64,000 nt of DNA from Bacteroidota bacterium (GCA_029781865.1 JAKOVW010000032.1:1-64000), one strand, 5' to 3'. Positions 1 through 64,000 are shown, numbered from the stretch's first letter. The notes: generated from the letters alone by a model not told the origin. Numbers and translations: made by a program.

Positions 1-183
1 AAATTAACTGTCAGCGAAAGCAATGCTTTTTGCTGCTGAAGCCGCAACCCTAATGTCCAGCTTCAAAACTCTTTGCCCTGCCCAACCGGCTTACTGATTT
101 CCAAGTTGACTAGCTAGCATCATCAGCTAAGGAATTAGGACTTAATCAGAGCTCAATTGGTTAATGAGAATGGGTATGCTTAG

Positions 184-1584
184 TTACTTTCCGATACAAA
201 ATTTCCCAAAAATATTTCCCAGGATCTCATCATTCGTAATCTCTCCACTGATTTCGGATAAACTATAAATGGCTAATCGGATATTCTGTGCTAATAAATC
301 AGTTTGAAGATTAGATTGCAACCCCGTTATTGCTTCCGTGATATTTTGATCAGCACGGTTTAATGCATCGAGATGTCTTGCATTGACTACAATGGTATCT
401 GCATTCATTTTTTGATCACCTACTGTAATTTGATACAATCGATCTTTGAGATAGTCAATGTTCATTTTGTTTTTTGCTGAGCATGGAATGATTTGTTCCT
501 TTTGAATTTGCGGATTTATAAAATCCTGATAATCGATATACGGATTCAAATCCATTTTGTTGGCGATGATGATGAATTTTTGATCACCGCGAACCAGTCC
601 TGAAATGTCTTCCCAGAGTTCTTCTTTCGTGGTCATGATTACATCAAAAACATAAATTAAAATCATGGATTGCCGGATTTTTTCCATCGTCCGCTCCACA
701 CCCATTGCTTCAATCGCATCTTTTGCTTCCCGGATACCGGCTGTATCGATAAATCGAAAGGCAATTCCATTGATGTTTAATTTTTCCTCAATGGTGTCCC
801 TTGTAGTGCCTGCAATTTCAGAAACCAATGCCCGCTCTTCATTCAACAATGCATTGAGAAGTGTAGATTTTCCAGCGTTGGGCTTTCCCGCGATTACCGT
901 GTTGATTCCATTTTTAATCGCATTACCTAATACAAAACTATTTTTTAGCTTTTCAATTTCTTTATGAATTTTTTCTAAAAGCAGTTTTAATTTAGTTCTA
1001 TCCGCAAATTCCACATCTTCTTCCGCAAAATCCAATTCCAATTCAATCAAACTAATATAATCCACCATCTCGGATCTTAGATGTCCGATCTCCGATCTGA
1101 TCCCTCCCTTCAACTGACTAAAAGCAAGAGAATGCGTGGCTTCATTTTCAGATGCAATGAGATCTGCCACCGCTTCTGCCTGCGACAAATCCATTTTTCC
1201 ATTTAAAAATGCGCGCAAGGTAAATTCACCAGGCTTTGCAAGACTTGCACCACATTTCAATATTTCATTGACCACTTCCTGCAGAATGTAGGGCGAACCA
1301 TGACAAGAAAGCTCGATGATGTCTTCACCCGTATAAGAATGAGGTGCTTTAAAAACAGACAGTATTACTTCATCCAATATTTTGCCCTCCTGATTTCTGA
1401 TCCATCCGTAATGCAAAGTATTAGTTGCAACGTCTTGTATTTTTTTCCCCGAAAACAACGCATCAGCTATCCGGAAGCTTTCCGGACCAGAAATTCGGAT
1501 AATTCCCAATGCACCAATACCGGGAGCAGTAGCAATTGCAACGATTGTCGATCCGTGCTTATTCATCTTGCAAAAGTAGGACAT
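184..1584 (-). CDS. mnmE: tRNA modification GTPase MnmE (TrmE); likely true start at the MNKHGST Met (about 1566)
   Basis: N-terminal IVAIATAPGIGALGIIRISG, G1 motif GKPNAGKST, GTTRDT, DTAGIR, NKMD, and C-terminal FCIGK ending typical of MnmE. Confidence 0.97.
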   Translation of the reverse strand: MSYFCKMNKHGSTIVAIATAPGIGALGIIRISGPESFRIADALFSGKKIQDVATNTLHYGWIRNQEGKILDEVILSVFKAPHSYTGEDIIELSCHGSPYILQEVVNEILKCGASLAKPGEFTLRAFLNGKMDLSQAEAVADLIASENEATHSLAFSQLKGGIRSEIGHLRSEMVDYISLIELELDFAEEDVEFADRTKLKLLLEKIHKEIEKLKNSFVLGNAIKNGINTVIAGKPNAGKSTLLNALLNEERALVSEIAGTTRDTIEEKLNINGIAFRFIDTAGIREAKDAIEAMGVERTMEKIRQSMILIYVFDVIMTTKEELWEDISGLVRGDQKFIIIANKMDLNPYIDYQDFINPQIQKEQIIPCSAKNKMNIDYLKDRLYQITVGDQKMNADTIVVNARHLDALNRADQNITEAITGLQSNLQTDLLAQNIRLAIYSLSEISGEITNDEILGNIFGKFCIGK

Positions 1585-1658
1585 AAAATAGGTTGGAAGG
1601 GAGGGAGACAGGGAAGTAGGGGCACTTAGGTCTTTGCTCTGCTTTTTTGATTGCCCGA

Positions 1659-2020
1659 TTAAATGTCTCGTTCAACCTTTTTAATAAGACCTGATAAAAG
1701 AATACTGATTTGGTCAAGCCTCTCCATCAAGGATTCACACTCATTTGGCTTGATGAAATTAAGGTCTTCTGCAACGGATATAAGGTATCTAATTCTGCTA
1801 TTAATCCTTTGGCAATGCTCAAAATATTTAAAAATTCCTTTTTTGAAATTCTGGCCGCACCTTCTGCAATATTCACAGGAATTGATACAACAGCTCTTCT
1901 AATCTGAGAAATTAAACCAAATTTTTCTTCTTGTGGAAATGTCATTGTAGATGTATTAATTACATTCACCATATCGAAACTTTCTTTCCATAGCTGGAGA
2001 TTTTTATGAGCTTTATTCAT
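1659..2020 (-). pseudogene. four helix bundle protein (23S rRNA-intervening-sequence-protein family), frameshifted
   Basis: ORF 1727..2020 (LWKESFDMVNVI...FGLISQIRRAVVSIPVNIAEGAARIS) matches the family until AELDTL. The expected C-terminus (ISVAEDLNFIKPNECESLMERLDQISILLSGLIKKVERDI*) reads in another frame to a stop at 1659-1661, consistent with one missing nt near 1777-1784. Confidence 0.75.
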
Positions 2021-2095
2021 AGTGATATTTTTAGATAACTCTAGTGGAATAAATAAAAATCTTTAAATAAATCTAATCCATTACTCCCCTTCCTC

Positions 2096-2131
2096 CTACC
2101 TACCTACCTACCTACCTACATACATACATAC
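2096..2131. repeat. tetranucleotide tandem repeat (CTAC)6(ATAC)3
   Basis: directly readable CTACCTACCTAC...ATACATACATAC. Confidence 0.95.
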
Positions 2132-2156
2132 CTAATTTACTAACAACCTTCCTCCT

Positions 2157-2192
2157 AACTAACCAACTAACTAACTAACTAACTAACTAACT
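2157..2192. repeat. tetranucleotide tandem repeat (AACT)9, one imperfect unit
   Basis: AACTAACCAACTAACTAACTAACTAACTAACTAACT. Confidence 0.95.
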
Positions 2193-2311
2193 ACCTTACT
2201 TACTAACAACCCTCCTCCTGCCTACCTACCCAACCAACTTCCTTTCTAACTTTCTACCTTCGCCCCCATCTCCCCTGGAAATGTTGTATTTTCACATCAA
2301 ACTTATGATTT

Positions 2312-2752
2312 ATGGGTACCACAGAAGCAATTAAAACCACCGGTCAAAAATTCCTAAAATGGACGAAAAGGATATTTTGGATTGTCATCATTCTCGGACT
2401 GGCGTATCTGAGTTTTATTCTATTTGCGAATTACAGCGAAGGCACCCGTACCGGATATGTGACCAAAATCAGTCATAAAGGATATATCTTTAAAACGTAT
2501 GAAGGCGAACTGAACTTCGGATTTTTTGGTGGCTCCGCCAATAATGGAGCCCAGGCAAATAATGTTTGGTATTTTTCTGTTGTCAATTCAAAAGTGGCAC
2601 AACAAGTAGAACAAGCATCCAAATCGGGACACAAAGTAACTCTATACTATAAACAAAAATACATCAAACTATCCGTCCGGGGAGATACTGAATACCTGGT
2701 ATACAAAGTAGAAGCTGATTCCGCCTCATTGCGCAACCCGGCAATACAATAA
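2312..2752 (+). CDS. conserved hypothetical single-TM protein
   Basis: 146 aa, TM segment IFWIVIILGLAYLSFILFA, followed by a conserved-looking soluble domain (GYVTKISHKGYIFKTYEGELNFG). Confidence 0.75.
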   Translation: MGTTEAIKTTGQKFLKWTKRIFWIVIILGLAYLSFILFANYSEGTRTGYVTKISHKGYIFKTYEGELNFGFFGGSANNGAQANNVWYFSVVNSKVAQQVEQASKSGHKVTLYYKQKYIKLSVRGDTEYLVYKVEADSASLRNPAIQ

Positions 2753-2935
2753 ATGAATTATTAAATAAAAAGAAAGAACGGAAGAAAAAAATGCTGGGAT
2801 AGAGAAACAAAACTTCCAATGAATAATACCTCGAATAATTTAATTGAATGCAATCGAAAGGAAAAGCTAAATTCCAGCAATTAATTTAATTGTAAAAAAA
2901 AACTAGACCTTCCTCCCTAACGTCCTCCCTTCTCT

Positions 2936-5008
2936 CTATAAATGAAAAGCCAGCCACGATGCACAATAGGCAAGTATTCCCATATATATAAATTGAATAA
3001 TCGGCCAACGTTTGCGATTGGTTTCCCGCCACATTACAGCAAACGTACTCATACATTGCATGGCAAATGCATAAAATAAAATCAAAGACAACGAGGTGCG
3101 CCGGTCAAAAAAAGTACTTCCATCGGGCCGCTTCTCCATTTCCATTCTTTGATGTAGCAGCATTTCATCATCGTTAGAGCCCAAACTATAAATCGTAGAC
3201 ATGGTTCCGACAAACACTTCCCGTGCAGCAAATGAAGTAAGAAGCGCTATACCAATTTTCCAATCAAAACCCAACGGTGTTATTATTGGCTCTATGGCTT
3301 TACCTATTTTTCCAGCAAAAGAATGCTCCACTTTTCGAGATTCAAATAATGCTTCAGCTTCTTTATTGCTCAGGGAACGTTTCGCTGATTCAATGTTTAC
3401 CTGGTTCCTGACCTTATCAAATTCACCTTTCCACGAAAAACTAGATAAAAACCACAAAAACATACTGATTAACAAAATGATTTTACCTGCCTGAAATAAA
3501 AAGGTACGAACCTTGTCATAAACCACAATCAGCACTTGCTTCATTTGTGGCAACCGGTAATCGGGCAACTGTAAAGCAAGTACGCTCAATTCATCTGATT
3601 TAACAAAATACCTGAGTAGTGCCGCAGTAATCAATGCCATGATAATACCCAGTGAATACAAAATCATAAACGCAATCCCCTGGCTATTAAAAATTCCAAA
3701 CACCAGTTTATAAGGCACTACAAATCCAATCAATGCCGTATATACCGGAATCCTAGCAGAACAGGGAATCAACGGTATAACAAACATCGTGATCAGTCGA
3801 TCCCGCTGATTATTTATATTTCTGGTCGACATTATTGCTGGAATCGCACATGCACCTCCACTGATTAAACCGATAAGCGATCTGCCATTCAATCCGAATT
3901 TTTTAAGCAAATGATCGAATAAGTATACGACCCTGGCCATATAACCCAATTCTTCCATCCAACTAATCAGAAAGAACAGAATGGCAATTTGTGGTATAAA
4001 AACTATGACGCCACTCAACCCGGGGATAATCCCTTTAATAATCAATTGAGAAAACCAACCGGGATTCATGACCTGACTTAAACCATTCTGCAAAGCAGCA
4101 AAACCGGATTCAATCAAGTTCATCGGATAACTCGCCCAGGAAAAAATGGCTTGAAAAATAAAAAACATGATTACCACAAAAATGCTGGCACCCAAAATCG
4201 GCTGCGTTAGTACCTGGTCTAATTTCTTCGTAATGTTATTGGAGTACTTGCTGTTTTTAATATTGACATCAGCAGTCCATTCTTCAATGATACGATATCT
4301 GTTCAACGTCTCCTCGATCTGCAAACGAATCGAATGTTCCTTGCCGAAATACTCGGGAATTCTGGAGGATTCAATTTTATTCCCATAGTGCTTCCACAAA
4401 TAGTGCTGATATTTATTTCGAAATAACGAATTCTCATTTAGTTTATCCAATTCTGATCCCGGAATCTGATACACGCTTTTACGGGCAACATAGATATGCG
4501 AAAATTGAAGTAAACTTTGCAATCGCTCTTTCAGTAAATCCAAATTCAAATGTGATTTTGAACTAACGGGAATGACTGGACATTTCAGTTTTTGTTCCAA
4601 AAACAAGGTCCAATGATCAACCAATTCCTGATCCGCATGATCACAGTTACTCAGACAGATGATCACAGGAAAATCGAGATCAAGTATCTGGGTCAACAAC
4701 AACAATTGCTTTTCAATTAATAAAATATCAGCGATATAGATAATCGCATCAGGATAGTATTGATCCTTTGAATTGATCAAAGATCGGGTCAGTAAAAATT
4801 CATCATGCGTATTTGAATGCAAACTGTAGGCACCCGGGAAATCAATCAATTCGATTACAGATCCATCTTTCTGAATGATTTTACCCAACTTGGAATCCAC
4901 CGTAATGCCGGGATAATTTCCAACCTTCTGCCTGAGCCCGGTAAGAATGTTAAAAATACTGGATTTACCACTATTGGGATTTCCTACAAGGCCTACTCTA
5001 TTGCTCAT
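2936..5008 (-). CDS. feoB: ferrous iron transport protein B
   Basis: N-terminal G domain GNPNSGKSSIFNILTG, GITVD, DFPGAYSL; core ISGGACAIPAIMSTR and PLIPCSARIPVY motifs. Confidence 0.97.
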   Translation of the reverse strand: MSNRVGLVGNPNSGKSSIFNILTGLRQKVGNYPGITVDSKLGKIIQKDGSVIELIDFPGAYSLHSNTHDEFLLTRSLINSKDQYYPDAIIYIADILLIEKQLLLLTQILDLDFPVIICLSNCDHADQELVDHWTLFLEQKLKCPVIPVSSKSHLNLDLLKERLQSLLQFSHIYVARKSVYQIPGSELDKLNENSLFRNKYQHYLWKHYGNKIESSRIPEYFGKEHSIRLQIEETLNRYRIIEEWTADVNIKNSKYSNNITKKLDQVLTQPILGASIFVVIMFFIFQAIFSWASYPMNLIESGFAALQNGLSQVMNPGWFSQLIIKGIIPGLSGVIVFIPQIAILFFLISWMEELGYMARVVYLFDHLLKKFGLNGRSLIGLISGGACAIPAIMSTRNINNQRDRLITMFVIPLIPCSARIPVYTALIGFVVPYKLVFGIFNSQGIAFMILYSLGIIMALITAALLRYFVKSDELSVLALQLPDYRLPQMKQVLIVVYDKVRTFLFQAGKIILLISMFLWFLSSFSWKGEFDKVRNQVNIESAKRSLSNKEAEALFESRKVEHSFAGKIGKAIEPIITPLGFDWKIGIALLTSFAAREVFVGTMSTIYSLGSNDDEMLLHQRMEMEKRPDGSTFFDRRTSLSLILFYAFAMQCMSTFAVMWRETNRKRWPIIQFIYMGILAYCASWLAFHL

Positions 5009-5243
5009 CGATCCCTTCTTCTATTTCGACCTTGGTAATTAATTCCATTTCCTTTTCTCTGATGGCATAATGAGATCCATTAATATCGATATAATAGGCC
5101 CCGCCAAATAAGGCCTTTCTGATGATTTTGATGCGCTTTCCCGGGTAAATACCAATTGTGATCAGCCTGGCGGCCAGCACGGGATCCTTAAAACCGGTAA
5201 TTTGAAATACGCTCAAGAGATGGTTGTAAAGTTTGAACAACAA
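4998..5243 (-). CDS. feoA: ferrous iron transport protein A (FeoA domain)
   Basis: 81 aa, AARLITIGIYPGKRIKIIRKALFGGAYYIDINGSHYAIREKE; overlaps feoB start by 11 nt. Confidence 0.92.
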   Translation of the reverse strand: MLFKLYNHLLSVFQITGFKDPVLAARLITIGIYPGKRIKIIRKALFGGAYYIDINGSHYAIREKEMELITKVEIEEGIDEQ

Positions 5244-5303
5244 ATGTAAGACATGGTAGTTTAGAATCGAATAATAAGAGGAAGTGGAGGGAGAGATAAG
5301 GGA

Positions 5304-5660
5304 GGAGTTAGGAGTTAGGAGTGAGGAGTTAGGAGTGAAGAGTGAGGAGTTAGGAGTGAAGAGTGAGGAGTTAGGGGTGAGGAGTTAGGGGTGAGGAGTT
5401 AGGGGTGAGGAGTTGGGGGTGAGGAGTTGGGAGTTAGGAGCTAGGAGTTAGGAGTGAGGAGTTAGGAGTTAGTAGTGAGGAGTGAGGAGTGAGGAGTTAG
5501 GAGTGAGGAGCTAGGAGTTAGGAGTGAGGAGTTAGGAGTTAGGAGTGAGGAGTGAGGAGTTAGGAGTGAGGAGTGAGGAGTTAGGAGTGAGGAGTGAGGA
5601 GTTAGGAGTTAGGAGTTAGGAGTGAGGAGTGAGGAGTTAGGAGTGAGGAGTTAGGGGTGA
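5304..5660. repeat. heptanucleotide tandem array, 51 units of GGAGTKA (main variants GGAGTTA and GGAGTGA)
   Basis: hand-parsed as 51 consecutive 7-mers with substitutions only and no indels; degenerates after 5660. Confidence 0.97.
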
Positions 5661-5876
5661 GGGAGGAATGAAAGAGTAAGGAATTTAAGAATGAGTATGG
5701 TTTGTTAAAAACTTACTCCTTTTGCAAAATAATTAAATAAGAATTTAAAATGCTAATAATCAATACTTTACGTGAATTTGAAGAATAATTTATCAAAATG
5801 TTTTACTTTTAATTTCAACAAAACACCAAAGCAGCGTTTAAGACAGGTAGCCGTTATAGATTTATTTGAATAGAAA

Positions 5877-6425
5877 ATGAACATTGCAATACCCATACAG
5901 CCTACTGAACAAGAACTGATACGCGCTTGTATCGAAAGGCAGACCTGGGCGCAACAACGAATTTATGAGGACAACTACCGGGTAATGATGGCTGTGTGCC
6001 TTCGTTACTCAAACAGCTCCGATGATGCCTTCGATATACTACATGAAGGATTCTTAAAAGTATTTATGAACATTCAATCCTACGAGCCGGGAACTCTACT
6101 CCAGGCCTGGATCAGAAGGATTATGGTGAATACTGCCATTGACTATTACCGGAAGGAATCGAGAAGAACAACCCGGGATCTGGATGAAGCCAAAACAATG
6201 GCTTATTCAAAAAGTGGCCCTATTGAAGCCATTACTGCTCAGGAAGTAATGAAAGCAGTTCAAAAACTACCCAATATATACCGCTCCGTTTTCAATATGT
6301 TTGCCATCGAAGGCTATTCACATAAAGAAATTGCTGATCATCTGGGCATCACGGAAAGCACTTCCCGGTCCAATCTTGTAAAGGCAAGAACTAAATTAAA
6401 GGAATTACTAAATGGCAAAATCTGA
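5877..6425 (+). CDS. RNA polymerase sigma-70 (ECF-type) factor
   Basis: region 2 (ICRYSNSSDDAFDILHEGFLKVFMNIQSY-like) and region 4 (LPNIYRSVFNMFAIEGYSHKEIADHLGITESTSRSNLVKARTKLKELL). Confidence 0.95.
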   Translation: MNIAIPIQPTEQELIRACIERQTWAQQRIYEDNYRVMMAVCLRYSNSSDDAFDILHEGFLKVFMNIQSYEPGTLLQAWIRRIMVNTAIDYYRKESRRTTRDLDEAKTMAYSKSGPIEAITAQEVMKAVQKLPNIYRSVFNMFAIEGYSHKEIADHLGITESTSRSNLVKARTKLKELLNGKI

Positions 6426-7971
6426 ATCACCCTTCGATAAATTAATTAAAAACAAATTGGATGAATTTCATCTGGAGGACTCTTCTGCCCCTGACTGGAG
6501 TTTCATGCAACAAAAAATAGATGAGGCCGAATCCGACCTGGAGTTTGATCATAAGATCAAACAGGCTCTGGATGGTTTAAAAGTGGATTCCCCACAAATC
6601 AAATGGGAAAAATTTCATGAACGAAATATCAGGCAAATTGCACGAAGAAATAAAATTATCGCTGCACGCGTCATTGAATCCTGCCTGTTCCTGCTTCTAC
6701 TATGGACTATGGATAACATCGGAATTACAAATATCATTGCACCTCTAAAGCATTCCGATTACAAACTAAATCCTATTGCGGAGTTGAATTCTATCGATTT
6801 ATTCCATAAAGAACAAGATGCCAAACAGACATCCTATGATCTCGTCACAAATGAACCATCTCCTGCAAATCAAATGGTGAATATTGACGATCCGAATAAA
6901 AAAGGATTTGACCGGAAGAAAATGAATAAAACAAATAGTCTGGATGAAAAGTCTCTGCACAAAAAACTCAGCAAACCACCGTTTATCAATCCTTTAACTG
7001 ATCCCAATACAAGTTCCGAAGCAAATGCCATTGGTAACACGTCAACAGAAATCAATGGAATACCTTCTGCTGTTTCCGAAAGTGTGGAACCCACACAACC
7101 AATTGAACAAATTCAGGAATCAGAGACTGCTCCCCAAATACCACTTGATGATCACGTAAAAAATGAAACGGAATCGATCACTGCTATTGATTCCAAAATC
7201 AATGAGCTGGTAATAAAAGACCCTAAACTTGATTTTGATAAGCAGTTGCCAACCATCAATCAAATTATAAAACCGGCAGCCATTCAAAAATCTGTTGTGT
7301 TGAATGTTCATGCCGGTCTAATGGCGAATGTGATTCAATCTCCTCCTTATACCGATCCGAATGCAACTTCCCTTTATACTCAATTGCGTCCCGGATTTCA
7401 AACCGCAATAAATATTGGTTTCCAATCCAGGAATTATATGCTGGAAAGTGGATTGAGCTATCAGAATTTTTCCTATGATCCCAACATATCCGAAAAAATT
7501 TATTTGAAAGACGGAGCCGTTCGCCTTCAATTTAACAAGATCAATGCGCAGATTATATCGATTCCGGTATTGATTCATTTTAATCTGATTAAACAAGCCT
7601 TATGGTCTGTCAGCGCTAAGGCTGGACTATCGCTTTCTGTTTCACTGAAAAATGACTTCCACCTGGATTCTACTTACTATTATTGTCAGAAAGGTCACAA
7701 CAGTATATTTTTTGATACAAACCCATATTCTGAAATTCGTTCACGTGTCTCTAATCCTACTTATCAGGGTGTATTGGATGGTGGTGATTTCGGAGTTAAT
7801 TCGTTTTCAAATATCATCGCCGGAATTCGCTATGAACGCAGATTAAATTCCAACTTATCTTTTTACTCCGAAATCGAATTATCTAAAATGATCGGCAGTA
7901 TTGGATTCGGCCCAAATGGCGATCGCTTTATTTCTACAAATCTGAATACAGGTCTTTCTTTTAAACTTTAA
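6412..7971 (+). CDS. putative anti-sigma-like protein: N-terminal cytoplasmic segment, one TM helix, long linker, C-terminal outer-membrane beta-barrel-like domain
   Basis: overlaps the sigma gene by 14 nt; TM near VIESCLFLLLLWTMDNIGI; C-terminal 210 aa with alternating beta-barrel pattern ending in TGLSFKL. Confidence 0.7.
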   Translation: MAKSESPFDKLIKNKLDEFHLEDSSAPDWSFMQQKIDEAESDLEFDHKIKQALDGLKVDSPQIKWEKFHERNIRQIARRNKIIAARVIESCLFLLLLWTMDNIGITNIIAPLKHSDYKLNPIAELNSIDLFHKEQDAKQTSYDLVTNEPSPANQMVNIDDPNKKGFDRKKMNKTNSLDEKSLHKKLSKPPFINPLTDPNTSSEANAIGNTSTEINGIPSAVSESVEPTQPIEQIQESETAPQIPLDDHVKNETESITAIDSKINELVIKDPKLDFDKQLPTINQIIKPAAIQKSVVLNVHAGLMANVIQSPPYTDPNATSLYTQLRPGFQTAINIGFQSRNYMLESGLSYQNFSYDPNISEKIYLKDGAVRLQFNKINAQIISIPVLIHFNLIKQALWSVSAKAGLSLSVSLKNDFHLDSTYYYCQKGHNSIFFDTNPYSEIRSRVSNPTYQGVLDGGDFGVNSFSNIIAGIRYERRLNSNLSFYSEIELSKMIGSIGFGPNGDRFISTNLNTGLSFKL

Positions 7972-8185
7972 GCACTCAGAAAGATTTTAATCAAAGTCAA
8001 TTTTGCACCTTTCCCTTCTGCTGCATTTCAGCTGTTCATTTAATTCTACTCTTTCGTTTGTTTCTGAAAATTATAAATGGAAGATTCTGAAATCAATTCC
8101 GAACTGCATAAGTAATCTCCTTTCATGTACTTAAAGGCAAGCAACGTGCAATATTGAAATTGTATAAAATCAATTCCGGATAGGT

Positions 8186-10603
8186 TTAAATTTTTACAAA
8201 ACTGTTTTGCAAGATGATTTCACCCTTAGCATTAAACCCAATCAATCCATAATAACCTGGATTTAAATTGGCAAGATCAATTTTGTCACTTGCCGGTGCA
8301 GACAATATCGTTTTCCCGCTGAGGTCTAGAACTTCTAATTTATTCAAATATTTCAAACCTTCACCCTGAATGGATAAAATGTTGTTCACTGGATTCGGAA
8401 ATACCTTGAATCTGGTTTTATCAACATTGGCTGTGCCGGAAATTACATGATAACCATGAGCCAATGCATAATCTCCGGGTATAAGTTTGGTGAATCGTAC
8501 AAATCCTTTTCGGTCGGTGGGATTTAAATTAAGTTCATTATAGTCCGCATATTCTCTCCACGGCTCTGTCCAGTCTTTTCTATAGACCAACAACAAACTA
8601 TCTTCAGTTTTATATAAAATATCATTATCCAATGTTGTGGAATCAGATCCATCATATGTGATTGTACCTGTTATTTGAAGGTTTCCAAATTGTATCATAT
8701 GAACCTGCCAAAAATGATGTGTGGATATCTTATCAATGTTACTCATTTTCGATTGAACATCCGGAGCTACGAGATGGTGAACAATATTTACAAATGAACT
8801 ATCTGTGACATTCGTAACATTACAGGTCATTGCTGTATATGGCAAACTGGGCGTACCGGTTTTATTGATAATGGTATGACTCTGCAAACTAGCAAAATTT
8901 AAATCCTGGTCTTCATTGACCAGTATAACAACCGGTGAATAGTCGTTAGGCAGCAACAAATTAAAACCATAAGTTTCTCCACTCACATTTTGTTTGACAA
9001 TGGTCCGGACCAGGTTATGGTCATACATAGAAATGGTTAATGGAACATTTGAATACAAATGCCCGGCATGATAGGATTTCTGCTTAATCTGTATATATGC
9101 ATAATGCTGACCATTCATGTCAAACACCTTGAACGAATCAATATAAAATGTACAATATCCCGGGTTGAATATATAATCATCAAAATAAGACGTCATATCT
9201 TTTCCGCTATATTTATTCAGAAAATCTCGGAATTCAAACGCATTCATGGATTTGCCATTCAAACTATCAAATACCATGGTACAGATTTTACGAAATCCAT
9301 TATCCCCAAGATATCCCCGCATATTGTGCATCATAGCCGCCCCTTTGCGGTATGTATGCGTACCATAAGTTTGATCATAAGGCATTGGTGAAAGAGGCAA
9401 ATAAGCCCCATCATTTTTATGTGCGTTGAAAAGTATATAAGACAAATTATTTTTAACCAGATCAATAAATTCACTTTTACCGTAAGCACGCTCGATGAAC
9501 AGGTGAGAACTGTACTCCGCAGTGCCTTCTTTGATCCACATATCCTTTGCATCATCCAGGGTGGTAACATCGCCCCACCAATGATGTCCGTACTCATGGG
9601 CCCATAGCTTTTCATTTTGAATCAACGTGCCACTTTGGATGGAGCTAACGGGATAAGCAACATTCGTAGGATGCTCCATGGCTCCCACAGTAGTAGCTGT
9701 AAATCCGACCCGCTCAAACCGGTATGGACCATACCAGTATTCATAGGCATCAATTGCAGTAGGAATTTTGGCAAACTGGGTTTTCATTAAATTGATATCC
9801 GCAGGTTTTGAAACTAATTGAATGGGAATATTTGCATTGAGCCCCTGATGCATGTCATTATACACCGTATAATTGGCAGCGGCAATGTTTGACAAATAAG
9901 TCGTAATAGGTGTTTTCATGCTGTAATGCCTTTTAACCTTACTGCTTCCTATCATTTCTTCTGAAACAAACGTGCCAACGCAATATGCTTTTTTATCAGA
10001 AGTAGACGTCACATAATAATCGAATGTGCTTCGCTCAACGAAATTATCAAAACATGGAAACCATACCTTACCGAAATTTGGAGGAGTTGTGGACAAGCCT
10101 ATTCCAAGATTATAGATATAATCGGCGTCAAAATAAAATCCACCCCAAACCGGATCTCTGGAAGGTACCCCTCGATAATACACCGTTAATTCGTCCTCCT
10201 GACCCAGTGGTAGGGATTGACCAAAATAAGCAGTAATGATATCATTGGTATAGTCAAAAACGATTGGCGCACCATGGAATACAATCGAATCGATCTGCAA
10301 TTTTTTTAAATCGAGCGTAATCCATTTTATCTGGTCTATTTTGGTTTTGAATTTTACCGTTGTGTTCGCAACAATTGATTTACCTGCATAATTGGTGACA
10401 TCTATATCAATCGAATAATTGATTATGTCAATACTGTCGCTACGCTTATTGGAATTCTCAATGGCTTGCAACTCCTGTTCAGTAGGCTTTGATCTTGAAA
10501 GAAAATGTTGTGGCACATTATGACAGGGGATAAAATCATCGACTGGCTGAGTAAAAATCTGACCGCCAAGAATTGCAAAACAAATCACTAATACATTTTT
10601 CAT
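8186..10603 (-). CDS. M1 family metallopeptidase with T9SS C-terminal sorting domain
   Basis: GAMEHP and HEYGHHWWGD-x-E zinc motif (HEYGH...KEGTAEY); C-terminus FPNPVNNILSIQG...LNPGYYGLIGFNAKGEIILQNSFVKI. Confidence 0.95.
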   Translation of the reverse strand: MKNVLVICFAILGGQIFTQPVDDFIPCHNVPQHFLSRSKPTEQELQAIENSNKRSDSIDIINYSIDIDVTNYAGKSIVANTTVKFKTKIDQIKWITLDLKKLQIDSIVFHGAPIVFDYTNDIITAYFGQSLPLGQEDELTVYYRGVPSRDPVWGGFYFDADYIYNLGIGLSTTPPNFGKVWFPCFDNFVERSTFDYYVTSTSDKKAYCVGTFVSEEMIGSSKVKRHYSMKTPITTYLSNIAAANYTVYNDMHQGLNANIPIQLVSKPADINLMKTQFAKIPTAIDAYEYWYGPYRFERVGFTATTVGAMEHPTNVAYPVSSIQSGTLIQNEKLWAHEYGHHWWGDVTTLDDAKDMWIKEGTAEYSSHLFIERAYGKSEFIDLVKNNLSYILFNAHKNDGAYLPLSPMPYDQTYGTHTYRKGAAMMHNMRGYLGDNGFRKICTMVFDSLNGKSMNAFEFRDFLNKYSGKDMTSYFDDYIFNPGYCTFYIDSFKVFDMNGQHYAYIQIKQKSYHAGHLYSNVPLTISMYDHNLVRTIVKQNVSGETYGFNLLLPNDYSPVVILVNEDQDLNFASLQSHTIINKTGTPSLPYTAMTCNVTNVTDSSFVNIVHHLVAPDVQSKMSNIDKISTHHFWQVHMIQFGNLQITGTITYDGSDSTTLDNDILYKTEDSLLLVYRKDWTEPWREYADYNELNLNPTDRKGFVRFTKLIPGDYALAHGYHVISGTANVDKTRFKVFPNPVNNILSIQGEGLKYLNKLEVLDLSGKTILSAPASDKIDLANLNPGYYGLIGFNAKGEIILQNSFVKI

Positions 10604-10803
10604 AATAAATAAGACTAAGGTCTATAGACTATCGGATATTTTTAATGTTATTCAGAAAAAGTCTATATAAGTTAAATAATAAAAATCAATTTCAAATAAA
10701 AATATTGTTCAACAAATTAATAATCCCAGCACGCTCTTCAATCTTTAATAATCATCGCTTCTAAAAATCCATTCTAATTCACTATGCATGTCCATGTCAT
10801 AAA

Positions 10804-10850
10804 CTAAACACCTAAATAGCTAAAAACCTAATAACTAAATACCTAATTCC
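10804..10850. repeat. imperfect octamer repeat CTAAANNN x6 abutting the stop codon of the MFS gene
   Basis: CTAAACAC CTAAATAG CTAAAAAC CTAATAA CTAAATAC CTAATTCC. Confidence 0.7.
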
Positions 10851-12074
10851 TCAACTTTCAATCTGAGCCAAAGTTTTCAAAACGAAAATGATTCCTGTTA
10901 AAACGAGGATACAAGCTACAAAAAAAGAAATTCCCGGGAAATAGATGATGGCTGATTTTCCGGTAAAATAACTAAACAGATTGGTCATCATCAGAGGTCC
11001 GATAATTGCCGTGACTCCCATCAATCCCGTCATCCCTCCCTGTAATTCGCCTTGCGCATTACGTGGCACCTGATTAGAGACCAGGCCCTGAATAGCCGGG
11101 CCCGCCAGTCCGCTGAATGAAAACGGAACTGTAATGGCAAACATATACCAACCTGCCGGAGCGAAAGAAAAAGCCAGATAACCCGTCATGGCTAAAACCA
11201 ATCCAATTAAGATGGATTTTTTATTACCAAGTTTAGGAATGAGGATTCTTGTCATTCCGCCCTGAACTATTGCCGCCATAATACCAACAACAGACAATGA
11301 AATCCCTATCATTTTTGCATCCCAATGAAATTTTTCCATGGTATAAAACGACCAGGTACTTTGCAAGGAATAATGGGCTACATAGACCAGAAATAAAGTG
11401 AGGATAAAACCTCTTAGAATCGGATACTGTGTAAGTACTTTTAAAGTACCGAATGGATTAGCGCGTTTCCATTCAAATGGTCTCCGGTTTTCCGGCTTTA
11501 AAGATTCGGGTAAAACAAAAAATCCAAAGGTCAAATTGCATAGCGCCAGTATAGCAGCTCCAAAGAAAGGAACCCTCAATCCATAATTACCAAGTAGCGC
11601 TCCAATTGCCGGCCCGATAATAAAACCAAGACCAAATGCTGCACCAATCAAACCAAAATTTTGTGCTTTTTTATCCGGATGACTGACATCCGCTATATAA
11701 GATGCTGCGGTTGAAAAGGAAGAACCTGTTATCCCCGCTAAAATCCGGCCTATAAATAGCCAGGTTATAGATGGCGCAAATCCTTGCAACACATAATCTA
11801 AACCAAAACCAAAAAGAGACAAGAGTAGTACCGGCCTTCTTCCATATTTGTCACTAAGTCCACCCATTATGGGTGCAAAAAAAAATAACATCAATGAGAA
11901 TGACGAGCCCATCAACCCTGCCAGTTTACTGGCATCACTTAAACCCAGATGCGAAATTTGCTGGATAAGCTGCGGCAATACGGGAATGATAATACCCAAT
12001 CCGGTAACATCAATTAATACCGTAAGGAAAATAAAAGTCAGCGCTTTGGGGTGATGCCCGGTGGATTCTTCCAT
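10851..12074 (-). CDS. MFS transporter, TCR/TetA-like subfamily
   Basis: about 12 TM helices; motif A GGLSDKYGRRPVLLLSLFGFGLDY; GITGSSFSTAASYIADVS. Confidence 0.9.
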   Translation of the reverse strand: MEESTGHHPKALTFIFLTVLIDVTGLGIIIPVLPQLIQQISHLGLSDASKLAGLMGSSFSLMLFFFAPIMGGLSDKYGRRPVLLLSLFGFGLDYVLQGFAPSITWLFIGRILAGITGSSFSTAASYIADVSHPDKKAQNFGLIGAAFGLGFIIGPAIGALLGNYGLRVPFFGAAILALCNLTFGFFVLPESLKPENRRPFEWKRANPFGTLKVLTQYPILRGFILTLFLVYVAHYSLQSTWSFYTMEKFHWDAKMIGISLSVVGIMAAIVQGGMTRILIPKLGNKKSILIGLVLAMTGYLAFSFAPAGWYMFAITVPFSFSGLAGPAIQGLVSNQVPRNAQGELQGGMTGLMGVTAIIGPLMMTNLFSYFTGKSAIIYFPGISFFVACILVLTGIIFVLKTLAQIES

Positions 12075-12211
12075 TTGTTTTGAATTTCGAAGCAGCTAAG
12101 ATACTTAGTTTCTCAGGTTCTACCCTACCCCAAAGGATTCCGAAAATTGAATAAAATGTGAATTACTTTTTAATGTGTCCTGAGAATACAGATTTCTCCT
12201 GATCACATAGA

Positions 12212-13399
12212 TTATTGAACAACTGCATTGATTTGTTCAAACAGCAATGTTATCCGATGCGGTCCATAAAAATAGTCGCATGCTTTTTTTGCATTCTCAA
12301 GAATCTGCTGAATCCGGAACTGATCCGTAGTGATTTTTTCCAAAGCAATTAATAAAGCCTGATCCGTTTTATCCTGGACTAACTCTGCACAATCATATTT
12401 TTTGATGAACGCATTTAAAAAAGAAGTTTCAGGAGAGTGCACCAGCAATGGCTTGCCGGATAACAACAATGGAATGGTGCGCGTAGGAAAGATAGTCTGA
12501 TATTCTATTTCTGTATACTCACCGGTAAATCCATGAGTCAACAGACAGCCATCATAATTTGGAAAAAGATCATTCACCTGATTCTGATCAACAAATCCCA
12601 TATGCCGTATCCCCAGCTCATCAAGATCAAGATCATACTTGAATTTTAAAATTTGATTACTGGTTGAAGTGTAAATATCCACAACATACTTAGACCGATA
12701 TTGCGATATAAGTTTGAACAAGCGCCTTGTTGCTTCCATATTGGATTGGTTGAATGTCCCAATCATCACCAATTTATAGGGAGGCACTTGTTTCCCTGTC
12801 AGCAATACATTGGTTCTTACCGGATATCTATCAAAAGTATGCGGAAGCACGTGAAACTTTTTTGCAAACATGGGATATTTCATATGATAATATCCGGACA
12901 TGCCTTCGCTGATCAATAAGATCAGCTTTGAATCTTTAAAAACAAAATGCTGAATTTTCTGTGCAAACCATTTTGACAAACCGTTTCTGTTTTCTACGTA
13001 GGTATTATGAAAATATGGAATCAAGTTTAATTTTAACATTCGAGATATCATCCAGGATGCTAATAAATAATATCCATCCGGAAAGGTGACTAGTATAACT
13101 TTTAGCTTTTCCTTAGAGGCTAGCCTGGAAAGATTAATCAAAAAAATAGGAAAAAGCAACCACCGGAAAACTGAAAAAAATCTTGCCCCATGTCCACGCC
13201 AGTTAAGCTCGGTAAAAAAATAATGATAGGTGACACCATCAAATTCCCTTGCACTTTGAAATAATTTATCACTACCACCTGCAATCACCATCTGGGACGA
13301 ATCAACCAGTTTAGCCAGTTGATGCGTGATGAAGGCACTCCCACCAGACGAAGGAGGTATAGCCCAGGATATATATAATAGCTTTTGTGTTTTATTCAC
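12212..13399 (-). CDS. glycosyltransferase family 4-like protein
   Basis: KLLYISWAIPPSSGGSAFITHQLAKLV N-terminus; C-terminal GT-B domain; 395 aa. Confidence 0.78.
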   Translation of the reverse strand: MNKTQKLLYISWAIPPSSGGSAFITHQLAKLVDSSQMVIAGGSDKLFQSAREFDGVTYHYFFTELNWRGHGARFFSVFRWLLFPIFLINLSRLASKEKLKVILVTFPDGYYLLASWMISRMLKLNLIPYFHNTYVENRNGLSKWFAQKIQHFVFKDSKLILLISEGMSGYYHMKYPMFAKKFHVLPHTFDRYPVRTNVLLTGKQVPPYKLVMIGTFNQSNMEATRRLFKLISQYRSKYVVDIYTSTSNQILKFKYDLDLDELGIRHMGFVDQNQVNDLFPNYDGCLLTHGFTGEYTEIEYQTIFPTRTIPLLLSGKPLLVHSPETSFLNAFIKKYDCAELVQDKTDQALLIALEKITTDQFRIQQILENAKKACDYFYGPHRITLLFEQINAVVQ

Positions 13400-13499
13400 C
13401 GGTAGTCAGAATCATAGTTCAATGAATGCAGGCTTGAATCGCAGCAAAGATCCATGATTTTTCTATCCTGAAGGCTCTAATTTTAGAACATCCTGAAAT

Positions 13500-14600
13500 T
13501 TAATTAACACGGGATGTCCACGCTTCGGCTATCTCGGTATTAATATCATTAAGTGACTTGGTAATGCTCCACTCCGGGTAATGGCTTTTCAGTTTACTTA
13601 AATCTGAAATGTAACAAATATGATCTCCCCCGCGATTTTTATCCGAATAGGTATATTTCATTTTTTTACCGGTGATGTGTTCGACCTGAGCAAATGCTTC
13701 GAGAATTGAACATGAATTATCTCGTCCTCCTCCGAGATTGTAAACTTCTGCACAACGCGGTGCATTAAAAAACATTTCCATAAAACGCACCACATCATAA
13801 GCATGTATGTTATCTCTGACTTGTTTACCCTTATAGCCATAAATCGTATAGACTTCTTCCATCACATTTACTTTGATCAGATAACTTAAAAAGCCATGCA
13901 TTTCGACTCCGGAATGATTCGGCCCGGTAAGGCATCCGCCTCTTAATACGCAACAAGGGAGATTAAAATAACGCCCGTATTCCTGTACATAAATATCAGC
14001 AGCTAATTTGGAAGCACCGAAAAGCGAATGCATGGATTGATCAATCGTGAAATTTTCGTTGATTCCATTGTAATACATTGGATCCAAATAATCATACCTG
14101 GTTTCTTTTTCCACCAATAAAAGTTGATTTGGAGCATCTCCGTACACTTTATTTGTTGACATATGAATAAAAGGAGATTCGGGACAATGAATCCGGCAGG
14201 CTTCCAATAAATTTAGCGTACCGGATGCGTTTACATCGAAATCATCAAATACCCTGGATGCCGCCAGATCATGACTTGGTTGTGCGGCTGTATGAATGAT
14301 AAATTCCGGTTTTAATTCTGAAATTAATTTTAATATTCCGGCCCGGTCCCGGATATCCAATTCAATATGCGTAAAATGTTTGCATTGTGCCGATAATATG
14401 TTCTGATTCCACCGGGTATCGCCTTTAGGTCCAAAAAAATCAGCACGCATATTGTTGTCAATGCCAAAGACCTCCCATCCTTTTTTATCAAAAAACCGAA
14501 CCACTTCAGACCCAATCAACCCGGAAGAACCCGTCACAATTAGTTTAGACATAATAAATAAAATAGATAAGAAAGTTAACGCACCCTTACATTTGACCAA
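13500..14600 (-). CDS. NAD-dependent epimerase/dehydratase, CDP-paratose 2-epimerase-like; likely start at [11 protein letters not shown]
   Basis: [16 protein letters not shown] Rossmann motif, [35 protein letters not shown]. Confidence 0.85.
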
Positions 14601-14715
14601 GCAAAAGTATCAAATTAGCCAGAACAGCAGGCATTAAATTCTTGGCAATTAGAAGTAAGATATACAGCTGAGGGATTCGCTACAACTGCAAATTAGCTAT
14701 AGTAAATTTGATTTC

Positions 14716-14967
14716 TTATACCACTTTTTTAACCACATATACGATGACTACAATTAAAAGCACAAGTATTACAATTGAAAATGGATTGGCAAAATTGATA
14801 GTCCATCCCATCCATTTGATTCTCTTTGGCGGGAACAATCGCTTGTCTTGCGGATTATAATAAAAGAAAAATAATTTCCAGTTTTTCGGATCATCATGCC
14901 ATTGATCTATTTGTTCTTGTGTTGGCCTATCTCTTTCTTCCATGTGTATTGATATTATTTTATTCAA
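14716..14967 (-). CDS. small membrane protein, hypothetical
   Basis: 83 aa with C-terminal TM PFSIVILVLLIVVIVYVVKKVV; overlaps the 3' end of the upstream ORF 14960..17515. Confidence 0.6.
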   Translation of the reverse strand: MNKIISIHMEERDRPTQEQIDQWHDDPKNWKLFFFYYNPQDKRLFPPKRIKWMGWTINFANPFSIVILVLLIVVIVYVVKKVV

Positions 14968-17515
14968 TGATTAATTTAGAACTTAAATTCAAATGTATAG
15001 AGTAAATTCTGAGAATGTAAACTCCTTCCATAAGAAATTTCATTTCACGGGATAAATGATTTTGTTTATGGTCAATACTAATTTGATCTGAATACACTTT
15101 GTGCCCTGACAGATCATAAATTTCGAGTACTCCCGGGCCACTGTAATCTGAATTAAAATTAATACTGAAGTTTCTTTGATTAGGATTTGGATAAATCAAC
15201 AACTCCCTGCTGTTTTGATCAGACTTGTTCAATACATTCGTCACCGTAAAATTTCCGACTTTCATTCCATTGCCAAAACTGCTGACCCACATTTCATCCG
15301 GATTGTATGGATTAAAATAGACGCGCTCCGGCTGCCGGTAAGGATAACTAGTAACTAAACTCCAGGCAGGTATTGCTGCATCCATATTATTCGATACCCA
15401 CAGCCCCTGTGTTTCGGTAGTCAGATAGGCTTGTGATAGATTGGACGGATTAAAACTCAATGAGGTTACCCTGTCAAACTGCGAGCCCGTCAATTTAACC
15501 CAGCTTGTGCCCCGATTGGTCGTTTTGAACAATCCACCTAATCCATTAGGCGCTCCGCCCCATCCGCTAAACACACAAACATACCAGGTATTCTGAGTCG
15601 TATCCCGCGGATCGATAACGATATCTTTGGTCCAATAATTCATGTCTTTATAACTCACATCTTTCCAGGTATTATTTGAAGGATCATAAAGAAAGACTCC
15701 GGAGCTTGCTGTGAAAGATCCACTGCTGTTTCTGCGTCCGGAAAAAGTACAAACCATTTTGCCATCTTTCAACACTTCTATTGTTGCCGGATGCCCCTCT
15801 GTTCTTGGAGGATTTGACAATTTAATCCAGCTGGACGAAGCAAGTTTATCCAGATCATTGGTCATGTATATACCTCCCATTTGAGATCCTTGTGTCCCAC
15901 CAAAATGAATTACAGAAGCATACATTCTGTTTTTATTACCGGGATCAATAGCAATCCAGAAAACAGGATGATTAAATGTATGAAGCGTTGACCAGCCCTG
16001 CCCATTATTAGGCGAATAAACAATTTTGCCATTGGCATCATTGGCATCCAACTGCGCATCGGCAAGTCTCGTGCTCTGATACATATCATGGATATTCGAA
16101 CAAGCACCATACATAGTTCCATTGCTGCCTTTGACCATTCGATAAAGTGAATTCACTGAAAATCCGGTGTATTGAAAACCCCAGCTTTTTCCGGCATCTA
16201 CACTTCTTATACCACCAATATCACTATAACAGGCCATCATGGTATTTGCATCCTGCCAGAACACCTGCCAGCAAGTCGTATTCTCAAGGCCAATGCTATG
16301 ATAGGCAAGATTTTTTGGAGTTGCCGCACCAGCGGGATGTTCATCCGCTGAATTTACATAAGCTTGCTTCCACAAATTCCCTCCATCATTACTTAGCTCC
16401 ACATTGCTGTAACTGGTAAACATCACTTTGTTTGAATTATTAGGAGCTACCGTAATGCCGAAGCAGGTTTCGCTCCATCCCCAGTTTTTATCACCCTGAT
16501 ATCCTTCCCACGCGGTTACAATATTTGCATTATTTGTAGTATTAAATTTTTTGGTCCAGCTTTGACCTCCATCGATTGATTTAAATACCATTGGTGCACC
16601 CAGAGCATTGTCATTTCCCCCGAGATAAATGGTGTTGATATCATTCTCTGCCATTGCCGCATACATAATAAAATCACTGGAGAAATTAATGCCACTGGAT
16701 TTATTCACCCAGGTCCCATTTGCATTGTCCATTATATACACTGCTTTTGCAAAACCGTAATAATCCCAGGGCATGATCCCATTATAAGTAACCGAATTAT
16801 TACTTGCTATGCATACAAATCGTTTGTTTCCATTCTGTTTTGCACCTGCGAATGACCAGATCACCTGACCCAATGTAATTCCCGTAGTGTTCATCGTTGA
16901 AAAACTCGTACCGTTATTTCCTGAAAAAAGGATTCCTTCATTAGTTCCTATGTAAATATTTGGACCATCCCAAAATACGCCACCCAGAATAATGCCAGCA
17001 CCATTATTAATGGTATGTTTTACCAGATTAAAACTCGTACCGCCGTTATTAGAAATTAAAATATCTCCATATGCACCGATTAAAATTTGCTGAGGATTGT
17101 TGTAATTTGCTTTTAAGGTGTAGACATTACCGTATGTTCCCAGATTGTAAGCATTTATTTTATTCCATGTTTTACCACCGTCTGTAGTTTTAACCGGATA
17201 TCCTTCATTGCCATCATTAAAATTGGAATAAGCTATCATCGGATCATTGGTAAATTCATAGGTCGATGTATTAAATACCTGTAGTTTGGTAAAATCAACC
17301 TGGTCATACGACTTTCCAAAATCTGTGCTGTGAAACAAAGCACTCAGGTCACAACTGACATAAAATTCATTGTCATTTGCAGGATTAATAGTTGGAAAAA
17401 AGAGGGCTCCTCCCCCACCTATGCCCCTTGGATAAAATTGCTTAGGCTGTGAATTTAAATGGAAAGCCACCATCAATAAACCGACAAGAAAGAGTAGTAT
17501 TTGTTTCATATACAA
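14960..17515 (-). CDS. secreted BNR/sialidase-like beta-propeller protein (GH74/VPS10-like) with T9SS sorting domain
   Basis: repeated S-x-D-x-G-x-x-W motifs (TTDGGKTWNKI, SIDGGQSWTKK, SNDGGNLWKQ, SVDAGKSWGF, TTNRGTSWVKL); C-terminus IYPNPNQRNFSINF...EGVYILRIYSI. Confidence 0.88.
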   Translation of the reverse strand: MYMKQILLFLVGLLMVAFHLNSQPKQFYPRGIGGGGALFFPTINPANDNEFYVSCDLSALFHSTDFGKSYDQVDFTKLQVFNTSTYEFTNDPMIAYSNFNDGNEGYPVKTTDGGKTWNKINAYNLGTYGNVYTLKANYNNPQQILIGAYGDILISNNGGTSFNLVKHTINNGAGIILGGVFWDGPNIYIGTNEGILFSGNNGTSFSTMNTTGITLGQVIWSFAGAKQNGNKRFVCIASNNSVTYNGIMPWDYYGFAKAVYIMDNANGTWVNKSSGINFSSDFIMYAAMAENDINTIYLGGNDNALGAPMVFKSIDGGQSWTKKFNTTNNANIVTAWEGYQGDKNWGWSETCFGITVAPNNSNKVMFTSYSNVELSNDGGNLWKQAYVNSADEHPAGAATPKNLAYHSIGLENTTCWQVFWQDANTMMACYSDIGGIRSVDAGKSWGFQYTGFSVNSLYRMVKGSNGTMYGACSNIHDMYQSTRLADAQLDANDANGKIVYSPNNGQGWSTLHTFNHPVFWIAIDPGNKNRMYASVIHFGGTQGSQMGGIYMTNDLDKLASSSWIKLSNPPRTEGHPATIEVLKDGKMVCTFSGRRNSSGSFTASSGVFLYDPSNNTWKDVSYKDMNYWTKDIVIDPRDTTQNTWYVCVFSGWGGAPNGLGGLFKTTNRGTSWVKLTGSQFDRVTSLSFNPSNLSQAYLTTETQGLWVSNNMDAAIPAWSLVTSYPYRQPERVYFNPYNPDEMWVSSFGNGMKVGNFTVTNVLNKSDQNSRELLIYPNPNQRNFSINFNSDYSGPGVLEIYDLSGHKVYSDQISIDHKQNHLSREMKFLMEGVYILRIYSIHLNLSSKLIIE

Positions 17516-17939
17516 TAATTTATGCTCATCAATAAACTAAAATTACATTTTGACCTTATGGGTATTATTCCGCTATATCCTGTAAAGACACCCTTTAGAG
17601 CCAATTTGTGGTAAAGGTGATAAGAATTCCCTTAAATTAAGGAAAATGAATTGGGCTACATCATTATTAATGAACAATGCAAACCGACAATTCTGAATCA
17701 ATTTTCAGACGCAAGAACAACCTATTAATCAACCAAAATCAATTATAAGGTCACGCGGATCCGGAATGGCATCAAATGGATATTAGAGCGAACAATAATT
17801 TTAAGTACTATAAACACAGAAAAAAAATTACATCTAAATTTGGTATTAAAATGAGTAACTTTGATAATCCTTTTGAGCAAATCCCAGTACTTACACTTAC
17901 CAAAGTACTTTCTCTATTTTATCATATTAAAATTGTTAT

Positions 17940-19082
17940 ATGAACTTTAAATCGTATTTTAAGTGCATTTCACTATTTGCGCTATTGTCATTACTGGCAA
18001 CCTGTAAAGAACCTGATCCACTTGCTGAATGCGGAGGAGATGGGGTTATTTGCTCTATTGCCGGAATTGGTGGAGAGGCAGGTGCCTCTGGTAACGGTGG
18101 AGCCGCTACAAAAGCTTTTCTATACTGGCCTCAGGATGTCACCCTTGATAAAAATGGAATTGTATATATCCTGGACTGGAATAATCATTGCGTGCGCAGA
18201 ATCAAAAAAGATGGCACCATTGATCGGTTTATTGGTTCAGGCCAACTTGGTGATGAATCAGATGCATTGGCAACAGAAATCAACCTTAATCATCCTACAG
18301 GCTTGACCATTGATGCCAACGGAGACTTTTGGCTTTCAGCCTGGCATAACTGGAAATTTAAAAAAATTGATCATACGACATTGATGACGACCACAGAAGC
18401 CGGATCTTCTCAAGGTTTCCTTGGCGATGGTGGTGTTTGTAAATCAGCAAAGTTTGACTTACCCTCCAGTTTGGTTTTTGATTCCCAAGGCAACAGATAT
18501 CTATCTGATCAGGCCAACCAAAGAATAAGAAAAATTGATGTAGGAACCAATATCATTCACACTATTGCCGGCAATGGCACTACTAGTTTTGCGGATGGAA
18601 TTGACACTGCAGCACATTTTAATTTCCCGAAAGGATCCAATGCAATACCCGGAGGAAAAATTGCTTTAAGCAATGATGAAAGTTATTTGTTAATTGCTGA
18701 TACCTACAACAATCGCCTTAGAAAACTGGACCTTGCAACCAAAATGGTTACAACCATTGCGGGAACAGGTAATCCTGGATTTGCCGGCGATAATGGCCCT
18801 GCCATTGCAGCTGAATTGCATTCTCCCACTGATGTTGAAATTGCCAAAGATGGCTCCATTTATATCGCTGATGCTGAAAATCATGCTATACGTAAAATAG
18901 ATGCCAATGGCAACATAAGCACTGTAGCAGGTAAACTAGGCCAGTCCGGCAATTCTTCCGATGGCACAAAGGCAAAGAATGCATTATTGAATCAACCTTC
19001 AGGAATAGCCATCAGTGATGACAATGTACTATACATTGCAGACACGAATAATCAACAGGTCAAGATTGTTAAAAACCCTTAA
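17940..19082 (+). CDS. NHL-repeat beta-propeller lipoprotein
   Basis: lipobox-like LLATC; repeated VYILDWNNHCVRRI, YLSDQANQRIRKID, IADTYNNRLRKLD, IADAENHAIRKID, IADTNNQQVKIV. Confidence 0.9.
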   Translation: MNFKSYFKCISLFALLSLLATCKEPDPLAECGGDGVICSIAGIGGEAGASGNGGAATKAFLYWPQDVTLDKNGIVYILDWNNHCVRRIKKDGTIDRFIGSGQLGDESDALATEINLNHPTGLTIDANGDFWLSAWHNWKFKKIDHTTLMTTTEAGSSQGFLGDGGVCKSAKFDLPSSLVFDSQGNRYLSDQANQRIRKIDVGTNIIHTIAGNGTTSFADGIDTAAHFNFPKGSNAIPGGKIALSNDESYLLIADTYNNRLRKLDLATKMVTTIAGTGNPGFAGDNGPAIAAELHSPTDVEIAKDGSIYIADAENHAIRKIDANGNISTVAGKLGQSGNSSDGTKAKNALLNQPSGIAISDDNVLYIADTNNQQVKIVKNP

Positions 19083-19151
19083 TGATTTTTTTGACTTTCA
19101 ACATCAGCAAAGATCTATTGGTCTTTACCTTTTAATCATAGTGTTTCTGCG

Positions 19152-20597
19152 ATGCTCCGGATTTTATTGTTTTCCTGGGTTTTATTATGCATTGCTTGCA
19201 TGCATGATCCTGTGCTCAACACTGGAGATTATCCTCCTGAAATAGGAACTATTATCATTACCAAATGTGCGGTTGATGGTTGTCATAATACACTAAGTGC
19301 ACCAATGTCAGAAGGTGTTGATCTCAGTAGTTGGGAGTCTATGATGAATGGAAGAGACCTGGGGGCTACTATTATTCCTTATTCCTATTCTCAGAGTTTA
19401 ATTTTTTTATATATCAATACATTCCCTGATTTGGGTGCGATTGTCCAGCCAACTATGCCGAAAAATGCTGAACCCCTTTCAAGAAATGATGTATTGAAAA
19501 TTCGGTTTTGGATTAATGCCGGCGCACCCAATAAAGACGGCTTTATTAAATGGAGCGATCTACCCAACAGACGAAAATATTATATCGCTAATCGTGGATG
19601 TGATTTGATTTCTTCGATTGATCCAACTACATCGCTGGTTATGCGATATATTGATGTCGGACATGTTTTTGAAATCGAAAATCCTTCAGTAGTTCGCGTT
19701 GCCCCTGATAACCTCCATTGGTACGTAAGTTTCAACAACAGTGATATCATACAAGAATTCAGTACCACAACAGATCAAAAAACCGGCGAACTCATCCTTG
19801 GTTCAGGAAACTGGTCATCGTTGTGCATTTCTTCAGATTCAAAGACAGCCTTTCTGCTAAACAGCGATAGCTTACAAAGTGAATTGGCCATTGTTGACTT
19901 GCAAAACATGAAATTAATCAAAAAATACAGCAATGTATTTATGAGCTCAGCTACATCATTAGCTTTTGATGAAACCGATCACATTCTTTATGCAGGTTCT
20001 GAACATGGTAACTTTATTTATAAAATTGACGTTTCAAATCCTTTAATTGCAAACTTCGAAATCGTGCCTCTACATCAAGTGGAGCCACCGGATATTAATG
20101 CAAAGGACAACCCAAGATCGTTATATTTTGATATTACAAAAAGCCGCTTATATGTTGCATGTAACGGAAGTGGACTATTTAATGAATACAATGTAAAAAC
20201 AAATCAACTATTATCTAGTATTCATGTTGGAAACACCCCGGCAAATATAGCATATGACCCGAATCATGATCTTTTCTTTGTTGCATGCACAAATGACAGT
20301 ATTACATTGCCCGGCTTTCACGGATACGTTACGATTGTGGATGGAACTTCGCTGGCTGTAATCGATAAAATTCATACGGATATTCAACCATATGGCCTTG
20401 CCGTTGACAGCCAATTAAACCGTTTGATTGTTGCCAACCGGAATGCAATTGATTCAGGGCCACCACCACACCATCACGTTGAATGCGTTGGGAGAGTAGG
20501 TTCATTTAGCTATATTGATTTAAACACATTAAGTTTAATCAATGAAGAAGGGTTTTATCTTTCCGTTGAACCGTATTCAGTCAGTATAAAAAACTAA
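19152..20597 (+). CDS. lipoprotein with cytochrome-c-like N-terminal segment (CX4CH) and YVTN/YncE-like beta-propeller
   Basis: lipobox-like LCIAC; ITKCAVDGCHNTLS; MPKNAEPLSRNDVLKIRFWINAGAPNKDG; YIANRGCDLISSIDPTTSLVMRYIDVG propeller blades. Confidence 0.8.
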   Translation: MLRILLFSWVLLCIACMHDPVLNTGDYPPEIGTIIITKCAVDGCHNTLSAPMSEGVDLSSWESMMNGRDLGATIIPYSYSQSLIFLYINTFPDLGAIVQPTMPKNAEPLSRNDVLKIRFWINAGAPNKDGFIKWSDLPNRRKYYIANRGCDLISSIDPTTSLVMRYIDVGHVFEIENPSVVRVAPDNLHWYVSFNNSDIIQEFSTTTDQKTGELILGSGNWSSLCISSDSKTAFLLNSDSLQSELAIVDLQNMKLIKKYSNVFMSSATSLAFDETDHILYAGSEHGNFIYKIDVSNPLIANFEIVPLHQVEPPDINAKDNPRSLYFDITKSRLYVACNGSGLFNEYNVKTNQLLSSIHVGNTPANIAYDPNHDLFFVACTNDSITLPGFHGYVTIVDGTSLAVIDKIHTDIQPYGLAVDSQLNRLIVANRNAIDSGPPPHHHVECVGRVGSFSYIDLNTLSLINEEGFYLSVEPYSVSIKN

Positions 20598-20738
20598 TTT
20601 TTTATCTATCACATTATAATCCCGAATAAATTAGATTTTGTTGAATCAAATAATACCGCTGCTCAATAAATGATCATTATAATTAAATAAAAAAGCATCC
20701 TAATGAATGTACTATTTTCGCTGAATTAGAAATTATTG

Positions 20739-20746
20739 TAAATTTG
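20739..20746 (+). promoter_or_regulatory. candidate Bacteroidota -7 promoter element TAAATTTG upstream of recQ
   Basis: matches the known TAnnTTTG consensus, 19 nt before the ATG; no clear -33 TTTG. Confidence 0.35.
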
Positions 20747-20765
20747 TACGAACACCCGGAATACT

Positions 20766-23138
20766 ATGCACCCCACCACTCCAATACTTAGACAATACTT
20801 TGGCTATAGTGCTTATCGCCCCCAACAGGAACAGATTATCAATGCTACTCTGGGAAACAAGGATGTATTGGTCTTAATGCCTACCGGTGGAGGCAAATCG
20901 ATTTGCTACCAAATACCCGCACTTGCAAAAGAAGGAATTGCGCTGGTCATTTCGCCTCTGATCGCGCTAATGAAAGACCAGGTAGAAGCTTTGAAAGCAA
21001 ATGGCATAGCAGCCGAATTTATAAACAGTAGTCTCCATTCTTCTGAAGAAAGCGAGATCATCTCAAGATGTCTATCCAACCAGATCAAATTGCTCTACCT
21101 TTCTCCTGAAAAAACATTATCGCTGACGGATAGTTTGCTTAAGGCTTTACCCATTTCTATGTTCGCCATTGATGAAGCACACTGCATATCACAATGGGGT
21201 CACGATTTCAGACCAGAATATGCACAATTGAAATCATTAAGAGTCTTGTTTCCTGAAATTCCCATTATTGCTTTGACCGCGACTGCAGATAAAATCACAA
21301 GAAAAGACATTATCGCTCAACTGAACTTAAAAGATCCTGAAGTATTTATTGCTTCATTCGATCGCCCTAATTTGCATCTTTCCGTACGAAGCAATGTAAA
21401 AGAAAAAGAAAAAAATGCTGAGATCATTTCATTTATCCAATCACATCCTGAACAAAGCGGTATCATCTATTGCCTTTCCAGGAAAGGAACTGAAACCATG
21501 TGCTCTGTCCTGGTAGAGCATGGCATTAAAGCATCGTTTTACCATGCCGGTATGGATTCCGCTGCACGATCTAAAGTGCAGGAAGAATTCATCTTCGATA
21601 ATGTAAAAATTATTTGTGCAACCATTGCCTTCGGAATGGGCATAGACAAATCGAATGTGAGATGGATTATTCATTACAATCTACCCAAAAACATCGAAGG
21701 GTATTATCAGGAAATCGGAAGATCCGGTAGAGATGGCGCGCCTGCTAAAGCAATTTTGTATTATAACATCAAAGACTTAATGATGCTCAACAAATTTGCT
21801 GCAGAAAGCGGTCAAGCCGAACTCAATCAGGAGAAACTAAAACGCATGCAGCAATATGCGGAAGCAAGAGTGTGCAGAAGAAAAATACTCCTGAGTTATT
21901 TTGGAGAAAATCTTGACCGCAACTGCAACCACTGCGACGTTTGTCAGGACCCGCCAAAGTACATTGACGGCACATTGATTGCACAAAAAGCGATCTCAGC
22001 TTTGTTACGCGCACAGGAATCAATTGGCATAACAATGTTGATTGATATTTTAAGGGGATCGATGAATGCTGAAGTGATTGCCAACGGCTTTGACAAATTG
22101 AAAACACATGGTGCAGGAAGAGAATATTCGGCGGAAGCCTGGCAATCTTTTATTTTGCAATTATTACAAATCGGAATTTTCGAGATGGCCTATGATGAAG
22201 GATTTGTTTTAAAAGTAAGTGACTTTGGAAAATTGATCGTACGGGGAAATCAAAAAATAGATTTGGCCGGACCAGTGAAACATCAAATTAGCGAGCACGA
22301 TCAAAAGCAAATAATATCCGAATCACAAAATAACCGCCTGTTTGAAGAACTCAGAAAGTTGCGCAAACAAATTGCAGACCAATACAAACTTCCTCCATAC
22401 ATTATTTTTAATGACAGCAGTCTGCTTCAAATGTCAGATATGCTCCCAAGTTCAAAACCGGAAATGATGCAGATCATAGGTATGTCAAAAGCCAAATATG
22501 AAAAGTACGGCTACCTTTTTGAAGAACGGATCGTCGCGTTAATGGGACTTTCTGATAGCCGTTCCGGATTTGATCTGGAAGAAGAATTGAGTCCTGCTAA
22601 AATTCAAGAATTCATTGAAGAATTAAATCCATTTAATATCCGGATTTCTCATACCCTTATTGGCAAATTATTATTGGGTTCAGAACGGGATGGATTTCCG
22701 GATGAATTAAAAGAAGTAAGTTATTTTGGGCTATTCAAAGGAAAAACCACTTATAAGGCCATTGGGCCAATTATTCAGCAACATTTTAAATCCAATAAAA
22801 TTCAGGCTGGCACAGAACAGGAAATAAAAGCGATTCAATACTTCTCTGAACCCATTCGAAATGAGTTAAAATTGCAGGAGATAGAGGAAGCTAAATTTAA
22901 AATTTCTGAATTCCATGTAAACCGTCCTAATTCTTCGATCGATAATGACTACATCTTAAACACGCGAAAGGAGCACCGTCGCGCCTATGAATACTGGAAT
23001 GATGAAGAAAGCCAACTCTTCCTGGAGCTCTGCAAAAAAACAAATGATCTCGATTTGCTTGCTTCCATATTTCTAAGAAATCCGGGCAATTTAAAAATGC
23101 ATTACAAGAAACTGGTTGCTGCTCAATTGGGCAATTAA
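20766..23138 (+). CDS. recQ: ATP-dependent DNA helicase RecQ
   Basis: [85 protein letters not shown]-type motifs, zinc CNHCDVC, HRDC-like [17 protein letters not shown]. Confidence 0.97.
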   Translation: [790 protein letters not shown]

Positions 23139-23294
23139 GATTGAATTTATCATTTCCGGATTGTTTTGACCGAATTTTTTATTTGACCTTTAGCTAAAAA
23201 AAAGTGCATTGCATAAATTAGAAATCAGCAACTAATTTATACAATGCTACTTACAAGAATGTTCATAACGTACCAAGACGAAAATTGTAACGGC

Positions 23295-23326
23295 CCCGCC
23301 CTGAAGGTGGGATTCATTCGTTTTTT
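23295..23326 (+). terminator. weak terminator or palindromic hairpin downstream of recQ
   Basis: CCCGCC-CTGAA-GGTGGG stem (one G-U) with TTTTTT at 23321-23326. Confidence 0.35.
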
Positions 23327-23658
23327 ACAAAACCGTTGTCCTGTAAAAACTGAGCCTCATTAATAAGCAAAACCAAACTTATATTTCACGAAGACTTTTT
23401 ACATTTAATGTCCTTTGACCACACTAAGGTATTACAGACTAATTCATCTTTAATTTAATTTTACCAACTCCCAGAAGGAATTGATGAACCTTCCTGTATA
23501 TAATTTAAAAAGGCTATTTAGTCCGAATTCCTGATCGGAAATGAGTCTGAAATTATCTTTATCTCCGCATTTGGAAGGATAACTGAAAACAAAATGACCC
23601 TGCAGGTTCATTCTTTAAAACAGCCTTCAGCTTGTTTTTAATGCGAGCTATTTCCTGA

Positions 23659-24273
23659 TTACCTTTTCATCTTTTGGTACAAACCGATCAGCTCAGCTTT
23701 GCCTACAATGTGATCTTTCATGGCATTTTCCAATTGTTTCTTATCCGCGTTTTCCGGCAAATTAAGAAACTGATCGAGTGCATATAGCTTAAAATAATAA
23801 TGGTGAGTCCCCGAAGGAGGACACGGGCCTCCATAATTATGTTGACCAAAATCATTTAACCCTTGTTTACCCGGAATGGAGTTTTCCTTAATTTGTGTTG
23901 ATACAGGAATATTCCACACCAGCCAATGTACCCAGGTCTCTTTACGGGCATCCGGATCATCCACAATTAATGCAAAGCATTTGGTCATTGTTGGGATATC
24001 CTGAACTTCCAACGGAGGATTAATATTTAAACCGTCACACGTAAACTTCGATGGTATTGATCCATTTGATGGAATATCAGCGCATAAAATCTTCATAGGT
24101 TTTACTTTTTTTGCCGGATCGATTAAGTTCATGCTTTTTAAGTGCGATTGCTCGTACGTGGATTGCTGAGCGCTCAACTCAGGGACGGAAATCCATAAAA
24201 TCATATAGAACATCGCAAAATGGAGATACGCATACACGTGTTTCATACCGAAAAATGGACCATTCGTTAACAA
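23659..24273 (-). CDS. YbhB/YbcL family (PEBP-like) protein, secreted
   Basis: SKFTCDGLNINPPLEVQDIP, CFALIVDDPDARKETWVHWLVWNIP, GPCPPSGTHHYYFKLYALD. Confidence 0.95.
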   Translation of the reverse strand: MLTNGPFFGMKHVYAYLHFAMFYMILWISVPELSAQQSTYEQSHLKSMNLIDPAKKVKPMKILCADIPSNGSIPSKFTCDGLNINPPLEVQDIPTMTKCFALIVDDPDARKETWVHWLVWNIPVSTQIKENSIPGKQGLNDFGQHNYGGPCPPSGTHHYYFKLYALDQFLNLPENADKKQLENAMKDHIVGKAELIGLYQKMKR

Positions 24274-24603
24274 TAACTCACCAACAAAGTTAATATAATC
24301 GATTTAATTGCCTTTAAACACTGCTTGCTGAATTAATGAAGAATTCCGCTTGTCATTTCCAAGACCAATCCGGTTTATAAAATTGGAACTGCTAATCCCA
24401 ATTATTAAAAGACACGTTTGTCCGAATTAATTAAAGTGAGATTAAAATTGATAAAATATACAGATATTCAGACATCCATTTAGATAGAATTGTTGTTATC
24501 GGAATATTCAACTTGGCAATGATCAGAGGCCTGATAATTTTCAGAAAATTTTAACACAAAGGAACTTCAGATATTTGTATGTACAAGCATTTTAGGATTA
24601 CCT

Positions 24604-25041
24604 TTGCCTGCTCTAATGAAAAAAAAGAACTCAATATATGGTGGATGTCTTTATTATTCAGCGAATGCACTATCCAGGTTAATGACAAAAATGGCCGATG
24701 AAGAATTTGCGATTACCGGTCTTTCATCGTCTTATGCTTTTCTTTTGATGGCTGTAAATAATAAACCGGGTATTCAACCAAAGGAAATTAGTGAGCAGAT
24801 GCAACTGAAACCTTCTACCATTACCCGGCTAATCGAAAAACTGGAACAAAAAAAATTACTCAAGAGAATATCTTCGGGAAGAAACACGGAGGTTCATCCG
24901 ACAGATAAAAGCAAAATGTTAGACAAACCGATTAAGGAGGCGTGGAAAAAATTGTACAACAGATACTCCGGCCTTATCGGAGAAGCAGAAGCAAAAAACC
25001 TTACCACAACCATATTTAAAGTAATAAAAAAAATAGAATAA
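24604..25041 (+). CDS. MarR family winged-helix regulator
   Basis: NNKPGIQPKEISEQMQLKPSTITRLIEKLEQKKLLKRISSGRNTEVHPT. Confidence 0.92.
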   Translation: MPALMKKKNSIYGGCLYYSANALSRLMTKMADEEFAITGLSSSYAFLLMAVNNKPGIQPKEISEQMQLKPSTITRLIEKLEQKKLLKRISSGRNTEVHPTDKSKMLDKPIKEAWKKLYNRYSGLIGEAEAKNLTTTIFKVIKKIE

Positions 25042-25093
25042 TGATTTCAATCCTCGTTTCAATGAATACAATATTTATCAAAAATCTATAAAC

Positions 25094-25738
25094 ATGAAAA
25101 AAATAGGAATTATTGGTTCGGGAACAGTAGCTCAAACATTGGGAGCTGGATTCTCAAAACATGGTTATCAGGTAATGCTGGGCACCAGAGATAACTCAAA
25201 ACTTGCAGAATGGAAAAAAGGTGCTGGAGCGAATGTAATCATTGGATCGTTTTCGGAAACTGCAAAGTTTGGCGATATAATCGTACTTGCTGTGAAGGGT
25301 ACGGTCGCTAAAGATGCGTTGAATCTTATTGGAAAAGAAAACCTGGTGACGAAAACGATTATTGATGCAACAAATCCAATTGCAGATGCCGCTCCCATTC
25401 ATGGCGTTTTGAAATTTTTTACTAACTTAGACAAATCCCTCATGGAGGAATTACAAGAACTCGTTCCCAATGCAAATTTTGTAAAAGCCTTTAACAGCGT
25501 TGGCAGTGCTTTTATGGTAAACCCTTCGTTTGAAAGCAAACCCACTATGTTCATATGTGGCAATAATGAAAATGCGAAAAAAGAAGTATCCGTCATTATA
25601 GATCAATTTGGTTGGGAAGCAGCTGATTTTGGCATGGCTGAATCTGCAAGGGCTATTGAACCTTTATGCATGCTATGGTGCATCCCGGGCTTATCCAAAA
25701 ATCAATGGACACATGCCTTTAAATTATTAAAACTTTAA
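25094..25738 (+). CDS. NADPH-dependent F420 reductase-like / NAD(P)-binding oxidoreductase
   Basis: KKIGIIGSGTVAQTLGAGFSKHGYQVMLGTRD; NAnFVKAFNSVGS; 214 aa. Confidence 0.88.
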   Translation: MKKIGIIGSGTVAQTLGAGFSKHGYQVMLGTRDNSKLAEWKKGAGANVIIGSFSETAKFGDIIVLAVKGTVAKDALNLIGKENLVTKTIIDATNPIADAAPIHGVLKFFTNLDKSLMEELQELVPNANFVKAFNSVGSAFMVNPSFESKPTMFICGNNENAKKEVSVIIDQFGWEAADFGMAESARAIEPLCMLWCIPGLSKNQWTHAFKLLKL

Positions 25739-25762
25739 TCATTAAATTAAACAACAAAACTT

Positions 25763-26650
25763 ATGTACGTAATCACAGGTGCTACCGGAAATACCGGCAA
25801 AATTATTGCTTCTAAATTACTAGATGCCGGAAAAAAAGTAAGAATCATTAGTCGAAACGCGGAAAAAGCAAAAGAATTAACCGATAAGGGTGCCGAACTT
25901 TTTTTAGGTGACACACTTCATCCTGAGTTACTTAAAAAAGCGTTTGATGGTGCGACTTCAGTGTATGCCATGATCCCGATTGACTGGCAAACAGATAATT
26001 ATACCAGACATCAGATAAACCATGCTAAAGCAATTGCCGAGGCACTTCGTTTTTGTAAAACGCCTTATGTTGTCTCATTAAGTAGTCAAGGCGCTCATTT
26101 AAACAGCAAATCCGGGGTTGTATTGGGCTTGCACGAAATGGAAAAAATATTCGACGAAATTGAAGGACTGAATACTCTACATTTAAGACCCACCTATTTT
26201 CTGGAAAATTCACTTGGAATGATTGGTCTTATAAAGCATGCTGGCATTATGGGCTCTCCAATAAGAGCAGACCTTAGCTTTCCGGCAATTGCAACAAAAG
26301 ACATCGCTGAATATGCCACAAAAAGATTATTGGCACTGGATTTTAAAGGTCACAATATCCAGAATTTATTAGGAGCTGAAGACATTTCTTATTCCGAAAT
26401 GGCCAGGGTTTATGGAGCTGCTATTGGGAAAAACGATTTAAAATATGTTGAATTTTCCTATGCCGACTTCAAGAATACCTTGATGACACAGATGGGAACC
26501 TCTGAAAATGTTGCGGATAGTTTTAATGAGTTTATACAATCTATGAATGAAGGCAAAATAATGTCCGAAGCAAAACGGGATGCCGAAAGTACAACCCCAA
26601 CAACATTGCAAGAGTTTTCACACACATTCAAGTATGTTTATAACATGTAA
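25763..26650 (+). CDS. NmrA-like / SDR family NAD(P)H-binding protein
   Basis: MYVITGATGNTGKIIASKLLDAGKKVRIISRN; VVSLSSQGAH; LHLRPTYFLENSL. Confidence 0.92.
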   Translation: MYVITGATGNTGKIIASKLLDAGKKVRIISRNAEKAKELTDKGAELFLGDTLHPELLKKAFDGATSVYAMIPIDWQTDNYTRHQINHAKAIAEALRFCKTPYVVSLSSQGAHLNSKSGVVLGLHEMEKIFDEIEGLNTLHLRPTYFLENSLGMIGLIKHAGIMGSPIRADLSFPAIATKDIAEYATKRLLALDFKGHNIQNLLGAEDISYSEMARVYGAAIGKNDLKYVEFSYADFKNTLMTQMGTSENVADSFNEFIQSMNEGKIMSEAKRDAESTTPTTLQEFSHTFKYVYNM

Positions 26651-26660
26651 ATTTTAATTT

Positions 26661-26697
26661 GGTAGCTGCAATTTTTACCCTTGCAGCTACCCTGTTT
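26661..26697 (+). terminator. intrinsic terminator after the MarR-F420-NmrA cluster
   Basis: perfect 11-bp stem GGTAGCTGCAA / TTGCAGCTACC, 9-nt loop, followed by CTGTTTT. Confidence 0.75.
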
Positions 26698-27389
26698 TCA
26701 TTGAAATTCAAGCCAAAATACGCCGTTCTCATTTCGCTCAGTCAGCCAATCAACGAAATTTTCGATTATTTATAGTAATAAAACAAAACCTGCTACCAGA
26801 TATATTCCCAATCATTTTGTTTGATTTGAAAATGCAACACTCCTCGAATTGTTTTATTTTCATAAGCATTTTAGATTAAATAGTGCAGGATGCAAATAAC
26901 CTTAGCAGGATATTCAAAAATTCTTGGCATATTATAATTAGGACTGGAAAAAATACGGATGATTTCGATTTTTCTAACTTGACGTCTGAATTTTATCTAC
27001 CTCGGGTTTCTGTCCAAAGCGCTATACTTTGCTTTAAGCTTATTAAAAATTAAATGAGGCTATTCAATCCATACAATGGAATAAGTTGAGTAATTTTCTT
27101 TGATATCAGGAACTCTTGTGGATTTAATTTTGGGATGTATTCGAATGTCTGCGGTATTTGAAAACTCTTATAATAAACCTAAAATAGAGTCTCCTATAAA
27201 TTGGCAAAATGCAACTATTTTCTATTTTTATAGCTCAGAACCAAGAAGTTGTAGCATTGAAAAATATCTTGCCTGGAGATTAAACTTTTTTATTTTTTGA
27301 GAAGTCTAATAACATTTCGGATATCCACGATTACTGAATTAAACTGATTCAAACTTGTATTCTATTTTAGTTTTTTAATTTAAGTCAAT

Positions 27390-29108
27390 ATGCATTTGCT
27401 ATCAAACAAAACGAATGAATTTATTCTTTTATCAAAAGTGTATTTATTGGGTTCTTTATTAAGTAATACTTTACCGGGCATTTTATTTTGCTTTTTTATT
27501 TTTGAATCCTTGCAAGCTCAAAACAGATCAATAATATTAGGAAGGCCAACGGATACGTCAATTACTGCAAGCATATTATTTGATAGAAATGTTGAATATT
27601 ATTTTGAGTATGGCACGCAGACCGGAAATTATACGAATCAAACATCAATTACTTCCAATACAGCTAACATACCAGATGAATATGACTTTTCTAAATTATC
27701 ACCAGATACCAAATACTTTTACAGACTAAAATACAGGCTCAAAGGTGCAAATGACTTTGCAGTCAGTGATGAGTATTTCTTTCACACGCAACGATCTAAA
27801 GGTTCAAGTTTTCGTTTTTTAATCGAAGCAGATGAGCATCTGTACGATAAAAAAGGTGTACGCAGTATGTACAAAACGACACTTCAGAATCAGGCTAAAG
27901 ACAGTGCCGATTTTTTACTTTCGCTGGGTGATATTTTTGGAGACGATCATACACCCGATCAAACGACAAGCGAAGATATGGACGCTTTGCATAAAGACTA
28001 TTTACAATATCTTGGTGCCGTTTGCCATTCCATGCCCTTTTATGTTTGCCTTGGAAATCATGAAGGAGAAAATGGTTATTATCTCAAACAAACTCCACCA
28101 AATAATATTGCTGTGTATGGGACCAAATGGCGTAAGTTTTATTATCCAAATCCTTATCCAAATGGCTTTTATACAGGAAATACATCCTTCGAGCCTTATG
28201 ATATTGGTCAACCAGAAAATTATTATGCATGGACCTGGGGCGACGCACTATTTGTAGTTTTAGATGTATATAGGGGTTGCGACATCAATGAGAAACCACA
28301 AAACTGGGATTGGACGCTTGGTGAAAATCAATACAGTTGGTTGAAACAAACGTTAGAAAGCAGCAAGGCAAAATACAAATTTGTCTTTGCACATCATACC
28401 CGAGGCCAGGGAAGAGGTGGCGTCAAAACGGCTTCAGGTTGTGAATGGGGAGGATACAGCGGCAAAGGTGTATGGGAGTTTGACAAATACCGCCCCGGTT
28501 GGGCAATGCCAATTCACCAATTAATGGTAGCAAACGGAGTCAATGTTTTCTTTCAAGGGCATGACCATCTCTTTGCAAAAGAGGAATTAGACGGACTGGT
28601 CTACCAGGAAGTACCCATGCCAGCAGACTCCACGTATGAGATCGGCGTACTTGCCAATGCAGATGCGTATACGGATGTCACTATGGATGGAACAGGGCAC
28701 ATACGCGTTAATGTTACACCTGATTGTGTAACTGTTGATTACATACGTTCTTACTTACCGGCTGATACATTGAATGGGGCGCATCACAACGGCGAAATAG
28801 CCTATAGCTACAACATTGGAAAATGTGGTCTCTCTGCAACAACAAACAAAGTCGGTGAAGAAAATTTGTTTACCATCTATCCCAATCCTGTTAAAGAAAA
28901 ACTCATCTTAAAATTTAAGAACGCCAATTCATATTCAACAAACATGGAACTAATAAACCTGCAAGGACAAATGATACAAAGTTATCAATTGGATAAAGGA
29001 CAATTGATAAGTATCTTGGATCTAGAAAATATTCCATCTGGCGTATATGCATTGCGGTATTTTGATAAAACGCAGATCGCACATTATAAAATGCTAATTA
29101 TTCAATGA
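27390..29108 (+). CDS. secreted metallophosphoesterase (purple-acid-phosphatase-like) with T9SS type A-like C-terminus
   Basis: FRFLIEADEHL, LSLGDIFGDD, CLGNHEGENG, FAHHTRGQG, FQGHDHLFA; IYPNPVKEKLILKF...GVYALRYF. Confidence 0.92.
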   Translation: MHLLSNKTNEFILLSKVYLLGSLLSNTLPGILFCFFIFESLQAQNRSIILGRPTDTSITASILFDRNVEYYFEYGTQTGNYTNQTSITSNTANIPDEYDFSKLSPDTKYFYRLKYRLKGANDFAVSDEYFFHTQRSKGSSFRFLIEADEHLYDKKGVRSMYKTTLQNQAKDSADFLLSLGDIFGDDHTPDQTTSEDMDALHKDYLQYLGAVCHSMPFYVCLGNHEGENGYYLKQTPPNNIAVYGTKWRKFYYPNPYPNGFYTGNTSFEPYDIGQPENYYAWTWGDALFVVLDVYRGCDINEKPQNWDWTLGENQYSWLKQTLESSKAKYKFVFAHHTRGQGRGGVKTASGCEWGGYSGKGVWEFDKYRPGWAMPIHQLMVANGVNVFFQGHDHLFAKEELDGLVYQEVPMPADSTYEIGVLANADAYTDVTMDGTGHIRVNVTPDCVTVDYIRSYLPADTLNGAHHNGEIAYSYNIGKCGLSATTNKVGEENLFTIYPNPVKEKLILKFKNANSYSTNMELINLQGQMIQSYQLDKGQLISILDLENIPSGVYALRYFDKTQIAHYKMLIIQ

Positions 29109-29173
29109 ATTCATTCTTCAATTGTGCTTCTATTTTTTAAAAATTCATTTTTGTCAATTTTTAATTTTATCTA

Positions 29174-30892
29174 ATGAAATATATTTCTATCTTACTTGTG
29201 GCAACAATTCCATTTATTACAAGTACTCTATCGCAAAATATTACACAAACAGAACTACTTGGAAGACCTACTGACCATAGTATAACTTTGCAAACATTTT
29301 TTGACAGCCCAGTTGAAGTTTGCGTTCAATATGGTTTGAACAGTGGTATTTATTCAAATCAAACGAGCTGGCAAACATTTGCAAATACAGAACCCGCTGA
29401 AATAGTAATGGACGGATTACAAGCAGATACCAAATATTTCTACCGGTTATGTTACCGGCAACCCGGTTCTTCCGGATTTTCTTCAAGGCCGGAATACTAT
29501 TTTCATACCCAACGCAAAAAAGGTAGCGCCTTTACATTTGTAATTCAGGCCGATCCACATTTGGACGAACAAAGTGATACAGCCATATACCACCGATGCT
29601 TGAAAAATCAATTGGAAGACGAACCTGATTTTATGATTGATCTTGGTGATTTCTTAATGTCAGACAAATTAAAAAATTCTTCCGGAAAGCTTACCCACGA
29701 TACCGTTACGTATCGCTGCAAACTATTGCGATCTTACTACGAAACCAGTTGCCATTCCGTACCACTATTTATTTCAATGGGAAATCATGAAGGCGAATCC
29801 GGTTGGCAATTAAATGGAACCGCAGAAAATGTAGCTGTCTGGGGCACTACTGATCGCAAGAACTATTTCCTGAATCCCACTCCTGATCAGTTTTATTCAG
29901 GGGATACCATCAATCATAGCTTTGTCGGACTTCGCGAAAATTACTATTCCTGGGAATGGGGCGATGCACTATTTATTGTTTTAGATCCATATTGGTATAC
30001 CCCAATCAAGCCGGATTCATTAAATGGATGGCGATGGACACTGGGTAAAACGCAATATGATTGGTTGAAATCAACACTAGAAAAAAGTACGGCCACATTC
30101 AAGATGGTTTTTGCACATCAGATCATAGGCGGCAATCCTGAAGGACGGGGAGGCGTAGAATATGCAGACCGCTATGAATGGGGTGGTCTTAATTTAGATG
30201 GCAGCCCTGGATTTGCTAAAAACAGACCGGGTTGGTATAAACCGATAAAAGATCTTTTAACGGAACACCGGGTAAACATTTTTTTTCATGGACATGATCA
30301 TTTTTTTGGAAAGCAGGAAAAAGATTGTCTCATTTATCAGGAGACACCGCAACCCAGTCATCCCAATTTCCAAAATGCCAGGCAAGCCAACGATTATGGA
30401 TATTTTGAAGGACAAATACTTCCAAATTCCGGACATATCCGCGTAACAGTAAACCCTGATGGATTAAAAGTAGATTATGTCCGGGTTTATGTTCCAAAAG
30501 ACGAAAACGGAACACGACACAATAAGGATGTTTCTGCAACCTATTATATCGGTTCAACGAATTGCTATGATTCCATTACTACCGGCACTGCAGTGCTTTG
30601 GAACAGCAATTATGCAGACGAGCTTATTTATCCAAATCCATTTCGACAGGAGACCAGAATTGAATTTACACTTAACAAACCGGAACGGCTGAATTTATTT
30701 ATACTCAATGAAACAGGTAAAATGGTAAAAACATTGATATCCGGAAGCCTTATTTCTGAAGGAAAATTTCAGGTCATTTGGGATGGCAAGGATAATTCAG
30801 GTAACAACGTACCAAATGGAATATATTTCTATTCCATTCAAGGTGAAAAGAATGAGGTCAAATCAGGAAAAATTATTTTGGCAAACGACTAG
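29174..30892 (+). CDS. secreted metallophosphoesterase paralog with FlgD-like/T9SS C-terminus
   Basis: FVIQADPHLD, IDLGDFLM, MGNHEGESGW, FAHQIIGG, FHGHDHFFG; C-terminus FQVIWDGKDNSGNNVPNGIYFYSIQ. Confidence 0.92.
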   Translation: MKYISILLVATIPFITSTLSQNITQTELLGRPTDHSITLQTFFDSPVEVCVQYGLNSGIYSNQTSWQTFANTEPAEIVMDGLQADTKYFYRLCYRQPGSSGFSSRPEYYFHTQRKKGSAFTFVIQADPHLDEQSDTAIYHRCLKNQLEDEPDFMIDLGDFLMSDKLKNSSGKLTHDTVTYRCKLLRSYYETSCHSVPLFISMGNHEGESGWQLNGTAENVAVWGTTDRKNYFLNPTPDQFYSGDTINHSFVGLRENYYSWEWGDALFIVLDPYWYTPIKPDSLNGWRWTLGKTQYDWLKSTLEKSTATFKMVFAHQIIGGNPEGRGGVEYADRYEWGGLNLDGSPGFAKNRPGWYKPIKDLLTEHRVNIFFHGHDHFFGKQEKDCLIYQETPQPSHPNFQNARQANDYGYFEGQILPNSGHIRVTVNPDGLKVDYVRVYVPKDENGTRHNKDVSATYYIGSTNCYDSITTGTAVLWNSNYADELIYPNPFRQETRIEFTLNKPERLNLFILNETGKMVKTLISGSLISEGKFQVIWDGKDNSGNNVPNGIYFYSIQGEKNEVKSGKIILAND

Positions 30893-30981
30893 CTATTTTG
30901 ATTCACATGGATACAATTTCAATAAAGAACATTTTTAACCTTTCCTTTAAACGCATTTTTAAATACTATTAAAAAATAAAT

Positions 30982-33900
30982 CTACCAATACTCAAGACTT
31001 GCGCCAGCCTTTGCAGTTATTGAATAATTATTCCCATTCTCACTTGCAAATCGAATTTGCACCGTTCCATTTGCGGATGGTTTAATTACTCCTTCAATTA
31101 TAGCCACATTCCCAGCAACTATCGAAGTGGAATTACACGATGAAGGTATATTAATGGCACTTGCAAAATTTACCGTTTGAGAAGTTGCATTAAGTGTATA
31201 TCTGCTTGTGTAATTTAAAAGAGATGTTGCAGGAGCATTGATTGTCCAACGACTACCATTTGAAGTTGCCGTACTTGTATATGGGATAATGGCGTAAAAA
31301 TGATAAACAGTACCAGCAACTACATTAAATGCCAAACCTGTTACATCCGTTAAAGTGTTAGCCGTTGAATTGCTAGTGACATCTGCATTTGTAGTAATTA
31401 AATTGCGATAACCACTTCCACTTGAAGGAGCAGCGAACGTACCATCAGCTCTCAAAAAAGTTGAAGTTCCACCACCACTTGCAGGCACTAGCCCTTGAGC
31501 GGAGGCTGTAAACGTATTTAACATTGCGGTGGCTTGTGCTGTAGTCAAATCTTCCACATTTCCAGTACCGGCTGAAGTTCTTCCTTTAAATGTTTGCGAA
31601 GATGTTTGCGCCAACATTGAATTCGCAACTACATTAGGTGATATTGATGTTGCATTACCAACAGAAGTAACAGGTCCTGTTAAATTTGCATTCGTTGTCA
31701 CCGTAGCGGCATTACCTGTTGTATTCTGGTTTAAAATTGGAAAGTCACTAGCTGTTGCAATGCTTAAAGCCCCGGTTCCGGTTGTTGATTTCAGGATCCC
31801 AGATGCAAGTGATGATGTTCCAGGACAGTAATCAATGCCTGCAGCTGCTGTGGTCAGAGCGCCGGCATTACCTTTAAGAACACCGGAAGCTGAAGTGGTT
31901 AATGTAATGGATGGAGTCGTTGATGGGTTCGCTACAGATCCGGTAAATCCATTTGCAGATACTACTGATAAATTAGTTACAGTACCACCAGTAGTTGCCG
32001 CATTAAGTGTATTTCCTGTAAAAGACAAACCTGTTCCTAAAGCAATTTCACTAACTGCGTTACCCGTCAAACCTGATCCTAATAACTTATTTGGAGTCAT
32101 AGACTGCATTTTACTGTAAGTAACTGCATTGGGTGAAATTGTTGCAGTAACACTTCCAGGACCATTTGCAGTAATATCACCTGTAATTGCCGTTATGTAA
32201 TTTCCCGATGGCTGCTTACTATTAAATGTATTCCAATCAGATGAACTCAGGTAACCATTTACTGTACTTGCCGCTTGAGGGATTGAAAATACACCTGTTG
32301 AAGTGTTATACAATAATGGAGACACAGCAGAGTGCGACGCTCGTGCTCTTGTGTCCGTATAATATTTATTCAAAGCCCCTTCACTGATATTATCAGAAGT
32401 GAGGACTACTGCGCCTGTTTGTGCGTTCACCGATGTTACTGCCGAAGAACTTGGATTGCGTTGCCAAACTGTGCCATTATATATAGCATCATCTCCAATG
32501 GCAAAAGTTATATTTCCAGAACCTAAATTGACAGTACCTGCTACCGTAACCCGATACGTCCATCCTGCGGTACCGGTGCCATCAGCTAAAGTTGGTGTAT
32601 TGGTAGATGCATTCCATGTGCCTTTATAGATTTGAGCTCCAACCGGCAATTGAGAGCTTGGCACTTTACCACCAGCATCCAAAGTAGCGACTCCATTATT
32701 TGCCCCTTTTTCTGATGTACTAATTTTAAGATCCAATGCAGCTTGAGTCAGTGTACTAATTGGTTTAGCAATATCGCTTGTATTGTCTACGTTTCCCAGG
32801 CCAACATCTGATTTTAGTATACCCAACGGTGTAACAAGAGTTGGAGAAATAGACCGCACAACATTTCCCGTTCCTGTTGTTGCTATTTCTTCGATAACAC
32901 CAGATCCGGTTGAAGTTCGCCCAAGTACTTTATTAGAGGCTGAAACATTCTGAATTTTTGAATAACTCACGGCTTGATTTGCAATAGTTGTAGCAAAACT
33001 TCCGGTACCACTTCCACTCACATCACCTGTCAGGGCAATCGTTTGATCACCAGTATTTGCACCAGATAAATTCAACATTGATTTCACCTGAGCAATTGTT
33101 AAGTCCTCAATATTTCCTGTACCGGAACTTATCCGGCCTTTAAAAGTTTGAGTAGCTACCTGGGATTGCATTGCATTAGTTAAAACATTATTGGAAATAG
33201 ATGTAGCATTTCCAACAGAGGTGACAGGACCCGTAAGGTTAGCGTTTGTTGTCACCGTTGAAGCATTTCCGTTTAAAGATCCATTAAACGTTGTTGCGGA
33301 AATGGTCCCAGCAGAAAAATTTCCGGAAGCATCCCGGGCAACTATTGTTGATGCTGTATTTGCAGAGGTAGCCGTTGTTGCATTATTTGGGATATTGGTA
33401 AGCAAAGCCCCAGATCCACTAAACAAAACTGAAGCGAGTGTACCGTTAGATGGATTAAATGTTAGCTTGGTACTTGATGTTTTTAAACCTTGAGAGCCAG
33501 TGCCCGCTGCCCATACAATTCGCTCGGATGCATTAGCCGTATTGTCATCAGTAATCGTACTGTTTGTGGCCGTGGTTGCTGTTGTTGCATTGCCAGTTGT
33601 ATTCTGATTTAATATTGGAAAATCAGCAGCTGTAGCGATGGATAAATCACCGGTAACTGTTTTTGATTTTAAAATACCCGTTCCCAGAAGTGCAGTTCCT
33701 TCAGAATAATCTACACCTGGTGTCGCTGCTGAGAAAGCATTTCCATCGCCAAGTACAAGTCCAATTACATCTGTGGTCAATGTAATATCTGGCGTAGTAG
33801 TTGGATTTGTCACAGTACCGCCCAATCCATTTAAGGATTCAATAGTCACTGAAGTAACTGTCCCACCTGAACTCTGAGGTTCAGCCCATGTGCCATCTGC

Positions 33901-34932
33901 CCTGAGAAAATTGGTAACACCGCCACCACTTGAAGGAGCCAATCCTTTTAAGGTCGGAGTAAACGTATTGAGCATAGCCGTTGCCTGTGTAGCAGTTAAA
34001 TCATTTGGAGCGGCCATACTTCCAGAATTGTTTCCTTTAAAAGAATTTGCAGCCATGTTTGCCAGTTTCGCATTAGTCACAACACCATTGGATATCGTAC
34101 TGGCATTCCCAATACTCGTAACATCTCCTGTTAAATTAGCATTCGTTGTAACTGTTGCAGCATTACCTGTAGTATTTTGATTTAAAATTGGAAAGTCACT
34201 AGCTGTTGCAATGCTTAAAGCACCTGAACCGGTTGTTGATTTGAGAATTCCTGTACCCAACGTTGATGTTCCGGAAGTATAATCAATACCTGGATTTGCG
34301 ATGGATAATGCTCCTGTCCCTCCCGATGTCTTTATAAGACCATTGGTTGTTAGATTAGAAAGTGTATTAATATTTTGAGTTGTATTAACTGATATCGTGT
34401 TTGCATTCCTCGTTAAACCGGTTGAAAAACTCAATGCATTCTCCTTGTTATTAAATGTATTCCAATCCAGCGAATTAAGTGCTCCCCGATTTGTGGAAGA
34501 TGCATCCGGCAAATTGAATGTATGTACTGAACCTGTAGAAGTAATCGTAAAATTTGTACCGGTATTACTCGTTGTAAATGATTGAACAGAACCAGTTAGT
34601 CCATTTAATGTAGTAATGCTATTTCCGGAAAGCAGGTTCGAAAGTAACCGAACAGCAACATTACCTGAATCATCCGTTGTCATTATCTTGGTATTTACTG
34701 TGTTTAATCCAATACCAGATAACCTTACGGTGCCCGTAGTATGTAATTGGGCTGAAGGATTTGAAGTTCCAATACCTACTTTTCCCGAATTTTTATTGTA
34801 TATGTTATTGCCTGATGATTTCCATTTACTACTATCGATCAACGTCAGTGTTCCTTTAGGACCAATGACCGTTTGCGCATGGATCTCAGCAAGAGCAAAA
34901 ATTAAAAAGAGAATTAAGTAACTATTTTTCAT
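30982..34932 (-). CDS. large secreted repetitive phage tail-fibre-like / beta-strand-repeat protein
   Basis: signal peptide MKNSYLILFLIFALAEIHAQ; VGIGTSNPSAQLHTTG; repeated GILKSTTGTGALSIATASDFPILNQNTTGNAATVTTNANLTGPVTSVGNATSIS; SVNAQTGAVVLTSDNISEGALNKYYTDTRARAS. Confidence 0.85.
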   Translation of the reverse strand: MKNSYLILFLIFALAEIHAQTVIGPKGTLTLIDSSKWKSSGNNIYNKNSGKVGIGTSNPSAQLHTTGTVRLSGIGLNTVNTKIMTTDDSGNVAVRLLSNLLSGNSITTLNGLTGSVQSFTTSNTGTNFTITSTGSVHTFNLPDASSTNRGALNSLDWNTFNNKENALSFSTGLTRNANTISVNTTQNINTLSNLTTNGLIKTSGGTGALSIANPGIDYTSGTSTLGTGILKSTTGSGALSIATASDFPILNQNTTGNAATVTTNANLTGDVTSIGNASTISNGVVTNAKLANMAANSFKGNNSGSMAAPNDLTATQATAMLNTFTPTLKGLAPSSGGGVTNFLRADGTWAEPQSSGGTVTSVTIESLNGLGGTVTNPTTTPDITLTTDVIGLVLGDGNAFSAATPGVDYSEGTALLGTGILKSKTVTGDLSIATAADFPILNQNTTGNATTATTATNSTITDDNTANASERIVWAAGTGSQGLKTSSTKLTFNPSNGTLASVLFSGSGALLTNIPNNATTATSANTASTIVARDASGNFSAGTISATTFNGSLNGNASTVTTNANLTGPVTSVGNATSISNNVLTNAMQSQVATQTFKGRISSGTGNIEDLTIAQVKSMLNLSGANTGDQTIALTGDVSGSGTGSFATTIANQAVSYSKIQNVSASNKVLGRTSTGSGVIEEIATTGTGNVVRSISPTLVTPLGILKSDVGLGNVDNTSDIAKPISTLTQAALDLKISTSEKGANNGVATLDAGGKVPSSQLPVGAQIYKGTWNASTNTPTLADGTGTAGWTYRVTVAGTVNLGSGNITFAIGDDAIYNGTVWQRNPSSSAVTSVNAQTGAVVLTSDNISEGALNKYYTDTRARASHSAVSPLLYNTSTGVFSIPQAASTVNGYLSSSDWNTFNSKQPSGNYITAITGDITANGPGSVTATISPNAVTYSKMQSMTPNKLLGSGLTGNAVSEIALGTGLSFTGNTLNAATTGGTVTNLSVVSANGFTGSVANPSTTPSITLTTSASGVLKGNAGALTTAAAGIDYCPGTSSLASGILKSTTGTGALSIATASDFPILNQNTTGNAATVTTNANLTGPVTSVGNATSISPNVVANSMLAQTSSQTFKGRTSAGTGNVEDLTTAQATAMLNTFTASAQGLVPASGGGTSTFLRADGTFAAPSSGSGYRNLITTNADVTSNSTANTLTDVTGLAFNVVAGTVYHFYAIIPYTSTATSNGSRWTINAPATSLLNYTSRYTLNATSQTVNFASAINIPSSCNSTSIVAGNVAIIEGVIKPSANGTVQIRFASENGNNYSITAKAGASLEYW
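31610..34290. repeat. internal direct repeats of the tail-fibre-like gene (copies near 31610-31840, 33170-33270 plus 33585-33725, and 34070-34290)
   Basis: near-identical stretches such as ATTGGAAAGTCACTAGCTGTTGCAATGCTTAAAGC at about 31736 and about 34187, and a diverged copy at about 33617. Confidence 0.8.
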
Positions 34933-35059
34933 TCCGGGTGATTTGTACCTTCAGAAAACTTACACCCCTTAAGTAATTGTAATAACTAAAGAGTATAAGT
35001 CTTCTGAATATACTTGGTAAATATTAATATTAAATTTAGTCTCGGTGTTTTAAATTTGA

Positions 35060-35950
35060 TTATTTAACCCATTGTACTTCAATTGTATCTCCGGATACAA
35101 CCAAAGAAGCCATTGTGGAAGACAACGTACAAGTTCCTGCTGAAGTGGTATAATCTGTGCCGGTTACTAATTTAGCTCCATTACGAAATACCCAAACTTT
35201 AGAAACTGTTGCAGGCATATTCGGAACAACATATGTTTGCTGTCCATTGGATGCGTCAAAGCTGGTATCCCCGCTTTGCAATAGGGCCTCTGCTGTTACT
35301 CTTTTCAGCGTACCATCAGGTGATGCTACGACTAAACTATCTGAATTTAAATTGCCACTTTGCAAACCCGTGATCTTTAATGTATTTGTTGCATCGGTTC
35401 CAATCGTTGTGGATTCTGACAAACTTCCACCCAGCTTAACCGTATTGCCTGTCTTCGTCAAACCATTTGTAAATGTAAGCGCTTTCACAAGTGATTCTGC
35501 TGAAATAATCTTCAGTTGTCCTGTAGTTGGATTCACTACCATAACACTATCCGTAGAACCCGATCCACGTTCCAATCCAGTAATAGCGAGGAAATTTTCT
35601 GCACTTGTCACAATCGTGGTTGGTCTGTTCAATGTGCCGCCCAATTCCAATTTCTGGCCATTCTTTGTCAACCCATTTCCTGCACCGTTAATATAAGTAG
35701 ACAACATTGACGCAGTATCCTGATATTTTACATAGTTATTCAGGGAATCATGCAATTGCGTTGGAGTCACAAACAAAATAGTACTGTCTGCTTTTGTAAT
35801 CACAGCAGTCGCACTGTCGAGCACCCACCTGATGGTTCCCTTGTTGTCAATGACTTTGGTACTCACTTTGTCACGGTTTGTGATCTTTTGCGCATTCAGC
35901 GTCGAGCTGATAGTAACAGCTAAAATTGAGAATAATAGAATCTTTTTCAT
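35060..35950 (-). CDS. secreted hypothetical protein with tail-fibre-like C-terminal module
   Basis: signal peptide; repeated NGLTKNGQKLELGGTLNRPTTI / NGLTKTGNTVKLGGSLSESTTI; C-terminus VWVFRNGAKLVTGTDYTTSAGTCTLSSTMASLVVSGDTIEVQWVK. Confidence 0.8.
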   Translation of the reverse strand: MKKILLFSILAVTISSTLNAQKITNRDKVSTKVIDNKGTIRWVLDSATAVITKADSTILFVTPTQLHDSLNNYVKYQDTASMLSTYINGAGNGLTKNGQKLELGGTLNRPTTIVTSAENFLAITGLERGSGSTDSVMVVNPTTGQLKIISAESLVKALTFTNGLTKTGNTVKLGGSLSESTTIGTDATNTLKITGLQSGNLNSDSLVVASPDGTLKRVTAEALLQSGDTSFDASNGQQTYVVPNMPATVSKVWVFRNGAKLVTGTDYTTSAGTCTLSSTMASLVVSGDTIEVQWVK

Positions 35951-35987
35951 TTTTAAATTTTTTTGTAATTGTTTAATTGATTTTAAA

Positions 35988-36803
35988 TTATTTTAATTGA
36001 AATATTTTTATTTCATCTCCGGCCGCACATGGAATTTCGGACAGAATAGAATTCGCATTATTGATTGTGAATGAAATGGATACTCCATTTCGATATAAAA
36101 GTATTTTATTGATATCCGTAATGACAAAGGGTGTATTAAATATAGCCTGACCTGTTGCAGTAACAATTTCAGTTCTTTTTTCCATACCCATTAAAAAGCT
36201 TGCAGACGAAACGACTTTAATTTTTCCATCACTTGAATTGGAAACCAATACATTATCGGTAGCCAGGTCACCTTTAGTTAAGCTATCAATTATTAATTGC
36301 CCTTTTATTTCCAATGCTGCAGATGGAGATGAAGTGCCAATGCCTATCCAACCCTTTTCCGTGATGCGCATGCGCTCTGTATTATTTGTTTTAAAAAGCA
36401 ATGGCGCATTGTCTGTGGTACCTAAAAAGCCATTTATTGAACTTGTACTACTGTTCCCATTAATATTCCAGGATCCTGTTGAAGAATTTGATGAATTTAC
36501 TTTGATCCACTTAGAACCATCACAGTAATAAATACCCGGTGTAACATCATTAATAAAAGCTGTATTATAGACAAACATACCTTGTACAAAATCACTTAAT
36601 GGAGTTGCAACTGTGGTTGAACTTAAAGCAAGCCTTGGCAAAAGCAATCCTTTATTTGAAGATTCTATTTCCAAAACCGCGTTTGGATTAAGTGATTTTG
36701 GATTATTTCCCAATTTAATTTGCGCGTTTAGTTTTGAAATATTACAAAACACAAGTCCTGCTATCATGAATAAAATGTACTTATATGAATATTTATACTT
36801 CAC
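35988..36803 (-). CDS. secreted hypothetical protein with tail-fibre-like modules
   Basis: signal peptide; NPNAVLEIESSNKGLLLPRLALSSTT; APLLFKTNNTERMRITEKGWIGIGTSSPSAALEI; C-terminus ILLYRNGVSISFTINNANSILSEIPCAAGDEIKIFQLK. Confidence 0.8.
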   Translation of the reverse strand: MKYKYSYKYILFMIAGLVFCNISKLNAQIKLGNNPKSLNPNAVLEIESSNKGLLLPRLALSSTTVATPLSDFVQGMFVYNTAFINDVTPGIYYCDGSKWIKVNSSNSSTGSWNINGNSSTSSINGFLGTTDNAPLLFKTNNTERMRITEKGWIGIGTSSPSAALEIKGQLIIDSLTKGDLATDNVLVSNSSDGKIKVVSSASFLMGMEKRTEIVTATGQAIFNTPFVITDINKILLYRNGVSISFTINNANSILSEIPCAAGDEIKIFQLK

Positions 36804-36820
36804 TAACTTGATTTATTATT

Positions 36821-38134
36821 TTATTGCTTTATGAATTTCTGCATTCCTCCTATTAAATTACCATCTTGCTTTAACAGTATGATGAAATAAGTGCCTGCAG
36901 ACAAGTATTCAATAGGGATGGAAAAATGATTTTGACCACTTTTCACATCCACTGTATTTGTAATAATTCTTTGACCAATGCTATTAAAGACAACATATTC
37001 AGCGTCGCCTGTAAACGATGTTGTAAAACGCACGTTAATCGGATCAAATCCGGAAACTGGATTTGGATAAACAAGGATAGCATCATTTATCTTGCAATTA
37101 TTTTGACATGAGACCATTGGTGAATAGGCAAATGAGCCATCCATATCCTTAATTTTTAATCGGTAATAAGCAACGCCTATAGGTTGGACGAGTGTAATTG
37201 TATATTGACTTCCAAATGAAAAACCGGAAGCCAATAAAGAATCTATCGCCTGAAAATGGACTGCGTCAAAACTGCGCTCGATAATAAAACGTTCCGTTGT
37301 ACTTTCACCTGATGTAATCCATTTAAGAGTTGCATTGCAATCAGATGAAAAAGCTAAAAATTCTTCTAATTTTAATGAAAGCGCCGATTCTACTCTTCCA
37401 ATACCAATTGCAGTTATACCTGCAATCATAGTTCCTCTTAGAATACTATTTTCTGTATTGCCATTGGCCGGAGAAGATTTACTAAGGTTAACCCATTTGT
37501 TTCCGTCCCATCCAACTAACCTCAAATTATTTTTAGAACCAAATGATGTCATATCAGGAATGCTAACGGATATCATTAGACCTTCACCTGTTCCTGTAGT
37601 TCCGTTACCTAAATTGCTTCCCTGTCCCACCTGCCAATCCCATTGGCCAATAGAACTAACTTCAACAAGAGGCGGAGAAAATGAATAGATGGAATGCGGG
37701 CCAGCATTTGGCGATGTAGGATCTAAATTGAGGCCAGGGTTGCCGCTTATCCAGGCAACAGCATACGCATCTGTAATTAATGCAGGTGCTGAAATTTCAA
37801 TAGCTCTTAAATCAATTCCGTTACCGACCGGAAATATAAAAGCGGTATTCCCATATTTTTTGATATATCCATCAATATTAGCTGAGTCAGAGCATCCAAT
37901 ATAGCTTGCATTATTTAAAACACTAAAATAACCAGGTATGGCAGCCCTTTCTGTACTCCAAAAAATACCGTTTACAGCTGATATGTCAACCACATCATTA
38001 TTGGCCATTTCACCACCAGAAAATACTTTATTTCCCTGGGATAGTCCTTCGAATAAAAAAAATGAGGTAATTATATTTATAATGACTAGCTTCATAAACT
38101 TGAGATCACAATTAATTGGCACATACATTGCCAA
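36821..38134 (-). CDS. secreted protein with T9SS sorting domain; likely start at MKLVIINIITS (about 38095)
   Basis: signal-peptide-like start; C-terminus ILVYPNPVSGFDPINVRF...AGTYFIILLKQDGNLIGGMQKFIKQ. Confidence 0.82.
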   Translation of the reverse strand: MAMYVPINCDLKFMKLVIINIITSFFLFEGLSQGNKVFSGGEMANNDVVDISAVNGIFWSTERAAIPGYFSVLNNASYIGCSDSANIDGYIKKYGNTAFIFPVGNGIDLRAIEISAPALITDAYAVAWISGNPGLNLDPTSPNAGPHSIYSFSPPLVEVSSIGQWDWQVGQGSNLGNGTTGTGEGLMISVSIPDMTSFGSKNNLRLVGWDGNKWVNLSKSSPANGNTENSILRGTMIAGITAIGIGRVESALSLKLEEFLAFSSDCNATLKWITSGESTTERFIIERSFDAVHFQAIDSLLASGFSFGSQYTITLVQPIGVAYYRLKIKDMDGSFAYSPMVSCQNNCKINDAILVYPNPVSGFDPINVRFTTSFTGDAEYVVFNSIGQRIITNTVDVKSGQNHFSIPIEYLSAGTYFIILLKQDGNLIGGMQKFIKQ

Positions 38135-38185
38135 ATTTTAAAATGCTGTGAATCTGATAATTATGATCCTGAATTAATTTATATG

Positions 38186-38220
38186 TTCCATTTTTTGGAA
38201 AACAATTCCAAATAATGGAA
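38186..38220. promoter_or_regulatory. tandem double dyad TTCCA-N5-TGGAA-N5-TTCCA-N5-TGGAA (candidate operator)
   Basis: TTCCATTTTTTGGAAAACAATTCCAAATAATGGAA, exact 5-nt arms and 5-nt spacers. Confidence 0.6.
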
Positions 38221-38469
38221 ATATTCGCTCTTCAGAATTGCTGTCAAGCCGTAATTCAATGCATGACCAATTATCTATTTTTAGAAGCTCTCGGTTTAAT
38301 TGGATATGCAGATAAAGAATTGCTAAAAGGCATTATTTAAAGTATAAAAACGGTAATTGCATTTTTCAAACTAAAAATCCAATAGATGTAAAGCAATTAC
38401 TTCTGATTAAGAAACCAGATATGAAATTGGTGATTTCCAACAAAAATCCCTGAATAATTATTGCTTTTT

Positions 38470-38499
38470 ATTAACCTGGTGTTAGGTTCACAGGTTAAT
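38470..38499. promoter_or_regulatory. 9-bp perfect inverted repeat upstream of the ECF sigma gene (candidate operator)
   Basis: ATTAACCTG-GTGTTAGGTTCA-CAGGTTAAT. Confidence 0.5.
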
Positions 38500-38549
38500 T
38501 TAACGGTTCCATAAATTTTCCTGTAGAATAAAAATTATCTTTTCATTCC

Positions 38550-39077
38550 TTGTTGATAGAAGAAATATATAATACCCATAAAAATCTCGTTTTTAATCTT
38601 GCTCTGCAGTACGTGCAGAATCAGGAAGATGCTGAAGAAATTACACAGGATGTGTTTATTGCCATATATAAATCCATACATGATTTTAATGCCAACTCTA
38701 AAATGTCTACCTGGATTTACCGTATTACCATCAATAAGTCCCTTGATTACATCAAAGCCAGAAAAAGACAGAAACGGTCCGGTTTAATTGTGTCTTTTTT
38801 CTTTGAAGGCAGCAATGAAATCAAACATGACCTGCCGGTCTTTAATCATCCCGGTGTAGAGCTGGAGCAGAAAGAAGCCCTTTCCCAATTGTTTCAATTG
38901 ATCAATGAATTACCCGACAATCAGAAAACCGCTTTAATTTTAAGCAAGATAGAACAGAAACCACAGGCCGAAATCGCTGAAATAATGAATTTAAATATCA
39001 AAGCTGTCGAATCCTTAATCCAACGGGCTAAATCAGGATTATTGAAAAAATTAAATGATCGCGAAGGAATTTCCTAG
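38550..39077 (+). CDS. ECF RNA polymerase sigma factor (TTG start in the given ORF)
   Basis: YVQNQEDAEEITQDVFIAIYKSIHDFNANSKMSTWIYRITINKSLDYIKARKR; LPDNQKTALILSKIEQKPQAEIAEIMNLNIKAVESLIQRAKSGLLKKL. Confidence 0.96.
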   Translation: MLIEEIYNTHKNLVFNLALQYVQNQEDAEEITQDVFIAIYKSIHDFNANSKMSTWIYRITINKSLDYIKARKRQKRSGLIVSFFFEGSNEIKHDLPVFNHPGVELEQKEALSQLFQLINELPDNQKTALILSKIEQKPQAEIAEIMNLNIKAVESLIQRAKSGLLKKLNDREGIS

Positions 39078-39101
39078 AATCATCGTCTTATTCAAATTGA
39101 T

Positions 39102-39371
39102 ATGTACAAAAGAAACGACCCATTTGAACAACTATCCCAAATCAAAAAAGTGGATGCTCCGCCTTTTTTATTTACCCGGATTCAACAAAAGATCGATGAA
39201 CTCCAAACACAGCGGTTTTCATTTCGACTTTCCTGGTCACTCGGTCTGTCCTTTGCCTTAGTCGTATTACTTGACCTGAGTGTGTTCATCAAAGAAAAAC
39301 ATGAATTGAACCAAAAATCAACTCTAGCTCAATCCTTAAATTTAATGCCCGATAACACACTTTACAAATGA
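39102..39371 (+). CDS. small single-TM putative anti-sigma factor
   Basis: 89 aa, NDPFEQLSQIKKVDAPPFLFTRIQQKIDEL then TM LSWSLGLSFALVVLLDLSVFI; position immediately after the ECF gene. Confidence 0.75.
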   Translation: MYKRNDPFEQLSQIKKVDAPPFLFTRIQQKIDELQTQRFSFRLSWSLGLSFALVVLLDLSVFIKEKHELNQKSTLAQSLNLMPDNTLYK

Positions 39372-39826
39372 ATAAAGTACGCTTTTTAACGATCGCAACG
39401 CTGATATTGCTGCTAACCAATCTCGCCCTGGTATCTTTACTGTTATTCAGACGACCTCCACATCCAAAAGAAGAAGGCCCTAAAAATCTGATTATTGAAA
39501 AACTGAACCTGGATCAAAATCAGACACGGGATTATGAAAAACTCATTCAATGGCACAGAAGTGAAATCAGGAATTCAGAAGATGAAATTTTAATGTTGAA
39601 AAATCGACTTTACAGTGGCCTGGCCACCGACACTGATTCCGTGCAGAAGGATTCTCTGATTAACGAATTAGCAAAAGTCCAGACAAAAATTGAAAATATC
39701 CATTATAAACATTTTCAGGATATTAAAACGCTTTGCCACGCAGATCAGAAAAAAGCATTTGAATCTCTCACACGGGAGATAGCAGGTCTTTTTAACCGGA
39801 CTCCAGAAAGAAGAGATCGAAAATGA
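39368..39826 (+). CDS. Spy/CpxP/CnrX-like periplasmic metal-sensor-type protein
   Basis: N-terminal TM anchor; helical LNLDQNQTRDYEKLIQWHRSEIRNSEDEI...IHYKHFQDIKTLCHADQKKAFESL; ATGA overlaps with both neighbours. Confidence 0.75.
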   Translation: MNKVRFLTIATLILLLTNLALVSLLLFRRPPHPKEEGPKNLIIEKLNLDQNQTRDYEKLIQWHRSEIRNSEDEILMLKNRLYSGLATDTDSVQKDSLINELAKVQTKIENIHYKHFQDIKTLCHADQKKAFESLTREIAGLFNRTPERRDRK

Positions 39827-40515
39827 AAATCTGCTTTTTACTTTTATCCGTGATCTGTTTTTTCAACTTTAATCAATTGCACTCGCAATTATTAAAAAAG
39901 CAAGCACTTTTATTTAAACCTGTATTCGGAAATTCGCCTCTTTATGTCGATAGCTTATTTTATTCTATCAACGACAAGGATAGCATTCAGTTTCTGACAT
40001 TGAAATGGTATATTTCAGGTATCGAACTTTTCAACGACAGCAAAAGCATTTGGAAAGAAGATAATAGTTTTCATTTATTGAATGCAGGAGATCCTGGTAC
40101 TTTACACATGGACCTGACCATTCCGACTAACTTCACATTCAATCAAATCAGATTCAACCTGGGCATTGACAGCATAACCAATGTTTCCGGAGCATTGGGT
40201 GGAGATCTGGATCCTACCAAAGGAATGTATTGGACCTGGCAAAGCGGATATATCAACTTTAAAGCAGAAGGAAAAAGCAACTTATGTCAAACGAGAAATA
40301 ACGAATTTCAATTTCACCTGGGAGGTTACCAGGCTCCATTTAATACTTTGCAAACTATCACGGTAACCATTCATCCGGATCAACCGATAAACATTTATAT
40401 TGACCTGAAACTTTGGCTGTCCAATATTGACTTGCACCAGCTCAACCATATCATGTCTCCTGGATCTGATGCCGCGAGACTCAGCAATCAATTATTACGT
40501 TGTTTCAGAGCCTGA
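39823..40515 (+). CDS. MbnP-like family protein (copper-binding MbnP homolog)
   Basis: KPVFGNSPLYVDS, ISGIELF, LLNAGDPGTLHMDLTIPTNFTFNQIRFNLGIDSITNVSGALGGDLDPTKGMYWTWQSGYINFKAEG. Confidence 0.85.
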   Translation: MKICFLLLSVICFFNFNQLHSQLLKKQALLFKPVFGNSPLYVDSLFYSINDKDSIQFLTLKWYISGIELFNDSKSIWKEDNSFHLLNAGDPGTLHMDLTIPTNFTFNQIRFNLGIDSITNVSGALGGDLDPTKGMYWTWQSGYINFKAEGKSNLCQTRNNEFQFHLGGYQAPFNTLQTITVTIHPDQPINIYIDLKLWLSNIDLHQLNHIMSPGSDAARLSNQLLRCFRA

Positions 40516-40520
40516 CCACC

Positions 40521-41539
40521 ATGAGAAAAAGACTATTGGTACTGACCATGGTAAGCGTTTCAACAGCATTCACCCTTTTTGATGATATTCATTTTCAAAT
40601 TCCAAAACATTGGCCAAAGCCATTTTATTCATTCCAGAATAATCCATTGAGTTACGATAAAATTGAATTAGGCAGAGCTTTGTTTTACGATCCAACAATA
40701 CCATTTCCTGTACCAGCTGTCATTCTCAATACAATGCTTTTGCACATATCGACCATGCATTAAGTCATGGGATTGATAATAAAACCGGAACCCGAAATGC
40801 ACCGGCTCTTATGAATCTGGCATGGAGTCGCTCATTTATGTGGGATGGTGCGATTAATCATCTCGACATGCAATCTCTCTTCCCGATTACCCATCCAAAT
40901 GAAATGAATGAAAGCCTGGATCATGTTGTATCCAAATTACAGTCATCAAACGTATATCCTTCTCTCTATTACAAGGCTTTTGGTGACAGCATGATTACCG
41001 GTGAGCGCACATTAAAGAGCCTGAGCCAATTCATGCTGACTCTTGTCAGTGCAAATTCAAAATACGACAGTGTAATGCGAAACGAAACACAGTTTAACGA
41101 ACAACAAAGGCGAGGATATAAATTATTTAAAACTAATTGTGCTTCCTGTCATACAGAACCGTTATTCACTAACGCTCAATTTGAAAATAATGGATTACCT
41201 CTGGATAGCACGTTGAATGATTTTGGAAGGATGAATGTTACACATAATCCATCCGATTCGCTAAAGTTCAAAGTACCCACATTGAGAAATATTGAATTTT
41301 CATTTCCCTACATGCACGATGGCAGGTTTAAGCGATTGTCTGAGGTTATTACCCATTATACCCTTGGCATTCAACAAAGCAATACACTTTCCAAACAATT
41401 ACGAAAGCCAATATTATTGAGTTCCAATGAAAAAGTAGATCTCATCGCTTTTTTGCTCACTTTATCAGATAGAACATTTCTATTCAATCCGAAATATTCT
41501 TATCCAAGATCTATTTATTTTCCTGAAACGAAGGACTAA
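40521..41539 (+). pseudogene. MbnH-like di-heme cytochrome c peroxidase, frameshifted into 40500..40763 and 40811..41539
   Basis: FYDP in frame 0; CTSCHSQYNAFAHIDHALSHGIDNKTGTRNAPALMNLAWS continues in the other frame from 40709; second heme CASCHTEPLFTN; LRNIEFSFPYMHDGRF. Confidence 0.8.
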
Positions 41540-41582
41540 CTAACAAATGTCGTCTAAACCTCAAATCATTAATTAACTGATT

Positions 41583-43322
41583 ATGCATTCATTCAAACTT
41601 ACATTGCAAATTCTGACTGTTTTATCATTTGGTTTAGCACTCGTAACCACCAAAAGTATCGGTCAATACAATTTGCTTCGAATACCCGATACGTTGTCCG
41701 GCACCCATTTCAACCTGACTATTAAAGATACATTTGCACAAATCGTAAATACCGGAAATCAAACAATAACCGGAGGCATAAATGGCAATTTTTGGGGACC
41801 TACTTTATTCTTAAAAAAGGGAGAGGTGGTTTATATGAATGTAAAAAATAATCTAAACGATTCGACTACGATTCACTGGCATGGAATGCATCTGCCGGCT
41901 GTAATGGATGGAGGTCCACACCAAATTATACCTCCTGGCACGCTCTGGCAACCTTATTGGAAAGTAACCAATAACGCTGCAACCTATTGGTATCATCCCC
42001 ATTTGGATATGATGACTGAAGAACAGATTACGAAAGGGATTGGTGGCTTAATCATTGTAAGAGACAGTATTGAATCTGCTTTACCTCTGCCTCGAACGTA
42101 TGGAATTGACGATATTCCATTGGTACTTACGGACAGAGATTTCAATTCGTCCAACCAATTTGTAACAGTACCTTATGGAGACAGTATGTTAGTAAATGGT
42201 ACTTTGCGTCCGCAATACTCCATTCCCGGACAAGTGGTTCGTTTCCGAATTTTAGATGGTGCCATAGAGCGTTCTTACAATCTGGGCTTTAGCGACAACA
42301 GGACATTTTACGTGATTACTTCAGATGGTGGGTTATTAAACGCTCCTGTTGGCGTAACCCGTTATTTAATACATGCCGGCGAACGTATCGAAATTTTAGT
42401 CAATTGTACAGGACAGGCCGGATCAACAGTTGATTTAAGAGCATTCAATTCTACTCTATCCAATTTTATAGCTGGCGGAGAAAATTTCGTAAACGGCCCT
42501 TTTGGAAACGCATTAGGCAAAAAAGATTTCAATATTTTACATTTGAATATAAATTCCGCCACAAATAATCCTATTAATACTATTCCTGCAACATTAACCA
42601 ATAATATTTTATTAAATTCTTCAGATGCCAAAATTACGAGGCACCTTACTATTAGTGATAGTGCCGGTGTTCCAGGTATTTTAGGACCAAATGCATTTAT
42701 CCTAAATCATAAGCTCTTCAAATTCGATTTTAATGATTATGAGGTTCCTCTGGGCAATACCGAAATTTGGGAAATTACGAGTTCTTCCATATTCGGTCAT
42801 CCATTTCATATTCACGATGTACAATTCAATATTATTTCGGTTAATGGAGCGGCTCCTGCCGCTGCACAGGCAGGTTGGAAAGATGTAGTTTTTATTCCAG
42901 GCAAAGCCGGTCCAAATAATACCGTTGTTAAATTTATTGCCAAGTTTGAAGATTATGCTGATAAAATTCATCCATTTATGTATCACTGCCATATTGCACT
43001 TCATGAAGATGAAGGAATGATGGGACAATTTGTGGTAACAGGCACAACGACTCAAACTAATTATTCACAATCCTATTTAAACGAATTTTCAATCTATCCC
43101 AATCCATCCAAAAATAAATTATTTATTTCTTTTACAGATCCGGACAATACAGTGTATTATGTAAAAATAAACAACGCACTTGGCAAAACCATGTATATGC
43201 TACCCCGACCTCAAACAGAAAATGGAATCGACATACATTACTTATCTCCTGGAATTTATTCTATACAATTAACAGATGAAAAAACAAAGTCCATTACAAC
43301 TAAATTCTTTATTAAAGAATAA
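41583..43322 (+). CDS. multicopper oxidase with T9SS sorting domain
   Basis: IHWHGMHLPAVMDGGPHQ, YWYHPHLDMM, HPFHIHDVQF, YHCHIALHEDEGMMGQF; C-terminus IYPNPSKNKLFISF...GIYSIQLTDEKT. Confidence 0.95.
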   Translation: MHSFKLTLQILTVLSFGLALVTTKSIGQYNLLRIPDTLSGTHFNLTIKDTFAQIVNTGNQTITGGINGNFWGPTLFLKKGEVVYMNVKNNLNDSTTIHWHGMHLPAVMDGGPHQIIPPGTLWQPYWKVTNNAATYWYHPHLDMMTEEQITKGIGGLIIVRDSIESALPLPRTYGIDDIPLVLTDRDFNSSNQFVTVPYGDSMLVNGTLRPQYSIPGQVVRFRILDGAIERSYNLGFSDNRTFYVITSDGGLLNAPVGVTRYLIHAGERIEILVNCTGQAGSTVDLRAFNSTLSNFIAGGENFVNGPFGNALGKKDFNILHLNINSATNNPINTIPATLTNNILLNSSDAKITRHLTISDSAGVPGILGPNAFILNHKLFKFDFNDYEVPLGNTEIWEITSSSIFGHPFHIHDVQFNIISVNGAAPAAAQAGWKDVVFIPGKAGPNNTVVKFIAKFEDYADKIHPFMYHCHIALHEDEGMMGQFVVTGTTTQTNYSQSYLNEFSIYPNPSKNKLFISFTDPDNTVYYVKINNALGKTMYMLPRPQTENGIDIHYLSPGIYSIQLTDEKTKSITTKFFIKE

Positions 43323-43343
43323 CCTTAGCCGCTTTAAAGAATC

Positions 43344-43955
43344 ATGAAATACATTAATTACAATTTCATTTTTTCAAACTTAATTCTGCTTTTTTCCCTA
43401 TTTAAGTGGAGCTTTCATCCCATTGAAGACGCGGTAGTACCCGATTTCAACTTGTTAAATACAACCGGCAAATTCGTGTCGTTAAAAGACTATCCGGATG
43501 CAAAGGGATTCATTATTGTCTTTACCTGCAACCATTGTCCATTTGCCAAATTGTACCCATCCAGACTAAATTCTTTAAATAAGAAATATACAGCATTAAA
43601 CGTCCCCCTTATTGCGATCAGTTCAACAGACACAACGCAATACGAAGATGATAGCTATGCGAAAATGATTGAAAAAGCAACTACCGAAAAGTTCAATTTT
43701 CCTTATCTTTATGATGGTAATCAAAATGTTGCAAAAAGCTATAACGCTCAAAAGACGCCGCATGCCTTTATAATTTGGAAGAATAAAGGACAATGGGTGG
43801 TCAAATACAATGGAGCCATAGACGACAATGGCGCGGAACCTGAAAAAGTTCAACAACACTATGTAGCAGATGCCGTTGACGCATTATTAAGCAGGAAACC
43901 GATTAAGACTAAAGAAACGAAATCCATTGGTTGTCAAATTCACTTTAGGAAATAA
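43344..43955 (+). CDS. thioredoxin-like / AhpC-TSA redoxin family protein
   Basis: VPDFNLLNTTGKFVSLKDYPDAKGFIIVFTCNHCPFAKLYPSRL; KTPHAFIIW. Confidence 0.9.
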   Translation: MKYINYNFIFSNLILLFSLFKWSFHPIEDAVVPDFNLLNTTGKFVSLKDYPDAKGFIIVFTCNHCPFAKLYPSRLNSLNKKYTALNVPLIAISSTDTTQYEDDSYAKMIEKATTEKFNFPYLYDGNQNVAKSYNAQKTPHAFIIWKNKGQWVVKYNGAIDDNGAEPEKVQQHYVADAVDALLSRKPIKTKETKSIGCQIHFRK

Positions 43956-43964
43956 TCAGAATTT

Positions 43965-45557
43965 ATGAAAATGATATTTTGCCTTTGCTTTTTATTTAGC
44001 GGATTTCTAAATATTCGCGCACAGCACAATGTCATTTTGATTATCGCCGATGATGTTGGAACGGATTACTTTGGCTTTTATGAAGACGGTAAAGACACAG
44101 TAGATGTGCCCAATATCAGAACATTAGTAAACAAAGGTGTGCGTTTTAAAAATGCTATGGCTAATCCGGTTTGCTCCTCAACAAGGGCAGGCATTTTGAC
44201 AGGAAGATATAGTTTCCGAACAGGTGTTGGTGGAATTGTAGGCGGGGCCGGTGGATCAAATCCTCTAGATACTTCAGAAATTACGATTCCGCGATTATTA
44301 AATAAATACAATCCAAACATTGCGAAAGCAAATATTGGCAAATGGCATTTACAACAAGGAATGCCCATTGGAAATTTAAAATTTCCTAATGTAATGGGCT
44401 ATGATCATTATGAAGGTTCATTTATTGGACAACTTCCCAGTTATACAAATTGGACAAAAATTACTAACGGGGTTTCCGCCACCACAACAAATTATGCTAC
44501 ATCAGAAAATGTTGACAATGCGGTATCCTGGATAAAAACACAAACGAATAAACCCGTTTTTTTATGGCTGGCATTTAACGCACCACATGAGCCGATTCAT
44601 TTGCCCCCTGCAAATCTTTTACATTCCTATAAATCGCTTAGCGGTACTCCTGGCGATATCAATGCACATCCAAAAGAATATTTCAAAGCAATGATTCAAT
44701 CATTGGATCAGGAAATCGGCCGACTCTTTGATTCACTTAAAGTTTTAAACAGATACGATAGTACTGATTTTATATTTATTGGCGACAATGGGAACACGAC
44801 CCGCACCGCTCAAATTACCAATACGGATCGCGCAAAGGGAACCATCTACCAATATGGAGTTCACGTGCCATTCATTATTGCAGGACCTTCTGTGATAAAA
44901 CCAGGAAGAGCAACAGATGCATTGGTAAACACCACAGATTTATTTGCTACGGTCCTCGATTTATTTGGCCAAAAAAACTGGTCATCATTCATACCAGCAA
45001 ACAAAACAGTCGATAGCAAAAGTATTTTGCCCATCCTTAAAAATGTAAGCTCCGATATTCGCCCATGGTCATTTTGTGAAATTTTTAAATTAACCACAGA
45101 TTCAGCAGATGGTAAAGCCATTCGAAATATGGACTATAAACTTTTAAGATTTGATGATGGAAGACAGGAGTTTTATAACTTAAAAAAAGACTCGCTGGAA
45201 GAAATCGATTTATTACAACAGTCACTAACGGCTGAGGAGGCGACCAACTATTATTATCTGTGTAATGAATTGAGTAATTTAATTGGAAAAGGCAATTATT
45301 GTAAACAAATTACGGGTATTCACAATACAGCTAAACCAACGCAAGATTATGTGATTTTCCCCAATCCGTTTACTTCCAATATACACATTGAAGATCATAA
45401 TAAAGAAGAGGCTTTTGTTTTATTAAATGCAATGGGACAGGTTATTTTCTCTGGTACGCAAATTGAATTACAGGATTTTTCGAGTTTGCCAAAAGGACTT
45501 TATGTATTGAAAAAAAACAATTACCCTGAACGAGTTTTAAAGCTAATCAAAGAATAA
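43965..45557 (+). CDS. sulfatase-family (alkaline phosphatase superfamily) protein with T9SS sorting domain, active-site motif CSSTR
   Basis: NVILIIADDVGTDYFGFY; NPVCSSTRAGILTGRYSFRTGVG; FIFIGDNGN; C-terminus VIFPNPFTSNIHIED...KGLYVLKKNN. Confidence 0.93.
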   Translation: MKMIFCLCFLFSGFLNIRAQHNVILIIADDVGTDYFGFYEDGKDTVDVPNIRTLVNKGVRFKNAMANPVCSSTRAGILTGRYSFRTGVGGIVGGAGGSNPLDTSEITIPRLLNKYNPNIAKANIGKWHLQQGMPIGNLKFPNVMGYDHYEGSFIGQLPSYTNWTKITNGVSATTTNYATSENVDNAVSWIKTQTNKPVFLWLAFNAPHEPIHLPPANLLHSYKSLSGTPGDINAHPKEYFKAMIQSLDQEIGRLFDSLKVLNRYDSTDFIFIGDNGNTTRTAQITNTDRAKGTIYQYGVHVPFIIAGPSVIKPGRATDALVNTTDLFATVLDLFGQKNWSSFIPANKTVDSKSILPILKNVSSDIRPWSFCEIFKLTTDSADGKAIRNMDYKLLRFDDGRQEFYNLKKDSLEEIDLLQQSLTAEEATNYYYLCNELSNLIGKGNYCKQITGIHNTAKPTQDYVIFPNPFTSNIHIEDHNKEEAFVLLNAMGQVIFSGTQIELQDFSSLPKGLYVLKKNNYPERVLKLIKE

Positions 45558-45621
45558 AATTTCATACCTCCTAAATGAATAAAATAAATATTTTAAACCA
45601 ATCATTTGAATATCGACCAAT

Positions 45622-46983
45622 ATGAAAACTTTAATTAACTTATTCACATTTTTACTTACTGGCTTCTTAATGAATGCTCAATTGAATCCGGCAATTACAT
45701 CATGGATTCAAAATACCACCAATATTATGGGTCGCCATTATGTAAAAGGTAATTCTACGCCTATTAATGACAATGTTTTGGCTAATGTGCAGTCCGTAAA
45801 ATACTCTGCAACATCAGTCTATATTGCAACAAACGGCATACCGGCATATATAACAGGTCCATTCCTGGATGGCAATCCGTCCATCGCAACCAGCCAGAAT
45901 GCTATTTTTAAAGTAAGTTTAGATCCTATAAAAAATACAGGAACGCCAACCAATACCACCGGTGGAAATATCGGCTTGTTTATTAATGGTGTTGCTTTAT
46001 TTGATTATCGCGATGGGGTATCCTGGCAAAATTCCTCCAACTCACTAAAGGGTGGACCTCTTGGCGGTATGGGAGACATGGTATGGAACAGAGATGCCGT
46101 AGTTGCAGAGCGAATTGGTTTTGATTGTTCGAAAGCACACCCGGCTATGGGTAATTATCACCATCACCAAAATCCCAGCGCCTTTAAATTAGACCTGAAT
46201 ATCATTTCAAATGTTTGCAATTTATATGATTCCGACGGATTATATGCGATTGATAGTACCAGGCACTCTCCATTGATCGGATTTGCCTATGACGGCTTTC
46301 CGATATATGGTGCTTATGCATATAAAAATACAGATGGCACCGGTGGTATCGTGCGGATGAAATCCAGCTACCGACTTCGGAATATCACCAAACGCACCCA
46401 GTATGCAAATGGCTCAACTGTGACGCCAGGACCTGATGTCAGCACGACGTATCCACTTGGTTATTTCAGAGAAGACTATGAATATGTAGCAACATCTTCT
46501 TCTACTCCGGATTTACTGGATGAGCACAATGGTCGATTTTGTGTAACTCCAGAATATCCAAACGGTATCTACTGCTATTTTGCAACCGTTGATTCCAAAT
46601 GGAATTCTGCTTATCCTTATGTCGTTGGCCCAACATTTTACGGCACGCGCACTGCTGTAAAAGTGACTTCCATTAATGAACCTGTAACGACTTATCTACC
46701 CAACCCAACGGCTACACAGCAATCCAATTCTCTAGAACAGGATGTTACTATTTTTCCAAACCCCGCCAATGATCTTATTGCGATTCAATTGAATCACATT
46801 ACAAGAGAAAATGTGGAAGTGAGTCTGTGTAACATAACGGGACAAGTCATCTCTAAAACGATATTGTACCAGGGTAGCACCATTGTGTTTTTTGATACCA
46901 GAACCGTATACGAAGGAACTTACTTCATCCACTTTTCAGATTCACACAGTTCATTCACAAAAAAAGTAGCAATATCAAAATAA
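45622..46983 (+). CDS. YHYH domain-containing protein with T9SS sorting domain
   Basis: AHPAMGNYHHHQNP, HSPLIGFAYDGFPIYGAYAY, LDEHNGRFCVTPEYPNGIYCYFAT; IFPNPANDLIAIQL. Confidence 0.88.
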   Translation: MKTLINLFTFLLTGFLMNAQLNPAITSWIQNTTNIMGRHYVKGNSTPINDNVLANVQSVKYSATSVYIATNGIPAYITGPFLDGNPSIATSQNAIFKVSLDPIKNTGTPTNTTGGNIGLFINGVALFDYRDGVSWQNSSNSLKGGPLGGMGDMVWNRDAVVAERIGFDCSKAHPAMGNYHHHQNPSAFKLDLNIISNVCNLYDSDGLYAIDSTRHSPLIGFAYDGFPIYGAYAYKNTDGTGGIVRMKSSYRLRNITKRTQYANGSTVTPGPDVSTTYPLGYFREDYEYVATSSSTPDLLDEHNGRFCVTPEYPNGIYCYFATVDSKWNSAYPYVVGPTFYGTRTAVKVTSINEPVTTYLPNPTATQQSNSLEQDVTIFPNPANDLIAIQLNHITRENVEVSLCNITGQVISKTILYQGSTIVFFDTRTVYEGTYFIHFSDSHSSFTKKVAISK

Positions 46984-47011
46984 TCTGATTATACTCTTCT
47001 AATATTATTCT

Positions 47012-47038
47012 GAAAGTTACGATCGGGAACTTTCTTTT
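47012..47038 (+). terminator. putative intrinsic terminator after first YHYH gene
   Basis: GAAAGTT-ACGATCGGG-AACTTTC then TTTT. Confidence 0.5.
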
Positions 47039-47477
47039 GCAGTTCAGATAGGCATCTGAACTACGTTCATCTCAAGCATATTTATTCTCAATTGAATACT
47101 TCGCGGATTATTGCTGTATATTTTTTGGCCGAATCTATATTATTAATTGCTTGAGTAATCCAGATTCAGTTAGTCCAACAACCCAACTTTAACGAACTCA
47201 AATCTATCTTCATTTTAAATGATTTCTCTTTGACTTACCCTTAAATAACACTAAAATATTTGTAAGCTGAAGAAGGAATTTTCAATTGACGTCGTCTTAA
47301 TAAACATAGGATAATCCCATTATCAATTCCGGAATTTGGTTAGTCATTATAAAGTTTAATCAGAATTATAATTCTGAACCTAATCTTATATGACATCATA
47401 AATGATTCATCAGGTATTTGAATCTCTGATTATTACATTTTGAATACATTATTTCATAACAATTTAAACTAAAAACA

Positions 47478-49532
47478 ATGACCAGAAAATTTCAAGTAAT
47501 GGCAAGCCTTAGTTGCTTAATTGCTTTATTCAATTTGAATGATTTGACGGCACAACAAATGAAAATCATTGCCTCTCTGCCCAGGGATAAATCATTTGTA
47601 TTCTTACCCAGAGGACCAATTAAACCCGCTCCGAACGGAATTCATAACACATACAGAAGTTTGGATGGCACCAACAACAACATTGCGCCACAAAGAGGTG
47701 AATGGGGTGCCACTGAGATTGCCTTGTTTAGAGAACTGCCCGCGGAATATGGTAGCATAGATACAAAAAATGCCATTGGTGGCGCAAACAGGCCTTCCCC
47801 CAGAAAAATTTCAAATGCATTGAGCGACGAGCCTGTAACTCAATTTAACGCGAGAAATTTAAGTGCATTTGTTTACGTGTGGGGGCAATTCCTCGATCAC
47901 GATATTACGTTAACTCCAACCGGCAACACAGAATATGCGCCCATTCCATTGCCTGTTGATGAACCATTATTTACGGCAGCCATACCCTTCTACAGAAGTG
48001 AAGTGTTTTCTTCCAGCGGAATCAATAATCCCAGACAGCAAACCAATTTAAACACAGCATGGATCGATGGTTCAGTGGTATATGGATCTGACGAAACTCG
48101 TGCGAAATGGCTAAGGACATTCCGCGACGGTAAATTGAAAACATCCAAAGACAATTTTTTACCATGGAATACTTTAAATGGTGAATATGGTGAAGCCATT
48201 GATCCGAACGCACCAAGCATGGCAGACGATGCAAATCATACTGTCAAAACATTTGTAGCAGGTGATATCCGTGCAAATGAACATCCTGGCATTACCAGCC
48301 TGCATATTCTGTTTGTAAGAGAACACAACCGCATTTGCGACCGATACATTTCGCAAGGATTAAAAAATGATGAAGAGATTTATCAAAAAGCCAGAAAGGA
48401 GGTTGGAGCACTCATACAAGCGATTACGTACCAGGAGTTCTTACCTGCACTAGGAGTAACATTGAATACCTATTCCAGTTACAAGGATAATGTCAGACCC
48501 GACATCATGAATACATTTGCAACTGCGGGATACCGCATTGGGCACACGATGGTAGCAGATGAAATTGCTTTGCGCGACAATAATTGTAACAAAGCGGGTC
48601 CCGGCTCACTGGAACTTTTAGATGTATTTTTTAATCCTCAATTAGTTGTGAATTACAGTCCTGAACTATTTTTAAAAGGGTTCTCAACACATAAGCAATA
48701 TGAGACAGATCTTAAAATCAATAGCGTCCTGCGTAATTACCTTTTTGGTTCACCAACCAATCCGGTGCGTTTTGGATTAGATCTCGCTGCAATTAACATT
48801 CAACGTGGAAGAGATCACGGCTTACCCAATTACAATGCCGTCAGAGCTTTATATCTCGGCAATCCGATTGCCAACTTTTCCCAGATCACCAGCGATGCAG
48901 CAAAAGCGGCTACATTACAAAATCTGTATGGTAATGTGAACAATATTGATCTATGGGTCGGAATCCTGGCAGAAGATCGCTTACCCGGCAAATCTGTCGG
49001 AAGGACTATGCATGCCATGCTCAAATCACAATTTGAAAAACTCAGAGACGGTGATTATTATTTCTATAAATATGATCCATTCCTCCCCCAAAATCTAAAG
49101 ACACAAATGGCGAATACCAAATTATCAGATATTATTAAAAGAAATACAACACTCACCAATTTACAAAGCAATGTGTTTTTTATAGATCCTTGTCCAGGTG
49201 AAACAGGTGAGGACGACTCCATGGGATCTGTTTCTAAAAATCTGAATAACAGTATGATTAGGGAACGAGATAAAACTTCTCGTGAATTTAATCTGCAAAT
49301 TTATCCCAATCCGGTAAATGACAGATTACTTATTGAGCTAAATACTTCTTCTGAATCTGTTCTTTTACAATTATTTTCAGCAAATGGTGCTCTCATTGCT
49401 AATATTCCTGTAAAAACTGATGATCATCTTTTAGAGGTTAAAACCTCAGATTACAAATCAGGACTATACCTTATGCGCATTTCGGATGGAATCCATGTAG
49501 AAACCGTTAAATTTATAATTGAACATGAATAA
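47478..49532 (+). CDS. animal-type (peroxidasin-like) heme peroxidase with T9SS sorting domain
   Basis: RPSPRKISNAL, YVWGQFLDHDITLT, NTAWIDGSVVYGSDE, GDIRANEHPGITSLHILFVREHNRICDRY, FGLDLAAINIQRGRDHGLPNYN. Confidence 0.95.
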   Translation: MTRKFQVMASLSCLIALFNLNDLTAQQMKIIASLPRDKSFVFLPRGPIKPAPNGIHNTYRSLDGTNNNIAPQRGEWGATEIALFRELPAEYGSIDTKNAIGGANRPSPRKISNALSDEPVTQFNARNLSAFVYVWGQFLDHDITLTPTGNTEYAPIPLPVDEPLFTAAIPFYRSEVFSSSGINNPRQQTNLNTAWIDGSVVYGSDETRAKWLRTFRDGKLKTSKDNFLPWNTLNGEYGEAIDPNAPSMADDANHTVKTFVAGDIRANEHPGITSLHILFVREHNRICDRYISQGLKNDEEIYQKARKEVGALIQAITYQEFLPALGVTLNTYSSYKDNVRPDIMNTFATAGYRIGHTMVADEIALRDNNCNKAGPGSLELLDVFFNPQLVVNYSPELFLKGFSTHKQYETDLKINSVLRNYLFGSPTNPVRFGLDLAAINIQRGRDHGLPNYNAVRALYLGNPIANFSQITSDAAKAATLQNLYGNVNNIDLWVGILAEDRLPGKSVGRTMHAMLKSQFEKLRDGDYYFYKYDPFLPQNLKTQMANTKLSDIIKRNTTLTNLQSNVFFIDPCPGETGEDDSMGSVSKNLNNSMIRERDKTSREFNLQIYPNPVNDRLLIELNTSSESVLLQLFSANGALIANIPVKTDDHLLEVKTSDYKSGLYLMRISDGIHVETVKFIIEHE

Positions 49533-49573
49533 CTAAAAAGTATAGATCAATCTTAATTATTCAGCTCTAACAG

Positions 49574-49604
49574 AGGTCTTTTCATTGATTGAAAAGACCT
49601 TTTT
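49574..49604 (+). terminator. strong intrinsic terminator after the peroxidase gene
   Basis: perfect 11-bp stem AGGTCTTTTCA-TTGAT-TGAAAAGACCT followed by a T tract. Confidence 0.82.
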
Positions 49605-49733
49605 CAATTTAAATTTATGCCTATAAAATTAAACCAAAATCAAAAAATTAAGTCTAACCGCTTGGAATGGACTTTACTTAAAATCCGGCAACCTGACCAA
49701 TCCTGATAAAAACGTAAATAGCTTAATGGAAAC

Positions 49734-50228
49734 ATGCAAAATCGTCGTCTAAACCATATGCGTTATCCTGATAAGAAAATGAGATTTTGCGATAAAACTC
49801 CTTTTATTGTTCTAATAACTTGTTATTCAGGCATTATTCAATCCCAGTACAATTCCCTATGGATTCCCGATACCCTATCCGGGACAAAATTTAATTTAAC
49901 CCTTAAAGACACGTTTGCCCAGTTCCGGTCCGGAAATCAAACCATTACTGCCGGAATAAACCAAACTAAATTCTGGGGATCTACCTTGTTTTTTAACAAA
50001 GGAGACACTATTTATATGACTGTAAAAAATGAACTGAATGATTCTACTACCTTACACTGGCATGGCACGCATTTACCCGCAGTAATGGATGGAGGACCTC
50101 ATCAGGTTATTCTTCCAGGTACTATTTGGCAACCTTATTGGAAAGTTACGAATAATGCTGCAACCTAATGGTATCATCCTCATTTGCATAATATGACCAT
50201 GAAACATTCAGTCAATAGCTTTTCTTAA
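49734..50228 (+). pseudogene. truncated multicopper oxidase paralog (only the first cupredoxin region remains)
   Basis: WIPDTLSGTKFNLTLKDTFAQ...LHWHGTHLPAVMDGGPHQ...PYWKVTNNAAT* (TAA at 50166-50168) then in-frame WYHPHLHNMTMKHSVNSFS*. Confidence 0.88.
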
Positions 50229-50247
50229 TATACTTAAAATCATATTT

Positions 50248-51861
50248 ATGAAAAAAAGTTTAGTTTCCATTTTATTTCTCTGCTGCCATTTTCTTTTTGC
50301 TCACAATGCTAATTATAATCATTTAATCCTAAGACATTGGACCCTTGCACATGAACACAAAACGGTAGAAGGTTCATTCTACATGTTAAAAAATGGAGAA
50401 CTTTATATTGAAGACGCAAATCTATCCATCATTCACTTCCCCCTTTCGTCGTTCTCTATAGAAGACCAGAATTATGCACAAAAAAGAAATGAATGGATAA
50501 TGGAAATAAATGATTCTCAAATATCAACTCGTACTAACCAGTCAGAAATTTTACCTATTTCAGATTATAAATTCTGGAGCTCTTTACTTTTACTGACTTT
50601 ATTATCCGTTTACACATTCACCACTAGGGAAAAAAGAAAATTAAACTATTTAATTCCGTTTCTAAGTATTGGAGTGCTTGCCTTCTTATTTGGTTTCACC
50701 TACACAACCATGGCTCCACAAATTCCAAATACAAATCCATTATTTATTGATTCGGCTTTTATTCCATTTAAACCTAATGTTTATACCCGATGGGATTCCA
50801 AATATTTTTATGTAGAATCACACGGCATTCCAACCACGCATGCAATGATGTCAGGCATTACGAGCTGGCAACAGCAAGTCCCCATTCCACAATGTTATAC
50901 CGGCAATAATCCATGGAGTATTCCATTAAATCCGGAAATAGCAAGCACTCCTGTTCCCGTAAACCCGCAACATTTCCTAAGAGGTGCAGTCGCCATTGCT
51001 GTAAATGGAATTGCCATTTTTAATCCGTATACCAATACCGGGGTTGATGCATTAGTAGATGGACAGCTGGACAACTGGGGAGGACATTGCGGAAGAGCTG
51101 ATGATTATCATTATCACATTGCCCCATTGCATTTATATGGTTACACCTTAAATACATTACCAATTGCATTTGCACTGGATGGATTTGCGGTCTATGGAAG
51201 TTTTGAACCTGAAGGCTCCTCAATGAAGCCTTTGGATAGTAATCATGGCCATTTTGGCACCAATGGTGTTTATCATTATCATGGCACTACTGCCAAACCC
51301 TATATGATTGGAAATATGGTTGGAAAGGTTACTGAAGACACTACCTTGCAAATTGTACCGCAGGCCTCTGCAAAACCAATAAGACCCGCCGGAACGCCTT
51401 TGAAAGGAGCAACAATTGTGGATTGCATTCCAAACGGGACTAATAATGGCTATACGTTAAACTACACACTAAACGGACAAAAATATGCAGTTGATTACAC
51501 CTGGACCCCTTCAGGTAAATATACTTTCAACTTTATTTCTCCGACAGGAACCACTACTTCCACATACAATGGCTTTGCACAATGCTCCCTGCCTACATCA
51601 ACAGAAGAAAAAAATATACTTTCTGACCAAATAATAATTTATCCTAATCCGAATCACAATATTTTACATATTTCGCTAAGTGATCCCATTCGCGAAAATG
51701 ATGTAAAAGAAATTTTAATATTTAATCTAATGGGAAATCTGACCTATAAAATGGACCGTTTCAAACCTGATATTGACATCAGCAATATGAAACCAGGAAC
51801 TTATATTGTACAAATGAATTTGACCCAAAACCAAATTAGTAAAAAACTGATTATACATTGA
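50248..51861 (+). CDS. YHYH domain-containing protein with two N-terminal-half TM helices and a T9SS sorting domain
   Basis: DDYHYHIAPLHLYG, FALDGFAVYGSF, NGVYHYHGTTAKPY; TM FWSSLLLLTLLSVYTFTT and YLIPFLSIGVLAFLFGFTYTT; IYPNPNHNILHISL. Confidence 0.88.
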   Translation: MKKSLVSILFLCCHFLFAHNANYNHLILRHWTLAHEHKTVEGSFYMLKNGELYIEDANLSIIHFPLSSFSIEDQNYAQKRNEWIMEINDSQISTRTNQSEILPISDYKFWSSLLLLTLLSVYTFTTREKRKLNYLIPFLSIGVLAFLFGFTYTTMAPQIPNTNPLFIDSAFIPFKPNVYTRWDSKYFYVESHGIPTTHAMMSGITSWQQQVPIPQCYTGNNPWSIPLNPEIASTPVPVNPQHFLRGAVAIAVNGIAIFNPYTNTGVDALVDGQLDNWGGHCGRADDYHYHIAPLHLYGYTLNTLPIAFALDGFAVYGSFEPEGSSMKPLDSNHGHFGTNGVYHYHGTTAKPYMIGNMVGKVTEDTTLQIVPQASAKPIRPAGTPLKGATIVDCIPNGTNNGYTLNYTLNGQKYAVDYTWTPSGKYTFNFISPTGTTTSTYNGFAQCSLPTSTEEKNILSDQIIIYPNPNHNILHISLSDPIRENDVKEILIFNLMGNLTYKMDRFKPDIDISNMKPGTYIVQMNLTQNQISKKLIIH

Positions 51862-51876
51862 TTCAAAACCATCGAC

Positions 51877-53118
51877 ATGAATTGCAAATTACTACTGTTG
51901 GATATTATCATGCTTAGCCTTTCATGCCCGTTATTCGCTCAATACAAGGGCACCGCTTCTGTTACAAAAGGCTTAGCGACAATTACAGCTTCAAATCTTT
52001 ATACCTGCAGTGGCGGCAGAACGACTAATTTAGGGTCGATCAAGGCTTCTGATAATACAACATGGACTGTACCTGCAGTTGTCAATTTTGCGGACACTAA
52101 TTTCCCTTTCTCATCAGACCTAAACAACATTTGTAATGGCGCCAATTATTCCACAGAAGCTGCCGCTTTAGCTGCTTTGAATGGTTCTGATATTATAGTT
52201 GTCGACTCAAGTGGCGAAGTCATAACCGGTTTCATCTTCGCTGATAATTATTTCGAAATCTATATCAATGGAGTTCCGGTTGGTAAAGATAAAGTTCCCT
52301 ACACGCAGTTCAACTCGAGTATTGTTCGCTTTAAGGTAAAAAGACCTTTTACTATAGCAATGCTGCTAGTGGATTGGGAAGAACATCTTGGAGTTGGTGC
52401 CGAAAACAGTAATGGTTTTCAATATCATATTGGTGACGGAGGCATGGTGGCGGTATTTAAAGATTCTAAAAACAAAATAGTCGCCATAACCGGAAATGAT
52501 TGGAAAGCTCAAACTTTTTATACGTCACCTGTAAAAGACCTAACCTGTCCCACAGAAATTGGCAACCTGCGATTGTCCAATAACTGCGACACCAAAGACT
52601 CCAATGATGGCACAAATTATTATGGTTTACACTGGAACCGACCTGCCAATTGGACAAAATCTTCTTTTGATGATAGCAAATGGCCATCTGCAACCACATA
52701 TAGCAATGGCACTATAGGGGTAGACAACAAACCTGCATATACAAATTTCATTCATCTATTTGATGACCCTTCTATGGATGCCCAATTTATATGGAGTACG
52801 AATGTTGTGCTGGATAATGAAGTGATTGTACGATATACCGTTGGCACAACCACAACGACCTTGAATCAAAAATTAATCACAGATGGAATACTAATTTATC
52901 CGAATCCTGCAACCCAGGAATTTGATTTAGACATTTCAAGTGAACTGATCAGAGACAATATAAGATCTATCCGTTTATACAATACGTATGGAAAAAAGAT
53001 CTATGAATCAAAAACATATTCCGAGAAAATCAACTTAGAATTTATGCCTAAGGGTTTCTATATAGTACAAATAGAAGTTGCCGGTTTCCAATTCAATAAA
53101 AAAATATTACTTCAATAG
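51877..53118 (+). CDS. uncharacterised secreted protein with T9SS sorting domain
   Basis: signal peptide ending LFAQ; WTKSSFDDSKWPSATTYSNG...FDDPSMDAQFIWSTNVVLDNEVIVRY; IYPNPATQEFDLDI...KGFYIVQIEVAG. Confidence 0.8.
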   Translation: MNCKLLLLDIIMLSLSCPLFAQYKGTASVTKGLATITASNLYTCSGGRTTNLGSIKASDNTTWTVPAVVNFADTNFPFSSDLNNICNGANYSTEAAALAALNGSDIIVVDSSGEVITGFIFADNYFEIYINGVPVGKDKVPYTQFNSSIVRFKVKRPFTIAMLLVDWEEHLGVGAENSNGFQYHIGDGGMVAVFKDSKNKIVAITGNDWKAQTFYTSPVKDLTCPTEIGNLRLSNNCDTKDSNDGTNYYGLHWNRPANWTKSSFDDSKWPSATTYSNGTIGVDNKPAYTNFIHLFDDPSMDAQFIWSTNVVLDNEVIVRYTVGTTTTTLNQKLITDGILIYPNPATQEFDLDISSELIRDNIRSIRLYNTYGKKIYESKTYSEKINLEFMPKGFYIVQIEVAGFQFNKKILLQ

Positions 53119-53161
53119 TATTCGCTCTATTTTATACACCGTAATGCAATTTGTAAGAGTT

Positions 53162-54388
53162 ATGAATAAATGGGTATTTATTAATTTTTTAGTTGTACTT
53201 GTCAATTCAATTATTGGACAAAGCATTCAAAAAACCATGTTGCGTTTGCCCGATACCGGACAAAAGACAAGTTATACGAACACATTTGGCGAAGACAATG
53301 ACTATATCATAAATCCCCCTTTTTTTATTAATAATGGAAATGGAACTGTTACAGATACTGTAACGGGTTTGATGTGGCAACAAACCGATGGAGGAGAAAT
53401 GACTATTGAAAACGCAATGGCTTATTGCGATTCCTTAACATTGGCCGGTTATACCAATTGGCGTTTACCAAATCCACAGGAATCATTTAGCATATTGATT
53501 CATCAGAATGCAAATCCCGCTTTAGATCCGGCAGCTTTTACAAAAACAGGTGCCGAATACTGGTGGACCAATGCAAGACAAGCGAATGACAACACAAGAG
53601 TCTGGGTAACCAATGCCGGAGGAGGCATTGGCAATCACCCCAAATCGGAGACTATTAGTGCCGGAGGAACTAAAAAAATTCATGTCCGTGCGGTCAGAGA
53701 TATCAATATACCAGCATCCGTTTCAAATCATTTTACAGATAATGGGGATGGCACCATTACTGATCATCTTACCAATTTGGTATGGCAAAAAAATCCAAAC
53801 CCAAATGCAATTAACTGGGAGCAAGCCTTGACATATGCAGAAAGTCTGAACTTAGCAGACTCCAGTGACTGGCGGCTTCCGAATATCAAAGAGCTGCATT
53901 CCTTACATGATGAAAGCACCGTTAATCCGGGTGTAAATACCAATTTCTTTCCTGCTATTGGTGTCAAAAAATACTGGTCTTCTACTTCGCTTCCAAATCA
54001 AACAACCAAGGCGTGGTATCTGGATACACAATTCGGAATTACAACTTATGATTTCAAAACAAGTCCGTTGTACGTAATTTGCGTGAGAGGTGGGAGTCAA
54101 AAAACAATTACAGCAACTCATGAATCAAATCATAATCCTTCATCGATTGTAATTTATCCCAATCCCGCATCTCTGGAAATCGTCATTTTAATCAATACAT
54201 TTGACACCAATAATTATAATCAGATTGCATTAGCCAATCAAATCGGAGAAGTAGTTTATAAAAAAGAGATCAACTCAATTATTAAAATCCATCACATTAA
54301 CACCCAGAATTTGAGCAATGGGTTTTACTATATACAATTATATGGTAATCATGTTTTTCAATCGCATAAAGTTATGATCCAAAATTAA
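53162..54388 (+). CDS. DUF1566/Lcl C-terminal-domain protein with T9SS sorting domain (ORF extends upstream to 53078)
   Basis: two repeats: GNGTVTDTVTGLMWQQTDGG...AGYTNWRLPNPQE and GDGTITDHLTNLVWQKNPNP...DSSDWRLPNIKEL; IYPNPASLEIVILI. Confidence 0.85.
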   Translation: MNKWVFINFLVVLVNSIIGQSIQKTMLRLPDTGQKTSYTNTFGEDNDYIINPPFFINNGNGTVTDTVTGLMWQQTDGGEMTIENAMAYCDSLTLAGYTNWRLPNPQESFSILIHQNANPALDPAAFTKTGAEYWWTNARQANDNTRVWVTNAGGGIGNHPKSETISAGGTKKIHVRAVRDINIPASVSNHFTDNGDGTITDHLTNLVWQKNPNPNAINWEQALTYAESLNLADSSDWRLPNIKELHSLHDESTVNPGVNTNFFPAIGVKKYWSSTSLPNQTTKAWYLDTQFGITTYDFKTSPLYVICVRGGSQKTITATHESNHNPSSIVIYPNPASLEIVILINTFDTNNYNQIALANQIGEVVYKKEINSIIKIHHINTQNLSNGFYYIQLYGNHVFQSHKVMIQN

Positions 54389-55971
54389 TGCAACATTCTA
54401 CATTAACGCTAATCCTAATTTCAATAATAACATTTGCGTTAAACGCACAACGAAATGTTATTCTTATTATCGCAGATGATTTAGGAACTGATTATTGTGG
54501 ATTCTATGAAAACCATAAAGATACCGTGGCCATGCCAAATATTCGCATGTTGTTGAGTTCGGGTATCCGCTTCAAAAATGCCTGGTCCAATCCACTTTGT
54601 TCGCCCACCAGAGCTGGTGCACTTACAGGAAGATATAGCTTTAGAACAGGTGTGGGAGACGCGGTTGGCGGTGCCGGATCTGCAGTTTTAGATACTTCCG
54701 AATTGACAATACCAAAACTCTTGAACAAATTTGCACCGAATGGAATTGCCAAAGCACATATTGGCAAGTGGCATTTGCATCTGGATAAACCAACTACAAA
54801 TTACATCTTTCCAAATAAAATGGGATATGATCATTTTGAAGGAAATTTCACCGGTGTCTTAGCTGATTATTACAATTGGACAAAAGTTACAAATGGCGTT
54901 GCAAATAAAATTACTAATTACGCTACTACGGAAACAGTAGACAATGCAATAACATGGATAAAATCACAAAGAAATAAGCCATTTTTTATATGGCTAGCGT
55001 TTAATGCCCCACACACACCTTATCATTTGCCACCTTCCACATTACATTCTGATACCACTCTGAGTGGCACAGCTAATGACATTGCTGCAAATCCTAAATC
55101 TTATTTTAAAGCTTCGCTTGAAGCATTAGATCACGAAACGGGTAGATTATTTGACACCTTAAAGTCCTTGCAAAAATGGGATAGTACAGACTTTATATTC
55201 ATTGGCGACAATGGCGACGACCCCAACGTTGCACAAAATTCAGGTAGCGCAAAGGGCAGTATTTATCAGGAAGGGGTGAATGTCCCATTTATCATTTCAG
55301 GTCCGTCGGTGGTAAACCCAAACCGAAGTAGTGATGCGCTGGTAAACACCCATGATTTGTTTGCCACCATTTTGGAACTATTTGGCTTTTCCAATTGGCA
55401 AACGGAAATACCTTTCAATAAGCAAGTAGACAGCAAAAGTATTTTTCCCATATTACGAAATGAAGTCATCGATATTCGACCCTGGATATTTACAGAAGTA
55501 TTTAAAAATCCAACAGTAGGAGGAGATGGTAAAGCAATGCGAAATAAAAATTACAAGCTTCTTGATTTTGACAACGGGACGCAAAAGTTTTTTAATCTGA
55601 CAGCTGATCCAATTGAAAACAATAATCTACTTGCCCGAATACTAAGCACTGATGAATATTCGAATTACAACTACTTATGTAACGAAATGACCATTTTGCT
55701 TGGTGATAACAGATTTTGCTCGATTCCGTCAAATACTAATGAAGAAAAGACTTCCAAATTCTTTCTTGTGCATCCAAATCCTTTCAATAGCTTCATTACT
55801 ATCAATCCTTTACACGGTAATGAAGTTTTTTATATTTATAATTCAATTGGAAATTTAATTTTTAATGGCAATAAAATTGCAAATTATAATTTCTCTACCT
55901 TGAATAAGGGAATTTATTTTCTAAAAATAATCGGCGAAAAAACAGAAATAATTAAATTGGTAAAAGAATAA
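54388..55971 (+). CDS. sulfatase-family protein with T9SS sorting domain, canonical CSPTR motif
   Basis: NVILIIADDLGTDYCGFY; NPLCSPTRAGALTGRYSFRTGVG; start overlaps the upstream stop (TAATG). Confidence 0.94.
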   Translation: MQHSTLTLILISIITFALNAQRNVILIIADDLGTDYCGFYENHKDTVAMPNIRMLLSSGIRFKNAWSNPLCSPTRAGALTGRYSFRTGVGDAVGGAGSAVLDTSELTIPKLLNKFAPNGIAKAHIGKWHLHLDKPTTNYIFPNKMGYDHFEGNFTGVLADYYNWTKVTNGVANKITNYATTETVDNAITWIKSQRNKPFFIWLAFNAPHTPYHLPPSTLHSDTTLSGTANDIAANPKSYFKASLEALDHETGRLFDTLKSLQKWDSTDFIFIGDNGDDPNVAQNSGSAKGSIYQEGVNVPFIISGPSVVNPNRSSDALVNTHDLFATILELFGFSNWQTEIPFNKQVDSKSIFPILRNEVIDIRPWIFTEVFKNPTVGGDGKAMRNKNYKLLDFDNGTQKFFNLTADPIENNNLLARILSTDEYSNYNYLCNEMTILLGDNRFCSIPSNTNEEKTSKFFLVHPNPFNSFITINPLHGNEVFYIYNSIGNLIFNGNKIANYNFSTLNKGIYFLKIIGEKTEIIKLVKE

Positions 55972-56343
55972 TACTAACCGCCAATCATATTACAAGTTGT
56001 TCTTACGGGTTTCAAATGATACCAGCACCTCAACACGGTTAAAATAAAATCTTATTTGCTTTTATTTTCACTTGCTGTTTATGATCAAATGCTACATAAT
56101 TAGATCTCTTAAAAGAAGACTACACCAAATCGAATATATCGAATGCCACTACTATTTATTGGCCATTAAAAATTCTTTCAAAAGTTGAATGTTGAATTCC
56201 GATTTGAAGTATTTAATTCAAGTCTTTCCTGAAAAATACTCTAATTTTGCATAGTTCATACTAAAATGCAGAGTATTTCTTTTAGTTGTAACTTGAATAA
56301 ATTCCAATGAATAAATTTTGCTCTAAGTATAAATAGACATAAC

Positions 56344-59300
56344 ATGAATAAAATAATTAAATTTATTTGTATTACTTTTCTAATTTATTCAATCTCCATA
56401 CAGATAAGTAATTCACAACAATTTATAGAAAAAACAGAACCCACGAAAGATATATTCGCTTTTACAAAAAAAGATCATTCTTCCACAAGTTGGTATCAGG
56501 AAATGCAATCCGCTCATCCCAATGTTTTGAAAGCAGAAACAGACTTTAATCAGTATTTTAAGATTCATTCAAAAGAGTCCAGTAAACAAAAAAAACTATT
56601 TCTAAGGTGGCTACAAACCGCAAGACTTAGTATGGATGCTGATGGTAGCTCTATTCCCTATTTTATTAATCCTACGACAAAATCAGGAATCAACTCCAGA
56701 TCTGCCAGAACCTGGAGAATGATTGGCCCTAATTATGCAGCTAAAACAACCTGCGGCACGAGCTCCTCACTATCCGGAGGATTTTGCGACCGGGTTTACA
56801 TTAATCCTAAGAACACAAAAAATTTATTTGCCGGTTATTCCTACGGAGGATTATGGGTGAGTGTTGATCAGGGAGCTACATGGGAACTTACCGACTCCGA
56901 CTTTAGCAATGGCACCAACACTTATGCAAACCGGGACTATTATTATGGAGATATTGAATCAAGCAAGATAGATTCAAGTCTTATTTATGCATGTACAGAG
57001 GCCGGGCTGTTAAAAAGCACCAACTCTGGTTTAAACTGGACAATGTGTCCACAATTGAACAGAATGGCAAGCCCCAATATACGTCCCTATTTTCTTGCTT
57101 TGTCGACCACAAACCCGTCTCTTTTGTTGGCTAGCTTCGGACGAAAAATATTTCAATCAAAGGATGGCGGAAACACCTGGATACTATCCTTTGACAACTC
57201 CTCCGGCGGATCGAATCATTACTACACATCACAATACAACAATAACTCAACTTTCGGGATTTATGACAGAACATATAATTTTTTTGGAATCGAAGCGGAT
57301 CATAACAATGCAAATACATTTTATTTAGGTATGTGGAATGCAAATAACGAAGCATGTATTTATAAATCAACAGATGCGGGCACAACTTTTAGTTTATTGC
57401 TCAATTTGAATCTGAAGTTGAACCGAAAAATGCCGGATAATTTAATTTTTCAAACGATTCCTGCACAACCAGATCGCCTTTATGTATATCCTCAATTCGC
57501 ATCAGATACTTTATATGTATTTTCAGATTCCGGTGCGCTGATCAGAAAAACAAAAATAGGCACTACGGTAGAAGCATCGGATATCAATTGGTTGAATGAA
57601 AAAAGCATGTACACCGGATTTTATGGCGCAAGTTCAATTATGAAATCCGAAGATGGCGCGGTATCTTTTATTGACAAAACCAGTGGATACGGAGGATGTC
57701 CAAAATATGTTCATCCTGACGTTAGATCCCTGGACGTGGTTGGTAATATTGTACTTATTGGTACTGATGGAGGCATTTCTTTGTCTACAGATTCTATGAA
57801 TACTATCCACACCATTGGACGAGAAATTTCTTCGATTGACCTCTGGGGATTTTCCTCCTCTCCAAAATCGGATATCGCTTCCGCAGGATGTGATCATGGA
57901 CCGACAAAAATCAGAAGATATGATGGTGACAATGGATGGTATTCCATGGGCGGTGGAGATGCCGGTCAAACATCGGTAAACCAGTCTAATGACCGGTGGA
58001 TTTATTTTGATCATGGCTATGGAATCTTCAAAACCGAACTGGATACAAATTATAATCTGGTAAATACCGTCGGTATAAATCCCGGTATAAGTTTACATCG
58101 AGCTGAATTTCACCCTAACTTTTTTCAAGTGGCTTATGGAATATCCGGCACACAAGTAAAAATGTCCAGGGATAATTTTACAAACTTTCATTTGTTTTAC
58201 GATTTCGGAAAAACCGTTAATGTATTTAAAGTTTCACAGCAGGATACATTGATCATGTATGCTTTATTAAGCAATAGCACTCTTCAGAAATCAATAGATG
58301 GCGGAAAAACATGGTCAAATATAACGCCAGGCAATGCAGCTTCAAATGGACAAAAAAATATGGTTGATATTACTTTAGGAGACAACCCAATGGAACTATG
58401 GGCTGCGTATGGCAATGTACAAAATACCGCCAAGGTTTTAAAATCCATTGACGGGGGAATTTCCTGGATAAATATTACAACACCAAATCTTCCGCTTACA
58501 CCGGTATCTGAAATTGTATACCAACGTGGAACAAATGGCGGAGTGTATTTAGCCTTTGCAGGACAATCCGGTGTTTGGTATCGAAATAATTCACTTCCGG
58601 AATGGAAGCAATTGGGAACTGGCCTGGCCATGATTGGCTATGTTACCCATATTTATACTGTTCCTGCAAAAAATAAATTCCGCATGGGTACTTCCAGAGG
58701 AGCATGGGAACATAATTTATATGAAGAGTCATTATTGCCCGTTGCTAATTTTTCATGCGACAACAATGTGAGCAAATGTCCCTTAACCCCAATATCTTTT
58801 TATGAAAATTGCGCCCATTCATCAGGAACTGCCTTATTCCAATGGAGTTTTCCGGGAGGCAATCCATCCAGTTCAACCATTGCTAATCCCCGCGTTCGAT
58901 ATAAAACACCCGGCCAATACCCCGTTTTTTTAACCATCACAGATGAATTCGGCCATTCAAATACAAAGACTTTAATAAATTTCATCCAGGTCGAAAAATC
59001 GATTTGCTCAGCGGATACAACTGCAGACGTTATGCTGGATCTTCCAAGAGGAGTAACGACCCGTATTCCCTTGTCTCCTGTAGAAATAAGAGGTAATGAA
59101 TTTACGATTACGACCTGGGTTAAATTGAAAGGTTTACAAAATAGTTTTGCTCAGATTATCAGCACGAATGCACCGAATACCCGATTTGGCTTAGGCTTTT
59201 CCTTTCAGGGATACAAACCAAATACAAATTTGATATTCACCCTGGATGGAGTTGGATATGGAATCACTTCCAATATCGACATGGACACCACCGGCTGGCA

Positions 59301-60735
59301 CCATATAGCAATAACGTATTCTGCGAATAATATTAAAATCTATTTGGATGGAAACTCTCCATGGATATACAATGGCTCTTTCGGTCCGGTGGATTTTAGT
59401 AAAACTAACTTTTGGATCAATAATGACATTCATAATCAGGGTGGTGATTTTCATGGGCAATTGGATGAACTTTGTTTTTACGACCGATTATTGACCCAGG
59501 AAGAAATCAGGGAAAAGATACATCTTGTAAAAAATCCATCCACAGAAAATGGCTTAAAAACATACTATCAATTTAATCAATACGATTATCAGCAATCCAT
59601 CATGTATGAAATCGTTTCTGGTATGAGTACTTCTATCTCCGGTGATTTGATAACAGAATCTCCAATTCCGGTTGCATCAGGAAGTTTCCACCGGATTCCA
59701 TTTGTAACCAATGGGTATAGCGATTTCTCTAATGCAGGAATTAAACTTAATTTCCCTTCCGGTATAGCACCGGAAGGAGAAATGGTTGCAACCCGTTTGA
59801 ATGCAAAACCATCCGGTTCTCCGAATGGCATTCAATCTCTTTCCAATTATTATTGGGTCATCCGAAATTGGGGCAAGCAATCAATTACAACTCCAACACT
59901 GATTGCTTTTTCTTCATTAGGAAATGCGACCAATATAAATTTAAAATATCCGGAGTTAAGTCATCGTCTGTTTAAAAGAACTGCAAATGACTTTGGAAGT
60001 TCATGGGGCAATTCAATTGCAGATCCCGACTCTTTGACGACCACAAACAATGGTACTGCATTTTATGGAGTGTCGACTAATTTAAAATCTTTCGGTCAAT
60101 TTGTAATCGGTTCAGTGATCTGTGATGCCCGTAAAGACAGCATATCCATTTGCCACGGAGACAGCCTTCTCATTAATGGAACTTATCGAAAGTATCCAGG
60201 GAGTTATTTTGATCGATATACCAATACAACGAATTGCGACAGTATTATTGAAACAGTACTTGATATTAAACCTGCTATTGATACAATTATAACTGTATCG
60301 GGAAATAACTTAATCGCCCATGGAAGTCCAGGAACATATTATCAATGGTTGGACTGCAATGACGGGCTGCGTGCAATTCCAGGAGAAACGAATAGTGCAT
60401 TTCACTCAATGCAAAACGGAAACTACGCAGTTGCTCTCGATTTAAATGGCTGCATGGATACTTCTTCCTGCTATCAAATCATGTTTGTTGGTACTGATAA
60501 AAATATTGATTTATCAAAAGACATCTCTATTTATCCTAATCCAGGAAACGGCTTATTTACAGTAGAAACGAAATTGAGACCTATTAAAAAGTATTCGATC
60601 ACCGATATAGCGGGTAAAGAAATATGGATAGGATTTCCTAATCAGAAGTATTTTATATTTGATATCACACCACTTGCCAATGGAATGTATTTTATAAAAT
60701 TGAATGAATTTGTATTCAAACTTATTAAAAATTAA
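56344..60735 (+). CDS. large secreted BNR/sortilin-like beta-propeller + PKD + LamG-like protein with T9SS sorting domain
   Basis: SVDQGATWELT, SKDGGNTWILS, SIDGGKTWSNI, SIDGGISWINI; PKD-like FQWSFPGGNPSSSTIANPRVRYKTPGQYPVFLTITDEFG; LamG-like EFTITTWVKLKG...GQLDELCFYDRLLTQEEI. Confidence 0.88.
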   Translation: MNKIIKFICITFLIYSISIQISNSQQFIEKTEPTKDIFAFTKKDHSSTSWYQEMQSAHPNVLKAETDFNQYFKIHSKESSKQKKLFLRWLQTARLSMDADGSSIPYFINPTTKSGINSRSARTWRMIGPNYAAKTTCGTSSSLSGGFCDRVYINPKNTKNLFAGYSYGGLWVSVDQGATWELTDSDFSNGTNTYANRDYYYGDIESSKIDSSLIYACTEAGLLKSTNSGLNWTMCPQLNRMASPNIRPYFLALSTTNPSLLLASFGRKIFQSKDGGNTWILSFDNSSGGSNHYYTSQYNNNSTFGIYDRTYNFFGIEADHNNANTFYLGMWNANNEACIYKSTDAGTTFSLLLNLNLKLNRKMPDNLIFQTIPAQPDRLYVYPQFASDTLYVFSDSGALIRKTKIGTTVEASDINWLNEKSMYTGFYGASSIMKSEDGAVSFIDKTSGYGGCPKYVHPDVRSLDVVGNIVLIGTDGGISLSTDSMNTIHTIGREISSIDLWGFSSSPKSDIASAGCDHGPTKIRRYDGDNGWYSMGGGDAGQTSVNQSNDRWIYFDHGYGIFKTELDTNYNLVNTVGINPGISLHRAEFHPNFFQVAYGISGTQVKMSRDNFTNFHLFYDFGKTVNVFKVSQQDTLIMYALLSNSTLQKSIDGGKTWSNITPGNAASNGQKNMVDITLGDNPMELWAAYGNVQNTAKVLKSIDGGISWINITTPNLPLTPVSEIVYQRGTNGGVYLAFAGQSGVWYRNNSLPEWKQLGTGLAMIGYVTHIYTVPAKNKFRMGTSRGAWEHNLYEESLLPVANFSCDNNVSKCPLTPISFYENCAHSSGTALFQWSFPGGNPSSSTIANPRVRYKTPGQYPVFLTITDEFGHSNTKTLINFIQVEKSICSADTTADVMLDLPRGVTTRIPLSPVEIRGNEFTITTWVKLKGLQNSFAQIISTNAPNTRFGLGFSFQGYKPNTNLIFTLDGVGYGITSNIDMDTTGWHHIAITYSANNIKIYLDGNSPWIYNGSFGPVDFSKTNFWINNDIHNQGGDFHGQLDELCFYDRLLTQEEIREKIHLVKNPSTENGLKTYYQFNQYDYQQSIMYEIVSGMSTSISGDLITESPIPVASGSFHRIPFVTNGYSDFSNAGIKLNFPSGIAPEGEMVATRLNAKPSGSPNGIQSLSNYYWVIRNWGKQSITTPTLIAFSSLGNATNINLKYPELSHRLFKRTANDFGSSWGNSIADPDSLTTTNNGTAFYGVSTNLKSFGQFVIGSVICDARKDSISICHGDSLLINGTYRKYPGSYFDRYTNTTNCDSIIETVLDIKPAIDTIITVSGNNLIAHGSPGTYYQWLDCNDGLRAIPGETNSAFHSMQNGNYAVALDLNGCMDTSSCYQIMFVGTDKNIDLSKDISIYPNPGNGLFTVETKLRPIKKYSITDIAGKEIWIGFPNQKYFIFDITPLANGMYFIKLNEFVFKLIKN

Positions 60736-60821
60736 TTATGCATTTTTAATATTTCATCTACAATTCCGATATACGGACTAAGTCAAGATTTGTCCATCTT
60801 AATGATAATAAATATAAATTT

Positions 60822-61643
60822 ATGAATGAAATATTCGGTTTCGATGCCTTCTCCCCAAAAGAAATTGCAAGCAGGGTTGAAAATACAGGTATCGCAAAGG
60901 CACGATTACCCTTGCTCAAGATGATTTTACTGGGCATTCTTGCGGGAGCATTTATTGGACTTGGTGCCATGTTTTCAGTGATCGTTAGTTCAGATCCAAC
61001 TATACCTTTTGGAATCAGCCGGGTATTTAGCGGCCTGGTATTTTCTCTGGGATTAATACTCGTTGTGGTGGCCGGAGCTGAGCTATTCACAGGCAATAAT
61101 TTAATTGTCATGGCATGGGCGGATAACAAGCTCAGCGGTGCAGAAGTTCTTAGAAACTGGTTAATCGTATGTGTTTCCAATTTTATCGGTGCGGGCGGGA
61201 TCGCTTTTCTGATTTATTTATCCAAGCATCCGGATTTAAACCAACAAGGCATTGCAATGCAATATTTGAAAATTGCATCTGCCAAATGCAGCATTCCATT
61301 TATGAATGCTTTTTTCAGTGGAGTAATGTGCAATGTACTGGTATGCCTGGCAGTTTGGATGTCGCAGGCAGGGAGAAGCGTAATTGATAAAGTCATCGTT
61401 ATTGTATTTCCCATTACGGCATTTGTTGCTGCCGGATTTGAGCACAGTATTGCGAACATGTATTTTATTCCAATGGGGATTTTTCTAAAAAATGATTATC
61501 CTGGTATTGCCGGAGCAGAACTTATTTCTGTATTTGGGATGTTTAAAAATTTGCTACCTGTAATTTTAGGCAATTTATGTGGAGGTAGTGTATTAGTTGC
61601 TTTACTGTATTTCCTTATCTACAGAGATATGGAAAAGAACTAA
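60822..61643 (+). CDS. formate/nitrite transporter family (FocA/NirC-like)
   Basis: LGILAGAFIGLGAMFSVIV, GLVFSLGLILVVVAGAELFTGNNLIV, FFSGVMCNVLVCLAVWMS, FEHSIANMYFIPMG. Confidence 0.95.
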   Translation: MNEIFGFDAFSPKEIASRVENTGIAKARLPLLKMILLGILAGAFIGLGAMFSVIVSSDPTIPFGISRVFSGLVFSLGLILVVVAGAELFTGNNLIVMAWADNKLSGAEVLRNWLIVCVSNFIGAGGIAFLIYLSKHPDLNQQGIAMQYLKIASAKCSIPFMNAFFSGVMCNVLVCLAVWMSQAGRSVIDKVIVIVFPITAFVAAGFEHSIANMYFIPMGIFLKNDYPGIAGAELISVFGMFKNLLPVILGNLCGGSVLVALLYFLIYRDMEKN

Positions 61644-61698
61644 ATCGTTTTCATTTTAATTAATTCTACCCATGCAACTATTGGGTATTAAGAATCAA

Positions 61699-62172
61699 TC
61701 AGATTATCAATCGAATCCAAAGAATTGGCAACAACAACCAAATCAATATTACGAATTCAATTGTGTATTTAAAGGTCAGATTCCAAAAACGTTTCATGGC
61801 TATTTTCACAAGTAAGGCCAGTGGCCAGGCCAACGGGATTACAATGGACATTAGTATGGCCATTGGCCACATCATATCACCGGATAACTTTCGTTCCGGT
61901 AATAAGTGAACAAATTGATATACGCTAATTAATACTCCACCCGGCAAGCCTAAAAGTGGAACAATACTTAAAAACGCAGCTATGCAGGCCCATATCCCCC
62001 ATTTTATTAATCGCATGGACTCCTGATCCGATTTTGACCGAAGCATATCCCGGATCCGAAAGCGTATTCTTTGCTCTTCAATGATCTGAGCATTTTCGGA
62101 TTTGAATTGCAAAAAACCGAATACCGGAAATAGCAAATAGGCAACAAAAATAAAAAACATAAAAAAGATCAT
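61699..62172 (-). CDS. hypothetical membrane protein
   Basis: 157 aa with several TM segments (MIFFMFFIFVAYLLFPVFGFL; GIWACIAAFLSIVPLLGL; WPMAILMSIVIPLAWPLALLV). Confidence 0.65.
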   Translation of the reverse strand: MIFFMFFIFVAYLLFPVFGFLQFKSENAQIIEEQRIRFRIRDMLRSKSDQESMRLIKWGIWACIAAFLSIVPLLGLPGGVLISVYQFVHLLPERKLSGDMMWPMAILMSIVIPLAWPLALLVKIAMKRFWNLTFKYTIEFVILIWLLLPILWIRLII

Positions 62173-62423
62173 ATTGCTTGCTTTTTACTAAACCGTTAGA
62201 AATCTAACCTTGGGCTAATTTAAACTGTTCTATTTAATGGTCATAAATTTCGTGATTAATTTATATCCTCAATCCTTTTCTTTCCATAAACCATGACATT
62301 GAAAAACGAAAATATTCATTACTTTTGGCCCTTTAAATAAGCCTTTCATATTTGCATTTAATTAATTGATGCTAACTGAATTTACATTTAAAAAATCTAA
62401 ATTAAATACTCAAACTGAAATCT

Positions 62424-63467
62424 ATGAAAAATTTTTACTTAACTCTATTTATTAGTTCTATCCTTTGTGCGGCCTGTTATTCTCAAAATGTACTCATTGA
62501 AGATTTCGACTTTACACCTGCAGATAGTCTTGAAAATTCAGGCCAATGGAATCGAAGCGGTATAAATACCGAATATAATATAAAAATAGTTTCCCCCGGT
62601 CTTGAGTATCCGAATTACGTTGGTTCTGGAATTGGAAAAAGTTGTTTGCTTGCCAATGAAGGAAACGGAGATATTGTTTTTAGAAATTTCAGTTCATCCA
62701 TAACTACAGGCTCAGCTTATATGTCATTTTTAATTCGCGTGGATAGTCTTCCTGACACTTTCACACAAGGATATTGCATCTCCTTTAATCCGAATACCGG
62801 AGGCACCAATCTCAATACGGCATTGCACATAAAAAAGTTATCCGCATCAAGTTTCGATTTTGGAGTCCGGAAACTCAGTTCTGTGAAATACACTAATTCA
62901 ACTTATAGTATTAATAAGACTTATTTAATTGTCTTAAAATATTCCATTATACCCGGCACAAGCAATGACTCATCCAGCCTATATATTTTTGCAAACGGAG
63001 TGCCCAATAGCGAACCTAATGCTCCTATCGCTTCGACGATTGAAGGGGATGATTATACTGGTCAAGGTTCCGTGTATTTAAATAATAACTATGCTCAAAA
63101 TGGCTTACAAGGCTGTCATATCTTAATCGATGGAATACGGGTAGGAAACTCCTGGACAACCAGTGTTTTAGCCATGTTATCTTCTGTTTCATCCGGTGGA
63201 TCCAAATTCCAACTACAACATGAGATTTATCCTAATCCCTTACAAGATAATACCGTTATTAAATATCAGATTCCGGAAAAAGGATTGGTCCAAATCCAGA
63301 TTATTAATTCAGCAGGAATTATATACGCTGATCTTTTGCGTGAAATACAGGAAAGTGGTAGCCATGAATTGATTTGGAATAGAGACAACTTGCCTGCGGG
63401 AATGTACTACTGCAAAATACAATTCAATCATTCTGAAATCAGCAATAAGAAGTTATTGATTCAATGA
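62424..63467 (+). CDS. secreted protein with T9SS sorting domain
   Basis: signal peptide; LamG-like middle; EIYPNPLQDNTVIKYQIPEKGLVQIQIINSAG...LPAGMYYCKIQFN. Confidence 0.82.
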   Translation: MKNFYLTLFISSILCAACYSQNVLIEDFDFTPADSLENSGQWNRSGINTEYNIKIVSPGLEYPNYVGSGIGKSCLLANEGNGDIVFRNFSSSITTGSAYMSFLIRVDSLPDTFTQGYCISFNPNTGGTNLNTALHIKKLSASSFDFGVRKLSSVKYTNSTYSINKTYLIVLKYSIIPGTSNDSSSLYIFANGVPNSEPNAPIASTIEGDDYTGQGSVYLNNNYAQNGLQGCHILIDGIRVGNSWTTSVLAMLSSVSSGGSKFQLQHEIYPNPLQDNTVIKYQIPEKGLVQIQIINSAGIIYADLLREIQESGSHELIWNRDNLPAGMYYCKIQFNHSEISNKKLLIQ

Positions 63468-63751
63468 GCCATTGAACATGGGATTATTGAAATCCATTCT
63501 TCAGATATAAACGAAAATAAAAGAATGGGTTAATTTGTACGCAGTATTTCTTTTGCATGTATTGTTTAATCTACACGCTTAAAAAAATGTGTGATATCTT
63601 AAACTTTATTATCGCTTTACGAATTTTGAGCACATAAAATGATCTGAATTTATATAAGCGTACGCGATAGGCACATCACATGTTAATTTATATGCCTGAT
63701 TAAATTGATTACAGTAATATACCAGAAATGAACAAAATTCAAGACAAGCAA

Positions 63752-64000
63752 TTACAACCTGTGTATTGGATTGTATTCAATCAATTCGATTTGGGGAGTG
63801 AGGTAATCAGGTTTTGCCTCTTCCATTTTTAACAGATCTGTACTCAGGTATTTCTTGTTGCTATCACAAAGAACCGTCACCACCACTGCATCCGATCCCA
63901 TTTGATTTTGAATGTTAATTGCTCCAATGACATTTGCCCCTGAAGAAATGCCCACCGCCAAGCCCAGTTGCTTGGCTAATTTCTGAGCCATCAGTATGGC
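63752..64000 (-). CDS. PLP-dependent cysteine synthase-like protein, C-terminal fragment running off the window edge
   Basis: [45 protein letters not shown]. Confidence 0.8.

Follow-up and report, generated by a model that had tools for sequence, protein, structure and literature searches.

Does the run of genes that begins at position 38550 of a Bacteroidota contig form an operon for copper handling under the control of a CnrHYX-like switch, or have parts of known systems come together here by chance? The locus lies on contig C61 of a 4.52-Mb, 93-contig genome (G000), of which positions 1-64000, a stretch of 64,000 nucleotides, make up the window that was analysed. Between 38550 and 43955, genes for an ECF sigma factor, an 89-aa protein with a single transmembrane (TM) segment, a CnrX-fold protein, MbnP, MbnH, a multicopper oxidase (MCO) and a redoxin follow one another head-to-tail, with 4-nt ATGA overlaps at 39368 and 39823 and gaps of 24, 5, 43 and 21 nt between the others. 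The ORF coordinates, both overlaps and the short gaps claimed in the original prediction are all present in the sequence. The cluster does not end at 43955, however, where that prediction had placed its limit: on the + strand, a sulfatase gene starts 9 nt 3' of the redoxin, and a gene for a YHYH protein follows 64 nt 3' of the sulfatase, ending at 46983 before a gap of 494 nt. MCO, sulfatase and YHYH all carry T9SS sorting tails. The spacing of the genes suggests joint transcription from 38550 to 46983, with YHYH proposed as the last gene of the operon. Pfam families were recovered for the sigma factor, MbnP, the MauG/CCP-type enzyme, the multicopper oxidase (Cu-oxidase) and the redoxin (AhpC-TSA), but not for the proposed sensor, whose best hit, Metal_resist (0.0057), lies below the cut-off, nor for the 89-aa protein, which matches no family.

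Table 1. Genes of the cluster, their positions in the window and the evidence for each assignment
Feature	Position	Strand	Evidence
ECF sigma factor, TTG start	38550..39077	+	Sigma70_r2 1.9e-18, r4_2 1.5e-14
89-aa single-TM protein, proposed anti-sigma	39102..39371	+	31-member alignment; without Pfam or PDB match
Predicted CnrX-fold periplasmic sensor, N-terminal TM anchor; H63, H115, C123	39368..39826	+	AF2 model, Foldseek, conserved His
MbnP; WxW at W137/W139	39823..40515	+	PF20243 1.4e-40; invariant residues
MbnH (MauG/CCP type), disrupted	40521..41539	+	C-part PF03150 (CCP_MauG) 1.2e-43; 6e1c alignment
Multicopper oxidase (CueO-like), T9SS tail	41583..43322	+	Cu-oxidase_3/_2 3e-29/1e-21; ligand motifs
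Redoxin (AhpC/TSA family), CNHC motif	43344..43955	+	AhpC-TSA 4e-18
Sulfatase, T9SS tail	43965..45557	+	PF00884 9.2e-42
YHYH protein, T9SS tail	45622..46983	+	PF14240 3.7e-59

Searching GTDB contigs with the MbnP of the window yielded 80 loci, and the fractions given here are of MbnP loci, not of genomes. Neighbouring ORFs were clustered without prior families and loci were counted per cluster. Next to MbnP itself (80 loci), the most frequent clusters are MbnH (76), YHYH (57), the CnrX-type sensor (34), the sigma factor (31) and the anti-sigma candidate (29); all but one of the listed cluster members lie on the strand of MbnP. YHYH, the third most frequent member, is therefore the core partner, and not MCO or redoxin. 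All genes named in the original prediction are indeed there, but two of them, MCO (14/80) and redoxin (6/80), prove to be accessory, and the core partner YHYH had been missed. The sulfatase is found in 9 loci, and subsequent clusters in at most 5. Among loci with enough flank, MbnH lies downstream of MbnP in 63/64 and YHYH in 46/64, while the sensor lies upstream in 27/66, more than half being without the switch. Where both flanks are readable, YHYH is found in 18 of 19 loci with the sensor and in 25 of 33 without it.

The sigma-antisigma-sensor-MbnP-MbnH-YHYH unit is shared by many genera, with contigs labelled Kapabacteria and Ignavibacteria among its carriers, and three loci (L044, L045 and L073) have the window's sigma-antisigma-sensor-MbnP-MbnH-MCO-sulfatase-YHYH. 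Among 297 evenly sampled Bacteroidota genomes, 68 have matches to the MbnP subfamily profile, 34 have YHYH and 137 match the sensor profile; the weaker matches take in further subfamilies and further Spy-like proteins. The genes for MbnP and YHYH are close together in G000, G405, G210, G397, G242, G413, G225 and G309. Within the genus of the source genome the operon is patchy, since three of eight other genomes (G145, G044 and G494) have no MbnP relative. Synteny beyond one strain had been named in advance as a test of the original prediction, and the gene order does recur across the phylum; the cluster is therefore not a chance arrangement. With the arrangement conserved in many genera, we also reject the view that it is an oddity of one strain.

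A second architecture, sigma-antisigma-sensor-YHYH-MORN-SCO1, has the MbnP/MbnH pair replaced. Around sensors without MbnP, for which we analysed 20 loci that are not a random set, some having been picked for a nearby YHYH, the recurrent neighbours are YHYH and SCO1/SenC. In two of them (L157 and L159) the order is sensor, YHYH, MORN_2 protein, SCO1; in L173 and L174, homologues of the YHYH, MORN_2 and SCO1 genes follow the sensor, and parts of the set occur elsewhere. Within 1.5-kb flanks, 17 of 29 family-level sensor loci carry MbnP/MbnH, YHYH or SCO1. SCO1 is a copper chaperone. It is common in the phylum (202/294 genomes), directly adjoins YHYH in G350, G284, G448 and G436, and adjoins other MbnPs in G403, G210 and G291. 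The YHYH-MORN-SCO1 architecture points to copper independently of MbnP/MbnH, and the gene content as a whole suggests that copper may be the signal of the switch.

An ECF sigma gene adjoins the sensor in nearly every sensor locus. The sigma factor is 174-175 aa long, ends shortly after region 4 and is free of Cys in translation. An ATG is missing near the start in 37/54 sigma relatives; since it is likewise missing in 5/12 other ECF genes of the source genome, we reject the TTG start as a special trait of this sigma family. The 89-aa protein matches neither a Pfam family nor, by sequence, any chain in the PDB, not even CnrY, and its support is conservation, not a family match. Each protein of its family has one hydrophobic segment, and the alignment reveals an N-terminal VxAPPFLFTRI block in 31/31 members and a C-terminal LY/FY end in 27/31. 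In the window protein, these correspond to a cytoplasmic VDAPPFLFTRI block and the periplasmic end NTLYK. Its size, TM segment and conserved ends fit a short single-TM anti-sigma factor of the CnrY class, and the two conserved ends may serve to bind the sigma on the inner side and to touch the sensor on the outer side. The protein would act as an anti-sigma factor that sequesters the sigma.

We note that in CnrY two short helices wrap around the sigma (PMC4598750, PMC7406223), and that a class I anti-sigma lies nearby in only 6% of Bacteroidetes ECFs (PMC7406223). Across 25 loci, sigma and sensor distances covary strongly (r 0.87), an effect to which the species tree shared by both contributes. 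Counts of dyads in front of 57 sigma genes returned only signals of coding sequence and no sigma-specific promoter motif, because many sigma starts are misplaced by non-ATG codons. Scans for sigma-70 promoters and terminators gave results at chance level.

The AF2 model of the sensor (pLDDT 93.4) starts with a TM helix, which leads into a four-helix hairpin. In a Foldseek search against the PDB, CnrX/NccX chains occupy 15 of the 17 top ranks, with probability 1.00 and target TM of 0.60-0.79, at E-values none of which is below 0.001. As top fold matches, these chains support the Cnr-like three-part switch of the original prediction. By sequence profile the sensor matches Spy (4.9e-05) better than NccX (0.55), and we considered a plain Spy/CpxP chaperone, a reading that we reject because the fold matches CnrX better. 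H115 is present in 54/54 sensors and H63 in 53/54, Q52 and Q127 are also conserved, and C123 is found in 36/38 MbnP-linked sensors and in 8/16 of the other sensors. Conservation and predicted fold, rather than Pfam, thus support its identity as a membrane-anchored protein of predicted CnrX fold, in which the H63/H115 pair, perhaps with C123, forms a putative metal site.

MbnP scores 139.7 bits against PF20243 (cut-off 27), and residues M135, W137, W139 and H165 are invariant in 64 MbnP sequences; the conserved WxW agrees with the MbnP/MbnH pair that had been proposed. With 31.6 bits, MbnP lies far below the TIGR04052 equivalog cut-off of 140, which argues for a distant subfamily rather than an equivalog. 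It has no match in the PDB, and the copper ligands could therefore not be placed on a solved structure. In Methylosinus, MbnH reportedly oxidises the first Trp of WxW in MbnP to kynurenine, and Cu(I) lies near a His and a Met. By analogy, kynurenine may form in MbnP here as well.

The MbnH gene is not the single ORF that had been described. It is split over two frames, with an N-part at 40521-40763 and a C-part frame at 40691-41539, due to a 13-nt deletion near 40692, between FYDP and NNTISC and before the first CxxCH. Where relatives read LFYDP-ILSR-NNTISC, the window DNA is TTTTACGATCC-AACAATACC, 13 nt shorter. The deletion parts the N-part from the haem domains, and the window does not hold an intact gene with signal peptide. 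Both CxxCH haem motifs are located in the C-part frame, which aligns over its full length with 6e1c, presumably Methylosinus MbnH. A Tyr aligned with 6e1c lies in the segment ITHYTLG, where 1iqc has TMG. With two c-haem motifs and a Tyr replacing the CCP Met ligand, the C-part is of the MauG type; against TIGR04039 the window MbnH scores 178 of 363 bits, below the cut-off.

As the C-part stays open over 282 codons, the lesion is either young or an assembly error. Elsewhere, nearly all MbnP-adjacent MbnH ORFs are full length (those cut by contig ends being left out), with the MbnH of L043 (248 aa) as a clear exception; two genomes of the same genus, G491 (L151) and G490 (L152), have an uninterrupted MbnH. 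The source genome carries several other di-haem CCP/MauG genes, and the MbnH step is probably lost there or carried out by a paralogue. Because of the frameshift, a test for kynurenine on that strain could fail for a trivial reason.

In MCO, the motifs HWHG, WYHPH, HPFHIH and HCHxxxHxxxxM make up the complete set of four copper-ligand motifs, in keeping with the secreted multicopper oxidase that had been predicted. A second MCO copy at 49734-50168 is interrupted by an in-frame TAG. Identities of 55-72% across the phylum make YHYH the best conserved member of the cluster, and Trp, Tyr and His residues are among its invariant positions; its AF2 model (pLDDT 59.5) was too poor for a fold search. 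Phage YHYH domains are predicted to contain a three-His/Asp metal site (PMC7824862). Any copper role of YHYH or of the sulfatase would be putative.

In sum, we lean, by a modest degree, towards reading the locus as an operon for copper handling in the envelope that a CnrHYX-like switch controls. In the resting state, the small membrane-spanning protein would hold the sigma through its N-terminal VxAPPFLFTRI region, and its periplasmic C-terminal end (NxLY) would be engaged by the CnrX-fold sensor. Metal at H63/H115, perhaps together with C123, would change the shape of the sensor and free the sigma, which would then transcribe its own operon, comprising MbnP, MbnH, the secreted MCO, the redoxin, the sulfatase and the surface YHYH. 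MbnH would oxidise the first WxW Trp of MbnP to kynurenine, establishing a Cu(I) site, and beyond the outer membrane MCO and YHYH may act on copper or together with it. Points that weigh against this reading are the Foldseek E-values, the closer sequence match of the sensor to Spy, the negative search for a promoter motif, the broken MbnH of the source genome and the many MbnP loci without the switch.

The same three-part switch could also respond to another cue, be it Ni, Co or Zn, a thiol or redox signal via C123, or misfolding as for Spy/CpxP, in which case the copper proteins would be effectors against oxidative envelope stress and not of copper homeostasis. In fact, the CnrX that has been characterised responds to Co/Ni (PMC4598750), Spy and CpxP belong to the same fold class and are sequence relatives of the sensor, C123 is kept in the MbnP-linked sensors at the frequency given above, and the operon includes a redoxin and an enzyme of the di-haem peroxidase family. 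However, no czc/cnr-type efflux pump recurs beside the sensors, whose recurrent partners are MbnP/MbnH, YHYH, SCO1 and MCO, and we regard a different cue as rather unlikely. Far less probable still is that MbnH acts on YHYH too, or instead of MbnP, such that the operon serves to modify a surface YHYH metalloenzyme in MauG-like fashion, with MbnP as its carrier or partner. The strong conservation of YHYH, its invariant Trp, Tyr and His and its position after MbnP-MbnH in 46/64 loci would fit this idea, yet YHYH is found without MbnH beside SCO1 and cannot generally need it, and the WxW substrate motif of MbnP is retained in 64/64 sequences.

Whatever the role of the module elsewhere, it may be decaying in the source genome, where it would be on its way to being lost and have little function. 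The 13-nt deletion in MbnH, the interrupted second MCO copy and the three same-genus genomes without MbnP relatives are consistent with such a loss. On the other hand, the remaining genes of the operon are all open with conserved motifs, the stop-free C-part of MbnH indicates a recent lesion or an assembly error, and several other di-haem CCP/MauG genes are at hand. We therefore consider decay rather unlikely, if a serious contender.

Returning to the copper-handling operon, it is quite possible, though at less than an even chance in our judgement, that it belongs to a Bacteroidota-wide copper-sensing family in which CnrX-fold sensors and a previously unrecognised class of short anti-sigma factors control envelope copper modules (MbnP/MbnH or MORN-SCO1) with a recurrent YHYH. 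YHYH proteins would then form a new family of copper proteins at the surface, and the missing Bacteroidota anti-sigmas would include the small APPFLFTRI proteins. If the reading as a copper operon under a CnrHYX-like switch is right, the locus offers YHYH a function that can be tested, MbnP/MbnH a regulator and sequence searches a class of small anti-sigma factors, and Bacteroidota have a dedicated means of sensing and handling copper outside the cell.

Several known systems share parts of this arrangement. CorE of Myxococcus xanthus is likewise an ECF sigma; it has a multicopper oxidase under its control as part of copper homeostasis and is its own copper sensor by way of a Cys-rich C-terminal domain (PMC3107203). 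In contrast, the window sigma stops after region 4 and is accompanied by a membrane sensor; lacking a Cys-rich tail and any Cys in translation, it is rejected as a CorE-type copper sigma. As in the known MbnP/MbnH pair (TIGR04052/TIGR04039, GenProp0940; PMC3621798), the two genes are adjacent and encode a WxW protein and a MauG-type di-haem enzyme, but the Bacteroidota subfamily lies far below the TIGR cut-offs, no methanobactin genes were recognised, the switch and YHYH are added, and MbnH is frameshifted in the source genome. In agreement with the original prediction, we recognised no mbnA, mbnB or mbnC among the listed window ORFs or in Pfam scans of the cluster genes, and reject a methanobactin operon, no biosynthesis gene being recognised among the ORFs examined. 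MbnP/MbnH beyond methanobactin producers, with unclear roles, were already known (PMC3621798).

MopE/SACCP and CorA/CorB of methanotrophs also have a surface copper protein with a kynurenine site beside a di-haem enzyme gene (PMC3912023, PMC3621798), but these sources describe no such switch, and the 2013 paper among them found MbnP not markedly similar in sequence to MopE/CorA. Phage members of the YHYH family (PF14240) have been proposed to be tail hydrolases (PMC7824862); here, the family is represented by surface proteins with T9SS tails that are linked to copper genes. Neither the MbnP/MbnH pair nor the CnrHYX switch is new by itself; their combination and the phylum-wide link to YHYH appear undescribed in the literature searched, which did not reach key MbnP/MbnH papers. 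The closest regulatory relative is CnrH/CnrY/CnrX (and NccX) of Cupriavidus metallidurans, where an ECF sigma, a short single-TM anti-sigma-like protein and an anchored sensor of the same predicted fold are encoded together. The Bacteroidota switch differs in its sigma-antisigma-sensor order and in an 89-aa family without sequence match to any solved chain, and across its loci has MbnP/MbnH, YHYH, SCO1 and MCO as partners in place of Ni/Co efflux genes, which, if our reading is true, places a CnrX-type sensor in a copper setting.

The stretch that follows the operon (47478-55971) is the cluster in a partly duplicated version. Its second sulfatase shares 59% identity with the first, operon sulfatase. 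The second multicopper oxidase copy, which is 77% identical to the oxidase at 41583, is truncated by an in-frame TAG (NNAAT*WYHPH) and is the leftover of a tandem duplication. We note that a formate/nitrite transporter family gene (60822-61643; PF01226 at 1.1e-76) lies outside the cluster. Just upstream of the cluster, the minus strand (30982-36803) encodes secreted-type proteins that are repetitive and very long, one of 1316 aa together with its relatives, in which NTTGNAATVTTNANLTG-like segments are repeated.

Features downstream of the operon and additional MbnP loci in the same genome (G000)
Feature	Location	Remarks
Animal-type haem peroxidase	within 47478-55971	downstream of operon
T9SS protein, unknown family	within 47478-55971	downstream of operon
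Lcl_C-domain protein	within 47478-55971	downstream of operon
Second sulfatase	within 47478-55971	downstream of operon
Second multicopper oxidase copy	49734-50168	N-terminal part only; similarity to oxidase at 41583
Second YHYH protein, distant	50248-51861	downstream of operon
Additional MbnP locus	G000:C51:136038-138586	MauG/CCP gene(s) adjoining
Additional MbnP locus	G000:C66:102203-104750	MauG/CCP gene(s) adjoining
Additional MbnP locus	G000:C74:63971-65293	MauG/CCP gene(s) adjoining

The three additional MbnP genes belong to another subfamily, and each adjoins one or two MauG/CCP genes, possible candidates for supplying MbnH activity in trans.

The sigma gene at 38550 starts with TTG, and 37 of its 54 relatives at related loci have no ATG near the start, compared with 1/59 for the sensor gene. 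Since other ECF genes of the same genome also lack an ATG (5 of 12), non-ATG starts may be general to its ECF genes.

Loci L157, L159, L173 and L174 hold a recurrent second operon, composed of sigma, a small TM protein, a CnrX-like sensor, YHYH, a MORN_2 protein and SCO1. This operon type contains neither MbnP nor MbnH, and its YHYH protein represents another subfamily.
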